This document shows, piece by piece, positions 1-64,000 of a DNA stretch of 64,000 nucleotides (the first letter of the stretch is position 1; every line of letters begins with the position of its first letter). A program made the translations under genes and the position numbers. The DNA is from Poritiphilus flavus (GTDB lineage Bacteria > Bacteroidota > Bacteroidia > Flavobacteriales > Flavobacteriaceae): assembly GCF_009901585.1 (NCBI RefSeq), contig NZ_WXYO01000003.1:62001-126000 (forward strand). Direction: 5' to 3'. The notes beneath the pieces are model-generated. The model saw only the letters and a list, made by a program, of their open reading frames with translations, was not told the DNA's origin and did not search any database.

Positions 1-252
1 CTCGATGTGCGCACACCCGAAGAAGTGGAAGAGGGTTACATCCCAGGAGCGGTTCATATTGACTTTTACCTTGGTCAGGAATTCCTGGATGAAGTTGGGA
101 AATTGGATAAGAGCAAAAATTTCTATGTGTACTGCAGATCCGGGAACCGAAGCGCACAGGCTTGCGCCCTTATGAATAGTATCGGCTTCGAGAACGCCTA
201 TAATCTTATGGGTGGAATAACCGAGTGGGAAGGGGAGATCACAGAGGATTAA
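1..252 (+). CDS. Rhodanese-like domain protein (5' end cut by window)
   Basis: The reading frame is open from the first base, so the gene starts upstream of the window. The visible 83 residues hold the typical end of a single rhodanese domain: LDVRTPEE at the left edge, a central strand FYVYC, then the active-site loop CRSGNRS with the catalytic cysteine, and the closing GGITEWEGE helix. Single-domain rhodaneses move sulfane sulfur through a cysteine persulfide; the donor and acceptor cannot be told from sequence. The loop is intact, so an active enzyme is likely. Confidence 0.85.
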   Translation, partial: LDVRTPEEVEEGYIPGAVHIDFYLGQEFLDEVGKLDKSKNFYVYCRSGNRSAQACALMNSIGFENAYNLMGGITEWEGEITED

Positions 253-259
253 TCCACAA

Positions 260-285
260 CCTAAAGGAGCTTGCACTTCTTTAGG
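260..285 (+). terminator. Weak hairpin after rhodanese gene
   Basis: CCTAAAG (260-266) can pair with CTTTAGG (279-285) just downstream of the stop codon. No clear T-tract follows, so it could be a weak terminator or an mRNA 3' end stabiliser. Confidence 0.3.
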
Positions 286-358
286 TACTTCTTAAATATT
301 ACTGCAATACAATTTCAGTCTGCAAAATTACCTTCACAGGCCTAAGCATGGCCATAAA

Positions 359-1636
359 GTGAAGGAAGATTTCTTGCAATATATATGGGAGCATAAAAAA
401 CTTCCTCAGGCACCCTTGCTAACCACAGAGGGGAAGACCGTGATCATTAAAGATTACGGCAAACTGAACCTGCTTTCAGGCCCCGATTTCCTGTATGCCA
501 GGATAGAGATCAACGGCCAATTGTGGGTTGGCAATGTAGAACTCCATATCAGATCCTCATATTGGTACGCCCATCACCACGAAACTGATCCTGCCTATGA
601 CAATGTCATACTTCATGTGGTTTGGGAAGACGATATAGCCGTACATCGCCGGGATAGTACGCCTATACCCGCCCTGGAGCTCAAAGGCCTCATAAAAGGG
701 GATCTGTTGGAGCGCTACCAAAAACTATTCTCAGACTTTTCTATAAAGTTTATCAACTGCGAAAAGGAAATCGCGACCACGAATGATTTTCTATTGCGAC
801 ATTGGATGGAGCGACTCTACTTTGAACGTCTTGAGCAGCGTACCAAAATAATTTTTGATCTTTTGGAAAAACTGAAATTCGATTGGGAAACCGTATGCTT
901 TATTATGTTGGCAAAAGGCTTTGGCCAGGCGATCAATTCAAAATCATTTTTTCAAATGGCACAGGCCCTGGATTACTCGGTAGCAAGGAAGTTGCAGGGA
1001 GATGCTACACAATTGGAAAGTGTTTTCTTTGGGATGACGGGTATGTTAGAAGAGGAGTTACCGGATATATATCACACTAAGCTCAGGGAACAATATGCTT
1101 ACCACAAAAGGAAATTTGGGCTCAACGCCCTATCCGTCCCGAGGGCGGAATTTTTTAAACTTAGACCGTCTAACTTTCCAACTATCCGCCTGTCGCAACT
1201 GGCCGACCTGTATTCCAGGAACGGAGCTTTGTTCAATGCCCTGATGAAAGCGGATACTTATGAGGAGCTGCACCTGCTGTTAAGTTGTAGTGCAAGTAGT
1301 TACTGGGAGGAACATTATACCTTCGGCAAGCCATCCAGGAAAGTTGTCAAAAAACTAAGCCCTGCCTTTATAGACCTGCTCATTATAAATGCTGTCCTCC
1401 CACTGAAATTCTGCTTTGCAAGGTGTCATAACGCTGAAAATCACGAAGAGATCATTGCCTTGATCAGCAGTATACGAGCTGAGAATAATAACATACAACA
1501 GCATTTCAAGAGACTGGGTCTGTCCTTTGAAAATGCCATGGAAAGCCAGGCAATTCTACAGTTATACCACAAATACTGTAAAGAAAACAGATGCCTGAAG
1601 TGTGCTGTCGGAGTGAAATTATTAAGTGGAAAATAG
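359..1636 (+). CDS. DUF2851 family protein
   Basis: This 425-residue protein starts with GTG (359) and the sequence MKEDFLQYIWEHKKLP, which is the usual beginning of the DUF2851 family found across Bacteroidota. The early block GPDFLYARIEINGQLWVGNVELH and the following HHHETDPAYDNVILHVVW are the recognisable family core. The C-terminus has clustered cysteines (YCKENRCLKC), also usual for the family. I know of no assigned function. There is no signal peptide or membrane segment, so it is probably cytoplasmic. The next gene starts 12 bases after the stop, suggesting cotranscription with the PspC-like and channel genes. Confidence 0.85.
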   Translation: MKEDFLQYIWEHKKLPQAPLLTTEGKTVIIKDYGKLNLLSGPDFLYARIEINGQLWVGNVELHIRSSYWYAHHHETDPAYDNVILHVVWEDDIAVHRRDSTPIPALELKGLIKGDLLERYQKLFSDFSIKFINCEKEIATTNDFLLRHWMERLYFERLEQRTKIIFDLLEKLKFDWETVCFIMLAKGFGQAINSKSFFQMAQALDYSVARKLQGDATQLESVFFGMTGMLEEELPDIYHTKLREQYAYHKRKFGLNALSVPRAEFFKLRPSNFPTIRLSQLADLYSRNGALFNALMKADTYEELHLLLSCSASSYWEEHYTFGKPSRKVVKKLSPAFIDLLIINAVLPLKFCFARCHNAENHEEIIALISSIRAENNNIQQHFKRLGLSFENAMESQAILQLYHKYCKENRCLKCAVGVKLLSGK

Positions 1637-1648
1637 TATTTTTAGGCG

Positions 1649-1876
1649 ATGGATTTATTTTACCGAATACTGTATTATTTCCAAAAGAGGGGTTTTGAAG
1701 TTTGCCGTCGTATAGCTGAAAGGCTTGGAATACGTGCCAGGGTAGTCCGTACGTCTTTCATTTACCTGACTTTTGTGACATTGGGTTTTGGTTTTGCACT
1801 TTATCTGTTTTTGGCCTTCTGGCTTAAAATAAAAGACTTGCTTTATACCAAAAGAACTTCGGTTTTTGATCTCTGA
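1649..1876 (+). CDS. Small PspC-like membrane protein
   Basis: This 75-residue protein has a basic N-terminal part (residues 1-30, with RIAERLGIRARVVR) followed by one hydrophobic segment (about 34-58) and a short basic tail. The arrangement resembles the PspC domain, which is about 60 residues and membrane-bound. It lacks the longer C-terminal parts of full PspC proteins. In Bacteroidota, short PspC proteins of this kind occur beside ion-channel genes. It ends two bases before the potassium channel start, so the two are almost certainly cotranscribed. Its role is not known. Confidence 0.7.
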   Translation: MDLFYRILYYFQKRGFEVCRRIAERLGIRARVVRTSFIYLTFVTLGFGFALYLFLAFWLKIKDLLYTKRTSVFDL

Positions 1877-1878
1877 AT

Positions 1879-2886
1879 ATGCTAAGACTATTCCGTTCTA
1901 AAATCTATTTGGCGATATCACTAATGGTCCTGGTATTGTTGGTTGGTGTGCTGGGTTATCGGTTCCTTTCCAACTACAACTGGCTGGATGCGCTTTACAT
2001 GACCATAATCACGGTTACTACTGTAGGATTTATGGAGGTAAGGCCTTTGGATGCGCCAGCAAAGGTGTTTACCGTGCTGCTCATTGTTTCAAGTGTATTC
2101 ATTTTTGCTTACGCGATTTCGGTTGTGACTGAATATATATTAAGCAGGAACTCCCTTCAACTGTTAAAAAAGAAAAGAGTGAAAAAAAGGATCAACAAGC
2201 TTTCAGAGCATGTAATCGTCTGTGGCTACGGCCGCAATGGTATGCAGGCTGCTATGCGTCTACGGGCTTATAAAAGGCCGTTTGTAGTGGTGGAAAGAGA
2301 CAAGGAGATTATTGAAAAGCACGAAAACGAGGTGTTGTTCGTAGAAGGAGATGCTAACGAAGATGCGGTCCTGGATGCCGCCGGGGTATCCCAGGCCAGT
2401 TACCTGATCTCTGCACTTCCGGATGATGCGGCCAACCTTTTTGTGGTGCTATCCGCCAGGCAACTAAATAAGGATCTTTTTATTATTAGCAGGGCTTCCC
2501 AGGTAACTTCACAGAAGAAGCTGGAATTGGCAGGGGCAAATAAAGTGATCATGCCCGACAAAATTGGGGGAGATCACATGGCTTCTTTGGTGGTCATTCC
2601 AGACCTGATCACTTTTATAGACCGCTTGTCCGTGGAAGGCGAACACACGACCAACCTTGAAGAGGTAGCGATAGAAGATTTTGTGGACCAGGTTGAGGGA
2701 AATTCGCTGAGAGATCTGGACCTTCGCAAAAAAACGGGTTGTACCATCATCGGATATATTGAACCAGATGGGAAATACATTATTAATCCTGAAGCCGACC
2801 TGCAAATTGAACCAAAAAGCAAGGTAATAGTCCTGGGAAGACCGGAACAGATCAAGAAGTTAAACGAGATGTTTCAAATAGGATAG
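1879..2886 (+). CDS. Potassium channel with RCK (TrkA-N/TrkA-C) domains
   Basis: The 335-residue protein has a two-TM ion channel at the N-terminus (hydrophobic spans about 8-28 and 61-88) with a pore loop between them. A cytoplasmic RCK_N domain follows, with the nucleotide-binding VCGYGRNG (114-121) and the acidic strand end VVVERD, then an RCK_C domain (about 250-335). RCK channels are gated by nucleotides or ions bound to the cytoplasmic ring. The filter reads TVGFM (residues 48-52), where TVGYG or TVGFG is expected, so the second filter glycine is replaced. Ion selectivity may therefore differ from classic potassium channels. Confidence 0.88.
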   Translation: MLRLFRSKIYLAISLMVLVLLVGVLGYRFLSNYNWLDALYMTIITVTTVGFMEVRPLDAPAKVFTVLLIVSSVFIFAYAISVVTEYILSRNSLQLLKKKRVKKRINKLSEHVIVCGYGRNGMQAAMRLRAYKRPFVVVERDKEIIEKHENEVLFVEGDANEDAVLDAAGVSQASYLISALPDDAANLFVVLSARQLNKDLFIISRASQVTSQKKLELAGANKVIMPDKIGGDHMASLVVIPDLITFIDRLSVEGEHTTNLEEVAIEDFVDQVEGNSLRDLDLRKKTGCTIIGYIEPDGKYIINPEADLQIEPKSKVIVLGRPEQIKKLNEMFQIG

Positions 2887-2987
2887 GCAATTAGAGCATG
2901 GCGTATTCTGTTCCAGATTTGATTGGGTTAAATATTTTTAGGATATTGCCGCCCGGACAAACTTTGTAAAAACCAAAAACTTAAATT

Positions 2988-4601
2988 ATGAGGTTGAGAC
3001 TTCTTTCTGCATTAACCCTATTATTCCCTTTATTTTCTATGGCTCAGGAATCCGAGGATCTCGGATTAGACGAACGGATCAACGCCTGGTTTGAGCCCAT
3101 CACAGCCGTCTGGGAAGGAATAGTTTTCTGGCAGGTTCCAGGTACTGGGGTACCCCTTGTAGTGATCGTATTGGTTCTGGGAGCCACCTTTTTTACTTTG
3201 TATTTTGGTTTTGTAAATATTCGGAAATTTCCCCTGGCCATTAATGTTGTACGAGGAAAGTACGATGCCGTAGAGGAACCCGAAGGTCATGGAGTGGAAA
3301 AGGCTGAGGTCAATATTGTGGATGGAGACTTGCCGGACACTATCCGGGACGAAAGTCAGGAAGGAGAGGTAAGCCATTTTCAGGCGCTGGCGACAGCCGT
3401 TTCCGGGACTGTAGGGCTGGGAAATATAGCCGGGGTTGCCCTTGCCATTGCTATAGGCGGGCCCGGCGCGACCTTCTGGATGATACTGTGCGGACTGTTG
3501 AGTATGTCTACCAAGTTTGTGGAATGTACCCTTGGGGTTAAATACCGGGATGTAGATGAGAACGGAACAGTATATGGAGGACCTATGTATTATTTGTCAA
3601 GAGGTCTTAAGGAAAGAGGATTCGTAGGTTTAGGCAAAGCCCTGGCAGTTCTCTTCTCCGTACTTTGTGTAGGAGCGTCATTCGGTGGTGGAAACGCGGT
3701 ACAGTCTAACCAGGCAGCCGAGCAATTGGCGGCAATGATGGGACTGCAAGGCGGATCAACAGGATTCATTATTGGAGTGGTATTGGCCGTCGTGGTGGGA
3801 ATTGTGATCATTGGAGGGATCAAAAGGATCGCATCGGTGACAGAAAAAATTGTGCCCTTTATGGCTGGGATATATATGATCGCATGTCTGATCGTAATTT
3901 TTGGGAACTTCTCCTATATTGACGATGCCTTCGGCCTGATCTTCAAAGGGGCGTTTACCCCTGAAGCTGGTTTAGGCGGACTCTTCGGTGTATTGATCAT
4001 TGGTTTCCGCAGAGCGGTGTTTTCTAACGAAGCCGGAGCAGGTTCCGCAGCCATCGCCCACTCGGCAGTAAAGACCAAATACCCGGCAAGTGAAGGTATT
4101 GTGGCACTACTGGAGCCATTTATAGATACCGTAGTGATCTGTACAATGACAGCCCTAGTGATCATATTTTTCAACAGTGGAGGAGCCTTCGAATACGGAG
4201 GAGACGGAGCAGGAAATGTAGTGGTTGACGGTGTTACCTTAGGAGGGGTAAACCTTACTTCTATGGCTTTCGAATCCGTAATACCCTGGTTCCCATACAT
4301 ACTTACACTTGCTGTTGTACTATTTGCAATTTCCACCATGATCTCCTGGTCTTATTACGGCCTGCAATCCTGGAAGTTCCTTTTTGGTAGAGGTAAAACG
4401 GCGGATATGTGTTACAAGATCCTGTTTATCGCCTTTATCATAATTGGAGCATCTGCTTCAATGGGAGCAGTATTCGCGTTCTCGGATGCTATGATACTTG
4501 CGCTCGTATTTCCCAATATGTTGGGACTAATGTTCCTTTTCCCCAAGGTTAGGGAAGAATTGGGTAATTATTTGGAAGCGATCAAAAAAATCGGAAAATA
4601 A
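2988..4601 (+). CDS. Alanine/sodium symporter family (AGCS) protein
   Basis: The 537-residue protein begins with a cleavable-looking hydrophobic leader ending SMAQ, then an extracellular part and about ten membrane segments. The AGCS signature is clear at about 135-165 (SGTVGLGNIAGVALAIAIGG). Later FSNEAGAGSAAIAHSA supplies a second conserved family block. AGCS transporters import alanine or glycine with sodium. An acidic insert (about 85-120, rich in E and D) lies between the first segments and is common in Bacteroidota homologues. It is likely cotranscribed with the downstream helix-hairpin-helix gene. Confidence 0.92.
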   Translation: MRLRLLSALTLLFPLFSMAQESEDLGLDERINAWFEPITAVWEGIVFWQVPGTGVPLVVIVLVLGATFFTLYFGFVNIRKFPLAINVVRGKYDAVEEPEGHGVEKAEVNIVDGDLPDTIRDESQEGEVSHFQALATAVSGTVGLGNIAGVALAIAIGGPGATFWMILCGLLSMSTKFVECTLGVKYRDVDENGTVYGGPMYYLSRGLKERGFVGLGKALAVLFSVLCVGASFGGGNAVQSNQAAEQLAAMMGLQGGSTGFIIGVVLAVVVGIVIIGGIKRIASVTEKIVPFMAGIYMIACLIVIFGNFSYIDDAFGLIFKGAFTPEAGLGGLFGVLIIGFRRAVFSNEAGAGSAAIAHSAVKTKYPASEGIVALLEPFIDTVVICTMTALVIIFFNSGGAFEYGGDGAGNVVVDGVTLGGVNLTSMAFESVIPWFPYILTLAVVLFAISTMISWSYYGLQSWKFLFGRGKTADMCYKILFIAFIIIGASASMGAVFAFSDAMILALVFPNMLGLMFLFPKVREELGNYLEAIKKIGK

Positions 4602-4672
4602 AGAATTCTTTTAAAAATATCAGGTTCCACTTCTGGTTCAACAGACAGGAACGGAGTGGGATTTTCTTTTTA

Positions 4673-5497
4673 TTGCTTATCATCCTCAGCCTTCAGCTTC
4701 TGCACTTTTGTATAAATGAAGGTTATTTTTCAAAAAGAGACGCAAAATTCGCGTTGGATACGGAACTGCATCAAGAGTTGATCCAACAACGGAAGGCCAA
4801 GGTACTACAACAACGGTCTGCCATTTATCTCTTCAACCCTAATTTCATAAGTGATTACAAGGCCTATATTTTGGGACTATCAGCAGATGAGCTCGACCGC
4901 CTACGGAATTTCAGAGAGCATGGGAAGCAAGTGAACAATGCCAGGGAGTTTCAGCAGGTCACACGGGTTTCTGATTCCCTGTTAAACATATTAACCCCTT
5001 ATTTTAGATTTCCACAGCAAAAATTCCAGGATAGACCTACCCTCAATCAAACCAAAGTATCAGACAAACCGGCCAATGCTCTTCCATCTGAGGTCAATAG
5101 AAAATTAGATCTTAATGAGGCTACAGCTGAACAGCTTCGCCTGGTGAGGGGCATAGGACCGAAGCTTTCTCAACGGATCGTAAAATTCAGGGATAAGCTT
5201 GGAGGATTCATGGTAAAAGAGCAGTTGTACGATGTTTACGGGCTGGAAAAAAATGTGGTTGATCAGGCATTTCAACTTTTTGCGATTAACGAAACCCCTG
5301 AGATAGAGAAACTCGATTTGAATACAGCTACAGCGTCTGAACTGGCAGCATTTACCTATTTTAACTGGGAGATGGCAGAAAGAATAGTTGCCAAAAGGAC
5401 CGAGGTCGGAGCTATAAGGTCTTTTGACGAATTGCCTGATATAACGGGCCTTTCAATCGACAAGATTGACAGAATTAAACTATATTTGCACCTATAA
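4673..5497 (+). CDS. Helix-hairpin-helix (ComEA-like) protein
   Basis: The product has a membrane anchor at the N-terminus, a linker, and two or three helix-hairpin-helix repeats: [20 protein letters not shown] (about 142-161), and [14 protein letters not shown] with the downstream LPDITGLS region. ComEA-type HhH domains bind DNA without sequence specificity; members of this family in Flavobacteriia are membrane-anchored and may act in DNA uptake. The start is uncertain. TTG at 4673 is the only conventional start, but it falls inside the hydrophobic anchor. The frame is open upstream to 4568 and encodes a plausible N-terminus (KNSFKNIRFHFWFNRQERSG) from ATA at 4598, overlapping the symporter stop. 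Confidence 0.75.
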
Positions 5498-5507
5498 AAT
5501 TGCTGGA

Positions 5508-6671
5508 ATGATAACAGAAACAATTACAGGACCGGGTTTTGATTATTCTGAAACCCAGCTGATGGTTGCAGAGTCGGCCAGGGAATTCGCCGAACAACAT
5601 ATCAGGCCTTTTGTAATGGAATGGGACGAAGCTCAAACCTTCCCTGCCGAGCTATTCAAAAAAGCCGGGGAAATGGGATTTATGGGAGTATTGGTACCCG
5701 TTGAATACGGTGGTTCCGGTCTGGGCTACCATGAATACATCTCAATTATTGAGGAAATATCAAAAGTAGACCCGTCTATAGGTCTTTCGGTAGCCGCGCA
5801 TAACTCGCTCTGTACGAATCACATCCTTGAATTCGGAAATGAGGAACAAAAGCAGCGTTGGCTTCCTAAACTGGCAACCGCCGAATGGCTTGGGGCCTGG
5901 GGACTGACAGAGCACAATACAGGCTCGGATGCAGGAGGGATGGCTACAACCGCAGTTCAAAAAGGAGATAACTGGGTCATAAACGGAGCCAAGAACTTTA
6001 TTACACACGGAAAGAGTGGAGATATTGCCGTAATTATTGCCAGAACCGGCGAAAAAGGCGATAGCAGGGGCATGACCGCTTTTGTTATTGAAAAAGGCAC
6101 TCCGGGATTCTCCAGTGGTAAAAAAGAAGATAAGCTGGGCATGAGAGCTAGTGAAACCGCAGAATTGGTTTTTGATAACTGTGTTGTGCCGGATGCTAAC
6201 AGGCTGGGCGAAATAGGCGAAGGATTTATTCAGTCTATGAAAGTACTGGATGGCGGCCGCATATCTATAGGAGCCTTATCGCTGGGGACGGCCAAAGGAG
6301 CTTATGAGGCTGCGCTCAAATACTCTAAAGAGCGTGTGCAATTCGGGAAACCAATTAGCAAGTTTCAGGGAATTTCTTTCAAACTTGCGGACATGGCTAC
6401 AGAAATAGAGGCGGCCGAATTAATGGTACACAAAGCGGCATTCCTTAAAAATGCGGGTAGGTCCATGACCAAGATGAGCGCGATGTCCAAAATGTTCGCC
6501 TCGGAAGTCTGTGTCAGAGTAGCCAATGAGGCCGTGCAAATACACGGAGGTTATGGCTATACGAAGGACTTTCCAGTGGAGAAGTTTTACAGGGACGCGA
6601 AGTTATGTACTATTGGAGAGGGCACTACCGAAATTCAAAAAGTAGTGATTGCCAAGAATATTTTGAAATAA
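5508..6671 (+). CDS. Acyl-CoA dehydrogenase
   Basis: Starting at ATG 5508 (10 bases after the previous stop) the protein has 387 residues, the usual length of short-chain acyl-CoA dehydrogenases. The N-terminal helical domain is followed by the FAD/substrate segment [14 protein letters not shown] and by the C-terminal [23 protein letters not shown] block. The likely catalytic glutamate is in IGEGTTEIQ, about residue 371. It oxidises acyl-CoA at the alpha-beta bond and passes electrons to ETF. A longer start at 5466 would overlap the upstream gene and has no family support. Chain-length preference cannot be assigned. Confidence 0.93.
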
Positions 6672-6697
6672 GTTATTACAATTCCATTTATTCGTTT

Positions 6698-6705
6698 TAT
6701 CTTTG
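6698..6705 (+). promoter_or_regulatory. -7 promoter element upstream of rpsU
   Basis: TATCTTTG matches the Bacteroidota -7 consensus TAnnTTTG. No good -33 TTG is seen at the right distance. Transcription would start near 6709, giving a leader of about 32 bases that contains the strong ribosome binding site. Confidence 0.55.
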
Positions 6706-6723
6706 CACTCTCAAAACCAAAAG

Positions 6724-6732
6724 AAAGGAGGT
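6724..6732 (+). promoter_or_regulatory. Strong Shine-Dalgarno site of rpsU
   Basis: AAAGGAGGT is a full-length complement to the 16S rRNA anti-Shine-Dalgarno end, placed 8 bases before the ATG of rpsU. Most other start codons in this window have no such site, as expected for Bacteroidota, where bS21 with bS18 and bS6 hides the anti-SD. A strong site on rpsU fits the autoregulation reported in Flavobacterium johnsoniae. Confidence 0.9.
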
Positions 6733-6740
6733 TGTAGCCA

Positions 6741-6935
6741 ATGTTAATAATACCAGTTAAAGAAGGAGAAAACATAGATAGGGCACTAAAGAGGTTCAAG
6801 CGCAAGTTTGACCGCACAGGTACAATGCGTCAGCTGAGGAAGCGACAGCAATTTACCAAACCTTCCGTAGAGCGCAGACAACAGATCCAGAAAGCGCAAT
6901 ACATCCAGAGTTTAAGAGATAAAGAAGAAATATAG
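6741..6935 (+). CDS. rpsU: 30S ribosomal protein bS21
   Basis: The 64-residue basic protein starts MLIIPVKEGENIDRALKRFK and continues with KFDRTGTMRQLRKRQQF, the typical bS21 sequence. It binds the 30S platform near the 3' end of 16S rRNA. In Bacteroidota the longer C-terminal tail of bS21 helps sequester the anti-Shine-Dalgarno sequence. The gene has its own promoter element, a strong Shine-Dalgarno site and a terminator, so it appears to be a monocistronic, self-regulated unit. Confidence 0.97.
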   Translation: MLIIPVKEGENIDRALKRFKRKFDRTGTMRQLRKRQQFTKPSVERRQQIQKAQYIQSLRDKEEI

Positions 6936-6962
6936 CGGTAGAGATATCGTTCTACAATATAC

Positions 6963-6997
6963 ACCCGTTCCGGCTAATTGCAGGAGCGGGTTTTTTT
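6963..6997 (+). terminator. Rho-independent terminator of rpsU
   Basis: ACCCGTTCC (6963-6971) pairs with GGAGCGGGT (6983-6991) around an 11-base loop, one G-T wobble, followed by a run of seven T. It lies 28 bases after the rpsU stop. Confidence 0.9.
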
Positions 6998-7023
6998 GTT
7001 CAGCGAAGCAAGTGGAGGTTTTG

Positions 7024-7031
7024 TAACTTTG
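7024..7031 (+). promoter_or_regulatory. -7 promoter element of the XerC/D-type recombinase gene
   Basis: TAACTTTG is a perfect TAnnTTTG match only four bases before the ATG at 7036. The nearest upstream TTG (6996-6998) is 25 bases away, a little long for a -33 element. If used, transcription would begin at about the start codon, giving a leaderless or near-leaderless mRNA. Confidence 0.6.
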
Positions 7032-7035
7032 TGAT

Positions 7036-7926
7036 ATGTCTCTGACTTCCTTTGTTTCCTATTTAGGACTTGAGAAAAACTACTCTCCTCATACCATCCG
7101 GTCTTATGAGAAAGATATTTCTGATTTTTCAGGCTTTTGTGTACAGGAGTTCGATCTGGACGACATAGAATCTGTAGATTACAGCCTCATCAGAAGTTGG
7201 ATAGTGCGGTTGGCCAATGATAAAATCGCCAATCGATCCATAAACCGAAAAATCTCTTCACTCAAGGCATACTACAAATTCCTGCAGCAGATCGGCAGTA
7301 TTTCAAAGAATCCACTTGCAGGTCATAAGGCACTTAAAACCCCAAAGAAAGTAGAGATCCCTTTTTCCGAAAAGGAGATGGAAGAGGTGTTGAGGCAAAT
7401 ACCCTTTGATGAGGGATTTGAAGGTTGTCGGGACAAACTGATCATTGAATTATTATACGCCACCGGGATGCGAAGAGCAGAACTGATACAGTTACAGATG
7501 GTTGACATAGACCTGCCGGCCAGACGTATACGGGTGCTGGGCAAACGGAACAAGGAACGGATCATCCCTTTGCTCGATAGCCTGATCGGGCTTTTTGAAG
7601 CCTACCTGGAGGAGCGAAAAGGACTGGATTTTATTGCAGATCCTGGGCGCGTTTTTTTGACAAAATCCGGTCATAAAATTTATGAAACCCTTGTTTATAG
7701 AATTATAAATGGGTATTTTAGTAAGGTCTCGTCCAAAGTAAAAAAGAGCCCTCATATATTAAGGCATACCTTTGCTACACATTTGCTAAATCAGGGAGCA
7801 GATCTGAATGCTGTAAAGGAATTGCTGGGACACTCAAGTTTAGCATCCACGCAGGTATACACCCATAATAGCATTGCTGAACTAAAAAAGATACATTCCG
7901 CTTCGCATCCCAGAAGTAAGGAATAG
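7036..7926 (+). CDS. xerC: Tyrosine recombinase XerC/XerD type
   Basis: The 296-residue protein has an N-terminal SAM-like core-binding domain (about 1-85, with KNYSPHTIRSYEKD) and a C-terminal catalytic domain. Catalytic residues are visible in order: Arg in TGMRRAEL, Lys in LGKRNKERIIPL, His and Arg in HILRHTFATHLL, His in LLGHSS and the nucleophile Tyr in QVYTH. XerC/D recombinases resolve chromosome dimers at dif. Length and genomic position between rpsU and raiA fit the housekeeping enzyme of Flavobacteriia rather than a phage or island integrase. XerC versus XerD cannot be settled by sequence alone. Confidence 0.88.
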   Translation: MSLTSFVSYLGLEKNYSPHTIRSYEKDISDFSGFCVQEFDLDDIESVDYSLIRSWIVRLANDKIANRSINRKISSLKAYYKFLQQIGSISKNPLAGHKALKTPKKVEIPFSEKEMEEVLRQIPFDEGFEGCRDKLIIELLYATGMRRAELIQLQMVDIDLPARRIRVLGKRNKERIIPLLDSLIGLFEAYLEERKGLDFIADPGRVFLTKSGHKIYETLVYRIINGYFSKVSSKVKKSPHILRHTFATHLLNQGADLNAVKELLGHSSLASTQVYTHNSIAELKKIHSASHPRSKE

Positions 7927-7990
7927 TGATACGTTCTTTATCTATTGTTTCACTCGCCCGCCTCCTGGCGGTCCATTAAATTGTTAGCCT

Positions 7991-8308
7991 ATGAAAGTCA
8001 ACACACAATCCGTTAATTTTAATGCTGATGAAAAGTTATTAGATTTTGTGCAAAAACGGTTGGACAAGTTAAACCTTTTCTATGATAAGGTGATCAGTTC
8101 CGATGTGTATTTGAAAGTCGAAAATACCAGTGCAAAGGAGAATAAGATTGTGGAAATTAAAGTGCATGTGCCACGTGATAAATTTGTCATTAAAAAACAG
8201 TGTAAATCTTTTGAAGAAGCAGTAGATTCTGCATGCAGTTCTCTGGAGAGAAAATTGGTGAAAAAGAAGAAAAAACCAAGGGCTTACACCTCACTAAAAT
8301 TTTTGTAA
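7991..8308 (+). CDS. raiA: Ribosome hibernation promoting factor / RaiA family
   Basis: The 105-residue protein matches the short HPF/YfiA family: beta strand MKVNTQSVNFNADEKLLDFV, a helix KRLDKLNLFYDK, then VYLKVEN and the basic second helix AVDSACSSLERKLVKKKKK. Proteins of this family bind the 30S decoding site in starved cells and silence or store ribosomes. It lacks the C-terminal dimerisation domain of long HPF. It follows the recombinase by 64 bases and precedes the tRNA/tuf operon. Confidence 0.92.
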   Translation: MKVNTQSVNFNADEKLLDFVQKRLDKLNLFYDKVISSDVYLKVENTSAKENKIVEIKVHVPRDKFVIKKQCKSFEEAVDSACSSLERKLVKKKKKPRAYTSLKFL

Positions 8309-8315
8309 ATTTATT

Positions 8316-8344
8316 TTGATTAAGAAAATAATTATCTACATTTG
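8316..8344 (+). promoter_or_regulatory. Promoter of the tRNA-tuf operon
   Basis: TTG (8316-8318) and TACATTTG (8337-8344) match the Bacteroidota -33 and -7 elements, separated by 18 bases. The next gene is tRNA-Thr at 8395, so this promoter most likely drives the tRNA cluster and possibly tuf. Confidence 0.75.
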
Positions 8345-8345
8345 C

Positions 8346-8371
8346 AGTCCGTTAGAAATAGCGGACTTTTT
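8346..8371 (+). terminator. Hairpin with T-tract just after the tRNA operon start site
   Basis: AGTCCG (8346-8351) pairs with CGGACT (8362-8367), followed by T residues. It lies directly downstream of the -7 element, so it would be the first structure in the nascent transcript, and it also sits 38 bases past the raiA stop. It may terminate raiA, or act as an early attenuator or pause for the tRNA operon. Confidence 0.5.
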
Positions 8372-8394
8372 TATGCGATAAAAGGCTTTAAAAA

Positions 8395-8468
8395 GCCGAT
8401 GTAGCTCAGCTGGCTAGAGCAGCTGATTTGTAATCAGCAGGTCGTGGGTTCGAGTCCCTCCATCGGCT
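8395..8468 (+). tRNA. tRNA-Thr (anticodon TGT)
   Basis: Acceptor arms GCCGATG/CATCGGC, D-arm GTAGCTCAGCTGG, anticodon stem GCTGA/TCAGC with loop TTTGTAA, and T-arm GGTTCGAGTC are all present. First tRNA of the Thr-Tyr-Gly-Thr-tuf cluster. Confidence 0.97.
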
Positions 8469-8490
8469 CGAATGTTCATAAAAATAAGGA

Positions 8491-8573
8491 GGGGAGATAC
8501 TCAAGCGGCCAACGAGGACAGACTGTAAATCTGTTGGTTTTTACCTTCGCAGGTTCGAATCCTGCTCTCCCCA
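8491..8573 (+). tRNA. tRNA-Tyr (anticodon GTA)
   Basis: Acceptor GGGGAGA/TCTCCCC, anticodon stem ACAGA/TCTGT with loop CTGTAAA, a long class II variable arm (GGTTTTTACC) and T-arm GGTTCGAATCC. The 3' strand CCTGCTCTC (8561-8569) is perfectly complementary to GAGAGCAGG (8586-8594) just downstream. Confidence 0.97.
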
Positions 8574-8591
8574 CAAGGCATTTAAGAGAGC

Positions 8592-8949
8592 AGGTGTCAA
8601 AAGCTCGCTTTTGTAAAGCTGCGAACGAAAAATGCCTTGTTCGGGTTCACCCCGAACAGGATCACCGAACGAAGAGAGGTAATCCTTCTCTTTGTTTACG
8701 TTCTTTGAAGGTGAAATAATTAAGGTGTCAAAAGCTCGCTTTTGTAAAGCTGCGAACGAAAAATGCCTTGTTCGGGTTCACCCCGAACAGGATCACCGAA
8801 CGAAGAGAGGTAATCCTCCTCTTTGTTTACGTTCTTTGAGGGTGAAATAATTAAGGTGTCAAAAGCTCGCTTTTGTAAAGCTGCGAACGAAAAATGCCTT
8901 GTTCGGGTACACCCCGAACAGGATCACCGAACGAAGAGAGGTAATCCTT
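8592..8949 (+). repeat. Tandem 131-bp repeat, nearly three copies
   Basis: Units start at 8592, 8723 and 8854 (period 131), nearly identical; the third is cut short near 8949. Each unit carries the strong hairpin around TGTTCGGG/CCCCGAACA (8635-8660 in the first copy), a small AAAAGC/GCTTTT hairpin and a GAGAGG/CCTC-type stem. The array lies inside the tRNA operon between tRNA-Tyr and tRNA-Gly and would be part of the precursor transcript. It is not CRISPR, because there are no unique spacers. Confidence 0.93.
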
Positions 8950-9025
8950 ATGATGAAATGGTTTCAGACCATGAGGATTTGAGTCTTAAGAAGTTCGGAT
9001 TTTGACATGTTGAATTGTATTATAC

Positions 9026-9087
9026 GCGGGAGTAGCTCAGTTGGTACCCGTCTGTACCGAACGGCACGTTCGGGCGGGGAGCGTCAG
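9026..9087 (+). pseudogene. Decayed 5' copy of tRNA-Gly
   Basis: Bases 9026-9046 are identical to the first 21 bases of the intact tRNA-Gly 118 bases downstream, including the preceding TATAC. The match then breaks at a short palindromic insert (CCGAACG/CGTTCGG) and resumes briefly as GAGCGTCAG (9079-9087). No anticodon arm remains, so this is a tRNA fragment made by duplication or insertion. Confidence 0.8.
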
Positions 9088-9143
9088 ACGCTCACAGAGT
9101 ACCACTAATTCCTGCATATTCATTGAAATATTGATTTATATAC

Positions 9144-9219
9144 GCGGGAGTAGCTCAGTTGGTAGAGCGTCAGCCTTCCAAGCTGAATGTCGCCGGTTCG
9201 AACCCGGTCTCCCGCTCCA
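9144..9219 (+). tRNA. tRNA-Gly (anticodon TCC), CCA encoded
   Basis: Acceptor GCGGGAG/CTCCCGC, anticodon stem TCAGC/GCTGA with loop CTTCCAA and T-arm GGTTCGAACC are complete. The discriminator T is followed by a genome-encoded CCA (9217-9219). Extra copies of its 3' tail follow at 75-base spacing. Confidence 0.96.
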
Positions 9220-9370
9220 AGATATGCTTTAATCTCCATCAGGGTGAGAAGTTTATCCCGAGCGGAGTCGAGGGAAACCCGGTCTCCCGCTCCAAGATAT
9301 GCTTTAATCTCTATCAGGGTGAGAAGTTTATCCCGAGCGGAGTCGAGGGAAACCCGGTCTCCCGCTCCAA
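9201..9370 (+). repeat. 75-bp tandem repeat duplicating the tRNA-Gly 3' tail
   Basis: The last 19 bases of tRNA-Gly (AACCCGGTCTCCCGCTCCA) recur at 9276 and 9351. Between them lies a 56-base spacer containing GAGAAGTTTATCCCGA and a short palindrome ending GAGGGAA. The two full 75-bp units differ at one base in the spacer. A related element follows tRNA-Trp. Confidence 0.93.
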
Positions 9371-9457
9371 AACCTTGGGTTAGCGATCGTTGTTTATTGT
9401 TAAGGTTGTTGAAGGTGAACCTTGAAGCCTTATAACATTAAATATTCAACCCAATAA

Positions 9458-9529
9458 GCCGACGTAGCTCAGGGGTAGAGCGTTTCCTTGGTAAGGAAGA
9501 GGTCACGGGTTCAAATCCCGTCGTTGGCT
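9458..9529 (+). tRNA. tRNA-Thr (anticodon GGT)
   Basis: Acceptor GCCGACG/CGTTGGC with one G-T pair, anticodon stem TTTCC/GGAAG with loop TTGGTAA, and T-arm GGTTCAAATCC. It is the last tRNA before tuf, as in the E. coli thrU-tyrU-glyT-thrT-tufB operon. Confidence 0.97.
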
Positions 9530-9665
9530 CTAAGATATAAATAATGGTTTGCAATGGGTTGCCTGTGACAGCAGTAAGAGTTCACAGTTTTATAGGTACC
9601 TGTCGTCAGCCCGCTTGAGACATAATTTGTACACTAATATAAACTAAGATTTAAATTTTTTAAAA

Positions 9666-10853
9666 ATGGCAAAGGAAACATTTGATCGTTCCAAACCGCA
9701 CTTAAATATTGGTACTATTGGACACGTAGATCACGGTAAGACCACATTGACTGCGGCCATTACTACCGTTTTGGCGAATGCAGGCTTATCCGAAGTTAGG
9801 AGTTTTGACTCAATTGACAACGCTCCGGAAGAAAAAGAAAGAGGTATTACTATTAATACGTCTCACGTAGAATACCAAACAGCGAACCGTCACTACGCTC
9901 ACGTAGATTGTCCTGGTCACGCTGACTACGTAAAGAACATGGTTACTGGTGCTGCTCAGATGGACGGTGCCATTCTTGTGGTTGCGGCTACTGATGGTCC
10001 TATGCCACAAACCAGGGAGCACATCCTTCTTGGACGTCAGGTAGGTATTCCAAGAATCGTTGTTTTCCTTAACAAAGTAGATATGGTAGACGACGATGAG
10101 CTTCTTGAACTGGTTGAAATGGAAGTTCGTGAATTGCTTTCTTTCTACGAGTACGATGGTGACAATGGTCCTGTTATTTCCGGATCCGCTTTAGGTGCCC
10201 TTAACGGTGAGCAAAAGTGGGTAGATACAGTAATGGAGCTTATGGCTGCTGTTGATGAGTGGATCGAACTACCAAAAAGGGATGTTGACAAGGATTTCTT
10301 AATGCCAGTTGAAGACGTTTTCACCATTACAGGACGTGGAACTGTTGCTACCGGACGTATTGAAACCGGTGTGGCAAACACTGGAGATCCAGTTGAGATC
10401 ATCGGTATGGGTGCTGAGAAATTGACATCTACTATCACTGGGGTTGAGATGTTCCGTAAGATCCTTGATCGCGGTGAAGCTGGTGACAACGTTGGTATCC
10501 TTTTGAGAGGTATTGAAAAGTCTGACGTAAAAAGGGGAATGGTAATCTGTAAGCCAGGTTCTGTTAAACCTCACGCCAAGTTCGAAGCTGAGGTTTATAT
10601 CCTTAAGAAAGAAGAAGGTGGTCGTCACACTCCTTTCCACAATAACTATCGTCCTCAGTTCTATGTAAGAACTACAGACGTAACTGGTACCATTAATCTG
10701 CCTGATGGTGTAGAAATGGTTATGCCAGGAGATAACCTTACGATCACAGTAGATCTGATCCAGCCAATCGCCTTGAACGAAGGTCTTCGTTTTGCGATCC
10801 GCGAAGGTGGTAGAACTGTTGGTGCCGGTCAGGTAACTAAGATTTTAGATTAA
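9666..10853 (+). CDS. tuf: Elongation factor Tu
   Basis: The 395-residue protein shows the GTPase motifs [10 protein letters not shown] (G1), the [11 protein letters not shown] region (G2), DCPGHADY (G3) and NKVD (G4), followed by the two beta-barrel domains. EF-Tu carries aminoacyl-tRNA to the ribosome. ATG 9666 lies in an A-rich context without a Shine-Dalgarno site. It follows four tRNA genes and precedes tRNA-Trp-secE-nusG, a widely conserved order. The 136 bases between tRNA-Thr and the start contain no separate promoter I can support, so it is probably cotranscribed with the tRNAs. Confidence 0.98.
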
Positions 10854-10881
10854 TCGTATAACGATATTGTAATGCATTGAG

Positions 10882-10910
10882 GGTGTCCTGCGTGAAGCAG
10901 GATACCTTTC
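10882..10910 (+). terminator. Hairpin downstream of tuf
   Basis: GGTGTCCTGC (10882-10891) pairs with GCAGGATACC (10897-10906), one G-T wobble, followed by a short TTTC. It is likely the tuf terminator or a partial terminator before tRNA-Trp. Confidence 0.65.
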
Positions 10911-10969
10911 AGTGTAAATATAAACGGCTGTTTTTGCCCTGTTCTGTAAGGGATCAAAAAAGCTGATAA

Positions 10970-11042
10970 ACGGGTGTAGCTCAGTTGGTAGAGCACTGGT
11001 CTCCAAAACCAGGTGTCGGGAGTTCGAGTCTCTCCTCCCGTG
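10970..11042 (+). tRNA. tRNA-Trp (anticodon CCA)
   Basis: Anticodon stem CTGGT/ACCAG with loop CTCCAAA, D-arm GTAGCTCAGTTGGTA and T-arm AGTTCGAGTCT are clear. The acceptor pairs ACGGGTG with CTCCCGT with one T-T mismatch. It precedes secE, as in many bacteria. Confidence 0.93.
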
Positions 11043-11131
11043 CTGAATTTAAATGAAAACGGTCCGTGAGACGAGAAGTTTATCCCGAATTCCAACTCCG
11101 TTGGAAATTAGGGAAGTCTCTCCTCCCGTGC
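11027..11131 (+). repeat. Duplicated tRNA-Trp 3' tail with palindromic spacer
   Basis: Seventeen bases at the tRNA-Trp 3' end (AGTCTCTCCTCCCGTGC, 11027-11043) recur at 11115-11131. Between them lies GAGAAGTTTATCCCGA followed by TTCCAAC/GTTGGAA and AGGGAA. This has the same architecture as the tRNA-Gly tail repeat, with the same GAGAAGTTTATCCCGA core. Confidence 0.9.
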
Positions 11132-11186
11132 AGTTAATAAGACATCATAACAGGTTTAGGCCTGGGAAACTTGAAACTCAAACGGC

Positions 11187-11375
11187 ATGATAACATATAT
11201 CAAAGAGTCCATAGAGGAACTTAGAAATAGCGTCACACTACCATCCAGAGCGGAATCCTCCAATCTCATGGTGGTCGTAGCCGTGTTTTCAATTTTGTTT
11301 GCCCTGGCAACCTGGGGAGTGGATACCATCTTCAGCGAGCTGGTTACTGTATATTTTAATGCCCTAAGCAATTAA
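11187..11375 (+). CDS. secE: Preprotein translocase subunit SecE
   Basis: The 62-residue protein has the usual short SecE layout: an amphipathic helix YIKESIEELRNSVTLPS then a single membrane segment (about 28-50). SecE clamps SecY in the Sec translocon. It sits between tRNA-Trp and nusG and ends ten bases before the nusG start, with the nusG Shine-Dalgarno site overlapping its stop codon. Confidence 0.94.
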   Translation: MITYIKESIEELRNSVTLPSRAESSNLMVVVAVFSILFALATWGVDTIFSELVTVYFNALSN

Positions 11376-11381
11376 GGAGGG
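11374..11381 (+). promoter_or_regulatory. Strong Shine-Dalgarno site of nusG
   Basis: AAGGAGGG ends four bases before the nusG ATG and overlaps the secE stop TAA. It is one of only two strong Shine-Dalgarno sites I see in the window, the other being rpsU. Confidence 0.8.
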
Positions 11382-11385
11382 AGCT

Positions 11386-11937
11386 ATGTCGGAAGTACTG
11401 GAAAAAAAATGGTATGTGGTAAGGGCCGTAAGCGGTCAGGAGAATAAGATCAAAGGCTATATTGAGAGCGAAGTAGAACGTCATGGCTTTGGAGATTATT
11501 TAGAAGAAGTTTTGGTCCCAACCGAGAAAGTTGTGCAGATCCGCAACGGGAAGAAGATCAATAAGGAAAGGGTTTATTTTCCGGGGTACATTATGATAAA
11601 AGCCAATTTAGGTGGCGAGATGGTGCATATTATCCGGTCCATTACCAATGTTATCGGATTTTTGGGAGAAACCAAAGGAGGAGATCCTGTACCATTGAGA
11701 AAGGCAGAGGTTAATCGTATGCTTGGTAAGGTAGATGAGTTAGCAGTGAATACGGATAATGTCGCCATTCCATTTGTTCTTGGAGAAACAGTAAAGGTTA
11801 TTGATGGTCCTTTCAACGGTTTCAATGGTACGGTTGAAAAAATCAATGAGGAGAAGCGGAAACTGGAGGTAATGGTTAAGATTTTCGGAAGGAAAACACC
11901 GTTGGAACTCAGTTATATGCAGGTTGAAAAAGTTTAG
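11386..11937 (+). CDS. nusG: Transcription antitermination factor NusG
   Basis: The 183-residue protein has the N-terminal NGN domain (KKWYVVRAVSGQENKIKGYIE, then VYFPGYIMIKA) and a C-terminal KOW domain (VKVIDGPFNGFNGTVEKINEEK). NusG binds the RNA polymerase clamp and links it to Rho or to the ribosome. It lies between secE and the L11/L1 genes, the standard order. Length and motifs indicate housekeeping NusG and not a specialised UpxY-type paralogue. Confidence 0.97.
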   Translation: MSEVLEKKWYVVRAVSGQENKIKGYIESEVERHGFGDYLEEVLVPTEKVVQIRNGKKINKERVYFPGYIMIKANLGGEMVHIIRSITNVIGFLGETKGGDPVPLRKAEVNRMLGKVDELAVNTDNVAIPFVLGETVKVIDGPFNGFNGTVEKINEEKRKLEVMVKIFGRKTPLELSYMQVEKV

Positions 11938-12011
11938 GAACTGTTACGTATTTATATATAGTTGAAGTGTGAGCTTCCAAATTAAGCACTTCGCAGTTTA
12001 ATTTAAAAACA

Positions 12012-12449
12012 ATGGCAAAAGAAGTAAGTAAAGTAGTTAAACTACAAGTTAGGGGAGGTGTTGCGAACCCGTCGCCACCGGTTGGACCCGCTTTAGGTGC
12101 TGCCGGCGTTAACATCATGGAGTTCTGTAAGCAATTTAATGCGCGTACACAGGACAAACAGGGCAAAGTATTGCCTGTTGTTATCACCGTTTATGGCGAT
12201 AAGTCTTTCGACTTTGTCGTGAAAACACCACCAGCGGCAGTTCAGCTTTTGGAAGCGGCTAAAATTAAGAAAGGATCGGGTGAGCCAAACCGTGCCAGAT
12301 CTGGTAATGTTAGCTGGGATCAGATCAAAACCATAGCCGAAGACAAAATGGTAGATCTCAATGCTTTTACCGTGGAGTCTGCTATGAGCATGGTAGCCGG
12401 TACCGCGAGGTCTATGGGTATCAAGGTATCTGGAAAGCGACCCTTCTAA
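12012..12449 (+). CDS. rplK: 50S ribosomal protein uL11
   Basis: The 145-residue protein shows the N-terminal proline-rich segment [26 protein letters not shown] and the C-terminal RNA-binding block TAEDK-like region ending [11 protein letters not shown]11 forms the GTPase-associated centre with 23S rRNA and the L10/L7/L12 stalk. It is followed 20 bases later by rplA, as in most bacteria. Confidence 0.98.
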
Positions 12450-12469
12450 CATCTTAAAGTAATTTTAGC

Positions 12470-13159
12470 ATGGCAAAGTTAACACGTAAGCAAAAGGAAG
12501 CCCACGCCAAAATAGAGAAGGATAAACTCTATTCCCTGGAAGAAGCTTCAGCTTTAATAAAAGAAATCACCAATACAAAATTTGACGCTTCTGTTGATAT
12601 TGCAGTTCGATTGGGTGTAGATCCTCGAAAAGCAAATCAGATGGTAAGAGGGGTAGTGACCCTGCCTCACGGGACCGGTAAAGACGTCAAAGTACTGGCT
12701 TTGGTGACCCCGGATAAAGAAGCAGACGCAAAGGACGCGGGTGCTGATTATGTTGGGTTAGACGAGTATTTGGATAAGATCAAAGGGGGATGGACCGACG
12801 TGGATGTCATCATCACCATGCCCAGTGTTATGGGAAAACTAGGACCTTTAGGACGTATTTTAGGGCCGAGAGGTTTGATGCCTAATCCAAAGACCGGGAC
12901 CGTAACTATGGATATCGCCAAAGCGGTATCTGATGTTAAGGCAGGTAAGATCGACTTTAAAGTAGATAAGGCTGGTATAGTGCACGCCGCTATCGGAAAG
13001 GCTTCATTTTCGCCTGAAAAGATAGCCGGTAACGCCAAGGAACTGATCGATACGCTTAACAAGATGAAACCGGCTGCGGCCAAAGGTGTTTACATGAAAA
13101 GCATATATCTTTCAAGTACCATGAGTCCTAGTCTTCAACTAGATCCTAGAGCAGTTTAA
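12470..13159 (+). CDS. rplA: 50S ribosomal protein uL1
   Basis: The 229-residue protein contains the L1 signature near [20 protein letters not shown] and the C-terminal [18 protein letters not shown]1 forms the mobile E-site stalk. In many bacteria it also represses its own L11-L1 mRNA; I did not find a convincing L1 target mimic in the 74-base leader upstream of rplK. Confidence 0.98.
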
Positions 13160-13178
13160 CTGATAAACGATTTTTGAA

Positions 13179-13694
13179 ATGACAAGAGAAGAAAAAGCAA
13201 CGGTTATTGAGGATTTGACTGCTCAGTTGGGGGAGAACACCACAATTTACCTGGCAGATATATCAGGTCTTGACGCAATAACCACCTCAAACTTGAGAAG
13301 AGCTTGTTTTAAGGCAAATATCAAGTTATCAGTAGTTAAGAACACCCTCCTTGCCAAGGCTATGGAGGCTTCGGACAAGGAATTCGGTGAATTGCCGGAA
13401 GTTTTAAAAGGGAATACTTCCCTGATGTTTGCAGAAGCGGGTAACGCTCCTGCGAAACTTATCAAGAACTTCAGGAAGAAATCGGAAAGACCTCTGCTTA
13501 AAGGTGCCTTTATTGAAGAGGCCATCTTTATCGGAGACGATAAACTGGATACCCTTGTAAGTATCAAATCTAAGGAAGAAGTGATCGGAGATATTATCGG
13601 ATTGCTTCAGAGTCCTGCCAAGAATGTTATTTCCGGCCTGAAATCAGGTGGAGGTAAGCTAGCGGGAATCCTAAAAACCTTATCTGAAAAATAG
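13179..13694 (+). CDS. rplJ: 50S ribosomal protein uL10
   Basis: The 171-residue protein starts MTREEKATVIEDLTAQL and contains the TSNLRRACFKANIKLSVVKNTL core, typical of L10. Its C-terminal helix anchors L7/L12 dimers to form the ribosomal stalk. It begins 19 bases after rplA and is followed by rplL after 51 bases. Confidence 0.97.
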   Translation: MTREEKATVIEDLTAQLGENTTIYLADISGLDAITTSNLRRACFKANIKLSVVKNTLLAKAMEASDKEFGELPEVLKGNTSLMFAEAGNAPAKLIKNFRKKSERPLLKGAFIEEAIFIGDDKLDTLVSIKSKEEVIGDIIGLLQSPAKNVISGLKSGGGKLAGILKTLSEK

Positions 13695-13745
13695 TACGCA
13701 CTAAAAACTAGAATAAACTAAAAATTTTTATTAAACGATAGAAAA

Positions 13746-14132
13746 ATGGCAGATTTAAAAGATTTCGCAGAACAATTGGTCAACCTAACCGTAAAAGAGG
13801 TAAATGAATTGGCCGATATATTAAAAGAAGAGTATGGCATTGAGCCTGCAGCTGCTGCAGTAGCAGTTGCTGGTGGCGCAGCTGCCGGAGCTGGTGAAGG
13901 TGGTGATGCCGCCGAGGAAAAATCAGAATTCGATGTGATCCTTAAAGCTCCAGGAGGTTCTAAACTTGCTGTAGTTAAACTGGTTAAGGAATTGACCGGT
14001 CTTGGATTGAAAGATGCGAAGGAAATCGTAGATAGCGCACCTAAAGCCGTTAAGGAAGGTGTTGCTAAAGACGAAGCCGAAGGTATCAAAAAATCATTGG
14101 AAGAAGCAGGAGCAGAAGTTGAGCTTAAATAA
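13746..14132 (+). CDS. rplL: 50S ribosomal protein bL12 (L7/L12)
   Basis: The 128-residue protein has the N-terminal dimerisation helix pair, an alanine- and glycine-rich hinge (about 36-58) and the conserved C-terminal domain ([35 protein letters not shown]). It recruits translation GTPases. A strong hairpin separates it from rpoB. Confidence 0.98.
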
Positions 14133-14153
14133 TAGCGCTAACCATATGGTTTA

Positions 14154-14199
14154 GGTTTAGGTCTTTCCGCCTTTTTGGTGGCTAGACCTAAACCCTTTT
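14154..14199 (+). terminator. Hairpin in the rplL-rpoB gap
   Basis: GGTTTAGGTCT (14154-14164) is perfectly complementary to AGACCTAAACC (14184-14194), followed by CTTTT. It lies 21 bases after rplL. In E. coli an attenuator at the same place lowers rpoBC expression relative to the ribosomal genes, so a similar partial terminator is likely here. Confidence 0.8.
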
Positions 14200-14263
14200 A
14201 TATATAGTATATAAAGTTATATACAACCCACTTTAGTATTCACGTTCAAAATTTTGTCCATAG

Positions 14264-17200
14264 ATGTTCACAAAACAGACTGAAAGAATAAGTTTCGCAT
14301 CCGCTAAGAACATACCGGAATACCCGGATTTCTTGGACATTCAGATTAAGTCATTTCAAGATTTTTTTCAGCTTGAAACAAAATCTGACGAAAGGGGCAA
14401 TGAGGGGTTATACAACACCTTCATGGAAAACTTTCCAATTACAGACACCAGAAACCAGTTTGTCCTAGAGTTTCTGGATTACTTTATAGACCCGCCGAGA
14501 TATTCCATCCAGGAATGTATAGAACGAGGTCTTACCTACAGTGTTCCCTTGAAGGCAAGGCTAAAACTGTATTGTACCGATCCGGAGCACGAGGATTTTG
14601 AGACGATTGTACAGGATGTGTACCTCGGTACCATCCCGTATATGACCCCCAGCGGGACCTTTGTGATCAACGGAGCAGAGCGGGTAGTAGTGAGCCAGCT
14701 GCACCGTTCTCCAGGGGTATTCTTCGGACAATCCTTCCACGCGAACGGGACAAAGTTGTATTCCGCTCGTGTAATACCTTTTAAAGGTTCCTGGATAGAA
14801 TTTGCCACGGATATCAACAGCGTGATGTACGCTTATATTGACCGAAAGAAAAAATTACCGGTTACCACTCTTTTCCGCGCTATTGGATTTGAGCGGGATA
14901 AGGATATTCTGGAGATTTTTGACCTTTCTGAGGAAGTCAAGGTTTCCAAGGCCGGATTAAAGAAAGTCCTGGGTCGTAAACTGGCCGCCAGGGTGCTGAA
15001 TACCTGGCATGAGGATTTTGTGGATGAAGATACAGGCGAAGTGGTTTCCATTGAGCGAAACGAGATCGTACTGGATCGGGATACTATTCTGGAGAAGGAG
15101 CACATCGACGAGATCATGGAGACCGATGTTAAGACCATCCTTCTTCACAAGGAAAACAACGCTCAAAGCGATTATGCCATCATCCACAATACACTTCAGA
15201 AGGACCCTACGAATTCCGAAAAAGAAGCTGTAGAGCATATTTATCGTCAGCTGCGTAACGCGGAACCACCCGATGAAGAGACGGCTCGTGGTATTATTGA
15301 CAAGCTTTTCTTTTCCGATCAACGATACAACCTCGGAGAAGTAGGGCGATACCGGATGAACAAGAAGTTGGGATTAGATATCGGTATGGACAAGCAGGTC
15401 CTTACCAAAGAAGATATCATTACCATCATTAAATATCTGATAGAACTGATCAACTCCAAAGCGGAGATCGATGATATTGACCACCTTTCCAACAGGAGGG
15501 TTAGAACCGTTGGTGAGCAGCTTTCATCGCAATTCGGTGTAGGTCTGGCCAGGATGGCAAGAACTATACGGGAGCGTATGAATGTTAGGGATAACGAGGT
15601 ATTTACCCCGATTGACCTGATCAATGCAAAGACACTTTCCTCGGTGATCAATTCGTTCTTTGGGACCAATCAGTTGTCTCAGTTCATGGATCAGACTAAT
15701 CCACTGGCGGAGATCACTCACAAAAGGAGATTATCAGCCCTCGGACCTGGGGGTCTTTCCAGAGAAAGAGCAGGTTTTGAGGTTCGTGACGTTCACTATA
15801 CGCACTACGGAAGACTTTGTCCGATAGAAACCCCTGAAGGGCCGAATATCGGATTGATATCTTCCCTCTCGGTATTTGCCAAGGTAAATCACATGGGCTT
15901 CCTGGAAACCCCTTATCGCAGGGTGGAATCAGGTAAGGTAGATACTGCGGATTACGTATACCTGAGTGCAGAAGAGGAAGAAGGTATGAAGATCGCCCAG
16001 GCTAATATTCCTTTAAAGGACAATGGGCAGATCGAGCGTGAAAAGGTGATCGCCAGAGAAGAAGGAGACTTCCCGGTAGTGGATCCACAAGAAGTGAATT
16101 ATACGGATGTGGCACCAAACCAGATAGCCTCTATCTCAGCATCGCTGATTCCGTTCCTGGAGCATGACGATGCGAACAGGGCCCTTATGGGATCTAACAT
16201 GATGCGGCAGGCCGTTCCGTTGCTTAAGCCACAGTCTCCTATCGTAGGAACCGGACTGGAAAGGCAGGTGGCCTCCGATTCCCGTGTATTGATCAATGCG
16301 GAAGGAGATGGGGTTATCGAATATGTAGATGCTACCAAGATCACCATCAAATACCAGAGATCTGAAAATGATCGCCTCGTCAGCTTTGAGGAGGACTCCA
16401 AAACATACGATCTGGTAAAATTCCGCAAGACTAACCAGGGTACGAGTATCAATCTGAAACCTATCGTTCAAAAAGGTGATAAGGTTAAGAAAGGTCAGGT
16501 ACTTTGTGAAGGGTACGCGACGGAAAAAGGAGAACTGGCACTTGGACGGAACCTGAAAGTGGCCTTTATGCCATGGAAGGGTTACAACTTTGAGGATGCT
16601 ATCGTGATCTCTGAGAAAGTGGTAAGGGAGGATATTTTTACTTCCATTCACATCGATGAGTACGCCCTGGAAGTAAGGGATACCAAACTGGGTGCTGAGG
16701 AGCTTACCAACGATATTCCAAATGTATCTGAGGAAGCAACCAAGGATCTGGATGAGTATGGTATGATCCGCATAGGTGCAGAGGTTAAACCGGGAGACAT
16801 CCTTATCGGTAAGATCACACCAAAAGGGGAATCAGACCCAACTCCAGAAGAGAAATTATTACGAGCCATATTTGGAGACAAGGCAGGAGATGTTAAGGAT
16901 GCTTCCTTAAAGGCTTCTCCTTCATTGAGAGGTGTGGTTATTGATAAGAAATTGTTCTCCAGGTCCATTAAGGACAAGCGCAAGCGATCTGAGGATAAGG
17001 AAGCTATTTCTAAGTTAGAACTCGAATACGAGGTAAAATTCCAGGAACTCAAGGATATTCTTGTTGATAAGCTCTTTAAACTCATCAACGGGAAAACCTC
17101 ACAGGGAGTTCTTAACGATCTTGGGGAAGAGGTGTTGCCAAAAGGTAAGAAGTACACCATGAAGATGCTTAACGCGGTGGATGACTTCGCTCACCTCGTA

Positions 17201-18073
17201 GGAGGAAGCTGGACAACCGATAAGGATACCAATACCCTGGTTGCAGACCTGCTTCACAACTACAAGATCAAGTTGAACGATCTTCAGGGGAACCTGAGAA
17301 GGGATAAATTCACCATCTCCGTTGGGGATGAGCTTCCTGCAGGGATCATGAAACTGGCCAAAGTGTACATCGCCAAGAAACGAAAGTTGAAAGTCGGTGA
17401 TAAAATGGCTGGTCGTCACGGTAACAAAGGTATTGTTGCGCGTATCGTACGTCAGGAAGACATGCCTTTCCTTGAGGACGGAACTCCGGTTGATATCGTA
17501 TTGAACCCGCTTGGGGTACCTTCAAGGATGAATATCGGTCAGATATACGAAACCGTATTGGGTTGGGCAGGGCAGAACCTAGATAAGAAGTTTGCCACCC
17601 CGATTTTTGACGGAGCTACTCTGGATGAGATCAACGAACTGACGGATGAGGCACAAATACCGAGATTCGGGCATACCTATCTGTACGATGGTGGTACCGG
17701 GGAACGTTTCCATCAGCCGGCTACCGTAGGTGTTATCTACATGCTGAAACTTGGGCATATGGTTGATGATAAGATGCACGCGCGTTCTATCGGTCCGTAT
17801 TCCCTGATCACACAGCAGCCATTGGGTGGAAAGGCCCAGTTCGGTGGACAGCGTTTTGGAGAGATGGAAGTTTGGGCTCTTGAAGCCTACGGAGCTTCAG
17901 CAACGCTTAGGGAGATCCTTACAGTGAAGTCGGATGACGTAATTGGAAGGGCCAAGACCTATGAGTCTATCGTAAAAGGTGAGACGATGCCAGAACCTGG
18001 TTTACCAGAATCCTTCAACGTATTGATGCACGAACTTAAGGGATTAGGTTTGGATATCAGATTGGAGGAATAA
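14264..18073 (+). CDS. rpoB: DNA-directed RNA polymerase subunit beta
   Basis: The 1269-residue protein carries all beta-subunit landmarks: the rifampicin region from residue 467 ([15 protein letters not shown], then [15 protein letters not shown]), [31 protein letters not shown] and the C-terminal [18 protein letters not shown]. The positions equivalent to E. coli Asp516, His526 and Ser531 are wild type, predicting rifampicin sensitivity. The start at 14264 is 131 bases after rplL, with a hairpin between. It is followed by rpoC after 45 bases. Confidence 0.98.
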
Positions 18074-18118
18074 CAGAAGTTCTTGAACACAATATAATTT
18101 ACTATCAGCAATAGCATT

Positions 18119-21100
18119 ATGGCTAGACTTAAAGATAATAACACGGTAAAAAGGTTTGACAAGATTTCCATTGGGTTAGCCTCCCCGGAATCCATACTGG
18201 CAGAGTCCAGAGGAGAGGTACTCAAGCCGGAGACTATCAACTACAGAACGCACAAACCGGAGAGAGACGGCTTGTTTTGCGAGCGTATCTTCGGTCCTGT
18301 AAAGGATTACGAATGTGCCTGTGGTAAGTACAAAAGAATTCGTTACCGCGGAATCGTTTGTGACCGATGTGGTGTAGAAGTAACGGAGAAAAAAGTACGT
18401 CGGGACAGGGTAGGGCATATCAATTTGGTAGTGCCGGTTGCCCATATCTGGTATTTCCGTTCACTTCCGAACAAGATAGGATACCTGCTTGGATTGCCTT
18501 CCAAAAAACTGGATATGATCATCTACTACGAACGTTATGTAGTGATCCAACCCGGAATTGCGAAAGGCCCTGAAGGTGAGGAGATCAAGAAAATGGATTT
18601 CCTGACAGAGGAGGAGTATCTCAATATTCTGGAATCCATTCCTGTTGAGAATCAATACCTGGAGGATTCCGATCCTGACAAGTTTATTGCGAAAATGGGA
18701 GCGGAGTGTCTTATAGACCTGCTTTCCCGTATTGACCTCAAAGAGCTTTCATACGATTTGAGGCATAAGGCCAATACAGAAACCTCCAAGCAACGTAAAA
18801 CGGAGGCTTTAAAACGTCTTCAGGTAGTTGAAGCACTAAGGGAATCTCAGGATAACCGGGAAAACAAGCCGGAGTGGATGATTATGAAGGTAATCCCCGT
18901 TATTCCGCCAGAACTTCGTCCATTGGTACCTTTGGATGGAGGTCGATTCGCAACATCAGACCTTAACGACCTTTACCGAAGGGTGATCATCAGGAACAAT
19001 CGTCTTAAGCGATTGATGGAGATCAAAGCACCTGAGGTGATCCTTAGAAATGAGAAGCGAATGCTGCAGGAGGCTGTGGATTCACTTTTTGACAATACAA
19101 GAAAAGCTTCTGCGGTTAAAACAGAATCTAACCGACCACTTAAGTCACTTTCGGACTCCCTTAAAGGAAAACAAGGGCGTTTCCGTCAGAATCTCTTGGG
19201 TAAGAGGGTTGATTATTCCGCCCGTTCGGTAATCGTTGTCGGACCGGAAATGAAGCTTTACGAATGTGGTCTTCCAAAAGACATGGCCGCTGAACTCTAC
19301 AAGCCATTCGTTATCCGAAAGCTTATAGAAAGAGGTATCGTGAAAACGGTAAAATCTGCCAAGAAGATCATCGATAAGAAAGAACCTGTTGTATGGGACA
19401 TCCTGGAAAATGTATTGAAAGGACACCCGGTATTGCTTAACAGGGCTCCCACACTACACCGTTTGGGTATCCAGGCTTTCCAGCCTAAATTGATCGAAGG
19501 TAAGGCAATTCGCCTGCACCCATTGGTTTGTACCGCTTTTAACGCGGACTTTGACGGGGATCAAATGGCGGTTCACCTGCCCTTGGGCCCTGAAGCAATT
19601 CTGGAAGCTCAGTTATTGATGCTGGCGTCTCATAATATCCTGAACCCTGCAAATGGTTCTCCGATTACAGTACCTTCTCAGGACATGGTCCTTGGTCTTT
19701 ATTATATGACCAAAGAGAAAAAGTCTACCGATGAGATTTCTGTGAAAGGAGAAGGACTTACCTTTTATTCTTCAGAAGAGGTGGTGATCGCTTTTAATGA
19801 AGGAAGAGTGGAGTTGAACGCGGGAATTAAGGTAAGAGCGAAGGATTTTAACGAAGAAGGAGAGCTGGTTAACCAGATCATTGAAACTACCGTAGGAAGG
19901 GTATTGTTCAATATGGTTGTTCCTGAAGCCGCAGGTTTTGTGAACGAAGTATTGAATAAGAAGTCCCTGCGGGATATTATTGGTAAGATACTTGCCGTAA
20001 CGGATGTTCCGACTACTTCGGAATTCCTGGACAAGATCAAGACCATGGGTTACGACTTTGCCTTTAAAGGAGGATTGTCTTTCAGCCTTGGGGATATAAT
20101 TATTCCACAGGAGAAACACGATATGATCTCCGATGCGAATCAGCAGGTAGACGGTATTATGATGAACTATAACATGGGATTGATTACCAACAATGAAAGG
20201 TACAACCAGGTTATTGATGTTTGGACTTCTACCAATGCCATGCTCACAGAGTTGGCCATGAAACGTATTCGGGAAGATCAACAAGGATTTAACTCCGTGT
20301 ATATGATGCTGGATTCCGGCGCGAGGGGTTCCAAAGAACAGATCCGTCAGCTTACCGGTATGCGTGGACTTATGGCAAAGCCGAAAAAGTCGACTGCCGG
20401 AGGTGGTGAGATTATTGAAAACCCTATCCTATCTAACTTTAAGGAAGGGCTGTCTATTTTGGAATACTTTATTTCAACCCACGGTGCCCGAAAAGGACTT
20501 GCGGATACTGCCCTTAAAACGGCGGATGCCGGTTACCTGACACGCCGATTGGTTGATGTTTCTCAGGATGTGATTGTCAATATTGACGATTGTGGTACGC
20601 TGAGGGGTATTGAAGTAGAGGCGCTTAAGAAGAACGAAGAGGTAGTAGAGACCCTTGGGGAACGTATCCTTGGTAGGGTATCGCTTCATGATGTTTTTGA
20701 TCCTTTGACCGAGGAATTGCTGCTAACAGCAGGGCAGGAGATCATGGAGTCTGATGTGAAGAAGATTGAAGCTTCTCCGATTGAGAAGATTGAAGTGAGA
20801 TCAGCGTTGACCTGTGAGGCTCAGAAGGGTATATGTGCCAAGTGTTACGGCAGAAACCTGTCTACCAACAAAATGGTTCAGAGAGGTGAAGCTGTTGGTG
20901 TCGTGGCTGCCCAGTCTATTGGGGAACCTGGAACACAGCTTACACTACGTACGTTCCACGTTGGAGGTATTGCTGGTAACATTTCTGAAGACAACAAGCT
21001 CGAAGCCAAGTTTGATGGCGTGGCAGAGATCGAAGACCTTAGAACAGTAAAAGGGGAGAACAGTGAAGGCGAAGCAGCTAACATAGTGATCTCCAGGACT

Positions 21101-22417
21101 TCTGAGATCAAAGTGGTTGATGCTAAGACTGGAATTACCCTAAGCACAAATAACATTCCTTACGGATCTCAATTGTTTATTAAAAACGGCAATAAGGTTA
21201 AGAAAGGCGATGTGATCTGTCAGTGGGATCCATATAACGGTGTGATCGTATCCGAGTTTACCGGAAAAATTGCCTATGAGAATATCGAGCAAGGTGTTAC
21301 TTATCAGGTAGAGATCGACGAGCAAACCGGATTCCAGGAGAAAGTGATCATGGAATCCAGGAACAAGAAGTTGATCCCAACACTGTTGATCAAAGATAAC
21401 AAGGACAATGTGTTGCGTTCGTATAACTTACCTGTAGGATCGCACCTGATGATAGATGATGGAGAGAAGATCAAGGAAGGTAAGATCCTGGTTAAGATTC
21501 CGCGTAAATCGGCTAAAGCTGGTGATATTACAGGAGGTCTTCCAAGGGTTACCGAGTTGTTTGAAGCGCGAAATCCTTCAAACCCGGCAGTGGTTTCCGA
21601 AATTGACGGGGTTGTTTCTTTTGGTAAGATCAAAAGAGGTAACAGGGAGATCATCATTGAGTCTAAACTTGGTGAGGTTAAGAAGTACCTGGTTAAACTT
21701 TCGAATCAGATACTGGTTCAGGAAAATGACTATGTACGTGCTGGAATGCCGTTGTCCGATGGTTCCATCACTCCGGAAGATATTCTGGCTATCAAAGGAC
21801 CTTCAGCGGTACAGCAGTACCTGGTAAATGAAGTTCAGGAAGTCTATCGACTACAGGGTGTAAAGATCAATGATAAGCACTTTGAAGTTGTGGTACGTCA
21901 GATGATGCGTAAGGTAAGAATTCAGGATTCCGGTGATACTACCTTCCTGGAGAATCAATTGGTTCACAAGGACGACTTTATCCTTGAGAATGATGAGATT
22001 TTCGGTAAGAAGGTTGTTGAAGATGCCGGAGAATCCGAAAACCTTAAGGCAGGTCAGATTATCACCGCCAGGGAGTTACGGGATGAGAATTCCATCCTAA
22101 GGCGTGCTGATAAGACTCTGGTTTCTGCGAGGGATGCGGTTGCCGCTACGGCCACCCCAATCCTTCAGGGGATCACCAGGGCATCGCTACAGACCAAGTC
22201 CTTTATCTCTGCTGCTTCCTTCCAGGAAACTACCAAGGTACTCAATGAAGCTGCGGTAAGCGGGAAAGTTGACTTCCTTGAGGGACTTAAGGAGAACGTT
22301 ATTGTCGGGCATAAGATCCCGGCAGGAACCGGTATGAGAGATTACGAGAATATCATTGTCGGATCCAAAGAGGAGTACGACGAGATCATGGCTCGAAAAG
22401 AAGAATTAAAATTCTAA
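18119..22417 (+). CDS. rpoC: DNA-directed RNA polymerase subunit beta'
   Basis: The 1432-residue protein has the N-terminal zinc finger (CACGKYKR then VCDRCGVEV), the catalytic magnesium loop [14 protein letters not shown] (about 475-488), the bridge/trigger region with SARGSKEQ-type block, and the second cysteine cluster [15 protein letters not shown] (about 899-914). The length is usual for Bacteroidota. A strong terminator follows directly, so rpoBC transcription ends here. Confidence 0.98.
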
Positions 22418-22426
22418 TATCCAAGA

Positions 22427-22456
22427 CCCCTGATTTCAACATCAGGGGTTTTTTTT
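22427..22456 (+). terminator. Rho-independent terminator of rpoC
   Basis: CCCCTGAT (22427-22434) and ATCAGGGG (22441-22448) form a perfect 8-bp stem around a six-base loop, followed by eight T. Confidence 0.96.
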
Positions 22457-22477
22457 AACCTTTTGATATCTGGGAAA

Positions 22478-22789
22478 ATGTCAGAAAAAGAACAGAAACA
22501 GAAACAGATCAATATAGAACTGGACGAAAAGACCGCAGAAGGAGTGTACTCCAATTTGGCTATTATCAATCACTCGGTTTCGGAGTTTGTGGTGGATTTT
22601 ATAAGTATGATGCCGGGAGCGCCGAAGGCTAAGGTTAAGAGTCGGATCATCCTTACGCCCCAACACGCCAAAAAATTTCTCAAAGCACTGAACGACAATG
22701 TAAGCCGGTTTGAGAAGGCTCATGGTACTATCAAGGACTACGAGCAACCTTCTATTCCCTTGAATTTCGGTCCAACCGGGGAAGCGTAA
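22478..22789 (+). CDS. DUF3467 domain protein
   Basis: From ATG 22478 the protein has 103 residues. The body AEGVYSNLAIINHSVSEFVVDF, the short segment PGAPKAKVKSRIILTPQHAKKFL and the acidic/proline tail fit DUF3467. A start at TTG 22463 would add five residues that lie close behind the terminator and is less likely. No function is known to me. It lies just behind the rpoC terminator, an arrangement I recall as common in Bacteroidota, so it may have its own promoter or be expressed by read-through. Confidence 0.85.
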   Translation: MSEKEQKQKQINIELDEKTAEGVYSNLAIINHSVSEFVVDFISMMPGAPKAKVKSRIILTPQHAKKFLKALNDNVSRFEKAHGTIKDYEQPSIPLNFGPTGEA

Positions 22790-23013
22790 TTATCAGTAAG
22801 CAGTAATCAGTAAGCAGTTGGCAGTTCTCCTTCGCTAAAGCTTCGGAGGATGAAATCAGTTGGCAGTTGACGGTGCACAGTGAATGGTTATCGATATTTA
22901 AGTCAGTAAAAAGGGCATTTAAACTTTAATTCAACACTTCTAATTCAAAACCTCTTAATTGAATTAGAACCTAGACTTGTACTTAAACTTCATAATTCGA
23001 CAACAATCCTACC

Positions 23014-23109
23014 GTCTAGTCATCCGATAGTCTAACCATCCAATAGTCTAGTCATCCAATAGTCTGGCCATCCAATAGTCTAGTCATCCAATAATCTAAC
23101 CCTCCAATA
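23014..23109 (+). repeat. 16-bp minisatellite, six units
   Basis: The unit GTCTAGTCATCCAATA is repeated about six times in tandem with substitutions such as GTCTAACCATCCAATA and GTCTGGCCATCCAATA. It is non-coding. Confidence 0.9.
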
Positions 23110-23127
23110 ATCCCATTCCTTATTTTC

Positions 23128-23202
23128 AATTCCACATTTTCACAATTCCACAATTCCACAATTCCACAACTTCACAATTCCACAACTTCACAACTTTACA
23201 AT
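23128..23202 (+). repeat. 9-bp TTCCACAAT minisatellite
   Basis: The motif TTCCACAAT and variants (TTCACAACT, TTCCACATT) repeats about eight times. It is non-coding and only some 20 bases from the 16-bp array. Confidence 0.85.
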
Positions 23203-23804
23203 CCTTAATAATTGACTTTCACGCAATGAAACTGCAGTGGTAACAACTAACTTTAAGTTGGGGTGGGGTCTGGACCCCAGGTTTTTCTAAGCCTTTGTTT
23301 TGAGATCAGGGTGATATAGAGAAAAGCCAGATCATAGATCACTGGCTGGGAATCACGGATTTAGCCATAAGCTTATTCGACTGTTCATTCACCAATCTCC
23401 AAAAACCTAAAAACCGAAATCCGGAATTCCCGAATCCTCAAAGCTTTCAAATATAAGAACCTGGAATTCCCGTTACGCTTTGTTTGATAGCCGCTACTGC
23501 TTGCAACTTGCAGTCTGGAATACTAAATTACTAGTGGGGAGGGGTTTAAGCCCCTTTTCTTTTATCACAGTATTTTGGGAAAGCCCGGCGTTAGAAGGCA
23601 ATTACAGTAGATCTATATCTTCTCTTAGTCCGAACCGAAACCTGGTGGAGCCTTGTAAATCAACCTAAGAACAATTCCACCCAGACTGTTGGAATATTAC
23701 AGTAAACCGCCCTAACTTTAATTAGGGGAGGGTTTAGAAAACCCCAAAAAAAGGCCAGATCCTACCCAATCAAAACAAAATAACACACAGCCCTAAGCAG
23801 GACC

Positions 23805-25394
23805 CTATTGAAACTCCGAAGTAAAATGTAGCTTCACAGATGGATACTTCTGCTGGGTCATTTGCAAGGAAAATTGCGAATCCGCCAAAAATACCAGCTG
23901 CCCCTGCTTGTCCTTGGCCAGGAACTTTTGCTTTACCCTTTTGAACTCCTTAAACTCTTCATTCGTCTCATCTTCCGCTTCAACCCAGCAAGCCTTATAG
24001 GCAGGAAAGTTCTCATAAGAACACTTAGCACCATATTCATGCTCCAGGCGATACTGTATCACTTCGTACTGGAGCGCACCAACAGTCCCTATAACCTTTC
24101 TACCGTTCAATTCAAGGGTGAATAACTGGGCAACCCCCTCGTCCATCAGCTGATCTATCCCTTTGTTTAACTGCTTGGCCTTCATGGGATCAGCATTGTT
24201 GATATAGCGGAAATGCTCAGGAGAAAAGCTCGGTATTCCTGTAAAATGCAGGTTTTCTCCTTCAGTAAGCGTATCTCCTATCTTGAAGTTTCCAGTATCG
24301 TGTAAGCCTACAATGTCTCCCGGAAAAGAAACGTCCACAATCTCCTTTTTCTCCGCGAAAAAAGCGTTCGGACTGGAGAATTTCAATTTCTTTTTGTGCC
24401 TTACATGCAGGTAGGGTTTGTTACGCTCAAAAGTTCCGGAAACAATCTTGATAAAAGCCAGCCGATCCCGGTGTTTAGGGTCCATATTCGCGTGGATCTT
24501 AAAAACAAAACCGGTCAGATTTTTTTCTTCCGCTTTTACGAGACGTTCCTCAGCCCTTTTATCCCGGGGCGGCGGCGCGATCTCAATAAAACAATCCAAC
24601 ATTTCGCGTACCCCGAAATTGTTCAAGGCAGATCCGAAGAATACGGGTTGTAATTCGCCCTCCAAATACTTTGCCTTGTCAAATTCAGGATAAACACCGG
24701 ATACCAACTCCAGGTTCTCCCTGAGATTAAGGGCCGTTTCTGTCCCTATAAGGTTTTCCAGTTCCGGATTCTCCAGGTCGTCAAAGGCTATGGTGTCCTC
24801 AATGTCCTTTTTACTATCGCCACTAAAAAGATTGATGTTTTTTTCATAGATGTTGTAAATACCCTTAAAATCATACCCCATCCCGATCGGAAAGCTAAGT
24901 GGTGTTACCTGCAGTCCCAGTTTTTGCTCTACCTCATCCAGCAGGTCAAAAGCATCCTTCCCCTCCCGGTCCAGTTTATTGATGAAGACGATCATCGGGA
25001 TATTACGCATCCGGCATACTTCCACCAGCTTTTCAGTCTGCTCTTCAACCCCCTTGGCCACATCTATCACCACAATCACACTGTCAACCGCGGTAAGGGT
25101 CCTAAAGGTGTCCTCCGCGAAATCCTTGTGCCCGGGAGTATCCAGTATATTTATTTTCTTATCCTGATAAAGGAACGCCAGGACGGAAGTGGCAACCGAA
25201 ATTCCTCTTTGCCTTTCTATCTCCATAAAATCGCTGGTGGCAGACTTCTTTATTTTGTTACTTTTAACGGCCCCGGCTTCCTGTATGGCCCCCCCAAATA
25301 GCAACAACTTTTCCGTAAGGGTCGTTTTGCCCGCATCAGGGTGAGAAATGATCCCGAAGGTTCTGCGTTTATCGATTTCTTTCTTAAAGTCCAC
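23805..25394 (-). CDS. prfC: Peptide chain release factor 3
   Basis: From GTG at 25394 the protein has 529 residues, the same as E. coli RF3. It shows G1 (GIISHPDAGKTTLTEKLLLFGGAIQ), the ERQRGISV switch, DTPGHKDF (G3) and NKLDREG (G4), plus domains II and III with the FPGDIVGLHD block. RF3 recycles RF1/RF2 after termination. The frame stays open 26 residues upstream to 25472, but that segment is not family-like and a promoter element (25409-25416) lies inside it. Confidence 0.93.
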   Translation of the reverse strand: MDFKKEIDKRRTFGIISHPDAGKTTLTEKLLLFGGAIQEAGAVKSNKIKKSATSDFMEIERQRGISVATSVLAFLYQDKKINILDTPGHKDFAEDTFRTLTAVDSVIVVIDVAKGVEEQTEKLVEVCRMRNIPMIVFINKLDREGKDAFDLLDEVEQKLGLQVTPLSFPIGMGYDFKGIYNIYEKNINLFSGDSKKDIEDTIAFDDLENPELENLIGTETALNLRENLELVSGVYPEFDKAKYLEGELQPVFFGSALNNFGVREMLDCFIEIAPPPRDKRAEERLVKAEEKNLTGFVFKIHANMDPKHRDRLAFIKIVSGTFERNKPYLHVRHKKKLKFSSPNAFFAEKKEIVDVSFPGDIVGLHDTGNFKIGDTLTEGENLHFTGIPSFSPEHFRYINNADPMKAKQLNKGIDQLMDEGVAQLFTLELNGRKVIGTVGALQYEVIQYRLEHEYGAKCSYENFPAYKACWVEAEDETNEEFKEFKRVKQKFLAKDKQGQLVFLADSQFSLQMTQQKYPSVKLHFTSEFQ

Positions 25395-25408
25395 TTTAAA
25401 AATTTGCG

Positions 25409-25416
25409 CAAAAATA
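25409..25416 (-). promoter_or_regulatory. -7 promoter element of prfC
   Basis: On the minus strand this reads TATTTTTG, a TAnnTTTG match 14 bases before the GTG start at 25394. No clear -33 TTG is seen. It supports the shorter start. Confidence 0.5.
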
Positions 25417-25472
25417 AGGGAAATAATATTGTTTCCCCGATTGCCATTCGCATAATTTTTCAAATCGGCCAA

Positions 25473-25784
25473 AGCCCGATGAATGGCAAAATTTCCAGGG
25501 TAAAACGAGCTGGTTTTGAAGGAAATACGCCATTAATGACCCTGTTCGACGAATGGTCTATTTGATCGTTTTCAGGAGAATGGAAAAATCTTTTTTCGAT
25601 TTTTAATCGTATTTAAAACAGAGAAAAAGTACCCCCAAAAGGTCTTTTGTCGAATAATAGTGTTGTTGAAAGATATTTGATAATTTCTGCTTTGTAAACC
25701 ATTTGCCGGTATAGATTTTAGCCATATCTTGCAATACCATTTAGAGAAGCCCTATCTCTTACAGAAATATTTTCCTACAAAGCC
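25473..25784 (+). other. Divergent intergenic region
   Basis: AT-rich spacer between prfC (leftward) and the surface protein operon (rightward). It should hold the promoter of the latter, but I see no full TTG/TAnnTTTG pair; near matches occur around 25660-25740. No repeats or RNA genes were recognised. Confidence 0.5.
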
Positions 25785-28700
25785 ATGGTGATATGTTTAA
25801 ATCGAAAACTATCATTTATGGAGCTTACTACTTCCTACTATTACAACAGGACAAAGGCTATTTATGGCACCTTAGCACTGACCGTTTTTCTACTTTGTTT
25901 TCTGTCTCCGGCGTGGTCGCAGCAAGAAATAAAGGCTCTCAATGCAGATGAGGATAACAAACCCCTGGTATATGCCAGGAGTATCTCAAAATCTTCCTCT
26001 GTGACTTCCAAATCTTCGGATTGTGTTCCAAAGGAATTCAGGGAAATTTTTATAGATGATTTTGGCTTTCCTTCCAATGTGCACGATGGAAGCCTCTCAG
26101 CAACCGAGGTAGATCTTAGCGCCAAATGGGGACTTCCTGCCGGGAGCGTCCTGGTTAGTGTGGAACAAGCCAGTACTAAGTTTTCCGGACTGTTTTTTAC
26201 AGTAACAGACGGTCTGCCAACCACTTTTACGATCTCAGGTACGGTACCAGTGCTGTTTTTCGCACGCCATTCTCCCCTGGTTCAGGCCATGAGAAGAGAC
26301 GGAATTGTGGCACTGGACGGTGCGACTTATGATCTGCTCACTACGCTTCCTCCCGGTTTAAACGAGGTAATTGATGGGGATAACTACTATGTTGAAAATA
26401 CTACAGCTGCAGATATCGATGACCCTGATGGTCATTCCTGGCAATCCCGGGGCCCGGTTACCCAGATTCAGTTCTATACCACTTCCGATTATCTTGAAAA
26501 CGGTATTCGCTTTAGCATACAGCCGATAGTCTGCCCGGATACGGACGGGGATGGTGTTCCGGATATTACCGATCTGGATGATGACGATGACGGACTGCTC
26601 GACACTGAAGAAGATCCAAACCTGGATGGGGACGATGATCCTCTGACCAATCCTGAAGACTCTGATATGGATGGCATTCCAAACCACCTGGATATCGATT
26701 CAGATGACGACGGTATTCCGGATAACGTGGAAGCCCAGACTACAGACGGTTATATCCCTCCAAGCGGAAATGACAGCGATAATGATGGTCTGGACGACGC
26801 CTACGAAGGGGCTGGTGATGAAGGACTTACACCCATAAATACTGACGGAACAGATGAGGTGGACTATCTGGATGATGATAGTGACAACGATACCGTGCCC
26901 GATAATAATGAGGGTAACGATTTTAATTTTGATGGAGAACCGGATCAAACCTTTACAGGTGTGGATACGGACGGTGATGGTCTGGACGATGGCTATGAAG
27001 GTAGCGATGTAAATGATGGCTTTGACGTAAACGATGAGATCGACGACCCGGCTAACGACCTTCCGGATACCGATGGTACCGAAGATGTGAACTATCGCGA
27101 TTTTGATGACGATGGTGATGGCCTGGATACTCCGGACGAAGATGTAGATATGGATGGGGATCCTACCAATGATGATACCGATGATGATGGCACCCCGGAT
27201 TATCTGGATCCTGATAACGGACCGGATACAGACGGCGACGGAGTACCAGATGTGACCGATATCGATGACGACGATGACGGTATTCTGGATACTGAAGAAG
27301 ATCCTAACCTTGACGATGATGACGACCCATTGACGAATCCTGAGGATACGGATATGGATGGTATTCCGAATCACCTGGATATTGATTCAGACGATGACGG
27401 GATTCCGGACAACGTAGAGGCTCAGACCACAGCTGGTTATATCCCACCAAGCGGGAATGATAGTGATAATGATGGATTGGATGATGCCTACGAAGGAGAA
27501 GGTGAGGGAAATCAAGGTCTTACTCCTGTGAATACTGACGGAGAAGACGAAGTAGACTATCTGGATGACGATAGTGATAACGACCTTGTTCCTGATAATA
27601 ATGAGGGGAACGACTTTAATTTTGACGGAGAACCGGATCAGACCTATACCGGTATGGATACAGATGGTGACGGTCTGGACGATGGTTACGAAGGTAGCGA
27701 CGTTAACGACGGTTTTGATGTAAACGACGAGATCGATGATCCTGCCAACGATCTTCCGGATACCGATGGTACTGAGGATGTGAACTATCGGGATTTTGAT
27801 GATGATGGCGATGGTATTGACACTCCGGACGAAGATGTTGATATGGATGGAGACCCCACCAATGATGATACTGACGATGATGGCACCCCGGATTACCTGG
27901 ATCCGGACAATGGTCCAGATACAGATGGTGACGGAGTTCCTGATGTTACCGATTTGGATGACGATAATGACGGTATCCTGGATACTGAAGAAGATCCAAA
28001 TCTGGACGGGGATGACGACCCGCTTACCAATCCGATAGATACGGATCAGGACGGCTTCCCGAACCACCTGGATATCGATTCTGATAACGATGGTATCCCT
28101 GATAATGTGGAAGCTCAAACCACAGCAGGCTATATTCCTCCGAATGATGACGACGAGGCCACCTACGAGGCTAATGACGGTGTAAACAGTGCGTATTTAG
28201 GAGGATTAACTCCCGTAAATACCGATGGGGAAGATGAGCTGGACTATTTGGATTTAGATAGTGATAACGACCTTGTTCCGGATAATAACGAAGGAAATGA
28301 CTTCAATTTTGACGGTGTTCCCGATCAGACCTTTACCGGCGTGGATACGGATGGTGACGGTCTTGATGACGGTTACGAAGGTAGCGATGTAAACGACGGC
28401 TTTGATGTAAACGATGAGATTGATGATCCTGCTAATGACTTACCGGATACAGACGGCACTGAAGATGTAAATTATCGCGATTTTGATGACGATGGAGACG
28501 GCCTGGACACTCCGGACGAAGACGTTAACGAAGACGGAGATCCTACAAATGATGATTCAAATGGTGAGGGTACACCGGATTACCTGGATCCTGAGATCCC
28601 CGCCGCAGAAGTGATCGTTTACCAGTTGGTTACTCCAAATAACGATGGTCAGAACGATTTTCTATGGATAGACGGTGTGGACCTGGCAAGAAACAATACC

Positions 28701-28907
28701 TTAAGGATCTTTAACAGATGGGGAGTATTGGTCTATGAAGGAAACAATTACAACAACCAAAACAATGTATTTGATGGCAGGTCTAAGGGAAGATCTACAG
28801 TAAGTGCGGAAGATTATTTGCCATCGGGAGTATATTTCTACATCTTTGAATACCAAAAAGACGCGGAAAATATAACAGACAGCGGTTATTTATACGTTAG
28901 TAAATAA
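25785..28907 (+). CDS. Thrombospondin-3 repeat surface protein with T9SS type-B sorting domain
   Basis: The 1040-residue secreted protein has a signal peptide ending PAWSQ. The start may be ATG 25785 or the internal ATG at 25818. Residues 55-250 form an unassigned N-terminal domain. Residues 251-938 are three copies of a 229-231 residue block (starting at 251, 480 and 711) filled with DxDxDG calcium-binding motifs of the thrombospondin type 3 kind. Residues 943-1040 are a gliding-motility-associated C-terminal (type B) sorting domain ([31 protein letters not shown]). It is likely exported by the T9SS with the PorP/SprF partner 15 bases downstream. Confidence 0.92.
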
Positions 28908-28922
28908 ATAGTACAGCACAAT

Positions 28923-29876
28923 ATGACACATAAAAAAGGCTTGATGGCCGCCCTGTTCCTAATTGGGGTCGTAGTTCATGGCCTGTTTGCGCAGCAGGAT
29001 GCGCAGTATACCCAATACATGTTCAACACCATGAGCGTCAACCCGGCTTATGCCGGTTCAAGAGGCCAATTGAGTGTTGCCGCATTGTACAGGGCCCAGT
29101 GGGTGGGGCTGGACGGTGGGCCGGAAACCCAGACGCTCAACCTGCATTCTCCAATTAGAAATAGCCGCTTGGGTTATGGGATCTCCATAGTAAACGATAA
29201 TATTGGTGATGGTGTGGTCCAGGAGACCTATTTTGATGCGGTTATTTCCTATACCATCGATGTTTCTTTGGATGGTAAATTATCCTTTGGATTGAAAGCC
29301 GGGGGCAACCTGTTGAATCTGGATTTTGAAGGGCTGCGTAACTTTAACCAGGAACCTGTACCCCAGGACAATATAGAAAACAGGTTTTCGCCCAATTTTG
29401 GCCTTGGGGTGTATTACCATACCAGCAAATTCTATGCAGGCCTTTCTGCGCCTAATCTGGTAGAAACAGAGCATTTTGACAATTCCCAGCAGGATGCGAA
29501 TTCCGTTCAGTTTCTTTCAACTGACAGAATAAACTTTTATCTTATCACGGGTTATGTTTTTGATCTCAACGGAAATTTGAAGTTCAAACCTGCACTTTTA
29601 ACCAAGGTTGTAAGCGGAGCTCCATTGCAGTTGGATCTTTCAGCCAGCTTTTTGTTTAATGAAAAGTTTTCCTTTGGGGCAGCCTATCGCTGGGATGCGG
29701 CTGTAAGTGCCTTGGCAGGTTTCCAAATTTCAGACCAGTTTATGCTGGGACTGGCTTACGACAGGGAAACAACAGAACTCGGAGGAACACAATTTAACGA
29801 CGGCACATTTGAAGTGTTCCTAAGATTTGAACTGGTAAAATCCTTCCAGCGACTGGTATCACCACGTTTCTTCTAA
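28923..29876 (+). CDS. PorP/SprF family T9SS-associated outer-membrane protein
   Basis: The 317-residue protein has a signal peptide (ending LFAQ) and the family start QQDAQYTQYMFNTMSVNPAYAGSRG. Later blocks such as RFSPNFGLGVYYHTSKFYAGLS and FSFGAAYRWDAAVSALAGFQIS are typical. Family members are predicted outer-membrane barrels. SprF-type proteins are needed for secretion or anchoring of the type-B adhesin encoded beside them. It sits between the adhesin and the OmpA gene with 15- and 12-base gaps, indicating one operon. It resembles the PorP protein at 55480 closely. Confidence 0.93.
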   Translation: MTHKKGLMAALFLIGVVVHGLFAQQDAQYTQYMFNTMSVNPAYAGSRGQLSVAALYRAQWVGLDGGPETQTLNLHSPIRNSRLGYGISIVNDNIGDGVVQETYFDAVISYTIDVSLDGKLSFGLKAGGNLLNLDFEGLRNFNQEPVPQDNIENRFSPNFGLGVYYHTSKFYAGLSAPNLVETEHFDNSQQDANSVQFLSTDRINFYLITGYVFDLNGNLKFKPALLTKVVSGAPLQLDLSASFLFNEKFSFGAAYRWDAAVSALAGFQISDQFMLGLAYDRETTELGGTQFNDGTFEVFLRFELVKSFQRLVSPRFF

Positions 29877-29888
29877 TCGCTTACGGAA

Positions 29889-31823
29889 ATGATGAAAAGA
29901 TTACAATTATTACTGGCCCTTATTATCCTTATTAGCTGGAGCGGCAATGCCCAGGAGCGGCTGGTTACCAAGGGAAACGAAAGGTATGAGGAATATTCCT
30001 TTAGTCCCGCCATAGATATATATCAACGATTACTTGAAAAAGGTTTTGCTTCCTCAGATATTTTACAGAAGCTTGGAAACTCATACTATTTCAACGCGGA
30101 TTACGAAAAGGCCGCGGAAGCATACAAACGCCTGACTGATGAGTACCCGGAAGATGTAGGTCCTGAGGTACTCTTTCGTTACGGACAGTCATTGAGAAGC
30201 TTAGGGGAATACACAGAGGCAGACGAGATCATGGATAAGTTTGCAGAAGCGACTTCCGAAGACGGCAGGGCAGGCAAGTTTATGACGGAAAAAGACTATA
30301 GGGATCAGATAGAGAGGAATTCAGGACGATATGATATCGCACCTTTTGAGTTCAATTCCAAATATTCCGAATTTGCCCCTACCTATTACAAAAGCGGTCT
30401 GCTGTTTTCTTCTGACCGTGATACCGGAAATCTTGCCAGATATCGGCATACATGGAATTCCAAGGATTTCCTGGATTTGTATAAGGTCAACGTGGATAGT
30501 GCTTCTTCCAATACCGTGATCAAACTGAAGAACGTTAACTCACGGCTGCATGAATCTACCTCAGTGAGTACTAAAGACGGAGATACCATCTACTTTACCA
30601 GGAATAATTTCAAAGACGGTAAGTATATTAAGGATGATAATGGCGTAATCCGGCTTAAAATATTCCGTGCGACCCTGGTAGATGGGGAATGGGGTAACCT
30701 GGAAGACCTGCCTTTTAACAGCGATTCATATTCCGTGGCCCATCCTGCTCTCGGCCCGGATGGGAAAACCCTTTATGTAGCATCGGACATGCCGGGAACC
30801 CGGGGAGCTTCGGATATTTTTAAGATCCCGATCAATGCTGATGGCACTTTCGGAACACCGGTAAATCTGGGAGATACGGTGAATACTGAGGCCAGGGAGA
30901 CCTTTCCATACGTGACCTCAGAAGAAATACTGTATTTCTCCTCAGACGGACATCCCGGTCTGGGAGGACTTGACGTTTTCGCTACCAAAATTGCAGAGAA
31001 CAAATACCAGCGTTCCGTACTTAATGTTGGCCGACCCGTTAACAGCAAGATGGATGATTTTACCTTCGTATTTACAGAAGAGTCCCGCAAGGGCTATTTC
31101 GCTTCCAATCGAAGAGGAGGTATGGGGGCAGACGATATCTATAGTTTTGTTGAATCAAGACCACTGGTCTTTGAATGTATACAGCCCATTACAGGGACGG
31201 TACGCGATAAGATCTCGAATGAAGTACTCGTTGGGGCTACCGTAAAGGTAATTGACGAGAATAATGAAGAGGTTCTCAGTGCCATAACAGATGACGAAGG
31301 GAATTACAGCCTTACCTGCGATTGTAATCAGGGTAATTTTGTAAGGGCCCAGACACAGGGATACGTGCCGGCGGAGGAATACCTGGCCAGGTCAGACGGA
31401 AAGCCCAGGATCATGGACTTCTACCTGGAAAGAGAAAAGGTTACCGCAGGTTTTGGGGATGATCTCGCCAAATTGTTGCAATTGAGTACAATCTATTTTG
31501 ACTTCGATAGGTTTAATATAAGACCAGATGCAGAGATCGAGATACAGAAAGTTATCGCCGCAATGGAGAAATACCCAAGCCTAAAGATCAAGGCGAATTC
31601 GCATACGGATAGTCGAGGAGAAGATGCCTACAATCTATGGCTTTCTCAGAAAAGGGCAGAAGCAACAGTTAACTATATGATATCCAAAGGGATAGCCGCA
31701 GATCGGCTGGAAGGTGAAGGCTTTGGCGAAACCCGCCTGGTCAACGAATGTGCCAATGGGGTGAAATGCTCTAAGGTAGATCATGAGTTAAACAGAAGAT
31801 CGGAATTTATCATCATAGAATAA
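29889..31823 (+). CDS. OmpA family protein with TPR, PD40 and carboxypeptidase-regulatory domains
   Basis: The 644-residue protein has a signal peptide ending GNAQ, TPR-like helices (about 25-110), a PD40/WD40-like beta-propeller (about 165-400), a carboxypeptidase-regulatory-like domain (ITGTVRDKISNEVLVGATVKV, about 425-510) and a C-terminal OmpA domain (about 530-640; IYFDFDRFNIRPDA, NSHTDSRGEDAYN). The OmpA domain binds peptidoglycan, so the protein probably links the surface complex to the cell wall. This architecture is usual downstream of PorP/SprF genes. A strong terminator follows. Confidence 0.93.
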   Translation: MMKRLQLLLALIILISWSGNAQERLVTKGNERYEEYSFSPAIDIYQRLLEKGFASSDILQKLGNSYYFNADYEKAAEAYKRLTDEYPEDVGPEVLFRYGQSLRSLGEYTEADEIMDKFAEATSEDGRAGKFMTEKDYRDQIERNSGRYDIAPFEFNSKYSEFAPTYYKSGLLFSSDRDTGNLARYRHTWNSKDFLDLYKVNVDSASSNTVIKLKNVNSRLHESTSVSTKDGDTIYFTRNNFKDGKYIKDDNGVIRLKIFRATLVDGEWGNLEDLPFNSDSYSVAHPALGPDGKTLYVASDMPGTRGASDIFKIPINADGTFGTPVNLGDTVNTEARETFPYVTSEEILYFSSDGHPGLGGLDVFATKIAENKYQRSVLNVGRPVNSKMDDFTFVFTEESRKGYFASNRRGGMGADDIYSFVESRPLVFECIQPITGTVRDKISNEVLVGATVKVIDENNEEVLSAITDDEGNYSLTCDCNQGNFVRAQTQGYVPAEEYLARSDGKPRIMDFYLEREKVTAGFGDDLAKLLQLSTIYFDFDRFNIRPDAEIEIQKVIAAMEKYPSLKIKANSHTDSRGEDAYNLWLSQKRAEATVNYMISKGIAADRLEGEGFGETRLVNECANGVKCSKVDHELNRRSEFIIIE

Positions 31824-31854
31824 ATCTTGATTCCAAACCAAACCAACCAAACTC

Positions 31855-31883
31855 AATGCAGCCGTAAAAGGCTGCATTTTTTT
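31855..31883 (+). terminator. Terminator of the adhesin-PorP-OmpA operon
   Basis: AATGCAGCC (31855-31863) pairs perfectly with GGCTGCATT (31870-31878), followed by a T run, 32 bases after the OmpA stop. Confidence 0.95.
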
Positions 31884-32063
31884 CTACATCGAACAACCGG
31901 CAATAGCCCTGTATTAGCTCCCTCATAGACCAACTACAGCCTGTTTTTGATCGGCAAACCGCAACTTTCAGGTACTTCATGTGCTCTTTTCGGCCATATA
32001 CAACAATTTTTGGGTGCTCTTGGACTGGTATGGTAGCTTTATCCTGACTAAATCCACCAATGA

Positions 32064-35000
32064 ATGCTCCAAATAATGCTTAAAAAGTTTGGATCTGTCA
32101 TACTATACCTACTTCTGACCACAGTTTGCTTTGGTCAACAAACCTATTTGGATACCTTTAGTTCGGTTTCGTACAGCCAGAATAACGGAACCGCGAATTT
32201 CGCCTCTAACTGGACGGAAAATAATGAAACGACGGATCCTTCAGGAGGCCGGATTAGAATTACTTCCAATCAATTGAGGTTCAACAACCTGGATGGTAGA
32301 TGGATCTACAGGGATCTGGACCTTACAGGAGCGACCAGCGTTACCCTTTCACTGGACTATGATGCCACTTCCAGAGGCAATGAAGGATTGTACATTTACC
32401 TTTGGAATAACTCAACCTCCAACTATGACGTGATCGCTACCATAAACTCAACCAATACAGGTACGGTAAATTACAACCTCACTACAAATTATATTTCGGC
32501 CAACTCCAGAATTGCCATTGGTGGTATTGATTCTAACTGGAGTAACGGGGAAATCGTATTCATCGATAATGTACTTTTTACGGCCACCTTCGGAGCCACC
32601 ATCACCATAGCAGATGTTACCGTGGATGAAGGAGCAGGAACAGCTACCTTTACTGCGACTCACACGGGGGCCAATACTACCGGGCCGTTTACGGTAAACT
32701 TTCAAACCGTGAACGGGACGGCTACTGCCGGTAGCGATTATACTTCCAATACCGGTACCCTGAATTTCAACGGCACATCAGGGGACACCGAACAGATCAC
32801 TGTTTCGATCACGGATGACACTGATATAGAGAGTTCAGAGACCTTTACCATACAGTTTACGGGCACTTCAGACGGCTCTGTAACCATTACGGATACGGCG
32901 ACCGGCACCATTACGGATAACGATTCCACCATAATCACGGACGGAACCACTACCACAACCTGTTCAACAGTATTCTTTGACTCCGGAGGAAGTGGGGGCA
33001 ATTACGGCAATAGTGAAGACAGAACACATACTTTTTGTCCGGCTACTCCCGGTACTCAAATACGACTCAATTTTACAAGTTTTGATGTAGAAAATGGCTT
33101 CGATTTTCTTTATGTATACGAAGGAACCACTACAGGTGGTACACTGATCGGGCAATATCACAACGGCAATTTACCCCCATCGACAATCACTTCTTCAGAC
33201 GCCTCAGGATGTCTGACCTTTAGATTTACTTCGGATGGAAGTGTAACCGATCCCGGATGGGAAATAGCGGTATCCTGTTATACCCCGGCTCCTGCATTGA
33301 CAATAGACGATGTAGCAGTTGATGAAGATGCCGGTACGGCAACCTTTACAGTAACTCACACTGGTGTGAGTACCTCGGGGCCTTTTACGGTAAACTTTAC
33401 CACCGCGGACGGCACGGCTACTGCCGGGCTGGACTATACGCTCACATCTGGTACATTAAGTTTCAACGGAACAGTCGGGGATACTGAGCAGATCGTAGTT
33501 CCGATTACAGATGATATGATCGTAGAAGGAGATGAAACCTTTACCATATCCTTCAATACCGTTTCGGATACTTCTGTGGATATTACAGACACCGCCACAG
33601 GAACCATCAATAACAATATTGGGGTGGATACCCCGCTCACCCTGTTTAATGAATTTAACGGTTACTACGATTACGCGGTTACCGGGGGAAGCCTTAGGGA
33701 TCAGGACAACAATACGAATTCCTGCTCCATTACAACCTCCTCATCAAACACCCTTACAAGCACAGTACCAGCTACGGCGACCATTGAACGCGCCTATCTG
33801 TTCTGGGTACATTCAGGGGCTACACCAGACCTGGACGTTACCTTTGAAGGTCAGAACGTGACTGCTGCCTATGCCGATCAGACCAGTTTTGGTTCCAACG
33901 TATTCTATGCGATGATCGGAGACGTTACCACCCTGGTTTCCGGAGTAACGAATTTGTCTACCAATACCTTTGATTTTACCGGATTGACTATCGATAATGC
34001 GGATCCCTATTGCTCCAGTACCGTTGTGGTAGGGGGTTGGACCCTTATGGTCTTTTATTCGGATGACAGCCTGCCTGCGGTGAGTATTAACCTCTATCAG
34101 GGTTTTGACGGTGAACAAAACAACACCCAGAGTTTTACGCTCTCAGGATTCTACGCCATTGGGGCCTCAGGTGCCAAAACCACGGTATTGTCCTGGGAAG
34201 GAGATCAGACCCTGGCGAATAACGAATTACTGTCCCTGACAACCACTTCAGGTACTACTACCTTATCCGGGGATGGGGATAATGACGGATCAAGCACGAA
34301 TAACCCCTTTAATTCCACCATTTTTGACAATACGGTAGTACCTAACGTAAACAATACCACCACCTACGGTCTGGATCTGGATACCTATGACATTTCCGCA
34401 CTGATCTCTCAAGGGGAATCCAGTGCCACAACCAATGTACAGGTAGGGCAGGATTACGTAATGCTCAATGCGGTGATCCTGAAAGTACCCAGTAACATTA
34501 TTGTAGGTTCCGTGTTTGAAGATGTCAATTACGGCGGAGGAGCCGGCAGGGATATGGCGACATCCTCAGGAGTGGGTGTGGAAAACGCTCGTGTGGAACT
34601 ATACGATAGTACGGGTACTTTTGAAGAGTTTACAACAACGGATGCGACCGGGGCCTACGCTTTCGGTGGGATGGCCAACGGGGATTACAGCGTTAGGGTA
34701 GTAAGCAATACAGTGCGTTCTTCAAGAGGAGGAGGAGCAGCATGTACCACTTGTTTGCCTATTCTAACCTATAGAAGGAATTACACCACACTTGGTGGCT
34801 TTGTCAATATCACAAACGAGGTAGGAGGGGCAGATCCGACTGCCACCGATGTCGGAGCCGGAGTTCTGACCAATGCCCAAAACGTATCTACGGTTACCAT
34901 TACGGCTGACGGGGTAGCTGGATTTGACTTCGGATTTAACTTCAATACCATAGTGAACACCAACGAGGATGGCCAGGGATCCCTTGAACAGTTTATTATA

Positions 35001-36506
35001 AATAGTAATAATCTGGATGAAACCGGCCTGGATATAGAAACTAACAGCATTTTTAACCCGGCCTCGGGAGAGGACACCTCAGTGTTTATGATCCCACCAA
35101 CTGGCGATACACTTGGGCGGACCGCAGATGCGAATTTTGCAAGCGGTTATTTTGATATCACTATCACTAACGGTAATCCGCTGACCAATATTACAGATTC
35201 CAATACCGTCATTGATGGAAGAACACAAACAGCCTATTCAGGAGATACCAATTCAGGTTCCGTAGGTTCAGGAGGAACCACCGTCGGGGTTTCGGCCAAC
35301 ACCCTACCTAACTACGATCGGCCTGAGATCCAGTTGTATCGCAATAATGGTGATGTGCTGATCAACGAAGGCAGTTCCGTAACTATCAGGAATATCGCGG
35401 TTTATGCTGCAGTCAACGCCGGTATACGAGTAGATAACGGTTCTGCAACAATTTCTAATAATCTTCTTGGGGTGAACGCCCTGGGTGTGAATGCCGGTAA
35501 TATAGAGCACGGTGTTGAGGTTATTGGTGGCGCAGCTACTATTGATGGAAATTTCATCAGTACCAATATAGATACCGGAGTGCGCGTGGATGGAGGAACT
35601 TCCACAATAATCCAAAATAACCATATTACTGCAAACGGAAACGGCGCTTGCGATGATAATATCACTATTGTAAGTGGTTCCGGAGTGGTAATCCAACGCA
35701 ACCTCATTGAAAATGCCGCCTCGCTTGCTATTGATGGAGACGGCATCGCGGGAAGTGTCACCATTTCCGAAAATACTATAGCCACTTCAGGCCAAAATGG
35801 AGGTAATTGTAGCGGAAACGTTGAAAATGCGGGTATACTGCTGGATGGGAACAATTCATCCATTTCAAACAATATTATCCGGTCCAACGGAGGTCCTGGG
35901 ATCGTCCTGGCGGGAGGTAACAGCTCAGGCAATCTTATCTCTCAAAACTCCATCTATGCCAACGGAACGGCCTCAGATGCTTTGGGAATAGACCTTGACA
36001 ATACAGATGCGATTGGAGACGGAGTTACCTTGAATGATTCCGGGGATTCAGACACCGGTCCGAACGGCTCCCTGAACTTTCCGATTATCTCCGGTGCCTA
36101 TATGTCTGGTAGTAATCTGGTGATCAGCGGTTGGGCCAGACCTGGAGCCACAATAGAATTCTTTTTAACTGATATTCAGCAGGGTACAGCAAGTGCAGGG
36201 GATAACGAACTGGGCCTTTCTACCGACTATGGAGAAGGACAAACCTACTTGGCCAGCGGCGTAGAGGGTAGTGTAGCAGATACCAACTCAGGAACTTCAG
36301 TCTATACTGATGCTGACGGGAATACCGACAACACCAACCAATTTGAATTTAGCATTCCGGTGGCATCGCCAATTACCCTGGGGAATCACATTACAGCCAC
36401 AGCCACACTTTCTAACAGCACTTCGGAGTTTTCGCCTTTTAGCATCATAAAGATCAGAACCATTATTACTAACAGACGTATTACCTACAGGGTAAATCCA
36501 AACTAA
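32064..36506 (+). CDS. Large secreted Calx-beta / CUB / beta-helix protein with ITNRRITYRV tail
   Basis: The 1480-residue protein has a signal peptide ending CFGQQ; ATG 32076 is an alternative start. Domains by eye: an N-terminal jelly-roll-like part (30-175), Calx-beta (about 180-290), a CUB-like domain with paired cysteines (299-408), a second Calx-beta (412-520), an unassigned middle part (520-810), an SdrD-B-like fold (813-890) and a right-handed beta-helix (about 1090-1310). The end is an Ig-like module, then the tail ITNRRITYRVNPN. No type-A or type-B T9SS domain is recognised. The same tail ends the next gene's product. It is probably a surface or extracellular protein of unknown ligand. 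Confidence 0.82.
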   Translation: MLQIMLKKFGSVILYLLLTTVCFGQQTYLDTFSSVSYSQNNGTANFASNWTENNETTDPSGGRIRITSNQLRFNNLDGRWIYRDLDLTGATSVTLSLDYDATSRGNEGLYIYLWNNSTSNYDVIATINSTNTGTVNYNLTTNYISANSRIAIGGIDSNWSNGEIVFIDNVLFTATFGATITIADVTVDEGAGTATFTATHTGANTTGPFTVNFQTVNGTATAGSDYTSNTGTLNFNGTSGDTEQITVSITDDTDIESSETFTIQFTGTSDGSVTITDTATGTITDNDSTIITDGTTTTTCSTVFFDSGGSGGNYGNSEDRTHTFCPATPGTQIRLNFTSFDVENGFDFLYVYEGTTTGGTLIGQYHNGNLPPSTITSSDASGCLTFRFTSDGSVTDPGWEIAVSCYTPAPALTIDDVAVDEDAGTATFTVTHTGVSTSGPFTVNFTTADGTATAGLDYTLTSGTLSFNGTVGDTEQIVVPITDDMIVEGDETFTISFNTVSDTSVDITDTATGTINNNIGVDTPLTLFNEFNGYYDYAVTGGSLRDQDNNTNSCSITTSSSNTLTSTVPATATIERAYLFWVHSGATPDLDVTFEGQNVTAAYADQTSFGSNVFYAMIGDVTTLVSGVTNLSTNTFDFTGLTIDNADPYCSSTVVVGGWTLMVFYSDDSLPAVSINLYQGFDGEQNNTQSFTLSGFYAIGASGAKTTVLSWEGDQTLANNELLSLTTTSGTTTLSGDGDNDGSSTNNPFNSTIFDNTVVPNVNNTTTYGLDLDTYDISALISQGESSATTNVQVGQDYVMLNAVILKVPSNIIVGSVFEDVNYGGGAGRDMATSSGVGVENARVELYDSTGTFEEFTTTDATGAYAFGGMANGDYSVRVVSNTVRSSRGGGAACTTCLPILTYRRNYTTLGGFVNITNEVGGADPTATDVGAGVLTNAQNVSTVTITADGVAGFDFGFNFNTIVNTNEDGQGSLEQFIINSNNLDETGLDIETNSIFNPASGEDTSVFMIPPTGDTLGRTADANFASGYFDITITNGNPLTNITDSNTVIDGRTQTAYSGDTNSGSVGSGGTTVGVSANTLPNYDRPEIQLYRNNGDVLINEGSSVTIRNIAVYAAVNAGIRVDNGSATISNNLLGVNALGVNAGNIEHGVEVIGGAATIDGNFISTNIDTGVRVDGGTSTIIQNNHITANGNGACDDNITIVSGSGVVIQRNLIENAASLAIDGDGIAGSVTISENTIATSGQNGGNCSGNVENAGILLDGNNSSISNNIIRSNGGPGIVLAGGNSSGNLISQNSIYANGTASDALGIDLDNTDAIGDGVTLNDSGDSDTGPNGSLNFPIISGAYMSGSNLVISGWARPGATIEFFLTDIQQGTASAGDNELGLSTDYGEGQTYLASGVEGSVADTNSGTSVYTDADGNTDNTNQFEFSIPVASPITLGNHITATATLSNSTSEFSPFSIIKIRTIITNRRITYRVNPN

Positions 36507-36717
36507 TCCACACTATCATAAATTTCCTACAAGATTTAGTCGTAACTATTTGTAAGTAAGTGATTTAAGGTTTTATAAGACCACATTTTTCTTTGATTAG
36601 ATAGTGAGAACGCCAGACTTCACAACAATTATTTCAGTGACTACTGTTTTATTGTTTTTTTTGGGTCACAACTAATTACCATGCCTTGTACCCCCGCATC
36701 TATGGTAGCAGACACCA

Positions 36718-39700
36718 ATGACACTACAATTCCGCTTTCTTCCCAAAAAAGGCTATACTTGTCTGTTATGGCTCAGTTGCCTTATGTTTACGGCCCTGCT
36801 TCAAAGTCAGACTACCTATACGGAAAGCGCTGCTTCATACAATCTTAATATCGGAAATGGTAAGGATGGCGGTCACGCCTGGGCGGATTATGACAACGAT
36901 GGGGATCTGGATGTACTGGTGCTGATCAATAGTACTTCAATACGAAACTTCCTGATGCGCAATAACGGCAACGGAACCTTTACCAATGTACAGACGACTC
37001 TTGCACCGGGCATGATCGCCGGGGACCGGGCCGAAAGGCAGGCAGCCTGGGGAGATGTCAATAGCGATGGCAGGCCCGACTTTATGATGAATTCCTCCGG
37101 AACCTCCAGTTCGCAGGTGGCTATTCAACTCTTTATTCAGAACGCTGATGGTACTTTTGGTGATGGGATAGGAGGGACAACACCTATTACCGTCGGGGAA
37201 GCCAGCAGCGCTACGATTACCATTAATCCTTTAAATACAGAAGGTGCAGGGTTTTTCGATTTTGAAGGAGATGGTGACCTGGATATCTTTTTTGACAGCC
37301 ATAATTATGGAATAGAGTTATTGCGGAACAATTATATTGATCATACCACCAATACGGTTGTAAATCCCGCTCCCTCCGCCCTTTTTACGCATATAACTAC
37401 TGGTAATGGTAGCGGTGTAGTCAACTTTGGACTGAACCAGTTTGCTACCGATGGGGATTACGGGGCCGCGGCCGATGTCAATGACGATGGCTGGGTTGAC
37501 CTTTTTATGCGGAAGCGAGATGAGAACGACTTTTTCCTGAACCAGGGAGGAACATTTACCAACGGCTCCGATGTGGCCCAGGCAGCTAACGGAAACAAAG
37601 GAGGTGTAGGGCTTTGGGATCTTGATAATGATGGGGATCTGGATGCCGTATGGACTGAGAACGACCTGACCCAGATCTTTAGAAATGATGGACCCGGCAT
37701 TTGGACGGCTTTGGGTGCCGGCACCTTTCCCGGTCTTCCTCAACCCAGCGATACAGACAATGGCAGCTCATCAAACGATATTGATGCCCTTGCAGGAGGT
37801 GATGTGGACAACGACGGAGACATAGACATACTCTTAGTAGGAGATAGTCGAAGTTATCTCTTCATAAACCAATTAAACAGCCCGACGCCCGCTCCGGGAG
37901 TTGTCGGAAGTGGTACTGCCATGACCTTTACCTTAGATGCGGCTACCTTCAATACCCGAAACGGGGAAGGTGCTACCATGGTCGATATCGATGATGACGG
38001 AGATCTGGACATTTATATGAATATCAATCACAGTTCCGGGAATCAGTTGTTCATTAATAATCTTCCCGCGGCGAACCGAAATAATCACCTGCTTATTGAC
38101 GTTTCTGAAGATCGGGGCGCCAACGGCTCCACCGGGGGAACACCGGAACGTGTGGCCATAGGTACAAACGTTCTCATCCGGGATTGTGCAGGGAATATTG
38201 TCAGTGGCTTAAGGCAGGTAAACGGGGTATACGGGCATGGTACCCAGTCCCCTGAAGAGGTGCATTTTGGTTTGCCCCTTGGAGAAAGTGAAACCTATAT
38301 CATTGAAGTTCGTTACCCCAATTTCTACGACCCCTCGGACCCTAGCGGGTTTTCGCGGCTTATAGCCACCATCGTCGCTCAGCCCAGCACCATACCCGGT
38401 ACTAACCATTACGATCTTTCAACTACGGATGCGGAAATCGTGGAAAACGTCAATCCCCCGGATGCCGTGGACGACTTCTTTACTCTTTCGGCCGGTACAA
38501 CCATTTCTATTCAACTGAGCCTGTTCGATAATGATTCAGAACCGGACGGAGAGAATTTCTTTATTGACAGCGTGGTACAACCTGCAATAGGCTCAGTGGT
38601 AATTGATGATGCGGATGCTGGCCTGGTGACCTTTACCTACAGCGCGGGAACGCCATTCCCCGGCACTACCTTTGACTATACCATTACGGATTCTACAGTC
38701 TCTATTTGTCCCGCATTAGGCTTAAGCGATACGGCAACTGTTACCCTCTACGAACCCTGTGCTGATCCGGGTGGAACAGATTCTGACGGAGACGGTATAA
38801 ACGATGTATGTGATGAAGACGATGATAACGACGGTATACTGGACCAGGTGGAGAGTCCCAGGTCTGTTTTGTGGGTCACCAATGGTACTCCGGGTTCCGA
38901 AGAGCAAAATACCATAGACAAACTCGTTGCTTTAGGGTATTCTGTTACCGTCGTAGACGACAATGTGGGAGGAAATGCAGATAATTTTGACGTTACTTTT
39001 GTTTTTGAGGACGTTTTTAGTGGAACCGCTTTTGCCAATGTAGCTAACCTCGCAACAACCACAAAAGGGGTTATCACCAGTGAACCCGCCCTACACGACG
39101 AAATTCTCGGAGCCGCGAGTGGTGGCGCCAGTGTAAACAACTTGATCAATATTATAGATAATACCCATCCTATTACATCTGGCTTGTCCCTGGGCAATTT
39201 GGATATTAATGATGCCGAATATTACGGAAATAGCTTAACTACCGGAACAGTTCTGGGGAGGCATCCCAATGGGCAGGCCTCTGTGGCAGCCTGGGAACAG
39301 GGAGACGCCATGGAAACCGGCACAGCGCCCGGTAGAAGGGCCATAGTCCCTCAAACCAATGGAAATGGGGCTTTCAATGCTGCAGGTGAAGATCTCCTGG
39401 TACAGGCCATTATTTGGACAGCCAGTTCAGATACTGATTTGGACGGAATAGATGATCATCTGGATCTGGACAGTGATAACGATGGCATTTACGATGTAGT
39501 GGAAGCCGGGCATGACATTGCTCACACGGCAGGAAAGCTAACAGCAGCAGTTGGCCTGGACGGGGTTGCAGATAGTGTACAGGCTTCAGGACAGGAAGAC
39601 AGCGGAACTGTGATTTATACCCTACTCGATTCGGATGGCGATTCTAACTACGACTTTAGGGAGGGAGACAGTGATAACGATGGTTGTAATGATGCTGATG

Positions 39701-40200
39701 AGGCTTATGGCGACTCCAACACGGATGTGGATGACAACGGAATGTACGGTACGGGCAGCCCGGCAGTAGACGCGAACGGAAGCGTAACCGCAGCATCATA
39801 TCCGGTACCGGCGGATGCGAATACCAACAGCACTTTTGACTATCGTGAAGCGGCATCCCCTCCGGCCATAAGCGTCCAACCCGCAGATACCACCATTTGT
39901 CCGGGATGTACTGGATCTTTTTCGGTAACAGCCACAAATGCAGATACTTATCAATGGCAGCGTTTTAATGGAAGTAGCTGGGTAGACCTGGCTGATGGTG
40001 GTATTTACAGTGGAACCGCTACGGCTACTTTAACCTTGACCAATGTCACTACCGCGGAAAATGGGAATCAGTACAGGGTAGTTGTCTCCAGTACAACCTA
40101 TGTCTGCGACGTAATCACCTCAAATACAGCTACTTTAACCGTTGCGGCAAACTCGGTTATTACCAATAGACGGATAACATATAGAGTGGATCCGAACTAG
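36718..40200 (+). CDS. Large secreted FG-GAP / ASPIC-UnbV protein with ITNRRITYRV tail
   Basis: The 1160-residue protein has a signal peptide ending LLQSQ. Residues 45-450 hold seven FG-GAP/VCBS calcium motifs (DYDNDGDLD, DVNSDGRPD, DIDDDGDLD and others). An ASPIC/UnbV domain follows (about 455-540, RQVNGVYGHGTQSPEEVHFG), then a cadherin-like module (580-670) and thrombospondin-3 motifs. These motifs are interrupted by a Rossmann-like domain (about 716-903), resume to about 1010, and lead to an Ig-like module (1045-1140). The last 13 residues are ITNRRITYRVDPN, as in the upstream protein but with different codons. It is predicted to be extracellular; the ligand is unknown. Confidence 0.83.
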   Translation: MTLQFRFLPKKGYTCLLWLSCLMFTALLQSQTTYTESAASYNLNIGNGKDGGHAWADYDNDGDLDVLVLINSTSIRNFLMRNNGNGTFTNVQTTLAPGMIAGDRAERQAAWGDVNSDGRPDFMMNSSGTSSSQVAIQLFIQNADGTFGDGIGGTTPITVGEASSATITINPLNTEGAGFFDFEGDGDLDIFFDSHNYGIELLRNNYIDHTTNTVVNPAPSALFTHITTGNGSGVVNFGLNQFATDGDYGAAADVNDDGWVDLFMRKRDENDFFLNQGGTFTNGSDVAQAANGNKGGVGLWDLDNDGDLDAVWTENDLTQIFRNDGPGIWTALGAGTFPGLPQPSDTDNGSSSNDIDALAGGDVDNDGDIDILLVGDSRSYLFINQLNSPTPAPGVVGSGTAMTFTLDAATFNTRNGEGATMVDIDDDGDLDIYMNINHSSGNQLFINNLPAANRNNHLLIDVSEDRGANGSTGGTPERVAIGTNVLIRDCAGNIVSGLRQVNGVYGHGTQSPEEVHFGLPLGESETYIIEVRYPNFYDPSDPSGFSRLIATIVAQPSTIPGTNHYDLSTTDAEIVENVNPPDAVDDFFTLSAGTTISIQLSLFDNDSEPDGENFFIDSVVQPAIGSVVIDDADAGLVTFTYSAGTPFPGTTFDYTITDSTVSICPALGLSDTATVTLYEPCADPGGTDSDGDGINDVCDEDDDNDGILDQVESPRSVLWVTNGTPGSEEQNTIDKLVALGYSVTVVDDNVGGNADNFDVTFVFEDVFSGTAFANVANLATTTKGVITSEPALHDEILGAASGGASVNNLINIIDNTHPITSGLSLGNLDINDAEYYGNSLTTGTVLGRHPNGQASVAAWEQGDAMETGTAPGRRAIVPQTNGNGAFNAAGEDLLVQAIIWTASSDTDLDGIDDHLDLDSDNDGIYDVVEAGHDIAHTAGKLTAAVGLDGVADSVQASGQEDSGTVIYTLLDSDGDSNYDFREGDSDNDGCNDADEAYGDSNTDVDDNGMYGTGSPAVDANGSVTAASYPVPADANTNSTFDYREAASPPAISVQPADTTICPGCTGSFSVTATNADTYQWQRFNGSSWVDLADGGIYSGTATATLTLTNVTTAENGNQYRVVVSSTTYVCDVITSNTATLTVAANSVITNRRITYRVDPN

Positions 40201-40717
40201 CGTAATTACCACAGAAAAGAACCACAGAAGTTAGGATTTTTCTTACCTCCCGGGGCACTCGCTAAACGTTGCTATAATTGGGTTGATCGACCAACGAAAC
40301 CTTAGAAAATCGATGAAATACATTCCAAAACCTCAACTTTTGACCCCTATACAGTAAGAATATCCACTTTTACAACATTTATTTTCCAGTGGTAGGTATA
40401 GGATTAAATTTGTATGGTGTAATTAAACCATTTGATTTATAGATAGATACAATCGGTTTGTTACCCCCAAATTTGAATAACTTGACCAAACTTAATGGAG
40501 TTTAAATCCAGAAAAAACCATGGTAACCCTAAAACCTACTTCAGGTTAGCTTTTCCTAATTTTTTCATTTCGGAAATCATCATCCATTATTGGACGAGTT
40601 GTTTTTGTCGTTTGTTTTAAACGTCTTGTTTCTAAGAACGCTATATGAATGAGACAGCATATGGGTTGGTTACCCAAATCTAAAAGAACGAAAAAGACGA
40701 TACGTAAAGCTACAGTC
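40201..40717 (+). other. Intergenic leader before the giant repeat gene
   Basis: This is about 500 AT-rich bases without a credible gene. TAAATTTG (40405-40412) fits the -7 consensus but is 300 bases from the start and lacks a -33 TTG at the usual distance. No terminator was recognised for the gene to the left. Confidence 0.5.
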
Positions 40718-43700
40718 ATGGATAAAAGAATTCTATTACTCATTTTCCTGATATCCGGATTTGCCTATTCGCAGACTACCGTAACGTTACAGGATCAATG
40801 TAACTGTGAGGTACTAAGCGGTACGGCGGTCACGGCTCCTGGAGCCACCTCTCCAACGGGTGCAGATACGGGTGATATCTATGTAAATACCACTACCGGG
40901 ACCATCTTTTACTGGGACGGCACTTCCTGGGAGCTGACCTCTTCCGATGACCAGCAGCTTCAGAATTTTAGCTTTAACGCTGGAACTAACCAACTTACCC
41001 TCGTATTGGAGAACGGAGGTACATTGAGCGTAGATTTATCAGTACTGGATAACAGCGGAACGGACAATCAGGATGCCACTGAGGTTAACCTGAACGGACC
41101 CGTTGATGTTGATGGGGATGGGAATAATGAACTGACTGTTCAGCAAGCCATAGAGGATCTGGCAGCGATTACGGAGACCGTCACGAATATGGTGGATAAT
41201 GGGGATGGTTTTATTACCTATACCAATGAGGCTGGAGCGACACAGACAGTAGCTAAAGCGGATATTACGGATAACGGGGACGGCACTTATACTTTTACAA
41301 ACAACGACGGTACTGACGTGACCCTTGATACCAATGCGGGAACCAACCCGTATGACAACACCACATCGGGTCTTACGGCAACCAATGTTCAGGACGCTAT
41401 CGATGAGATCAACGCGGCTGCCGGAACGGTGGCTTTGGTGGACAATGGAGACGGTACCTACGACTTTACGGATGCCGGCGGAAATACCACCACCATTACC
41501 GATACCTCGATCTCAACCATCACAGACAACGGCGATGGCACTTATACCTATACGGATGAAACCGGGGCCACCCAAACCATCGACACCAATGCCGGAACCA
41601 ACCCGTATGACAATACCACATCGGGCCTTACGGCAACCAATGTTCAGGATGCTATTGATGAGATCAACGCGGCTGCCGGAACGGTGGCTTTAGTGGATAA
41701 TGGCGACGGTACTTACGACTTTACCGATGCCGGCGGAAACACCACCACCATTACCGATACCTCGATTTCCACCATCACAGATAACGGGGATGGTACTTAT
41801 ACCTATACCGATGAAACCGGGGCCACCCAAACTATCGATACCAATGCGGGAACCAACCCGTATGACAACACCACATCGGGTCTTACGGCAACCAATGTTC
41901 AGGATGCTATTGATGAGATCAACGCGGCTGCCGGAACGGTGGCTTTAGTGGATAATGGCGACGGTACTTACGACTTTACCGATGCTGGCGGAAACACCAC
42001 TACCATTACGGATACCTCGATTTCCACCATCGCAGATAACGGGGATGGTACTTATACCTATACGGATGAAACCGGGGCCACCCAAACTATCGATACCAAT
42101 GCGGGAACCAACCCGTATGACAATACCACATCGGGCCTGACAGCGACCAATGTTCAGGATGCTATTGATGAGATCAACGCGGCTGCCGGAACGGTGGCTT
42201 TAGTGGATAATGGCGACGGTACTTACGACTTTACCGATGCCGGTGGCAACACCACTACCATTACCGATACCTCAATCTCGACCATCACAGACAACGGCGA
42301 TGGTACCTATACCTATACGGATGAGACCGGGGCTACCCAAACCATCGACACCAATGCGGGAACCAACCCGTATGACAATACCACATCGGGTCTTACGGCA
42401 ACCAATGTTCAGGATGCTATCGATGAGATCAACGCGGCTGCCGGAACGGTGGCTTTAGTGGATAATGGCGACGGAACTTACGACTTTACCGATGCCGGCG
42501 GAAACACCACCACCATTACCGATACCTCAATCTCGACCATCACCGACAATGGGGATGGCACTTATACCTATACCGATGAAACCGGGGCCACCCAAACTAT
42601 CGATACCAATGCGGGAACCAACCCGTATGACAATACCACATCGGGCCTGACAGCGACCAATGTTCAGGATGCTATTGACGAGATCAACGCGGCTGCCGGA
42701 ACGGTGGCTTTAGTGGATAATGGCGACGGTACTTACGACTTTACCGATGCCGGCGGAAATACCACCACCATTACCGATACCTCGATTTCCACCATCGCAA
42801 ATAATGGGGATGGTACCTATACCTATACGGATGAGACCGGGGCCACCCAAACCATCGATACCAATGCGGGAACCAACCCGTATGACAATACCACATCGGG
42901 CCTGACAGCGACGAATGTTCAGGATGCTATTGATGAGATCAACGCGGCTGCCGGAACGGTGGCTTTAGTGGATAATGGAGACGGTACTTACGACTTTACC
43001 GATGCTGGCGGAAACACCACTACCATTACGGATACGTCGATTTCTACCATCGCTAATAACGGCGATGGAACTTATACCTATACCGACGAGACGGGGGCTA
43101 CCCAAACCATCGATACCAATGCGGGAACCAACCCGTATGACAACACCACATCGGGCCTTACGGCAACCAATGTTCAGGATGCCATTGACGAGATCAACGC
43201 GGCTGCCGGAACGGTGGCTTTAGTGGATAATGGCGACGGTACTTACGACTTTACCGATGCCGGTGGAAACACCACTACCATTACGGATACCTCGATTTCT
43301 ACCATCGCTAATAACGGCGATGGCACCTATACCTATACCGATGAAACCGGGGCTACCCAGACCATCGACACCAATGCGGGAACCAACCCGTATGACAATA
43401 CCACATCGGGCCTGACAGCGACCAATGTTCAGGATGCTATTGATGAGATCAACGCGGCTGCCGGAACGGTGGCTTTAGTGGATAATGGCGACGGTACTTA
43501 CGACTTTACCGATGCTGGCGGAAACACCACCACCATTACGGATACATCGATTTCCACCATTACCGATAATGGGGATGGCACCTATACCTATACGGATGAA
43601 ACCGGGGCAACCCAAACCATCGACACCAATGCTGGTACCAACCCGTATGACAACACCACATCGGGCCTGACAGCGACCAATGTTCAGGATGCCATTGACG

Positions 43701-46700
43701 AGATCAACGCGGCTGCCGGAACGGTAGCTTTGGTGGATAATGGAGACGGTACTTACGACTTTACCGATGCCGGCGGAAACACCACTACCATTACGGATAC
43801 GTCGATTTCTACCATCGCTAATAACGGCGATGGCACCTATACCTATACGGATGAGACGGGAGCTACCCAGACCATCGACACCAATGCCGGTACCAACCCG
43901 TATGACAATACCACATCGGGCCTTACGGCAACCAATGTTCAGGCTGCCATTGACGAGATCAACGCGGCTGCCGGAACGGTGGCTTTAGTGGATAATGGCG
44001 ACGGTACTTACGACTTTACGGATGCCGGTGGAAACACCACCACCATTACGGATACGTCGATTTCTACCATCGCTAATAACGGCGATGGCACCTATACCTA
44101 TACGGATGAGACGGGAGCTACCCAGACCATCGACACCAATGCGGGAACCAACCCGTATGACAACACCACATCAGGCCTGACAGCGACGAATGTTCAGGCT
44201 GCCATCGATGAGATCAACGCGGCTGCCGGAACGGTGGCTTTAGTGGATAATGGCGACGGTACTTACGACTTTACGGATGCCGGTGGAAACACCACCACCA
44301 TTACGGATACCTCGATTTCCACCATCGCTAATAACGGTGATGGCACCTATACCTATACGGATGAGACGGGAGCTACCCAGACCATCGACACCAATGCGGG
44401 AACCAACCCGTATGACAACACCACATCAGGCCTGACAGCGACGAACGTACAGGCTGCGATTGATGAGTTGAATACAAATAGCACAGACGATCAGAATATT
44501 AGTGGTTCCGGACTTAGTGGAACCGACTTGACTATAGGCATTGAGAATGGAACTAATGAAACTGTTGACCTGTCCTCTCTGGTTGATGATGCGGATGCAG
44601 TGATCGGAAACGAATATAACACGGGCGTGGCAATGAATGCCGGTAGCCTGGAGGTTATCGATGGAGGAGGCACCCTGTCTGAAAGCCTCATAAGTACCGA
44701 TGCGAATAATGATATTATTGCCGGTTCGGACGGTTCGCTCTATTTGAATGTGGCATCAGTGACTATCGCAGAGACCGTGACTAATATTGTGGATAATGCC
44801 GATGGAACCTTTACTTATACCAATGAAAATGGGGTACCCCAGACGATCAACAAATCTGATGTAACAGATAATGGGGACGGTACCTATACTTTTACCAATA
44901 ATGACGGTTCTGATGTGACTCTTGACACCAGGGCTTCCAGCAACCCATATGATAATACGACTTCAGGATTGACTGCAACAAATGTCCAGGCGGCGATTGA
45001 TGAGGTATCTGCCGGGAGTACAGACGATCAGAACATCAGTGGATCCGGACTTTCGGGTACCGATCTTACCATTGGAATAGAAAACGGTACTTCCGAGACT
45101 GTAGACCTTTCCAGTCTTGTCGGCACTGATGATCAAACTGCCGCAGAGGTCACTTATGATAATACTACATCAGGATTAACAGCTGCCAATGTACAGGCCG
45201 CTATTGATGAATTAAATACGAATAGCACCGATGATCAGAACATCAGTGGATCAGGCCTTGCCGGTACAGATCTGACCATAGGGATTGAAAATGGTACTTC
45301 TGAGACTGTTGACCTTTCCAGCCTTGTGGGAACAGACGATCAGAACATCAGCGGATCCGGACTTTCAGGAACTGATCTTACCATCGGCATAGAAAATGGT
45401 ACTTCAGAGACAGTAGACCTTTCCAGCCTGGTGGGTACAGATGATCAGAATATTGAAAACCTGGCTGTTAACACTACAACCAACGTCTTGACCGTAGGTA
45501 TTGAGGACGGTACAAGTCAGACTGTAGACCTTTCACACCTGGATGATGCGGGTACGGATGACCAGAACATCAGCGGATCAGGGCTTTCAGGTACTGATCT
45601 TACTATAGGAATTGAGAATGGTACTTCGGAGATAGTAGATCTTTCCAGCCTTGTGGGTACTGACGATCAGAATATCGAAAACCTGGCTGTCAATACGACC
45701 ACTAATGTGTTGACTGTAGGTATCGAGGATGGTACCAGTCAGACTGTAGACCTGTCACACCTGGATGATGCCGGTACGGACGATCAGAATATCAGTGGAT
45801 CAGGACTTTCAGGTACCGATCTTACCATAGGTATAGAAAATGGTACTTCAGAGACAGTAGACCTTTCCAGTCTTGTCGGCACTGATGATCAAACTGCCGC
45901 AGAGGTCACTTATGATAATACTACATCAGGATTGACAGCTGCCAACGTACAGGCCGCTTTTGATGAATTAAATACGAATAGCACCGATGATCAGAACATC
46001 AGTGGATCAGGCCTTGCCGGTACAGATCTGACCATAGGGATTGAAAACGGTACTTCCGAAACCGTAGATCTTTCCAGCCTTGTTGGAACAGATGACCAGA
46101 ATATCAGCGGATCCGGACTTTCAGGTACTGATCTTACCATAGGAATTGAGAATGGTACCAATGAAACCATAGACCTTTCATCTCTTGTAGATGATGCGGA
46201 TGCCGTGATCGGAAACGAATATAATACCGCCGTAACCATGAACGCCGGTAGTTTGGAGGTTACTGATGGAGGCGGTACACTGTCCGACAATTTAATCAGT
46301 ACGGACGCTAACAACGACATAAGTGCTGGTTCTGATGGGGCATTATATCTCAATGTGGCTTCTGTTACTATATCTGAGACCATAACCAACCTTGTGGATA
46401 ACGGTGACGGAACCTTTACCTATACCAATGAAAATGGGGTGCCGCAGACGGTCAGCAAGGCAGACATTACGGACAATGCTGATGGTACTTATACCTTTAC
46501 CAATAATGATGGTACAGATGTAACTTTGGATACCAGGGCTTCCAGCAATCCTTATGACAATACTACTTCCGGTCTTACGGCTACCAATGTACAGGCTGCA
46601 ATTGACGAAGTAGCTTCCGGAAGCACTGACGATCAGAACATCAGTGGATCTGGTCTTTCAGGAACCGATCTTACTATAGGAATAGAGAACGGAACTTCGG

Positions 46701-49700
46701 AGACAGTAGATCTTTCCAGCCTTGTTGGAACTGACGATCAGAACATCGAGAGCCTTGCTGTCAATACGACCACAAACGTACTTACTGTCGGTATCGAAGA
46801 TGGTACCAGTCAGACCGTGGACCTGTCTCACCTGGATGATGCGGGTACGGACGATCAGAACATCAGCGGATCAGGGCTTTCAGGTACTGATCTTACTATA
46901 GGAATTGAGAATGGTACCTCGGAAACTGTCGACCTGTCCAGCCTTGTAGGAACTGACGATCAGAATATCGAAAATCTGGCTGTTAACACTACAACTAACG
47001 TCTTGACCGTGGGTATTGAGGATGGTACAAGCCAGACTGTAGACCTGTCCCACCTGGACGATGCCGGTACGGACGATCAGAACATCAGCGGATCAGGCCT
47101 TTCTGGAACCGATCTTACCATTGGAATCGAGAACGGAACTTCAGAAACTGTTGACCTGTCCAGCCTTGTGGGTACTGACGATCAGACTGCTGCAGAGGTC
47201 ACTTATGATAATACAACATCAGGATTGACAGCTGCCAATGTGCAGGCCGCTATTGACGAATTGAATACGAATAGTACCGATGATCAGAATATCAGTGGAT
47301 CCGGACTTTCAGGAACTGATCTTACCATAGGAATTGAGAATGGTACTTCAGAGACAGTAGACCTGTCTAGCCTTGTTGGCACGGACGATCAGAATATCGA
47401 AAACCTGGCTGTCAATACCACTACAAATGTGCTCACAGTAGGTATTGAAGATGGTACAAGCCAGACCGTAGACCTCTCGCATTTAGACGATGCTGGTACG
47501 GATGATCAGAACATCAGCGGATCTGGCCTTTCAGGAACCGATCTTACTATAGGAATAGAGAACGGAACTTCGGAGACGGTAGACCTGTCGAGCCTTGTTG
47601 GTTCGGATGATCAGAATATCAGCGGATCAGGGCTTTCAGGCACCGATCTTACCATAGGAATTGAGAATGGTACTTCGGAGACAGTAGATCTTTCCAGCCT
47701 TGTTGGTACTGACGATCAGAATATCGAAAACCTGGCTGTCAATACGACCACTAATGTGTTGACTGTAGGTATCGAGGATGGTACCAGTCAAACGGTAGAC
47801 CTCTCGCATTTAGACGATGCCGGTACGGACGATCAGAATATCAGCGGATCCGGACTTTCAGGAACTGATCTTACCATTGGAATTGAGAACGGTACTTCGG
47901 AAACTGTTGACCTGTCCAGTCTTGTGGGTACTGACGATCAAACTGCCGCAGAGGTCACTTATGATAATACAACATCAGGACTGACAGCTGCCAATGTACA
48001 GGCCGCTATTGATGAATTAAATACGAATAGCACTGATGATCAGAATATCAGCGGTTCCGGACTTTCAGGAACTGATCTTACCATCGGCATAGAAAATGGT
48101 ACTTCAGAGACCGTAGACCTGTCTAGCCTTGTTGGTTCGGACGATCAGAATATCAGCGGATCGGGGCTTTCGGGTACGGATTTAACGATTGGAATTGAAA
48201 ACGGTACTTCGGAGACTGTAGACCTGTCCAGCCTTGTGGGTACTGACGATCAGAATATCAGCGGATCGGGGCTTTCGGGTACGGATTTAACGATTGGAAT
48301 TGAAAACGGTACTTCAGAGACCGTAGATCTTTCCAGCCTTGTTGGAACTGACGATCAGAATATTGAGAGCCTGGCTGTTAACACTACAACCAATGTATTG
48401 ACCGTGGGTATCGAGAATGGTACAAGTCAGACTGTAGACCTGTCCCACCTGGATGATGCGGGTACGGACGATCAGAACATCAGTGGATCTGGCCTTTCAG
48501 GTACAGATCTTACCATTGGCATTGAGAATGGAACCAGTGAAACTGTTGATCTTTCTTCACTTGTTGACGATGCCGATGCCGTAATCGGGAACGAATACAA
48601 TACGGGCCTGGCCATGAATGCCGGCAGTATTGAGGTTACAGATGGAGGTGGAACGCTTTCCGAAAGCCTTATCAGTACAGACGCGAATAATGATATTGCC
48701 TCAGGTTCTGACGGTGCCCTGTACCTTAATGTGGCCTCCGTCACTATATCTGAGACCATTACAAATCTGGTGGATAACGGTGATGGGACCTTTACCTATA
48801 CCAATGAAAATGGGGTGCCACAGACAGTTAGCAAGGCAGACATTACGGACAATGCAAATGGTACTTATACCTTTACGAACAATGATGGTTCAGATGTGAC
48901 TCTGGATACAAGGGCTTCCAGTAACCCCTATGATAACACCACTTCTGGTCTTACGGCAACCAATGTTCAGGCTGCAATTGACGAAGTGGCTTCCGGAAGC
49001 ACAGACGATCAGAACATCAGTGGATCTGGCCTGTCAGGTACTGATCTTACTATTGGAATCGAGAACGGTACTTCAGAGACAGTTGACCTTTCCAGCCTTG
49101 TAGGTAGCGACGATCAGAATATCAGTGGATCCGGACTTTCAGGAACTGATCTTACCATTGGAATTGAAAATGGTACTTCAGAGACTGTAGATCTTTCCAG
49201 CCTTGTAGGTACTGACGATCAAACTGCTGCAGAGGTTACTTATGATAATACTACATCAGGATTGACAGCTGCCAATGTACAGGCCGCTATTGATGAATTA
49301 AATACGAATAGCACTGATGATCAGAATATCAGTGGATCTGGCCTTTCTGGTACTGATCTTACTATAGGAATTGAGAACGGTACTTCAGAGACTGTAGACC
49401 TGTCTAGCCTTGTTGGAACAGACGATCAGAATATCGAGAGCCTTGCCGTCAATACGACCACAAATGTACTTACTGTAGGTATCGAGGATGGTACCAGTCA
49501 GACCGTAGACCTCTCGCATTTAGACGATGCCGGTACGGACGATCAGAATATCAGCGGATCCGGACTTTCAGGAACCGATCTTACCATAGGAATTGAGAAC
49601 GGTACTTCAGAGACTGTAGACCTGTCTAGCCTTGTGGGTACTGACGATCAGAATATCGAAAACCTGGCTGTTAACACTACAACTAACGTCTTGACCGTGG

Positions 49701-52700
49701 GTATTGAGGATGGTACCAGTCAGACTGTAGACCTTTCACACCTGGATGATGCGGGTACGGACGACCAGAATATCAGCGGATCCGGACTTTCAGGTACCGA
49801 TCTTACCATAGGAATTGAGAATGGTACTTCAGAGACTGTAGACCTTTCCAGCCTTGTTGGTTCGGACGATCAGAACATCAGTGGATCCGGACTTTCTGGT
49901 ACCGATCTTACCATAGGTATAGAAAATGGTACTTCGGAAACTGTAGACCTTTCCAGCCTTGTCGGAACTGACGATCAGAATATCGAGAGCCTTGCCGTAA
50001 ATACGACCACAAATGTACTTACTGTAGGTATCGAGGATGGTACCAGTCAAACGGTAGACCTCTCGCATTTAGACAATGCCGGTACGGATGACCAGAACAT
50101 CAGTGGATCCGGCCTTTCTGGAACCGATCTTACCATAGGAATTGAGAATGGCACCTCGGAAACTGTAGACCTGTCTAGCCTTGTGGGTACTGACGATCAA
50201 ACTGCTGCAGAGGTTACTTATGATAATACAACATCAGGATTGACAGCTGCCAATGTACAGGCTGCTATTGATGAATTAAATACGAATAGCACTGATGATC
50301 AGAATATCAGCGGATCCGGCCTTTCAGGTACTGATCTTACTATAGGAATAGAGAACGGTACTTCGGAAACTGTCGATCTATCCAGCCTTGTTGGAACTGA
50401 CGATCAGAATATCGAGAGCCTTGCCGTAAATACGACCACAAATGTACTTACTGTAGGTATTGAGGATGGTACCAGTCAGACTGTAGACCTTTCACACCTG
50501 GACGATGCCGGTACGGATGATCAAAATATTAGTGGATCCGGACTTTCAGGTACCGATCTTACCATAGGTATAGAAAATGGTACTTCGGAAACTGTAGACC
50601 TTTCCAGCCTTGTGGGTACTGACGATCAAACTGCTGCAGAGGTTACTTATGATAATACAACATCAGGATTGACAGCTGCCAATGTACAGGCCGCTATTGA
50701 TGAATTAAATACGAATAGCACTGATGATCAGAATATTAGCGGATCCGGACTTTCAGGAACCGATCTTACTATAGGAATAGAGAACGGTACTTCAGAGACT
50801 GTAGATCTTTCCAGCCTGGTGGGTAGTGATGACCAGAACATCAGCGGTTCCGGACTTTCAGGAACTGATCTTACCATAGGAATTGAGAATGGTACCTCGG
50901 AAACTGTCGACCTGTCCAGCCTTGTTGGAACTGACGATCAGAACATCGAGAGCCTTGCTGTCAATACGACCACAAATGTACTTACTGTAGGTATCGAGGA
51001 CGGTACCAGTCAGACTGTAGACCTGTCTCATCTGGATGATGCCGGGACGGACGATCAGAATATCAGCGGTTCCGGCCTTTCAGGTACTGATCTTACTATA
51101 GGAATAGAGAACGGTACTTCGGAAACTGTCGATCTATCCAGCCTTGTTGGAACTGACGATCAGAATATCGAGAGCCTTGCCGTAAATACGACCACAAATG
51201 TACTTACTGTAGGTATCGAGGATGGTACCAGTCAAACGGTAGACCTCTCGCATTTAGACGATGCCGGTACGGATGACCAGAATATCAGTGGATCCGGACT
51301 TTCAGGTACTGATCTTACCATTGGCATTGAGAACGGTACTTCAGAAACTGTGGATCTTTCGAGCCTTGTTGGCACTGATGATCAGAACATCGAGAGTCTT
51401 GCCGTCAATACGACCACAAATGTACTTACTGTAGGTATCGAGGATGGTACCAGTCAGACTGTAGACCTCTCGCATTTAGACGATGCAGGTACAGATGATC
51501 AGAATATCAGTGGATCTGGGCTTTCAGGAACGGATCTTACCATAGGAATTGAGAATGGTACTTCAGAGACTGTAGACCTTTCCAGCCTTGTTGGTTCGGA
51601 TGATCAGAACATCAGTGGATCTGGGCTTTCGGGTACGGATTTAACGATTGGAATTGAGAACGGTACTTCAGAGACTGTAGACCTGTCCAGCCTTGTTGGA
51701 ACAGACGATCAGAACATCGAGAGTCTTGCCGTCAATACGACCACAAACGTACTTACTGTAGGTATCGAGGATGGTACCAGTCAGACTGTAGACCTGTCAC
51801 ACCTGGATGATGCCGGTACGGATGATCAGAATATTAGCGGATCCGGACTTTCAGGAACCGATCTTACTATAGGAATAGAGAACGGTACTTCAGAGACTGT
51901 AGATCTTTCCAGCCTGGTGGGTAGTGATGACCAGAACATCAGCGGTTCCGGACTTTCAGGAACTGATCTGACCATTGGCATCGAAAACGGTACTTCGGAA
52001 ACTGTAGACCTATCAAGTCTTGTCGGTTCGGATGATCAGAACATCAGCGGTTCCGGACTTTCAGGAACTGATCTGACCATTGGCATCGAAAACGGTACTT
52101 CGGAAACCGTAGACCTGTCCAGCCTTGTTGGAACAGACGATCAGAATATCGAGAGCCTGGCTGTCAATACGACCACAAATGTACTTACTGTAGGTATCGA
52201 GGATGGTACCAGTCAGACTGTAGACCTCTCGCATTTAGACGATGCAGGTACAGATGATCAGAATATCAGTGGATCGGGGCTTTCGGGTACGGATTTAACG
52301 ATTGGAATTGAAAACGGTACTTCAGAGACTGTGGATCTTTCCAGCCTTGTTGGAACAGACGATCAGAATATCAGCGGATCCGGACTTTCAGGAACCGATC
52401 TTACCATTGGAATTGAGAACGGTACTTCAGAGACTGTAGATCTTTCCAGCCTTGTTGGTTCGGATGATCAGAATATCAGCGGATCTGGCCTTTCAGGAAC
52501 GGATCTTACCATTGGAATAGAAAATGGTACTTCAGAGACTGTAGACCTGTCCAGCCTTGTTGGAACAGACGATCAGAATATCGAGAGCCTTGCCGTAAAT
52601 ACGACCACAAATGTACTTACCGTTGGTATCGAGGATGGTACCAGTCAGACCGTAGACCTCTCGCATTTAGACGATGCCGGTACGGATGATCAGAATATCA

Positions 52701-53434
52701 GTGGATCCGGACTTTCTGGTACTGATCTTACTATCGGCATAGAAAATGGTACTTCAGAGACTGTGGATCTTTCCAGCCTTGTAGGTACAGATGATCAAAA
52801 TATCCAGGCGCTTGCTGTAAATACTACTACAAATGTACTGACCGTAGGTATTGAAAATGGAAGCGGTCAAACGGTAGACCTTTCACATTTGGACGATGCA
52901 GGTACAGACGATCAGAACATCAGCGGATCAGGATTATCCGGTACTGACTTAACCATTGGAATAGAAAACGGTACTTCAGAGACTGTAGACCTGTCCAGCC
53001 TTGTTGGTACGGACGATCAGAACGCCTCTGAAGTTAATTCAGACACTCCTGTAGATGTGGATGGAGATGGCAATACTGAGGCCACCGTAGAAGATGTGAT
53101 TCAGGATATCGCGCCGATTACGGCAAAAGCCGCCAGGATCTTTTATCCGCCTTCTATCGCGGTGGACGCTTCAACCAATGGAACCTTCAATATTGATCTT
53201 TACGCACAATACACTGCACAGTACGGTTCACCTACCGTGGCAAGTGCAGGGGCTCCTGCCGCCGTACCCACATATACGGCAACCGAGCTGTATTACTACG
53301 TAACCTACGCTGATCCGGCAGTATTCAATACCGCGACAATGAGTATCGATGCTAATGGTGTACTTACTTATACCATCATAGGTCAACCTGCGGATTATAA
53401 CTCCCTGATCAATGTAGTCTTCGTAGTTAAATAA
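40718..53434 (+). CDS. Giant repetitive surface protein (about 4,240 residues)
   Basis: From ATG 40718 the product has 4,238 residues and a signal peptide (ending GFAYSQ); an upstream in-frame ATG at 40649 would put a basic 23-residue extension before it. A short N-terminal part has phage-fibre-like text (GDIYVNTTTGTIFYWDGTSW). Next are 12 tandem 85-residue units (41345-44404). A long second zone has 35-residue (DDQNISGSGLSGTDLTIGIE) and 39-residue (DDQNIENLAVNTTTNVLTVG) units, and three copies of a larger cassette (near 44.58, 46.19 and 48.56 kb). The last 115 residues are unique (AARIFYPPSIAVD to LINVVFVVK) and do not look like a T9SS domain. Low charge and beta-rich content suggest a long surface fibre. 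It is followed after 22 bases by the type-B gene. Confidence 0.85.
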   Translation: MDKRILLLIFLISGFAYSQTTVTLQDQCNCEVLSGTAVTAPGATSPTGADTGDIYVNTTTGTIFYWDGTSWELTSSDDQQLQNFSFNAGTNQLTLVLENGGTLSVDLSVLDNSGTDNQDATEVNLNGPVDVDGDGNNELTVQQAIEDLAAITETVTNMVDNGDGFITYTNEAGATQTVAKADITDNGDGTYTFTNNDGTDVTLDTNAGTNPYDNTTSGLTATNVQDAIDEINAAAGTVALVDNGDGTYDFTDAGGNTTTITDTSISTITDNGDGTYTYTDETGATQTIDTNAGTNPYDNTTSGLTATNVQDAIDEINAAAGTVALVDNGDGTYDFTDAGGNTTTITDTSISTITDNGDGTYTYTDETGATQTIDTNAGTNPYDNTTSGLTATNVQDAIDEINAAAGTVALVDNGDGTYDFTDAGGNTTTITDTSISTIADNGDGTYTYTDETGATQTIDTNAGTNPYDNTTSGLTATNVQDAIDEINAAAGTVALVDNGDGTYDFTDAGGNTTTITDTSISTITDNGDGTYTYTDETGATQTIDTNAGTNPYDNTTSGLTATNVQDAIDEINAAAGTVALVDNGDGTYDFTDAGGNTTTITDTSISTITDNGDGTYTYTDETGATQTIDTNAGTNPYDNTTSGLTATNVQDAIDEINAAAGTVALVDNGDGTYDFTDAGGNTTTITDTSISTIANNGDGTYTYTDETGATQTIDTNAGTNPYDNTTSGLTATNVQDAIDEINAAAGTVALVDNGDGTYDFTDAGGNTTTITDTSISTIANNGDGTYTYTDETGATQTIDTNAGTNPYDNTTSGLTATNVQDAIDEINAAAGTVALVDNGDGTYDFTDAGGNTTTITDTSISTIANNGDGTYTYTDETGATQTIDTNAGTNPYDNTTSGLTATNVQDAIDEINAAAGTVALVDNGDGTYDFTDAGGNTTTITDTSISTITDNGDGTYTYTDETGATQTIDTNAGTNPYDNTTSGLTATNVQDAIDEINAAAGTVALVDNGDGTYDFTDAGGNTTTITDTSISTIANNGDGTYTYTDETGATQTIDTNAGTNPYDNTTSGLTATNVQAAIDEINAAAGTVALVDNGDGTYDFTDAGGNTTTITDTSISTIANNGDGTYTYTDETGATQTIDTNAGTNPYDNTTSGLTATNVQAAIDEINAAAGTVALVDNGDGTYDFTDAGGNTTTITDTSISTIANNGDGTYTYTDETGATQTIDTNAGTNPYDNTTSGLTATNVQAAIDELNTNSTDDQNISGSGLSGTDLTIGIENGTNETVDLSSLVDDADAVIGNEYNTGVAMNAGSLEVIDGGGTLSESLISTDANNDIIAGSDGSLYLNVASVTIAETVTNIVDNADGTFTYTNENGVPQTINKSDVTDNGDGTYTFTNNDGSDVTLDTRASSNPYDNTTSGLTATNVQAAIDEVSAGSTDDQNISGSGLSGTDLTIGIENGTSETVDLSSLVGTDDQTAAEVTYDNTTSGLTAANVQAAIDELNTNSTDDQNISGSGLAGTDLTIGIENGTSETVDLSSLVGTDDQNISGSGLSGTDLTIGIENGTSETVDLSSLVGTDDQNIENLAVNTTTNVLTVGIEDGTSQTVDLSHLDDAGTDDQNISGSGLSGTDLTIGIENGTSEIVDLSSLVGTDDQNIENLAVNTTTNVLTVGIEDGTSQTVDLSHLDDAGTDDQNISGSGLSGTDLTIGIENGTSETVDLSSLVGTDDQTAAEVTYDNTTSGLTAANVQAAFDELNTNSTDDQNISGSGLAGTDLTIGIENGTSETVDLSSLVGTDDQNISGSGLSGTDLTIGIENGTNETIDLSSLVDDADAVIGNEYNTAVTMNAGSLEVTDGGGTLSDNLISTDANNDISAGSDGALYLNVASVTISETITNLVDNGDGTFTYTNENGVPQTVSKADITDNADGTYTFTNNDGTDVTLDTRASSNPYDNTTSGLTATNVQAAIDEVASGSTDDQNISGSGLSGTDLTIGIENGTSETVDLSSLVGTDDQNIESLAVNTTTNVLTVGIEDGTSQTVDLSHLDDAGTDDQNISGSGLSGTDLTIGIENGTSETVDLSSLVGTDDQNIENLAVNTTTNVLTVGIEDGTSQTVDLSHLDDAGTDDQNISGSGLSGTDLTIGIENGTSETVDLSSLVGTDDQTAAEVTYDNTTSGLTAANVQAAIDELNTNSTDDQNISGSGLSGTDLTIGIENGTSETVDLSSLVGTDDQNIENLAVNTTTNVLTVGIEDGTSQTVDLSHLDDAGTDDQNISGSGLSGTDLTIGIENGTSETVDLSSLVGSDDQNISGSGLSGTDLTIGIENGTSETVDLSSLVGTDDQNIENLAVNTTTNVLTVGIEDGTSQTVDLSHLDDAGTDDQNISGSGLSGTDLTIGIENGTSETVDLSSLVGTDDQTAAEVTYDNTTSGLTAANVQAAIDELNTNSTDDQNISGSGLSGTDLTIGIENGTSETVDLSSLVGSDDQNISGSGLSGTDLTIGIENGTSETVDLSSLVGTDDQNISGSGLSGTDLTIGIENGTSETVDLSSLVGTDDQNIESLAVNTTTNVLTVGIENGTSQTVDLSHLDDAGTDDQNISGSGLSGTDLTIGIENGTSETVDLSSLVDDADAVIGNEYNTGLAMNAGSIEVTDGGGTLSESLISTDANNDIASGSDGALYLNVASVTISETITNLVDNGDGTFTYTNENGVPQTVSKADITDNANGTYTFTNNDGSDVTLDTRASSNPYDNTTSGLTATNVQAAIDEVASGSTDDQNISGSGLSGTDLTIGIENGTSETVDLSSLVGSDDQNISGSGLSGTDLTIGIENGTSETVDLSSLVGTDDQTAAEVTYDNTTSGLTAANVQAAIDELNTNSTDDQNISGSGLSGTDLTIGIENGTSETVDLSSLVGTDDQNIESLAVNTTTNVLTVGIEDGTSQTVDLSHLDDAGTDDQNISGSGLSGTDLTIGIENGTSETVDLSSLVGTDDQNIENLAVNTTTNVLTVGIEDGTSQTVDLSHLDDAGTDDQNISGSGLSGTDLTIGIENGTSETVDLSSLVGSDDQNISGSGLSGTDLTIGIENGTSETVDLSSLVGTDDQNIESLAVNTTTNVLTVGIEDGTSQTVDLSHLDNAGTDDQNISGSGLSGTDLTIGIENGTSETVDLSSLVGTDDQTAAEVTYDNTTSGLTAANVQAAIDELNTNSTDDQNISGSGLSGTDLTIGIENGTSETVDLSSLVGTDDQNIESLAVNTTTNVLTVGIEDGTSQTVDLSHLDDAGTDDQNISGSGLSGTDLTIGIENGTSETVDLSSLVGTDDQTAAEVTYDNTTSGLTAANVQAAIDELNTNSTDDQNISGSGLSGTDLTIGIENGTSETVDLSSLVGSDDQNISGSGLSGTDLTIGIENGTSETVDLSSLVGTDDQNIESLAVNTTTNVLTVGIEDGTSQTVDLSHLDDAGTDDQNISGSGLSGTDLTIGIENGTSETVDLSSLVGTDDQNIESLAVNTTTNVLTVGIEDGTSQTVDLSHLDDAGTDDQNISGSGLSGTDLTIGIENGTSETVDLSSLVGTDDQNIESLAVNTTTNVLTVGIEDGTSQTVDLSHLDDAGTDDQNISGSGLSGTDLTIGIENGTSETVDLSSLVGSDDQNISGSGLSGTDLTIGIENGTSETVDLSSLVGTDDQNIESLAVNTTTNVLTVGIEDGTSQTVDLSHLDDAGTDDQNISGSGLSGTDLTIGIENGTSETVDLSSLVGSDDQNISGSGLSGTDLTIGIENGTSETVDLSSLVGSDDQNISGSGLSGTDLTIGIENGTSETVDLSSLVGTDDQNIESLAVNTTTNVLTVGIEDGTSQTVDLSHLDDAGTDDQNISGSGLSGTDLTIGIENGTSETVDLSSLVGTDDQNISGSGLSGTDLTIGIENGTSETVDLSSLVGSDDQNISGSGLSGTDLTIGIENGTSETVDLSSLVGTDDQNIESLAVNTTTNVLTVGIEDGTSQTVDLSHLDDAGTDDQNISGSGLSGTDLTIGIENGTSETVDLSSLVGTDDQNIQALAVNTTTNVLTVGIENGSGQTVDLSHLDDAGTDDQNISGSGLSGTDLTIGIENGTSETVDLSSLVGTDDQNASEVNSDTPVDVDGDGNTEATVEDVIQDIAPITAKAARIFYPPSIAVDASTNGTFNIDLYAQYTAQYGSPTVASAGAPAAVPTYTATELYYYVTYADPAVFNTATMSIDANGVLTYTIIGQPADYNSLINVVFVVK
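41345..44404 (+). repeat. Twelve tandem 255-bp repeats inside the giant gene
   Basis: The period is exactly 255 bases (85 codons), 12 times. Units differ by few bases, mostly synonymous. Two amino-acid positions vary in a graded way along the array: TDNGDG/ADNGDG/ANNGDG, and NVQDAIDE changing to NVQAAIDE in the last units. This indicates unequal crossing-over. Confidence 0.97.
44480..53020 (+). repeat. Interleaved 105-bp and 117-bp repeats inside the giant gene
   Basis: Dozens of 35-residue units (DDQNISGSGLSGTDLTIGIE...) alternate with 39-residue units (DDQNIE[NS]LAVNTTTNVL...) and with TAAEVTYDNTTSGLTAANVQ spacers. Protein sequences are almost invariant while codons differ (GGATCC/GGATCT/GGTTCC and similar). 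Confidence 0.95.
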
Positions 53435-53456
53435 TTAAGTAAATGACCATATAGGT

Positions 53457-55472
53457 TTGAGAACCAACCATCAATACAAGCTACTTTTCCTCAGTATTGT
53501 TTTTACTTTACTGGGGATTACTGCATCTAATGCCCAGTTCCTGCTTCAGGCTCCTAATGGGGGAGGACAAAGCAATTACCGCTGGTATGAGGCTTCGGAT
53601 ACAAGCACCGTATTGAGCACGGATTTTTTCTATGAGACGAGTACACCAGGGGTTTATTTTGCTACGTATGATGGCACTCTTTGTGGTTCCAATGCGACGG
53701 GATATTTTATCCTGACAGATTGTAATAACCCGGATAATCAGGTAACCCTTGATATTTCGGCCAATGTGAACGGTTCGGCAACCGTAAGCTGGAACCCTGC
53801 GGTTTCAGGCGATCAGTTGAGACCCGTAGTGACATCCACCACTACCGTGGTCAGATATACAGCTACCATCACTAAGGCAGGAAATAACTCAGACCTGCCT
53901 GCATTTACGGTAGTATGTATGGCACAGGCAGCTACACTTGTAGACGATTTCGTAACAGTGGATGAAGACGACTCTGTGGTTGTAGATATCTATGCGAACG
54001 ACAGTAACCTGCCAACTACAGGTAGCCTGGTGGCCACTGATCCACCTAATGGTACAGTGAATATCAACGATAACGGAACACCCAATGACCCAACGGACGA
54101 TATTGTAACCTATATTCCGGACCCGGACTACAACGGACCGGATTCCTTTGATTATACAGTATGTAATTCCATAGGAGATTGTAGTACGGCGACGGTAACG
54201 GTTGATGTGCTCCCGATCGTAGATGCTATTGACGATGCCATAGCTACCATAGAAAATCAATTCGTGGATATCGATATCCTGGCAAATGACAATGATCTGC
54301 CTAATTCAGGTACTCTAACAAGTACTAACCCATCTAATGGTAATGTGACGATCAATGACGGTGGTACCCCTGGAGATCCTTCGGACGACTTTATAACCTA
54401 CGTTCCGGACCTCGGATTTATCGGAACTGATACTTTCACATATACCATTTGTGATTCGGTCGGAAACTGTAGTACCGCGACAGTAACCGTGGTTGTTAAC
54501 CCGATAGGTGCAGATATAGACAGGGACGATGATGGTATTGTGGACAGCTTTGAAGATCTTAATCTGGATGGTGATAATGATCCATCTACAGATCCAACGG
54601 ATTCCGATGGCGATGGCATACCGGATTATCTGGATATTGACAGTGATGACGACGGTATTCCTGACAACGTAGAATCTCAGACCACAGCGGGCTACATCCC
54701 ACCGAGTGGAGTTGATGCGGATGGCAATGGCCTGGATGACGCGTACGAGAACGGTGGCGGTCTTGGTATTATCCCTATAGACACAGATGGTGATGCCCTT
54801 CCGGATTACCTGGATAGTGATAGCGATAATGACAATGTACCGGATGCCACAGAAGCCCATGATTACGATCAGGACGGTATTCCTGATGTTACCCTGATCG
54901 GTTCTGATAAGGACAATGACGGCCTGGACGACGGATACGAAGGAGCAACAGTGATCGATATTGATGTGAACGATGAGATCAACGATCCTTTCAACGACCT
55001 TCCGAATACGGATCGCGATGCTGAATCAGACTACAGGGATACTGACGATGATGGTGATTTGTTGATGACCATAGATGAGGACGTAGACGGAGATGGAGAC
55101 TTTACAAATGACGATGTTGATGCAGATGGTATTCCGGATTACCTGGAGCCGAACTTCGACGGTGATGATGTAGAGGTCTTTAATGTGGTTACACCTAACA
55201 GCGATGGAATACACGATGTTCTTACCATAGACGGCCTGGAGAACTATCCTGACAATACCATAAGGATCTATAACAGATGGGGTGTTCTCGTATACACCAC
55301 CAGGTCTTACAACACCCAGGGTAATGTCTTTGATGGCACTTCACAGGGTAGAGTTACTGTGGATCAGGACAATAAATTGCCTGTTGGAACGTATTTCTAT
55401 ATACTGGATTACATTATTCCCGAATCCGGCGAAACGAGATCGCTGTCTGGCTATATATACATAAACCGATAA
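53457..55472 (+). CDS. Surface protein with cadherin-like and thrombospondin-3 repeats and T9SS type-B domain
   Basis: The 671-residue protein begins with TTG 53457 (an in-frame ATG is not available nearby) and has a signal peptide ending SNAQ. An Ig-like N-terminal part is followed by two tandem cadherin-like modules (about 165-260 and 262-355), thrombospondin-3 calcium motifs (358-565) and a type-B sorting domain (575-671; [36 protein letters not shown]). Its C-terminal half resembles the protein at 25785. It starts 22 bases after the giant gene and ends 7 bases before a PorP/SprF gene, so these three probably form one secretion and assembly unit. Confidence 0.9.
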
Positions 55473-55479
55473 CCTACTA

Positions 55480-56448
55480 ATGCTGCAGTCCAGTCGAAAT
55501 ACAAAAACAGTCCTGAAGATCGCCATATTGGCTTTCCTCAGCAGCTTTTTCGCGGCCGAATCACTTTTCGGCCAACAAGACGCGCAGTACACCCAGTACA
55601 TGTATAATACGGTAAGTGTGAACCCAGGATACGCCGGTTCCCGGGGTCATTTTAGTATCGCGGCACTACACAGGTCGCAATGGGTAGGCCTGGAAGGCGC
55701 ACCTGTTACCCAAACACTTAATTTGCATACTCCCCTGGGATATCGCGGAGCGGGTATTGGCTTGTCTATTGTCAACGAGCAGATCGGACCCACCTCGGAA
55801 ACCTATCTTGACGTGGATTTTTCGTATACGCTTCAAACCTCAAAGGATGCGAGATTAAGTTTTGGCCTAAAGGCCAGTGGTCATTTATTGGATGTTCGCT
55901 TTTCGGAACTGAACCAGGATGTTCTAAACCCTAATGGCCCGGATCCTACTTTGCAACAGGACATCAGTAACCGTTTTTCACCTAACGTAGGTGCCGGAGT
56001 TTACTACCATACCGATCGCTTTTATGCCGGAGTATCTGTCCCCAGGATTTTGGAGACCTCTCATTTTGACGAATCTTCCCTTTCCACCGCCAAGGAGCAG
56101 ATGAATTACTACCTGATCACAGGTTATGTTTTTGACCTTGACGCCTTCTGGAAATTCAAACCGGCTATTTTAAGTAAAGTGGTCTTTGGAGCACCTTTGC
56201 AATTGGACTTCTCTGCCAGCTTTATGTACAACGACAAATTTATTATAGGGGCTGCATATCGATGGGACGCTGCTGTAAGCGGTATGGCTGGTTTCCAGAT
56301 TTCGCCGGAATTTCTGATAGGTCTTGCATACGACAGGGAGATAACAGAACTTGGTCAGGCTGTTTTCAATGATGGCTCTTTCGAGGTTATTCTCCGTTAT
56401 GATTTTATCAAGGTTCTGGACAACCTTAAGTCTCCCAGATTCTTCTAG
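55480..56448 (+). CDS. PorP/SprF family T9SS-associated outer-membrane protein
   Basis: The 322-residue protein has a signal peptide (ending LFGQ) and the family start QQDAQYTQYMYNTVSVNPGYAGSRG. The later blocks RFSPNVGAGVYYHTDRFYAGVS and FIIGAAYRWDAAVSGMAGFQIS match the paralogue at 28923 closely. It probably helps secrete or anchor the type-B protein encoded seven bases upstream, and perhaps the giant protein. Unlike the first cluster, no OmpA partner follows. Confidence 0.92.
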   Translation: MLQSSRNTKTVLKIAILAFLSSFFAAESLFGQQDAQYTQYMYNTVSVNPGYAGSRGHFSIAALHRSQWVGLEGAPVTQTLNLHTPLGYRGAGIGLSIVNEQIGPTSETYLDVDFSYTLQTSKDARLSFGLKASGHLLDVRFSELNQDVLNPNGPDPTLQQDISNRFSPNVGAGVYYHTDRFYAGVSVPRILETSHFDESSLSTAKEQMNYYLITGYVFDLDAFWKFKPAILSKVVFGAPLQLDFSASFMYNDKFIIGAAYRWDAAVSGMAGFQISPEFLIGLAYDREITELGQAVFNDGSFEVILRYDFIKVLDNLKSPRFF

Positions 56449-56485
56449 ATACCCCTGCTTTTCTTTAACACTTTTCCCACCCGAA

Positions 56486-56518
56486 TTGCACGAAAATGGA
56501 CTAAAGGTCGTATTTTTG
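56486..56518 (+). promoter_or_regulatory. Promoter of the idi operon
   Basis: TTG (56486-56488) and TATTTTTG (56511-56518) match -33 and -7 with a 22-base spacer. The GTG start of idi lies only four bases further, so the mRNA would be leaderless or nearly so. Confidence 0.7.
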
Positions 56519-56522
56519 AAGT

Positions 56523-57056
56523 GTGAAAGAGGAAAGAGTAATCCTGGTCAATCAGTTTGATGAACAGATTGGCACGATGCCGAAAATGGAGGCACACGAG
56601 AAGGCAGTTTTACATAGGGCGTTCTCAGTATTTATTTTGAATGACAAGGGCGAATTATTACTTCAGCAACGAGCAGCCCATAAGTATCATTCTCCACTCT
56701 TATGGACTAATACCTGCTGTAGTCACCAGCGAGAGGGAGAATCCAATATCGATGCCGGAAAGCGCAGATTAATGGAAGAAATGGGTTTCCAGACAGAACT
56801 AAAGGAGCTCTTTTCATTCATCTATAAAGCCCCTTTTGACAACGGCCTGACGGAACACGAATTGGATCATGTAATGTTGGGTTATTACAACGATGCCCCT
56901 GAGATCAATCCTGAGGAAGTGGCGGACTGGAAGTGGATAAAACCCAGGACCGTAAAGGAGGATATCGCCATTAACCCGGACAATTATACAGCCTGGTTTA
57001 AGATTATCTTCGAACGGTTTTATGGGCATCTGCTCAAAAATGGTTTTGAACAATGA
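56523..57056 (+). CDS. idi: Isopentenyl-diphosphate delta-isomerase, type 1
   Basis: The 177-residue Nudix-fold enzyme interconverts IPP and DMAPP. GTG 56523 gives the family start MKEERVILVNQFDEQIG. The catalytic cysteine lies in TNTCCSHQ (62-69; most relatives have P in place of Q), the Nudix-like segment is RRLMEEMGF, and ELDHVMLG carries the second catalytic glutamate. It overlaps the next gene by four bases (ATGA), so it leads a compact operon. The adjacent promoter suggests a leaderless transcript. Confidence 0.94.
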   Translation: MKEERVILVNQFDEQIGTMPKMEAHEKAVLHRAFSVFILNDKGELLLQQRAAHKYHSPLLWTNTCCSHQREGESNIDAGKRRLMEEMGFQTELKELFSFIYKAPFDNGLTEHELDHVMLGYYNDAPEINPEEVADWKWIKPRTVKEDIAINPDNYTAWFKIIFERFYGHLLKNGFEQ

Positions 57057-57460
57057 AAGTTAAAGTAAGCAGAAGAGCACACTTCAATGCGGCTCACAGG
57101 CTATTCCGGCCGGATTGGGCGGATGATAAGAACAACAGGGTTTTCGGAAAATGTAACAATCCGAATTACCACGGACACAACTACGAATTAATCGTTAGTG
57201 TTACCGGTGAAATAGACCAGGAGACCGGATTTGTAATGGATATGAAAGTCTTAAAAGACCTGATACGCTCCGAGGTGGAAGATGCCCTCGATCACAAGAA
57301 CCTTAACCTGCAAGTCCCGGAATTCCGTGAGCTGAACCCAACCGCGGAAAACATCGCGGTGGTGATCTGGAACAAGCTGCGTCCGCATATCCCGGAAGAC
57401 AAAGCCCTGGAGGTGAAGTTGTATGAGACTCCGCGAAATTTTGTAACCTACACCGGCTGA
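57053..57460 (+). CDS. queD: 6-carboxytetrahydropterin synthase family (QueD-like)
   Basis: The 135-residue protein has the T-fold features of the PTPS/QueD family: AHFNAAHRL supplies a zinc-binding histidine, KCNNPNYHGHNYEL has the catalytic Cys34 and two further zinc histidines, and DHKNLN and LYETP complete the active site. QueD converts dihydroneopterin triphosphate on the way to queuosine. The related PTPS reaction in pterin synthesis cannot be excluded. It overlaps idi by four bases and is followed after two bases by a peroxiredoxin. Confidence 0.9.
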   Translation: MKVKVSRRAHFNAAHRLFRPDWADDKNNRVFGKCNNPNYHGHNYELIVSVTGEIDQETGFVMDMKVLKDLIRSEVEDALDHKNLNLQVPEFRELNPTAENIAVVIWNKLRPHIPEDKALEVKLYETPRNFVTYTG

Positions 57461-57462
57461 TT

Positions 57463-57924
57463 ATGGGTTTAAAACTTGGAGATAGTATTCCGGACTTTTC
57501 CCTGAAGGATCAAAACGGCAATTGGTTTCACCTGAAGGAATTGATCGGGAACAAGCCACTGGTGATCTTTTTTTACCCTAAAGACTATACACCCGGCTGT
57601 ACCAAAGAAGTATGTGATTTTAGAGATCGTTATGAAGACTTTCAGGAACTCGGAGCCGAAGTAGTGGGGATAAGTTCTGATTCTGAAAAAATGCACCAGC
57701 GTTTCGCCCAATCCTATAAACTACCTTTTACCCTGTTATCAGACAAGGGAGGTAAAGTGCGAAAACTATTTAAGGTAGAAAGCAAATTCTTTAATTTACT
57801 TCCAGGCCGGGAAACCTTTGTCGTCGATAAAAGCGGCAAATTAATCCTGGTCTTTAACAGCATAAATGCCACCAACCATATGCCAATGGCTCTGAAGGCC
57901 ATCCAAAAAACCTCCAAAAAATGA
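57463..57924 (+). CDS. bcp: Thioredoxin-dependent peroxiredoxin, BCP type
   Basis: The 153-residue protein has the AhpC/TSA fold with YPKDYTPGCTKEVCDFRD. Cys46 is the peroxidatic residue and Cys51 the likely resolving residue, the five-residue spacing of atypical two-Cys BCP enzymes. It reduces hydrogen peroxide and organic peroxides with thioredoxin. There is no signal peptide, so it is cytoplasmic. It overlaps manA by four bases. Confidence 0.93.
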   Translation: MGLKLGDSIPDFSLKDQNGNWFHLKELIGNKPLVIFFYPKDYTPGCTKEVCDFRDRYEDFQELGAEVVGISSDSEKMHQRFAQSYKLPFTLLSDKGGKVRKLFKVESKFFNLLPGRETFVVDKSGKLILVFNSINATNHMPMALKAIQKTSKK

Positions 57925-58889
57925 GTATACATCCCTTAAAATTTGTTCCCATCTTAAAACCACGCCTCTGGGGAGGGACCAAACTGGGAGAAGTATTGGG
58001 TAAATCCGTGCAAGCTGATGGAATAGGGGAGAGCTGGGAACTTTCCGGAGTGGCCGGAGATGTTTCCGTTGTGGCTAACGGAGACCATAAGGGAACTTCG
58101 CTGACGACACTGATCGAAAAATTTCCTAAGGAGCTTTTGGGAAGCTCCGTAGTGGAACGTTTTGGCCATGAGTTTCCAATCCTGATCAAATTTATTGACG
58201 CCAAACTGGATCTCTCCATTCAATTGCACCCACATGATGATCTGGCCAAAGAAAGGCACAACTCCTTCGGAAAAACGGAAATGTGGTACATTATGGATGC
58301 AGATCCTGGCGCCGAGCTTATTGTTGGGTTTAACAGGGACGTTACCCGTGAAGAGTACGCCCAAAGCCTGGAAAACGACACCCTTCTTGAACTGCTGAAT
58401 TACGAACCGGTTTCTGAAGGGGACACTTTTTTTATTAATACGGGAAAAGTACACGCCATAGGTGCCGGGGTGCTGTTGGCTGAAATACAGCAAACCTCGG
58501 ATATTACTTATCGCATTTTCGACTTTAACCGTAGAGACAAGGATGGAAATCTGAGGGAACTGCACACGGAGTTGGCCTTAGATGCTCTGGATTATAAGAA
58601 AAAGGATGATTTTAAGGTAAACTATCCAAAAGAGAAGGACAACGTCAATGATATGGTATCCTGCCCTTATTTCAAGACTAACTTTTTGCATTTGTCTTCG
58701 GACCTTGAGCAGGACACCAGCAATCGGGACTCCTTTACGATATATATGTGCGTAGACGGTGAAGCGGTAATTGCCAATGATTCAGGCTCTGTTAGCATTG
58801 CAAGGGGCGAAACTGTATTAATGCCAGCCAATAGCGAACAGATCAGTATCCGTACTAAGGCATCCAAACTTTTGGAAGTCACAGTCTGA
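57921..58889 (+). CDS. manA: Mannose-6-phosphate isomerase, class I
   Basis: The 322-residue cupin enzyme interconverts mannose-6-phosphate and fructose-6-phosphate. Zinc-binding residues are seen in QLHPHDD (101-107), in KTEMWYIMD and in TGKVHAIGAG. The length is that of the short class I enzymes common in Bacteroidota and Firmicutes. It is the last gene of the idi-queD-bcp-manA operon, and feeds GDP-mannose and surface glycan synthesis or mannose use. Confidence 0.93.
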   Translation: MSIHPLKFVPILKPRLWGGTKLGEVLGKSVQADGIGESWELSGVAGDVSVVANGDHKGTSLTTLIEKFPKELLGSSVVERFGHEFPILIKFIDAKLDLSIQLHPHDDLAKERHNSFGKTEMWYIMDADPGAELIVGFNRDVTREEYAQSLENDTLLELLNYEPVSEGDTFFINTGKVHAIGAGVLLAEIQQTSDITYRIFDFNRRDKDGNLRELHTELALDALDYKKKDDFKVNYPKEKDNVNDMVSCPYFKTNFLHLSSDLEQDTSNRDSFTIYMCVDGEAVIANDSGSVSIARGETVLMPANSEQISIRTKASKLLEVTV

Positions 58890-58924
58890 TTGTGCAACAG
58901 TGAAAAACTGATCTTCTTTTTGTT

Positions 58925-58932
58925 TAATTTTG
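58925..58932 (+). promoter_or_regulatory. -7 promoter element before the 89-residue hypothetical
   Basis: TAATTTTG fits TAnnTTTG and lies 13 bases before the ATG at 58946. No -33 TTG is found at the usual distance. Confidence 0.5.
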
Positions 58933-58945
58933 AAAAAAACTACAA

Positions 58946-59215
58946 ATGGCAAGTATAAGGGATTTGAAGAAAGACATCAATTATGTATTAGGCGATATTA
59001 TTGAAGCCGTGTACCTTCTTGAATCTTCTTCGGATAAGGAAGGGTCTAAGGAAGGCACCGAAATAATTGATGGCGCCATCAATACTTTTGACGATCTGAT
59101 CGCAAAAGTAAATGACCAGAAAGTGGAGAACCGCAAAGCACATCTCAAAGAGGTCAGAAAAGAACTTGAAGAAAAAGCGAATGCCCTGATTGCCAAGCTC
59201 AATAAACTTAATTGA
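58946..59215 (+). CDS. Small helical conserved hypothetical protein
   Basis: The 89-residue soluble protein is almost wholly helical and charged (MASIRDLKKDINYVLGDII, then ENRKAHLKEVRKELEEKAN). It resembles small hypothetical proteins that I recall from Flavobacteriia, without known function. Helical heptad patterns in the second half suggest a coiled coil. It has its own promoter element and faces the DUF4369 gene, with only 13 bases between the two stop codons. Confidence 0.7.
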   Translation: MASIRDLKKDINYVLGDIIEAVYLLESSSDKEGSKEGTEIIDGAINTFDDLIAKVNDQKVENRKAHLKEVRKELEEKANALIAKLNKLN

Positions 59216-59228
59216 GCCAATCCTGAAT

Positions 59229-59948
59229 CTATTCTGCAGTTTTGATCTTATCCAGGTAAGAACGGAGTTCCTTTCCGTATTTGGAATCAGCTACCTCCGG
59301 GCTCAATACGGTATAGACCGAATCCAGGTATTTGGCATTGGCGTCCGGAACTTCCTTTACAGCTATATAAGGGGCGATCTCAGAGTCTTTGTTGTTCAGC
59401 GCAAAATTGATAGCGTATAAATAGCCACGCACAAGATTGCGATCACTGGCTCGTTGAATAGAATCCATCGCGAGGGAGTCCTGCTGAACCTCAGGATCGA
59501 ATGCAGCCTGTAGATACTCCAGGTTTTTGGAATTGAAACGAGACATGACCTCCCGGTACTCTTCCAGTTTCTTATGGGTTTCAGAACCTGATATTCTGGC
59601 TTTGGTATCAAAAGTATTCCAGGCAGTATTTATGGTTATGGTACCTGGCTCGCCAAAAAAAGTGATCCTGTCATTAATGTCATTATTATCCGTTTTGTCC
59701 AGATAGAGATAGAATATCTCCGCATGATCCAGGGGGATCTCGAAATTGAAATTCCCGTCACCGGCAATCTTTAACGAGTCTATGGTCACTAATACGGAAT
59801 CAGGGATATGCTGAAGATAGAGTGTACCTTTTTTTAGGCCTTTGACATTTCCAGTAACTATCATACTGCTCTCTGAACTATTTGAGCCACAGGAATATAG
59901 TACTACAATGAGCATTAAAAAAAAGCCGATCTTCTTCATCTTATCCAA
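59229..59948 (-). CDS. DUF4369 lipoprotein
   Basis: The 239-residue protein has a lipoprotein signal with lipobox VLYSC (Cys20); the start may be the second Met (59939). Residues 28-110 (VTGNVKGLKKGTLYLQHI, then IDSLKIAGDGNFNFEIPL) are a DUF4369 domain, often found at the N-terminus of AhpC/TSA-type thiol proteins in Bacteroidota. Here no thioredoxin fold follows, only a helical C-terminus. The function is unknown; it is probably an envelope lipoprotein. It lies 36 bases downstream of the DUF819 gene on the same strand and may be cotranscribed with it. Confidence 0.85.
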   Translation of the reverse strand: MDKMKKIGFFLMLIVVLYSCGSNSSESSMIVTGNVKGLKKGTLYLQHIPDSVLVTIDSLKIAGDGNFNFEIPLDHAEIFYLYLDKTDNNDINDRITFFGEPGTITINTAWNTFDTKARISGSETHKKLEEYREVMSRFNSKNLEYLQAAFDPEVQQDSLAMDSIQRASDRNLVRGYLYAINFALNNKDSEIAPYIAVKEVPDANAKYLDSVYTVLSPEVADSKYGKELRSYLDKIKTAE

Positions 59949-59984
59949 ATTTGTGCGGCAAATATCAACAAACTTTGCGGAATA

Positions 59985-61301
59985 CTAAACTTTTGATGCG
60001 ATTTCCATAAGGTAAGCGCATAACAGAGCTCCACCAGTCCCGACTACATATCCGAATACGGCCAGAAGCACTCCTACAGAGGTCAGTGATGGATGGAATT
60101 CGGCAGCTACCACCGGTGCTGATGCGGCTCCACCCACATTGGCCTGGCTGCCAACCGCCAGGAAAAAATAGGGAGCTTTTATGAGTTTGGCTACCAGAAT
60201 AAGGAGTCCGGCATGTATGGAGATCCAGATCAGTCCGAGAGCCAGCAGGCCCGGATTTTCGAGGATACGGCTTAAGTCCATTTTCATTCCAATAGTGGCG
60301 ACGAGAATATAAATAAAGACGCCTCCAATCTTACTGGCTCCTGCACCTTCGTAGTTTTTGGCTTTGGTAAATGATAGGATTATACCAATTGCGGTAGCAA
60401 TGACAACCATCCAGAAGAAATTCCCTCCAAGGAAGGACAAAAAGCTTTTGGGATTGCTGATCACCTCTGAACCTTGGACCAGTAGCGTACTGAGATAGCC
60501 ACTAAAGAAATGGGCGATACCTACTGCGGTAAAAGCAAAGAAAGTCATCATAATGTAGTCCCTTATACTGGGTACCCGGGTAATGCGCTCTGCAAACTCA
60601 GAAACCGTAATCTTCAACTCCTCAATGGCAGAAACATCTGCTTTTAGCCAGCGATCTATTCTTTTTGTTCTGCCGACACCCCATAACAGCACGGCCATCC
60701 AGATATTTGCCCCGATCACATCTACCAGGACCATCTGGCTGAATTTCTTCGGATTGTATTGAAAGATCTCAAACATGGCAGCCTGATTGGCCCCTCCGCC
60801 GATCCAACTTCCCGCTATGGTGGAAAGACCACGCCATGTAGCGTCAAAATCATTACCACCCACCGTTTCAGGGGAAAATATCGACATGATGAGTATGGCA
60901 ATAGGTCCGCCTATAATAATCCCTGTGGTACCCGTCAGGAACATGATGAGGGCCTTGGAACCCAGGTTTGCGATGGCCTTAAGGTCTATGCTTAAAGTCA
61001 TCAGGACAAGCGCGGCGGGCAACAAGTATCTACTGGCCATAAAATATAAGCGCGACTCATGTTCAACCAGCTCACCGTTTTCGTTAAGGCTTTGCCATTC
61101 CGGTGCGATAATACCAACGGAAGTAAGGATACCGGGTAATAAATAACACATCAGTACTCCGGGAATAAAAGAGTAGAATCTTTTCCAGAAGTTGGTTTTT
61201 AAGGAAGAGGTGTAAAAAACGAAACCAAGGCAAAGCGCCAGAAGGCCAAAAACCACCGTATCATCGGTAATTAACGGCACGGCTAGTTCGGTTTTTTCCA
61301 T
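59985..61301 (-). CDS. DUF819 family membrane protein
   Basis: The 438-residue protein has about ten or more hydrophobic segments spread over its length. Family features include GTTGIIIGGPIAILIMS, SWIGGGANQAAMFE and SQANVGGAASAPVVAAEFHP, with glycine-rich paired repeats as in secondary transporters. DUF819 proteins are predicted permeases; the substrate is unknown. A -7 element (61321-61328) lies 19 bases upstream. Confidence 0.88.
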   Translation of the reverse strand: MEKTELAVPLITDDTVVFGLLALCLGFVFYTSSLKTNFWKRFYSFIPGVLMCYLLPGILTSVGIIAPEWQSLNENGELVEHESRLYFMASRYLLPAALVLMTLSIDLKAIANLGSKALIMFLTGTTGIIIGGPIAILIMSIFSPETVGGNDFDATWRGLSTIAGSWIGGGANQAAMFEIFQYNPKKFSQMVLVDVIGANIWMAVLLWGVGRTKRIDRWLKADVSAIEELKITVSEFAERITRVPSIRDYIMMTFFAFTAVGIAHFFSGYLSTLLVQGSEVISNPKSFLSFLGGNFFWMVVIATAIGIILSFTKAKNYEGAGASKIGGVFIYILVATIGMKMDLSRILENPGLLALGLIWISIHAGLLILVAKLIKAPYFFLAVGSQANVGGAASAPVVAAEFHPSLTSVGVLLAVFGYVVGTGGALLCAYLMEIASKV

Positions 61302-61320
61302 AAAAGCGGGTTATTGCTTC

Positions 61321-61328
61321 CAAATATA
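61321..61328 (-). promoter_or_regulatory. -7 promoter element of the DUF819 gene
   Basis: On the minus strand this reads TATATTTG, a perfect TAnnTTTG match 19 bases before the ATG. A -33 TTG is not obvious. Confidence 0.5.
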
Positions 61329-61360
61329 ATCAAATTGGGACGCCTTCGGGGAAAAACAGA

Positions 61361-63559
61361 TTATATGTTAAGCCAATAGGTGAGTTTTAGGTTGATGGAC
61401 CTGAAGCGAGGCGAAAACCGATCCACAAAGTAGTTGTCATTGTACACCAGGAAGAGGTCAGACAGAGGGGCAAAACGCCATTGCAAGCGCGAATTGATCC
61501 CCAGATTATCCCTTTGATTGCTGTATTGCACCAGGGTAGACCAGAAAATGGACTTGGTAAACGTCAGGTTTATCCTGGGGCTTAAAAGCCAGAGATCGGC
61601 AGTGGCAAAGGGAGCCGGTAGTTCTATGTGGTCGTAATTGATATCCAGGCTGAGTATCGCCTTGGGCTGTAGCCTCAGAGAGAGCCCTCCTTCAATGGAA
61701 AATCGGTTCCCGTTGAAGAATCTACCTACGGAAGTCTCCAGCTCATAGGAAAACACCTGGGCCCTGTTACTTTCATAGGCAAAGCGCAAGGCATTAAAAT
61801 GATAACCCTGGTCTGCAGGCAGGGGAGTGGCCCCGTCAGTGCCCGTGGGGTCAAAAGTATCTGTGAGGAAGACGAAACGGTTGGAAAACTCCAATCCGAA
61901 CTCCGACTGATCCCGCATACTGAATCCCCAACTGGCGCGGATATCGTGATCCGTTTTTTGGAAATCCAGACCCGGCCTCCAGGTGATGATCGGGAAAAAC
62001 TCAATGGAATGGCTGTTAACCGGACCCCTTTTGGGCCAGAATACGGCTTCTACCGAAGTAGCGGATTTCACAATGTCTTTTCTGCGAATGAACCCCAGGT
62101 CCGATGAGAATTCTTCATCGACAAATACCCAGTCCGTAAAAACATTGAAAAACCTTGAATTCCTTCCCAGAAAAGCGCCCAGAGAATAATTGCCTTCTGA
62201 ATCATCAGGCTGAAAGGATTTGTGTCCGTAGAATTTGCCAATCCAGACATTGTCTTCGGAGGCCAGATTGTAATCGATCCCGATCACCCTGTTATACTCC
62301 TCTTCCCGTTCAACAAAGTCGTAATCCTTAAAAGACTGTCGATTGATAAAAAAGAGGCCGATGTTCGACCTGGCAAACACCTTTTGCTGCAGCGCGAGCA
62401 TCATATTGTTATTGGATGCTATTTCATTCTCAAGGTCCTCGTCAGTTTGTATATTCAATAATCCCAAACGAAGGTTCTCATTGAGTTTCCCACTGAGCCT
62501 TATACCTCCAATGATACGGTTTTGGATACTATTATCTGCACTGTCTGTAGCGATACCTATCCGGCGTGAGAAAAAGGGGTTGGCATCTCGTCCACCACCA
62601 AAACTCCCGAAGAGGTCGTTATTGTCTATAAAGAATTGCCTGCGCTCGGGAAGCGAGATCTCAAAACGTGTGAGGTTGGTGAAAATATCATCAACTTCCA
62701 CATTACTGAAATCCGGATTCAGGGTGATATCAAGATTCATCCCATTTCCAATGGCAACCTTGGCGTCACCTCCTACCTTGATGTTGTTTTCACCTACGTC
62801 TGTCTCAAAATCCTTATCGCTGATAGCGTTTACATATGGGATGATGGCCAACGGAGTCCGGGATCTGCCTAAGGGCTTTTCAAACAGCATATCGCCCATA
62901 AATGCGAGGTTTATGAGTGACTGGTTCTGCGGAACCTTGTACCATACACTTCTCTCGTTATTTTGAAAGTCAAAACGATAACTTTGAAACCTCCATTTGG
63001 TCTCACCTTCCCTGAATTTGAAGGAAGTCAGAGGTATAGCCAGCTCAGCGGTGTAATAACCATCATAGATCTTCGAGTCTCCCTTCCACTTAACATCCCA
63101 GGACGTGGTAAACCCTCGCAGACTGGAACCTCCTCCGGATATCAGCGCTTCCCTCCGTACTCCCAGGGGGTTTATTCCAAAAAGAAAGGCATTGGTCCCA
63201 TCGTTAAAGGTATCGAACAACAGACTTATATTGTCACTACCCCCGGCCCGAAAATCCCGTTGCAGAGAGGTAATCGTATAATCATCTCCGGGAGTATATT
63301 GGGTAATACCGATGTACAGAGTGGTTTCGCTAACCAGCATACGAATGTCCGTCTGATATTCAGCGGGAATGGAATCTGAGGGAAAATATTGCTGAAAAGG
63401 ACCTGCGGTTTCGGCAGTTTTCCAGGCAGCTTCATCTAATATGCCATCTGGTTCTATGGTCTCAACGGTATGCTTTACAGTAAAGGATTTTTGGGGAGTT
63501 TGTCCGAAACTTAGGAGGGAGAAGATTAGAAATGCTGTAAAGCAAATCGGTTTGGCCAT
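61361..63559 (-). CDS. CBM9-like / DUF5916 outer-membrane protein
   Basis: From ATG 63559 the protein has 732 residues, with a signal peptide (ending LLSFGQ). Residues 30-210 are a carbohydrate-binding family 9-like domain (EPDGILDEAAWKTAE, then DNISLLFDTFNDGTNAFLFGINP). The rest is DUF5916, predicted to form an outer-membrane beta-barrel, with alternating polar/hydrophobic strands up to LKLTYWLNI. Despite the CBM9 name no sugar substrate is proven. A start at TTG 63586 would fall in the promoter element and is unlikely. Confidence 0.9.
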   Translation of the reverse strand: MAKPICFTAFLIFSLLSFGQTPQKSFTVKHTVETIEPDGILDEAAWKTAETAGPFQQYFPSDSIPAEYQTDIRMLVSETTLYIGITQYTPGDDYTITSLQRDFRAGGSDNISLLFDTFNDGTNAFLFGINPLGVRREALISGGGSSLRGFTTSWDVKWKGDSKIYDGYYTAELAIPLTSFKFREGETKWRFQSYRFDFQNNERSVWYKVPQNQSLINLAFMGDMLFEKPLGRSRTPLAIIPYVNAISDKDFETDVGENNIKVGGDAKVAIGNGMNLDITLNPDFSNVEVDDIFTNLTRFEISLPERRQFFIDNNDLFGSFGGGRDANPFFSRRIGIATDSADNSIQNRIIGGIRLSGKLNENLRLGLLNIQTDEDLENEIASNNNMMLALQQKVFARSNIGLFFINRQSFKDYDFVEREEEYNRVIGIDYNLASEDNVWIGKFYGHKSFQPDDSEGNYSLGAFLGRNSRFFNVFTDWVFVDEEFSSDLGFIRRKDIVKSATSVEAVFWPKRGPVNSHSIEFFPIITWRPGLDFQKTDHDIRASWGFSMRDQSEFGLEFSNRFVFLTDTFDPTGTDGATPLPADQGYHFNALRFAYESNRAQVFSYELETSVGRFFNGNRFSIEGGLSLRLQPKAILSLDINYDHIELPAPFATADLWLLSPRINLTFTKSIFWSTLVQYSNQRDNLGINSRLQWRFAPLSDLFLVYNDNYFVDRFSPRFRSINLKLTYWLNI

Positions 63560-63583
63560 TAGTTTTGAATTAGTCAGCAGGCC

Positions 63584-63591
63584 CAAATTTA
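63584..63591 (-). promoter_or_regulatory. -7 promoter element of the CBM9/DUF5916 gene
   Basis: On the minus strand this reads TAAATTTG, a perfect TAnnTTTG match 24 bases before ATG 63559. A TTG lies 25 bases further upstream, slightly long for the -33 element. Confidence 0.55.
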
Positions 63592-63657
63592 AGCCAATAA
63601 TCCGTTAAAAAAATGCCAAATTTTAGCCCGGAATTGATAAAGATTTAACGACTTCGC

Positions 63658-64000
63658 CTAGGATTTCTTAAACTTTTTCTTCCGTTTTTTCTTGGGGTTT
63701 TTAAAGAGGCGTTTAAAAAATCCATCCCTTTTCACCGGTTTACAATTCAGGCTGGCCAAAATTTCCTGATCGGGTTTCTCGAAGCGCACCCGGGTAATAT
63801 GGTTGAAGGAAGGATCACGGTTCAATTCTTTCATAAAAGTGGCAAAAAGAGGAAGGGCGGCACTGGCGCCTTGTCCGAGGCTGGTACTTTTAAACCCTAT
63901 CTCGTGCTGATCCAGTCCTACCCAGCTTACATGCACCAGCTTCGGCGTAATCGCGGCAAACCAGGCATCCTTATTGTTTTGTGTAGTACCGGTTTTTCCG
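63658..64000 (-). CDS. Class A penicillin-binding protein, C-terminal end (cut by window)
   Basis: The frame enters from the right edge with the sequence GKTGTTQNNKDAWFAAITP. KTGT is the third active-site motif of the transpeptidase domain. It continues with VHVSWVGLDQHEIGF, the usual end of PBP1a-type enzymes in Bacteroidota. A very basic tail closes the protein (NPKKKRKKKFKKS). Class A PBPs polymerise and cross-link peptidoglycan. The N-terminal glycosyltransferase domain lies outside the window, so the class is inferred. Confidence 0.85.
   Translation of the reverse strand, partial: GKTGTTQNNKDAWFAAITPKLVHVSWVGLDQHEIGFKSTSLGQGASAALPLFATFMKELNRDPSFNHITRVRFEKPDQEILASLNCKPVKRDGFFKRLFKNPKKKRKKKFKKS

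Follow-up and report, generated by a model that had tools for sequence, protein, structure and literature searches.

A giant repeat protein with an undescribed C-terminal domain, encoded beside a type B/PorP pair in Poritiphilus flavus: a probable T9SS-linked surface fibre

The window, by which we mean the whole stretch of 64,000 nucleotides analysed from Poritiphilus flavus (C12:62001-126000 of a host assembly of 5.0 Mb in 19 contigs), carries on its forward strand a giant gene at 40718-53434, delimited by its ORF, its translation and a module parse. No stop codon interrupts this frame of 4,238 residues, in agreement with the earlier note, which had described about 4,240 residues, mostly repeats, with a signal peptide. 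The product begins with MDKRILLLIFLISGFAYSQ, a signal peptide as judged by eye (about residues 1-18, 40718-40771), and ends in LINVVFVVK; an in-frame ATG lies 69 bp 5' of this start, and the orthologues start at the signal peptide, again by eye. The N-terminal module that follows (TTVTLQDQCNCEV..., 40772-41059) extends to about residue 114 and contains in DQCNC the only two cysteines of the entire protein, C28 and C30. An array of 85-residue units occupies 41330-44467, where Tandem Repeats Finder detects a 255-bp period in 12.3 copies with 93% matches and the module parse 12 copies, and from 44948 to 53022 DDQ units of 34-37 residues are interspersed with YDNTTSGLTATNVQAAIDE units and others, with periods of 105, 222, 327 and 432 bp downstream of 44467 and up to 53022. 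The parse, made with seven named patterns, counts 12 of the 85-residue units, 60 DDQ units (42 of type "A", 18 of type "B"), 23 NVQ units of 19 residues each and three rarer unit types, and together these patterns cover 3,731 of the 4,238 residues. The 85-residue unit in 12 copies agrees with the "near-crystalline" repeat described before, but the body as a whole is composed of two arrays and several types of unit. The chain closes with a C-terminal domain of about 103 residues (residues 4136-4238, 53123-53431; hereafter the C-domain), defined by the lack of a family match, by its relatives and by a structural model.

The neighbouring genes lie on the same strand. The next gene (53457-55472) encodes a 671-residue protein with a Big_9 domain and a type B CTD (CHU_C/TIGR04131), and directly 3' of it, at 55480-56448, is a gene for a PorP/SprF-family barrel that ends in IKVLDNLKSPRFF, with no cysteine and hence no Cys-X-Cys tail; HMM matches confirm both assignments, as the earlier note had made them. 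Upstream of the giant are two large secreted proteins, one at 32064-36506 (Calx-beta, SdrD_B, beta-helix; tail IITNRRITYRVNPN) and one at 36718-40200 (FG-GAP, cadherin-like; tail VITNRRITYRVDPN), both of which have ITNRRITYRV followed by three more residues at their C-terminus. Between 25785 and 31823 lies another type B-PorP-PorE set, comprising a type B CTD protein of 1,040 residues (25785-28907, by HMM), a PorP/SprF protein (28923-29876, by profile match) and a PorE-like protein with TPR, PD40, CarboxypepD_reg and OmpA domain matches (29889-31823). The PorE-like gene accompanies this first PorP and not the one at 55480-56448. Scans of the locus for promoters and terminators gave no excess over shuffled sequences.

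The repeats are under purifying selection. Successive copies of the 85-residue unit differ by 177 synonymous to 15 non-synonymous codon differences, and successive A units by 563 to 27, against an expectation of 25% synonymous for random single-base changes; none of the 861 pairs among the 42 A units is identical in DNA. Because the copies differ mostly at synonymous sites, the repeats are not recent and their protein sequence has been held by selection. We therefore rejected a chance frame or a pseudogene, given these differences and the absence of stops. Mis-assembly is unlikely, since the longest exact repeat in the gene is 149 bp and two single-contig genomes carry the C-domain on comparable frames with the same N-terminal module (4,622 residues in G056 and 3,537 in G143), although the assembled copy number itself is unproven. 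Several families match the repeats. YgdI/YgdR (E 2.4e-31), DUF2442 and ANAPC4_WD40 each exceed their cut-off, and DUF903 is among the others; these matches are short, partial and recur along the array, and we took them as chance resemblance. A phage search with one 113-residue repeat stretch returned no match at E<=1e-5, residues 1-2,061 found no match in PDB, and a model of the repeats is of low confidence (pLDDT 69.5, pTM 0.28).

For the C-domain, no relative above cut-off was found in Pfam, NCBIfam, PHROG or PDB. The HMMs for the T9SS type A CTD (TIGR04183/Por_Secre_tail, in NCBIfam and Pfam) do not match the giant's C-terminus, nor does that for the type B CTD (TIGR04131/CHU_C) match the giant; likeness to type A was judged by HMM, and to type C as far as NCBIfam covers it. 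A comparison of the C-domain and type B profiles (hhalign) gave a probability of 0.2%, that is, no similarity. The suggestion that the giant bears no recognisable T9SS domain held up for types A and B. The AlphaFold2 model of the domain (pLDDT 82.6, pTM 0.64) shows a helix and then mainly strands, the last of which reaches the C-terminus; as regards the seven-stranded Ig-like beta-sandwich of type A CTDs, it gave no significant fold match. Fold searches with this model returned nothing at E<=0.001, and the best VIA row, a tail of phage SU10, reached Z 5.8, where values under 8 may reflect a common arrangement. The sole match of the domain profile in PDB was MCP2 at E 0.11, and PF18906 (Phage_tube_2), found below cut-off at E 0.0017 in one of 19 members, was dropped.

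The same C-terminus had been called unique, and in this respect the earlier description did not survive. The C-domain occurs in 29 of 149 genomes of the same family, one copy in each, with 28 relatives at 36-91% identity, and in 14 of 395 genomes of the phylum, all of them inside the order except for one weak match (G246); a genome of another family (G419) has four copies, and we found no second full-length copy in the genome of P. flavus. Bacterial contigs yielded 440 confirmed stretches with the domain, the best 80 of which, a selection skewed toward close relatives, include Eudoraea, Zeaxanthinibacter, Muricauda, Robiginitalea, Cellulophaga, Aquimarina, Tenacibaculum and others, whereas viral contigs scanned with one pattern of the domain gave no relative. 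Judged from its sequence, the C-domain is an undescribed and unannotated domain family in Flavobacteriales. In a second family of the order (L248-L251 and L259), it is found on secreted proteins of about 200 residues.

The association with the type B/PorP pair, which the earlier note had thought might anchor or export the giant, is borne out by gene order in two sets of neighbourhoods that overlap by six loci. Of 28 relatives, 27 have a type B and a PorP/SprF gene after the C-domain gene and in the same orientation (with one gene in between in L053, L055, L056 and L058), and in 74 of 80 loci of the second set the two follow it directly. Counting against a strict pairing, the pair is absent from L054 in the first set, PorP is missing from six loci of the second (L095, L104, L114, L121, L131 and L138), and the C-domain of L248-L251, like that of L054, L095 and L114, has no type B/PorP nearby. 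The contigs of L121 and L131 end shortly downstream, and L104 and L138 show no PorP within 10 kb. PorE-like genes come after PorP on the same strand in five of the 28 relatives (L049, L053 and L055-L057) and in L252 and L254, and they lie upstream of the giant at 12 loci across both sets; in the close loci of the second set, none of the 80 has a PorE-like match downstream. PorE-like genes belong to the static anchors of PMC9143113 and PMC12618676, so that their presence at these loci speaks for our reading of a static anchor, and their lack downstream in the 80 loci and beside the PorP at 55480-56448 speaks against it. Type B matches number 29 in the P. flavus genome as a whole, 28 of them above cut-off, and type A matches 17; several of the type B matches lie on very long frames (7,117, 5,789, 5,246 and 4,129 residues). 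Contigs C17 and C19 both start with type B ends, at equal offset and with near-equal score, which likely marks an assembly break in giant adhesin genes.

At some loci the C-domain is detached from the giant or replaced. In L253 (G446), a frame of 2,161 residues has the same N-terminal module and a different end, for which we coined the label jelly-roll-like (...DIDLEFMFTVILIP), and the C-domain sits on the next, separate frame of 599 residues, followed by type B and PorP. An end of this type beside a short C-domain protein of about 210-220 residues is present at nine more distinct loci (L052, L099, which is equal to L036, L104, L117, L119, L131, L135, L137 and L138), and profile comparison found no similarity between the C-domain and this end in the giants of the split loci. 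The jelly-roll-type giants carry DID[LI][ED]FM[FY]T in their C-terminal part, have conserved cysteines and, in the one scanned, gave no Pfam match. L253 and the nine other loci argue that the fibre does not always need the C-domain in cis. The P. flavus genome itself encodes a second repeat giant (L228, G000:C10:217000-236000; 2,435 residues) with related DDQ/NVQ repeats. It has a different N-terminus and an unrelated C-terminus, and downstream of it come genes for a type B protein, PorP and a PorE-like protein that lacks an OmpA match, which also counts against a requirement for the C-domain. Taken together, the detached-domain loci and L228 point to a common plan in which a fibre whose end can be exchanged is combined with a type B/PorP anchor. 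Since the C-domain remains next to the anchor genes also at loci whose giant does not carry it, we place it at the base of the fibre and not at its tip.

The body of the protein is interchangeable. At least 10 consecutive Gly-X-Y triplets are found in 16 of 108 C-domain-bearing ORFs (102 distinct), a share that is a lower bound because many of these ORFs end at contig ends, and in L037, L074 and L078 the shared N-terminal module and the C-domain frame 1,038, 783 and 438 consecutive Gly-X-Y residues, respectively, whereas 200 shuffled versions of the window protein gave 6 at most. Rods of the collagen type form triple helices. Reading of the full window protein found no Gly-X-Y tract, which counts against a trimer of the collagen type. 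DDQ/NVQ repeats in the window take the place that Gly-X-Y rods hold in relatives, and, as the same end modules frame collagen-like rods there, the giant is probably a homotrimeric surface fibre. The N-terminal module gives a strong match (E below 1e-28) in 19 of 149 genomes, and all 19 are domain-positive; its Cys-X-Cys motif is found in 18 of these 19 loci, L208 being unresolved by the patterns used. At E<=0.001 the module is found in 36 of 149 genomes, and the 17 outside the strong group are weak: none is better than E 8.6e-8, their matches span a portion of the query, and most of these genomes are domain-negative.

The median identity is 68% for the C-domain, 71% for PorP and 71-73% for type B; the C-domain is about as conserved as its neighbours, unlike a hypervariable tip. 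Co-variation was assessed on loci that also gave a housekeeping control. On the 18 loci in common, the identity of the C-domain to the window correlates with that of the N-terminal part of type B (rho 0.58, nominal p 0.012, one of four tests), and not clearly with that of the C-terminal part of type B (rho -0.07), of PorP (rho 0.28, not significant) or of a neighbouring housekeeping gene (rho 0.17, not significant). A higher value for the C-domain and PorP (rho 0.71, n=26) came from unequal locus sets and was discarded, as it falls to 0.28 on the common loci.

The tail shared by the two upstream secreted proteins, which we call the ITN tail, follows the C-domain across genomes. We collected 25 distinct ITN-type tails (window, L032-L139 and L248-L259). 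An ITNP tail closes the product of the gene inserted in L053, L055, L056, L252 and L254. Of the four neighbourhoods L248-L251, three (L248-L250) have an ITN-like tail on the next gene product, and another such tail is present in L259. We built a profile from tails in domain-bearing loci, using roughly their last 33 residues; in the family it matches 23 of 29 domain-positive genomes at E<=0.001 and none of the 120 domain-negative ones (Fisher 7.6e-22). As all 18 genomes at RpoB identity of at least 94% are domain-positive, most of the tail-positive genomes come from one clade; outside it, and leaving aside G000 and G037, the tail is found in 4 of 9 versus 0 of 120 (p 1.1e-5, a value that is not strict because the nine genomes are mutually related). 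In the phylum sample the profile reaches E<=0.001 in 9 of 395 genomes, 8 of which cover the tail and are all domain-positive, three of the eight being also in the family sample. G174, with E 6.5e-5 over profile positions 2-22 and the tail uncovered, was dropped. Matches at E 0.001-0.01 were left uncounted (G010, G014 and G051 in the family; G348, G438, G318 and G507 in the phylum). Five clear domain-positive genomes of the phylum (G454 and four of family f2) have no ITN tail at E<=0.001, and G477 is the only one of the 15 listed genomes of genus g128 with either the domain or the tail at threshold. No NCBIfam match (six proteins) or Pfam match (two proteins) covers the tail. Large secreted proteins carry the tail, from one to a few in each genome, and some are encoded at unlinked loci (e.g. 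G001:C6 and G032:C1:2.78 Mb). One speculative explanation, which we consider distinctly unlikely, is that the C-domain with type B/PorP might form a dedicated surface receiver for tails of the class (V/I)ITN(R/P)xxxxRV, which could dock, for example, as an added beta-strand; if true, tail and receiver would make up a sorting system additional to the type A, B and C signals.

To account for the architecture of the giant and its constant gene neighbours, we propose that it is one chain of a static homotrimeric fibre that shares export and anchoring with a dedicated type B/PorP pair via the C-domain, a tentative reading to which we assign a probability of a little under one half (about 0.47). The chain would be exported by Sec and would cross the outer membrane via the T9SS in company with the adjoining type B protein and PorP, which would also hold it. 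The C-domain would bring three chains into register and dock the fibre to type B/PorP at the outer membrane, with the repeat body acting as an exchangeable spacer; the N-terminal module would then be distal, and its conserved Cys-X-Cys may lock the trimer through disulfides. Such a complex would be static and may serve attachment or cell-cell contact, not gliding. The open frame, the selection on the repeats, the domain family, the constant gene order, the swap with collagen-like bodies and the PorP without Cys-X-Cys are observed; trimer, export route, docking, orientation and function we infer.

The C-domain could instead be a new T9SS sorting class, read directly by the translocon or PorP and by itself sufficient to export and anchor the giant. 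Its extreme C-terminal position, its mainly stranded model, the basic final residue in at least 90% of its rows (as on the neighbouring type B proteins), its constancy behind a variable body and the adjoining PorP would all fit, and so would its distribution, the best 80 of the 440 loci being from Bacteroidota as far as organism names tell. However, the C-domain has one copy in 29 of 29 positive family genomes, against the 29 type B and 17 type A matches of P. flavus; PorP is already paired with a type B protein, the type B profile is dissimilar, the type A and B HMMs do not match, and the L253 giant with its N-terminal module exists without the C-domain. We regard a new sorting class as somewhat unlikely. 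Quite improbable, in our view, is an inverted fibre, in which the C-domain would be the distal receptor-binding tip of a tail-fibre-like protein and the N-terminal Cys-X-Cys module its cell-proximal anchor. The weak fold rows are rich in phage tail and tailspike proteins and H-type lectins (VIA Z of at most 5.8; best BFVD E 0.008), and the N-termini of the short forms look tail-fibre-like, by eye. Yet no fold match reaches E<=0.001 and BFVD holds viral proteins only, the domain is conserved like anchor proteins and not hypervariable, and in several loci where it is detached it remains beside type B/PorP (L099, L117, L119, L135, L137 and L253).

The earlier note had also suggested a role in adhesion or gliding. 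An adhesion role may apply; a gliding role, with the giant as an adhesin moved on a GldJ/GldK track like SprB, appears very improbable, even though this is a giant surface protein with a PorP/SprF gene, in a genome that has SprA and SprF-like genes. In Flavobacterium johnsoniae, according to the available text of PMC12635249, SprF is tied to GldK via a Cys-X-Cys C-terminal tail. The giant in the window has no type B domain of its own, and its PorP is no Cys-X-Cys carrier; this is also the case in relatives, where 28 of 29 PorP rows lack a cysteine in the last 40 residues and the remaining row has one. Cys-X-Cys tails occur in two of the 10 PorP/SprF matches of the P. flavus genome, three of which have frames that run past the barrel and hide its true tail, and one of the two directly follows an SprB-like giant type B gene elsewhere (C10:799 kb). 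The sprA gene itself (L196/L197, G000:C17:36275-43263) is present as two overlapping ORFs in different frames, through a sequencing error or a real break. Precedents for static complexes exist: in the accessible part of PMC12618676, SprB and others move, those linked to PorE are suggested to be static, and Fjoh_3952, whose cluster includes a PorE-like gene, is static, while the excerpt of PMC9143113 reports a complex of PorE, PorP and a type B protein. On the basis of the PorP without Cys-X-Cys, these precedents and the nearby type B-PorP-PorE set, we favour static anchoring of the giant over gliding.

Gene order ties a new domain family to the type B/PorP carriers and suggests that they may hold separate giant fibres and not just proteins that bear a type B domain, and the locus makes testable how giants without type A or B domains leave T9SS bacteria. 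The ITN tail adds an unrecognised C-terminal tail, found at E<=0.001 only in domain-positive genomes of the two samples searched. Exact peptides of the domain end, the tail, the N-terminal module and the repeat were absent from open-licence PMC texts, a scope outside of which closed papers and preprints fall, and topic searches gave no description of such a fibre and end-domain system.

Bacterial collagen-like proteins and phage tail fibres are long trimeric rods with a terminal trimerisation domain. The orthologues of the giant resemble them in their collagen-like bodies, but the body in the window consists of DDQ/NVQ repeats and is coupled to T9SS-type anchor genes. SprB/SprF of F. johnsoniae is likewise a giant, repeat-rich surface protein beside a PorP/SprF protein in a T9SS bacterium; according to PMC12635249 and PMC12618676, SprB itself carries a type B domain and SprF ends in a Cys-X-Cys tail, whereas in our locus another protein, of 671 residues, bears the type B domain and the barrel lacks Cys-X-Cys. 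Fjoh_3952/3951/3950 and PG1035-PorP-PorE share type B and PorP with our locus, where PorE lies elsewhere in the cluster. Fjoh_3952 was seen as static foci (PMC12618676, in the part available), and no separate carried fibre is described for the anchor complexes in the accessible text of PMC12618676 and PMC9143113, while here a giant with a new end-domain of its own precedes the pair. The T9SS type A, B and C sorting domains (for type C, the available portion of PMC10202324) are C-terminal, about 100 residues long and constant on varied bodies, as is the C-domain, which differs in having one copy per genome and in occurring also as a separate small protein. What appears to be new is that, in a surface adhesin locus linked to the T9SS, the fibre is a protein of its own, probably trimeric and with an undescribed end-domain, that goes with a type B/PorP anchor.
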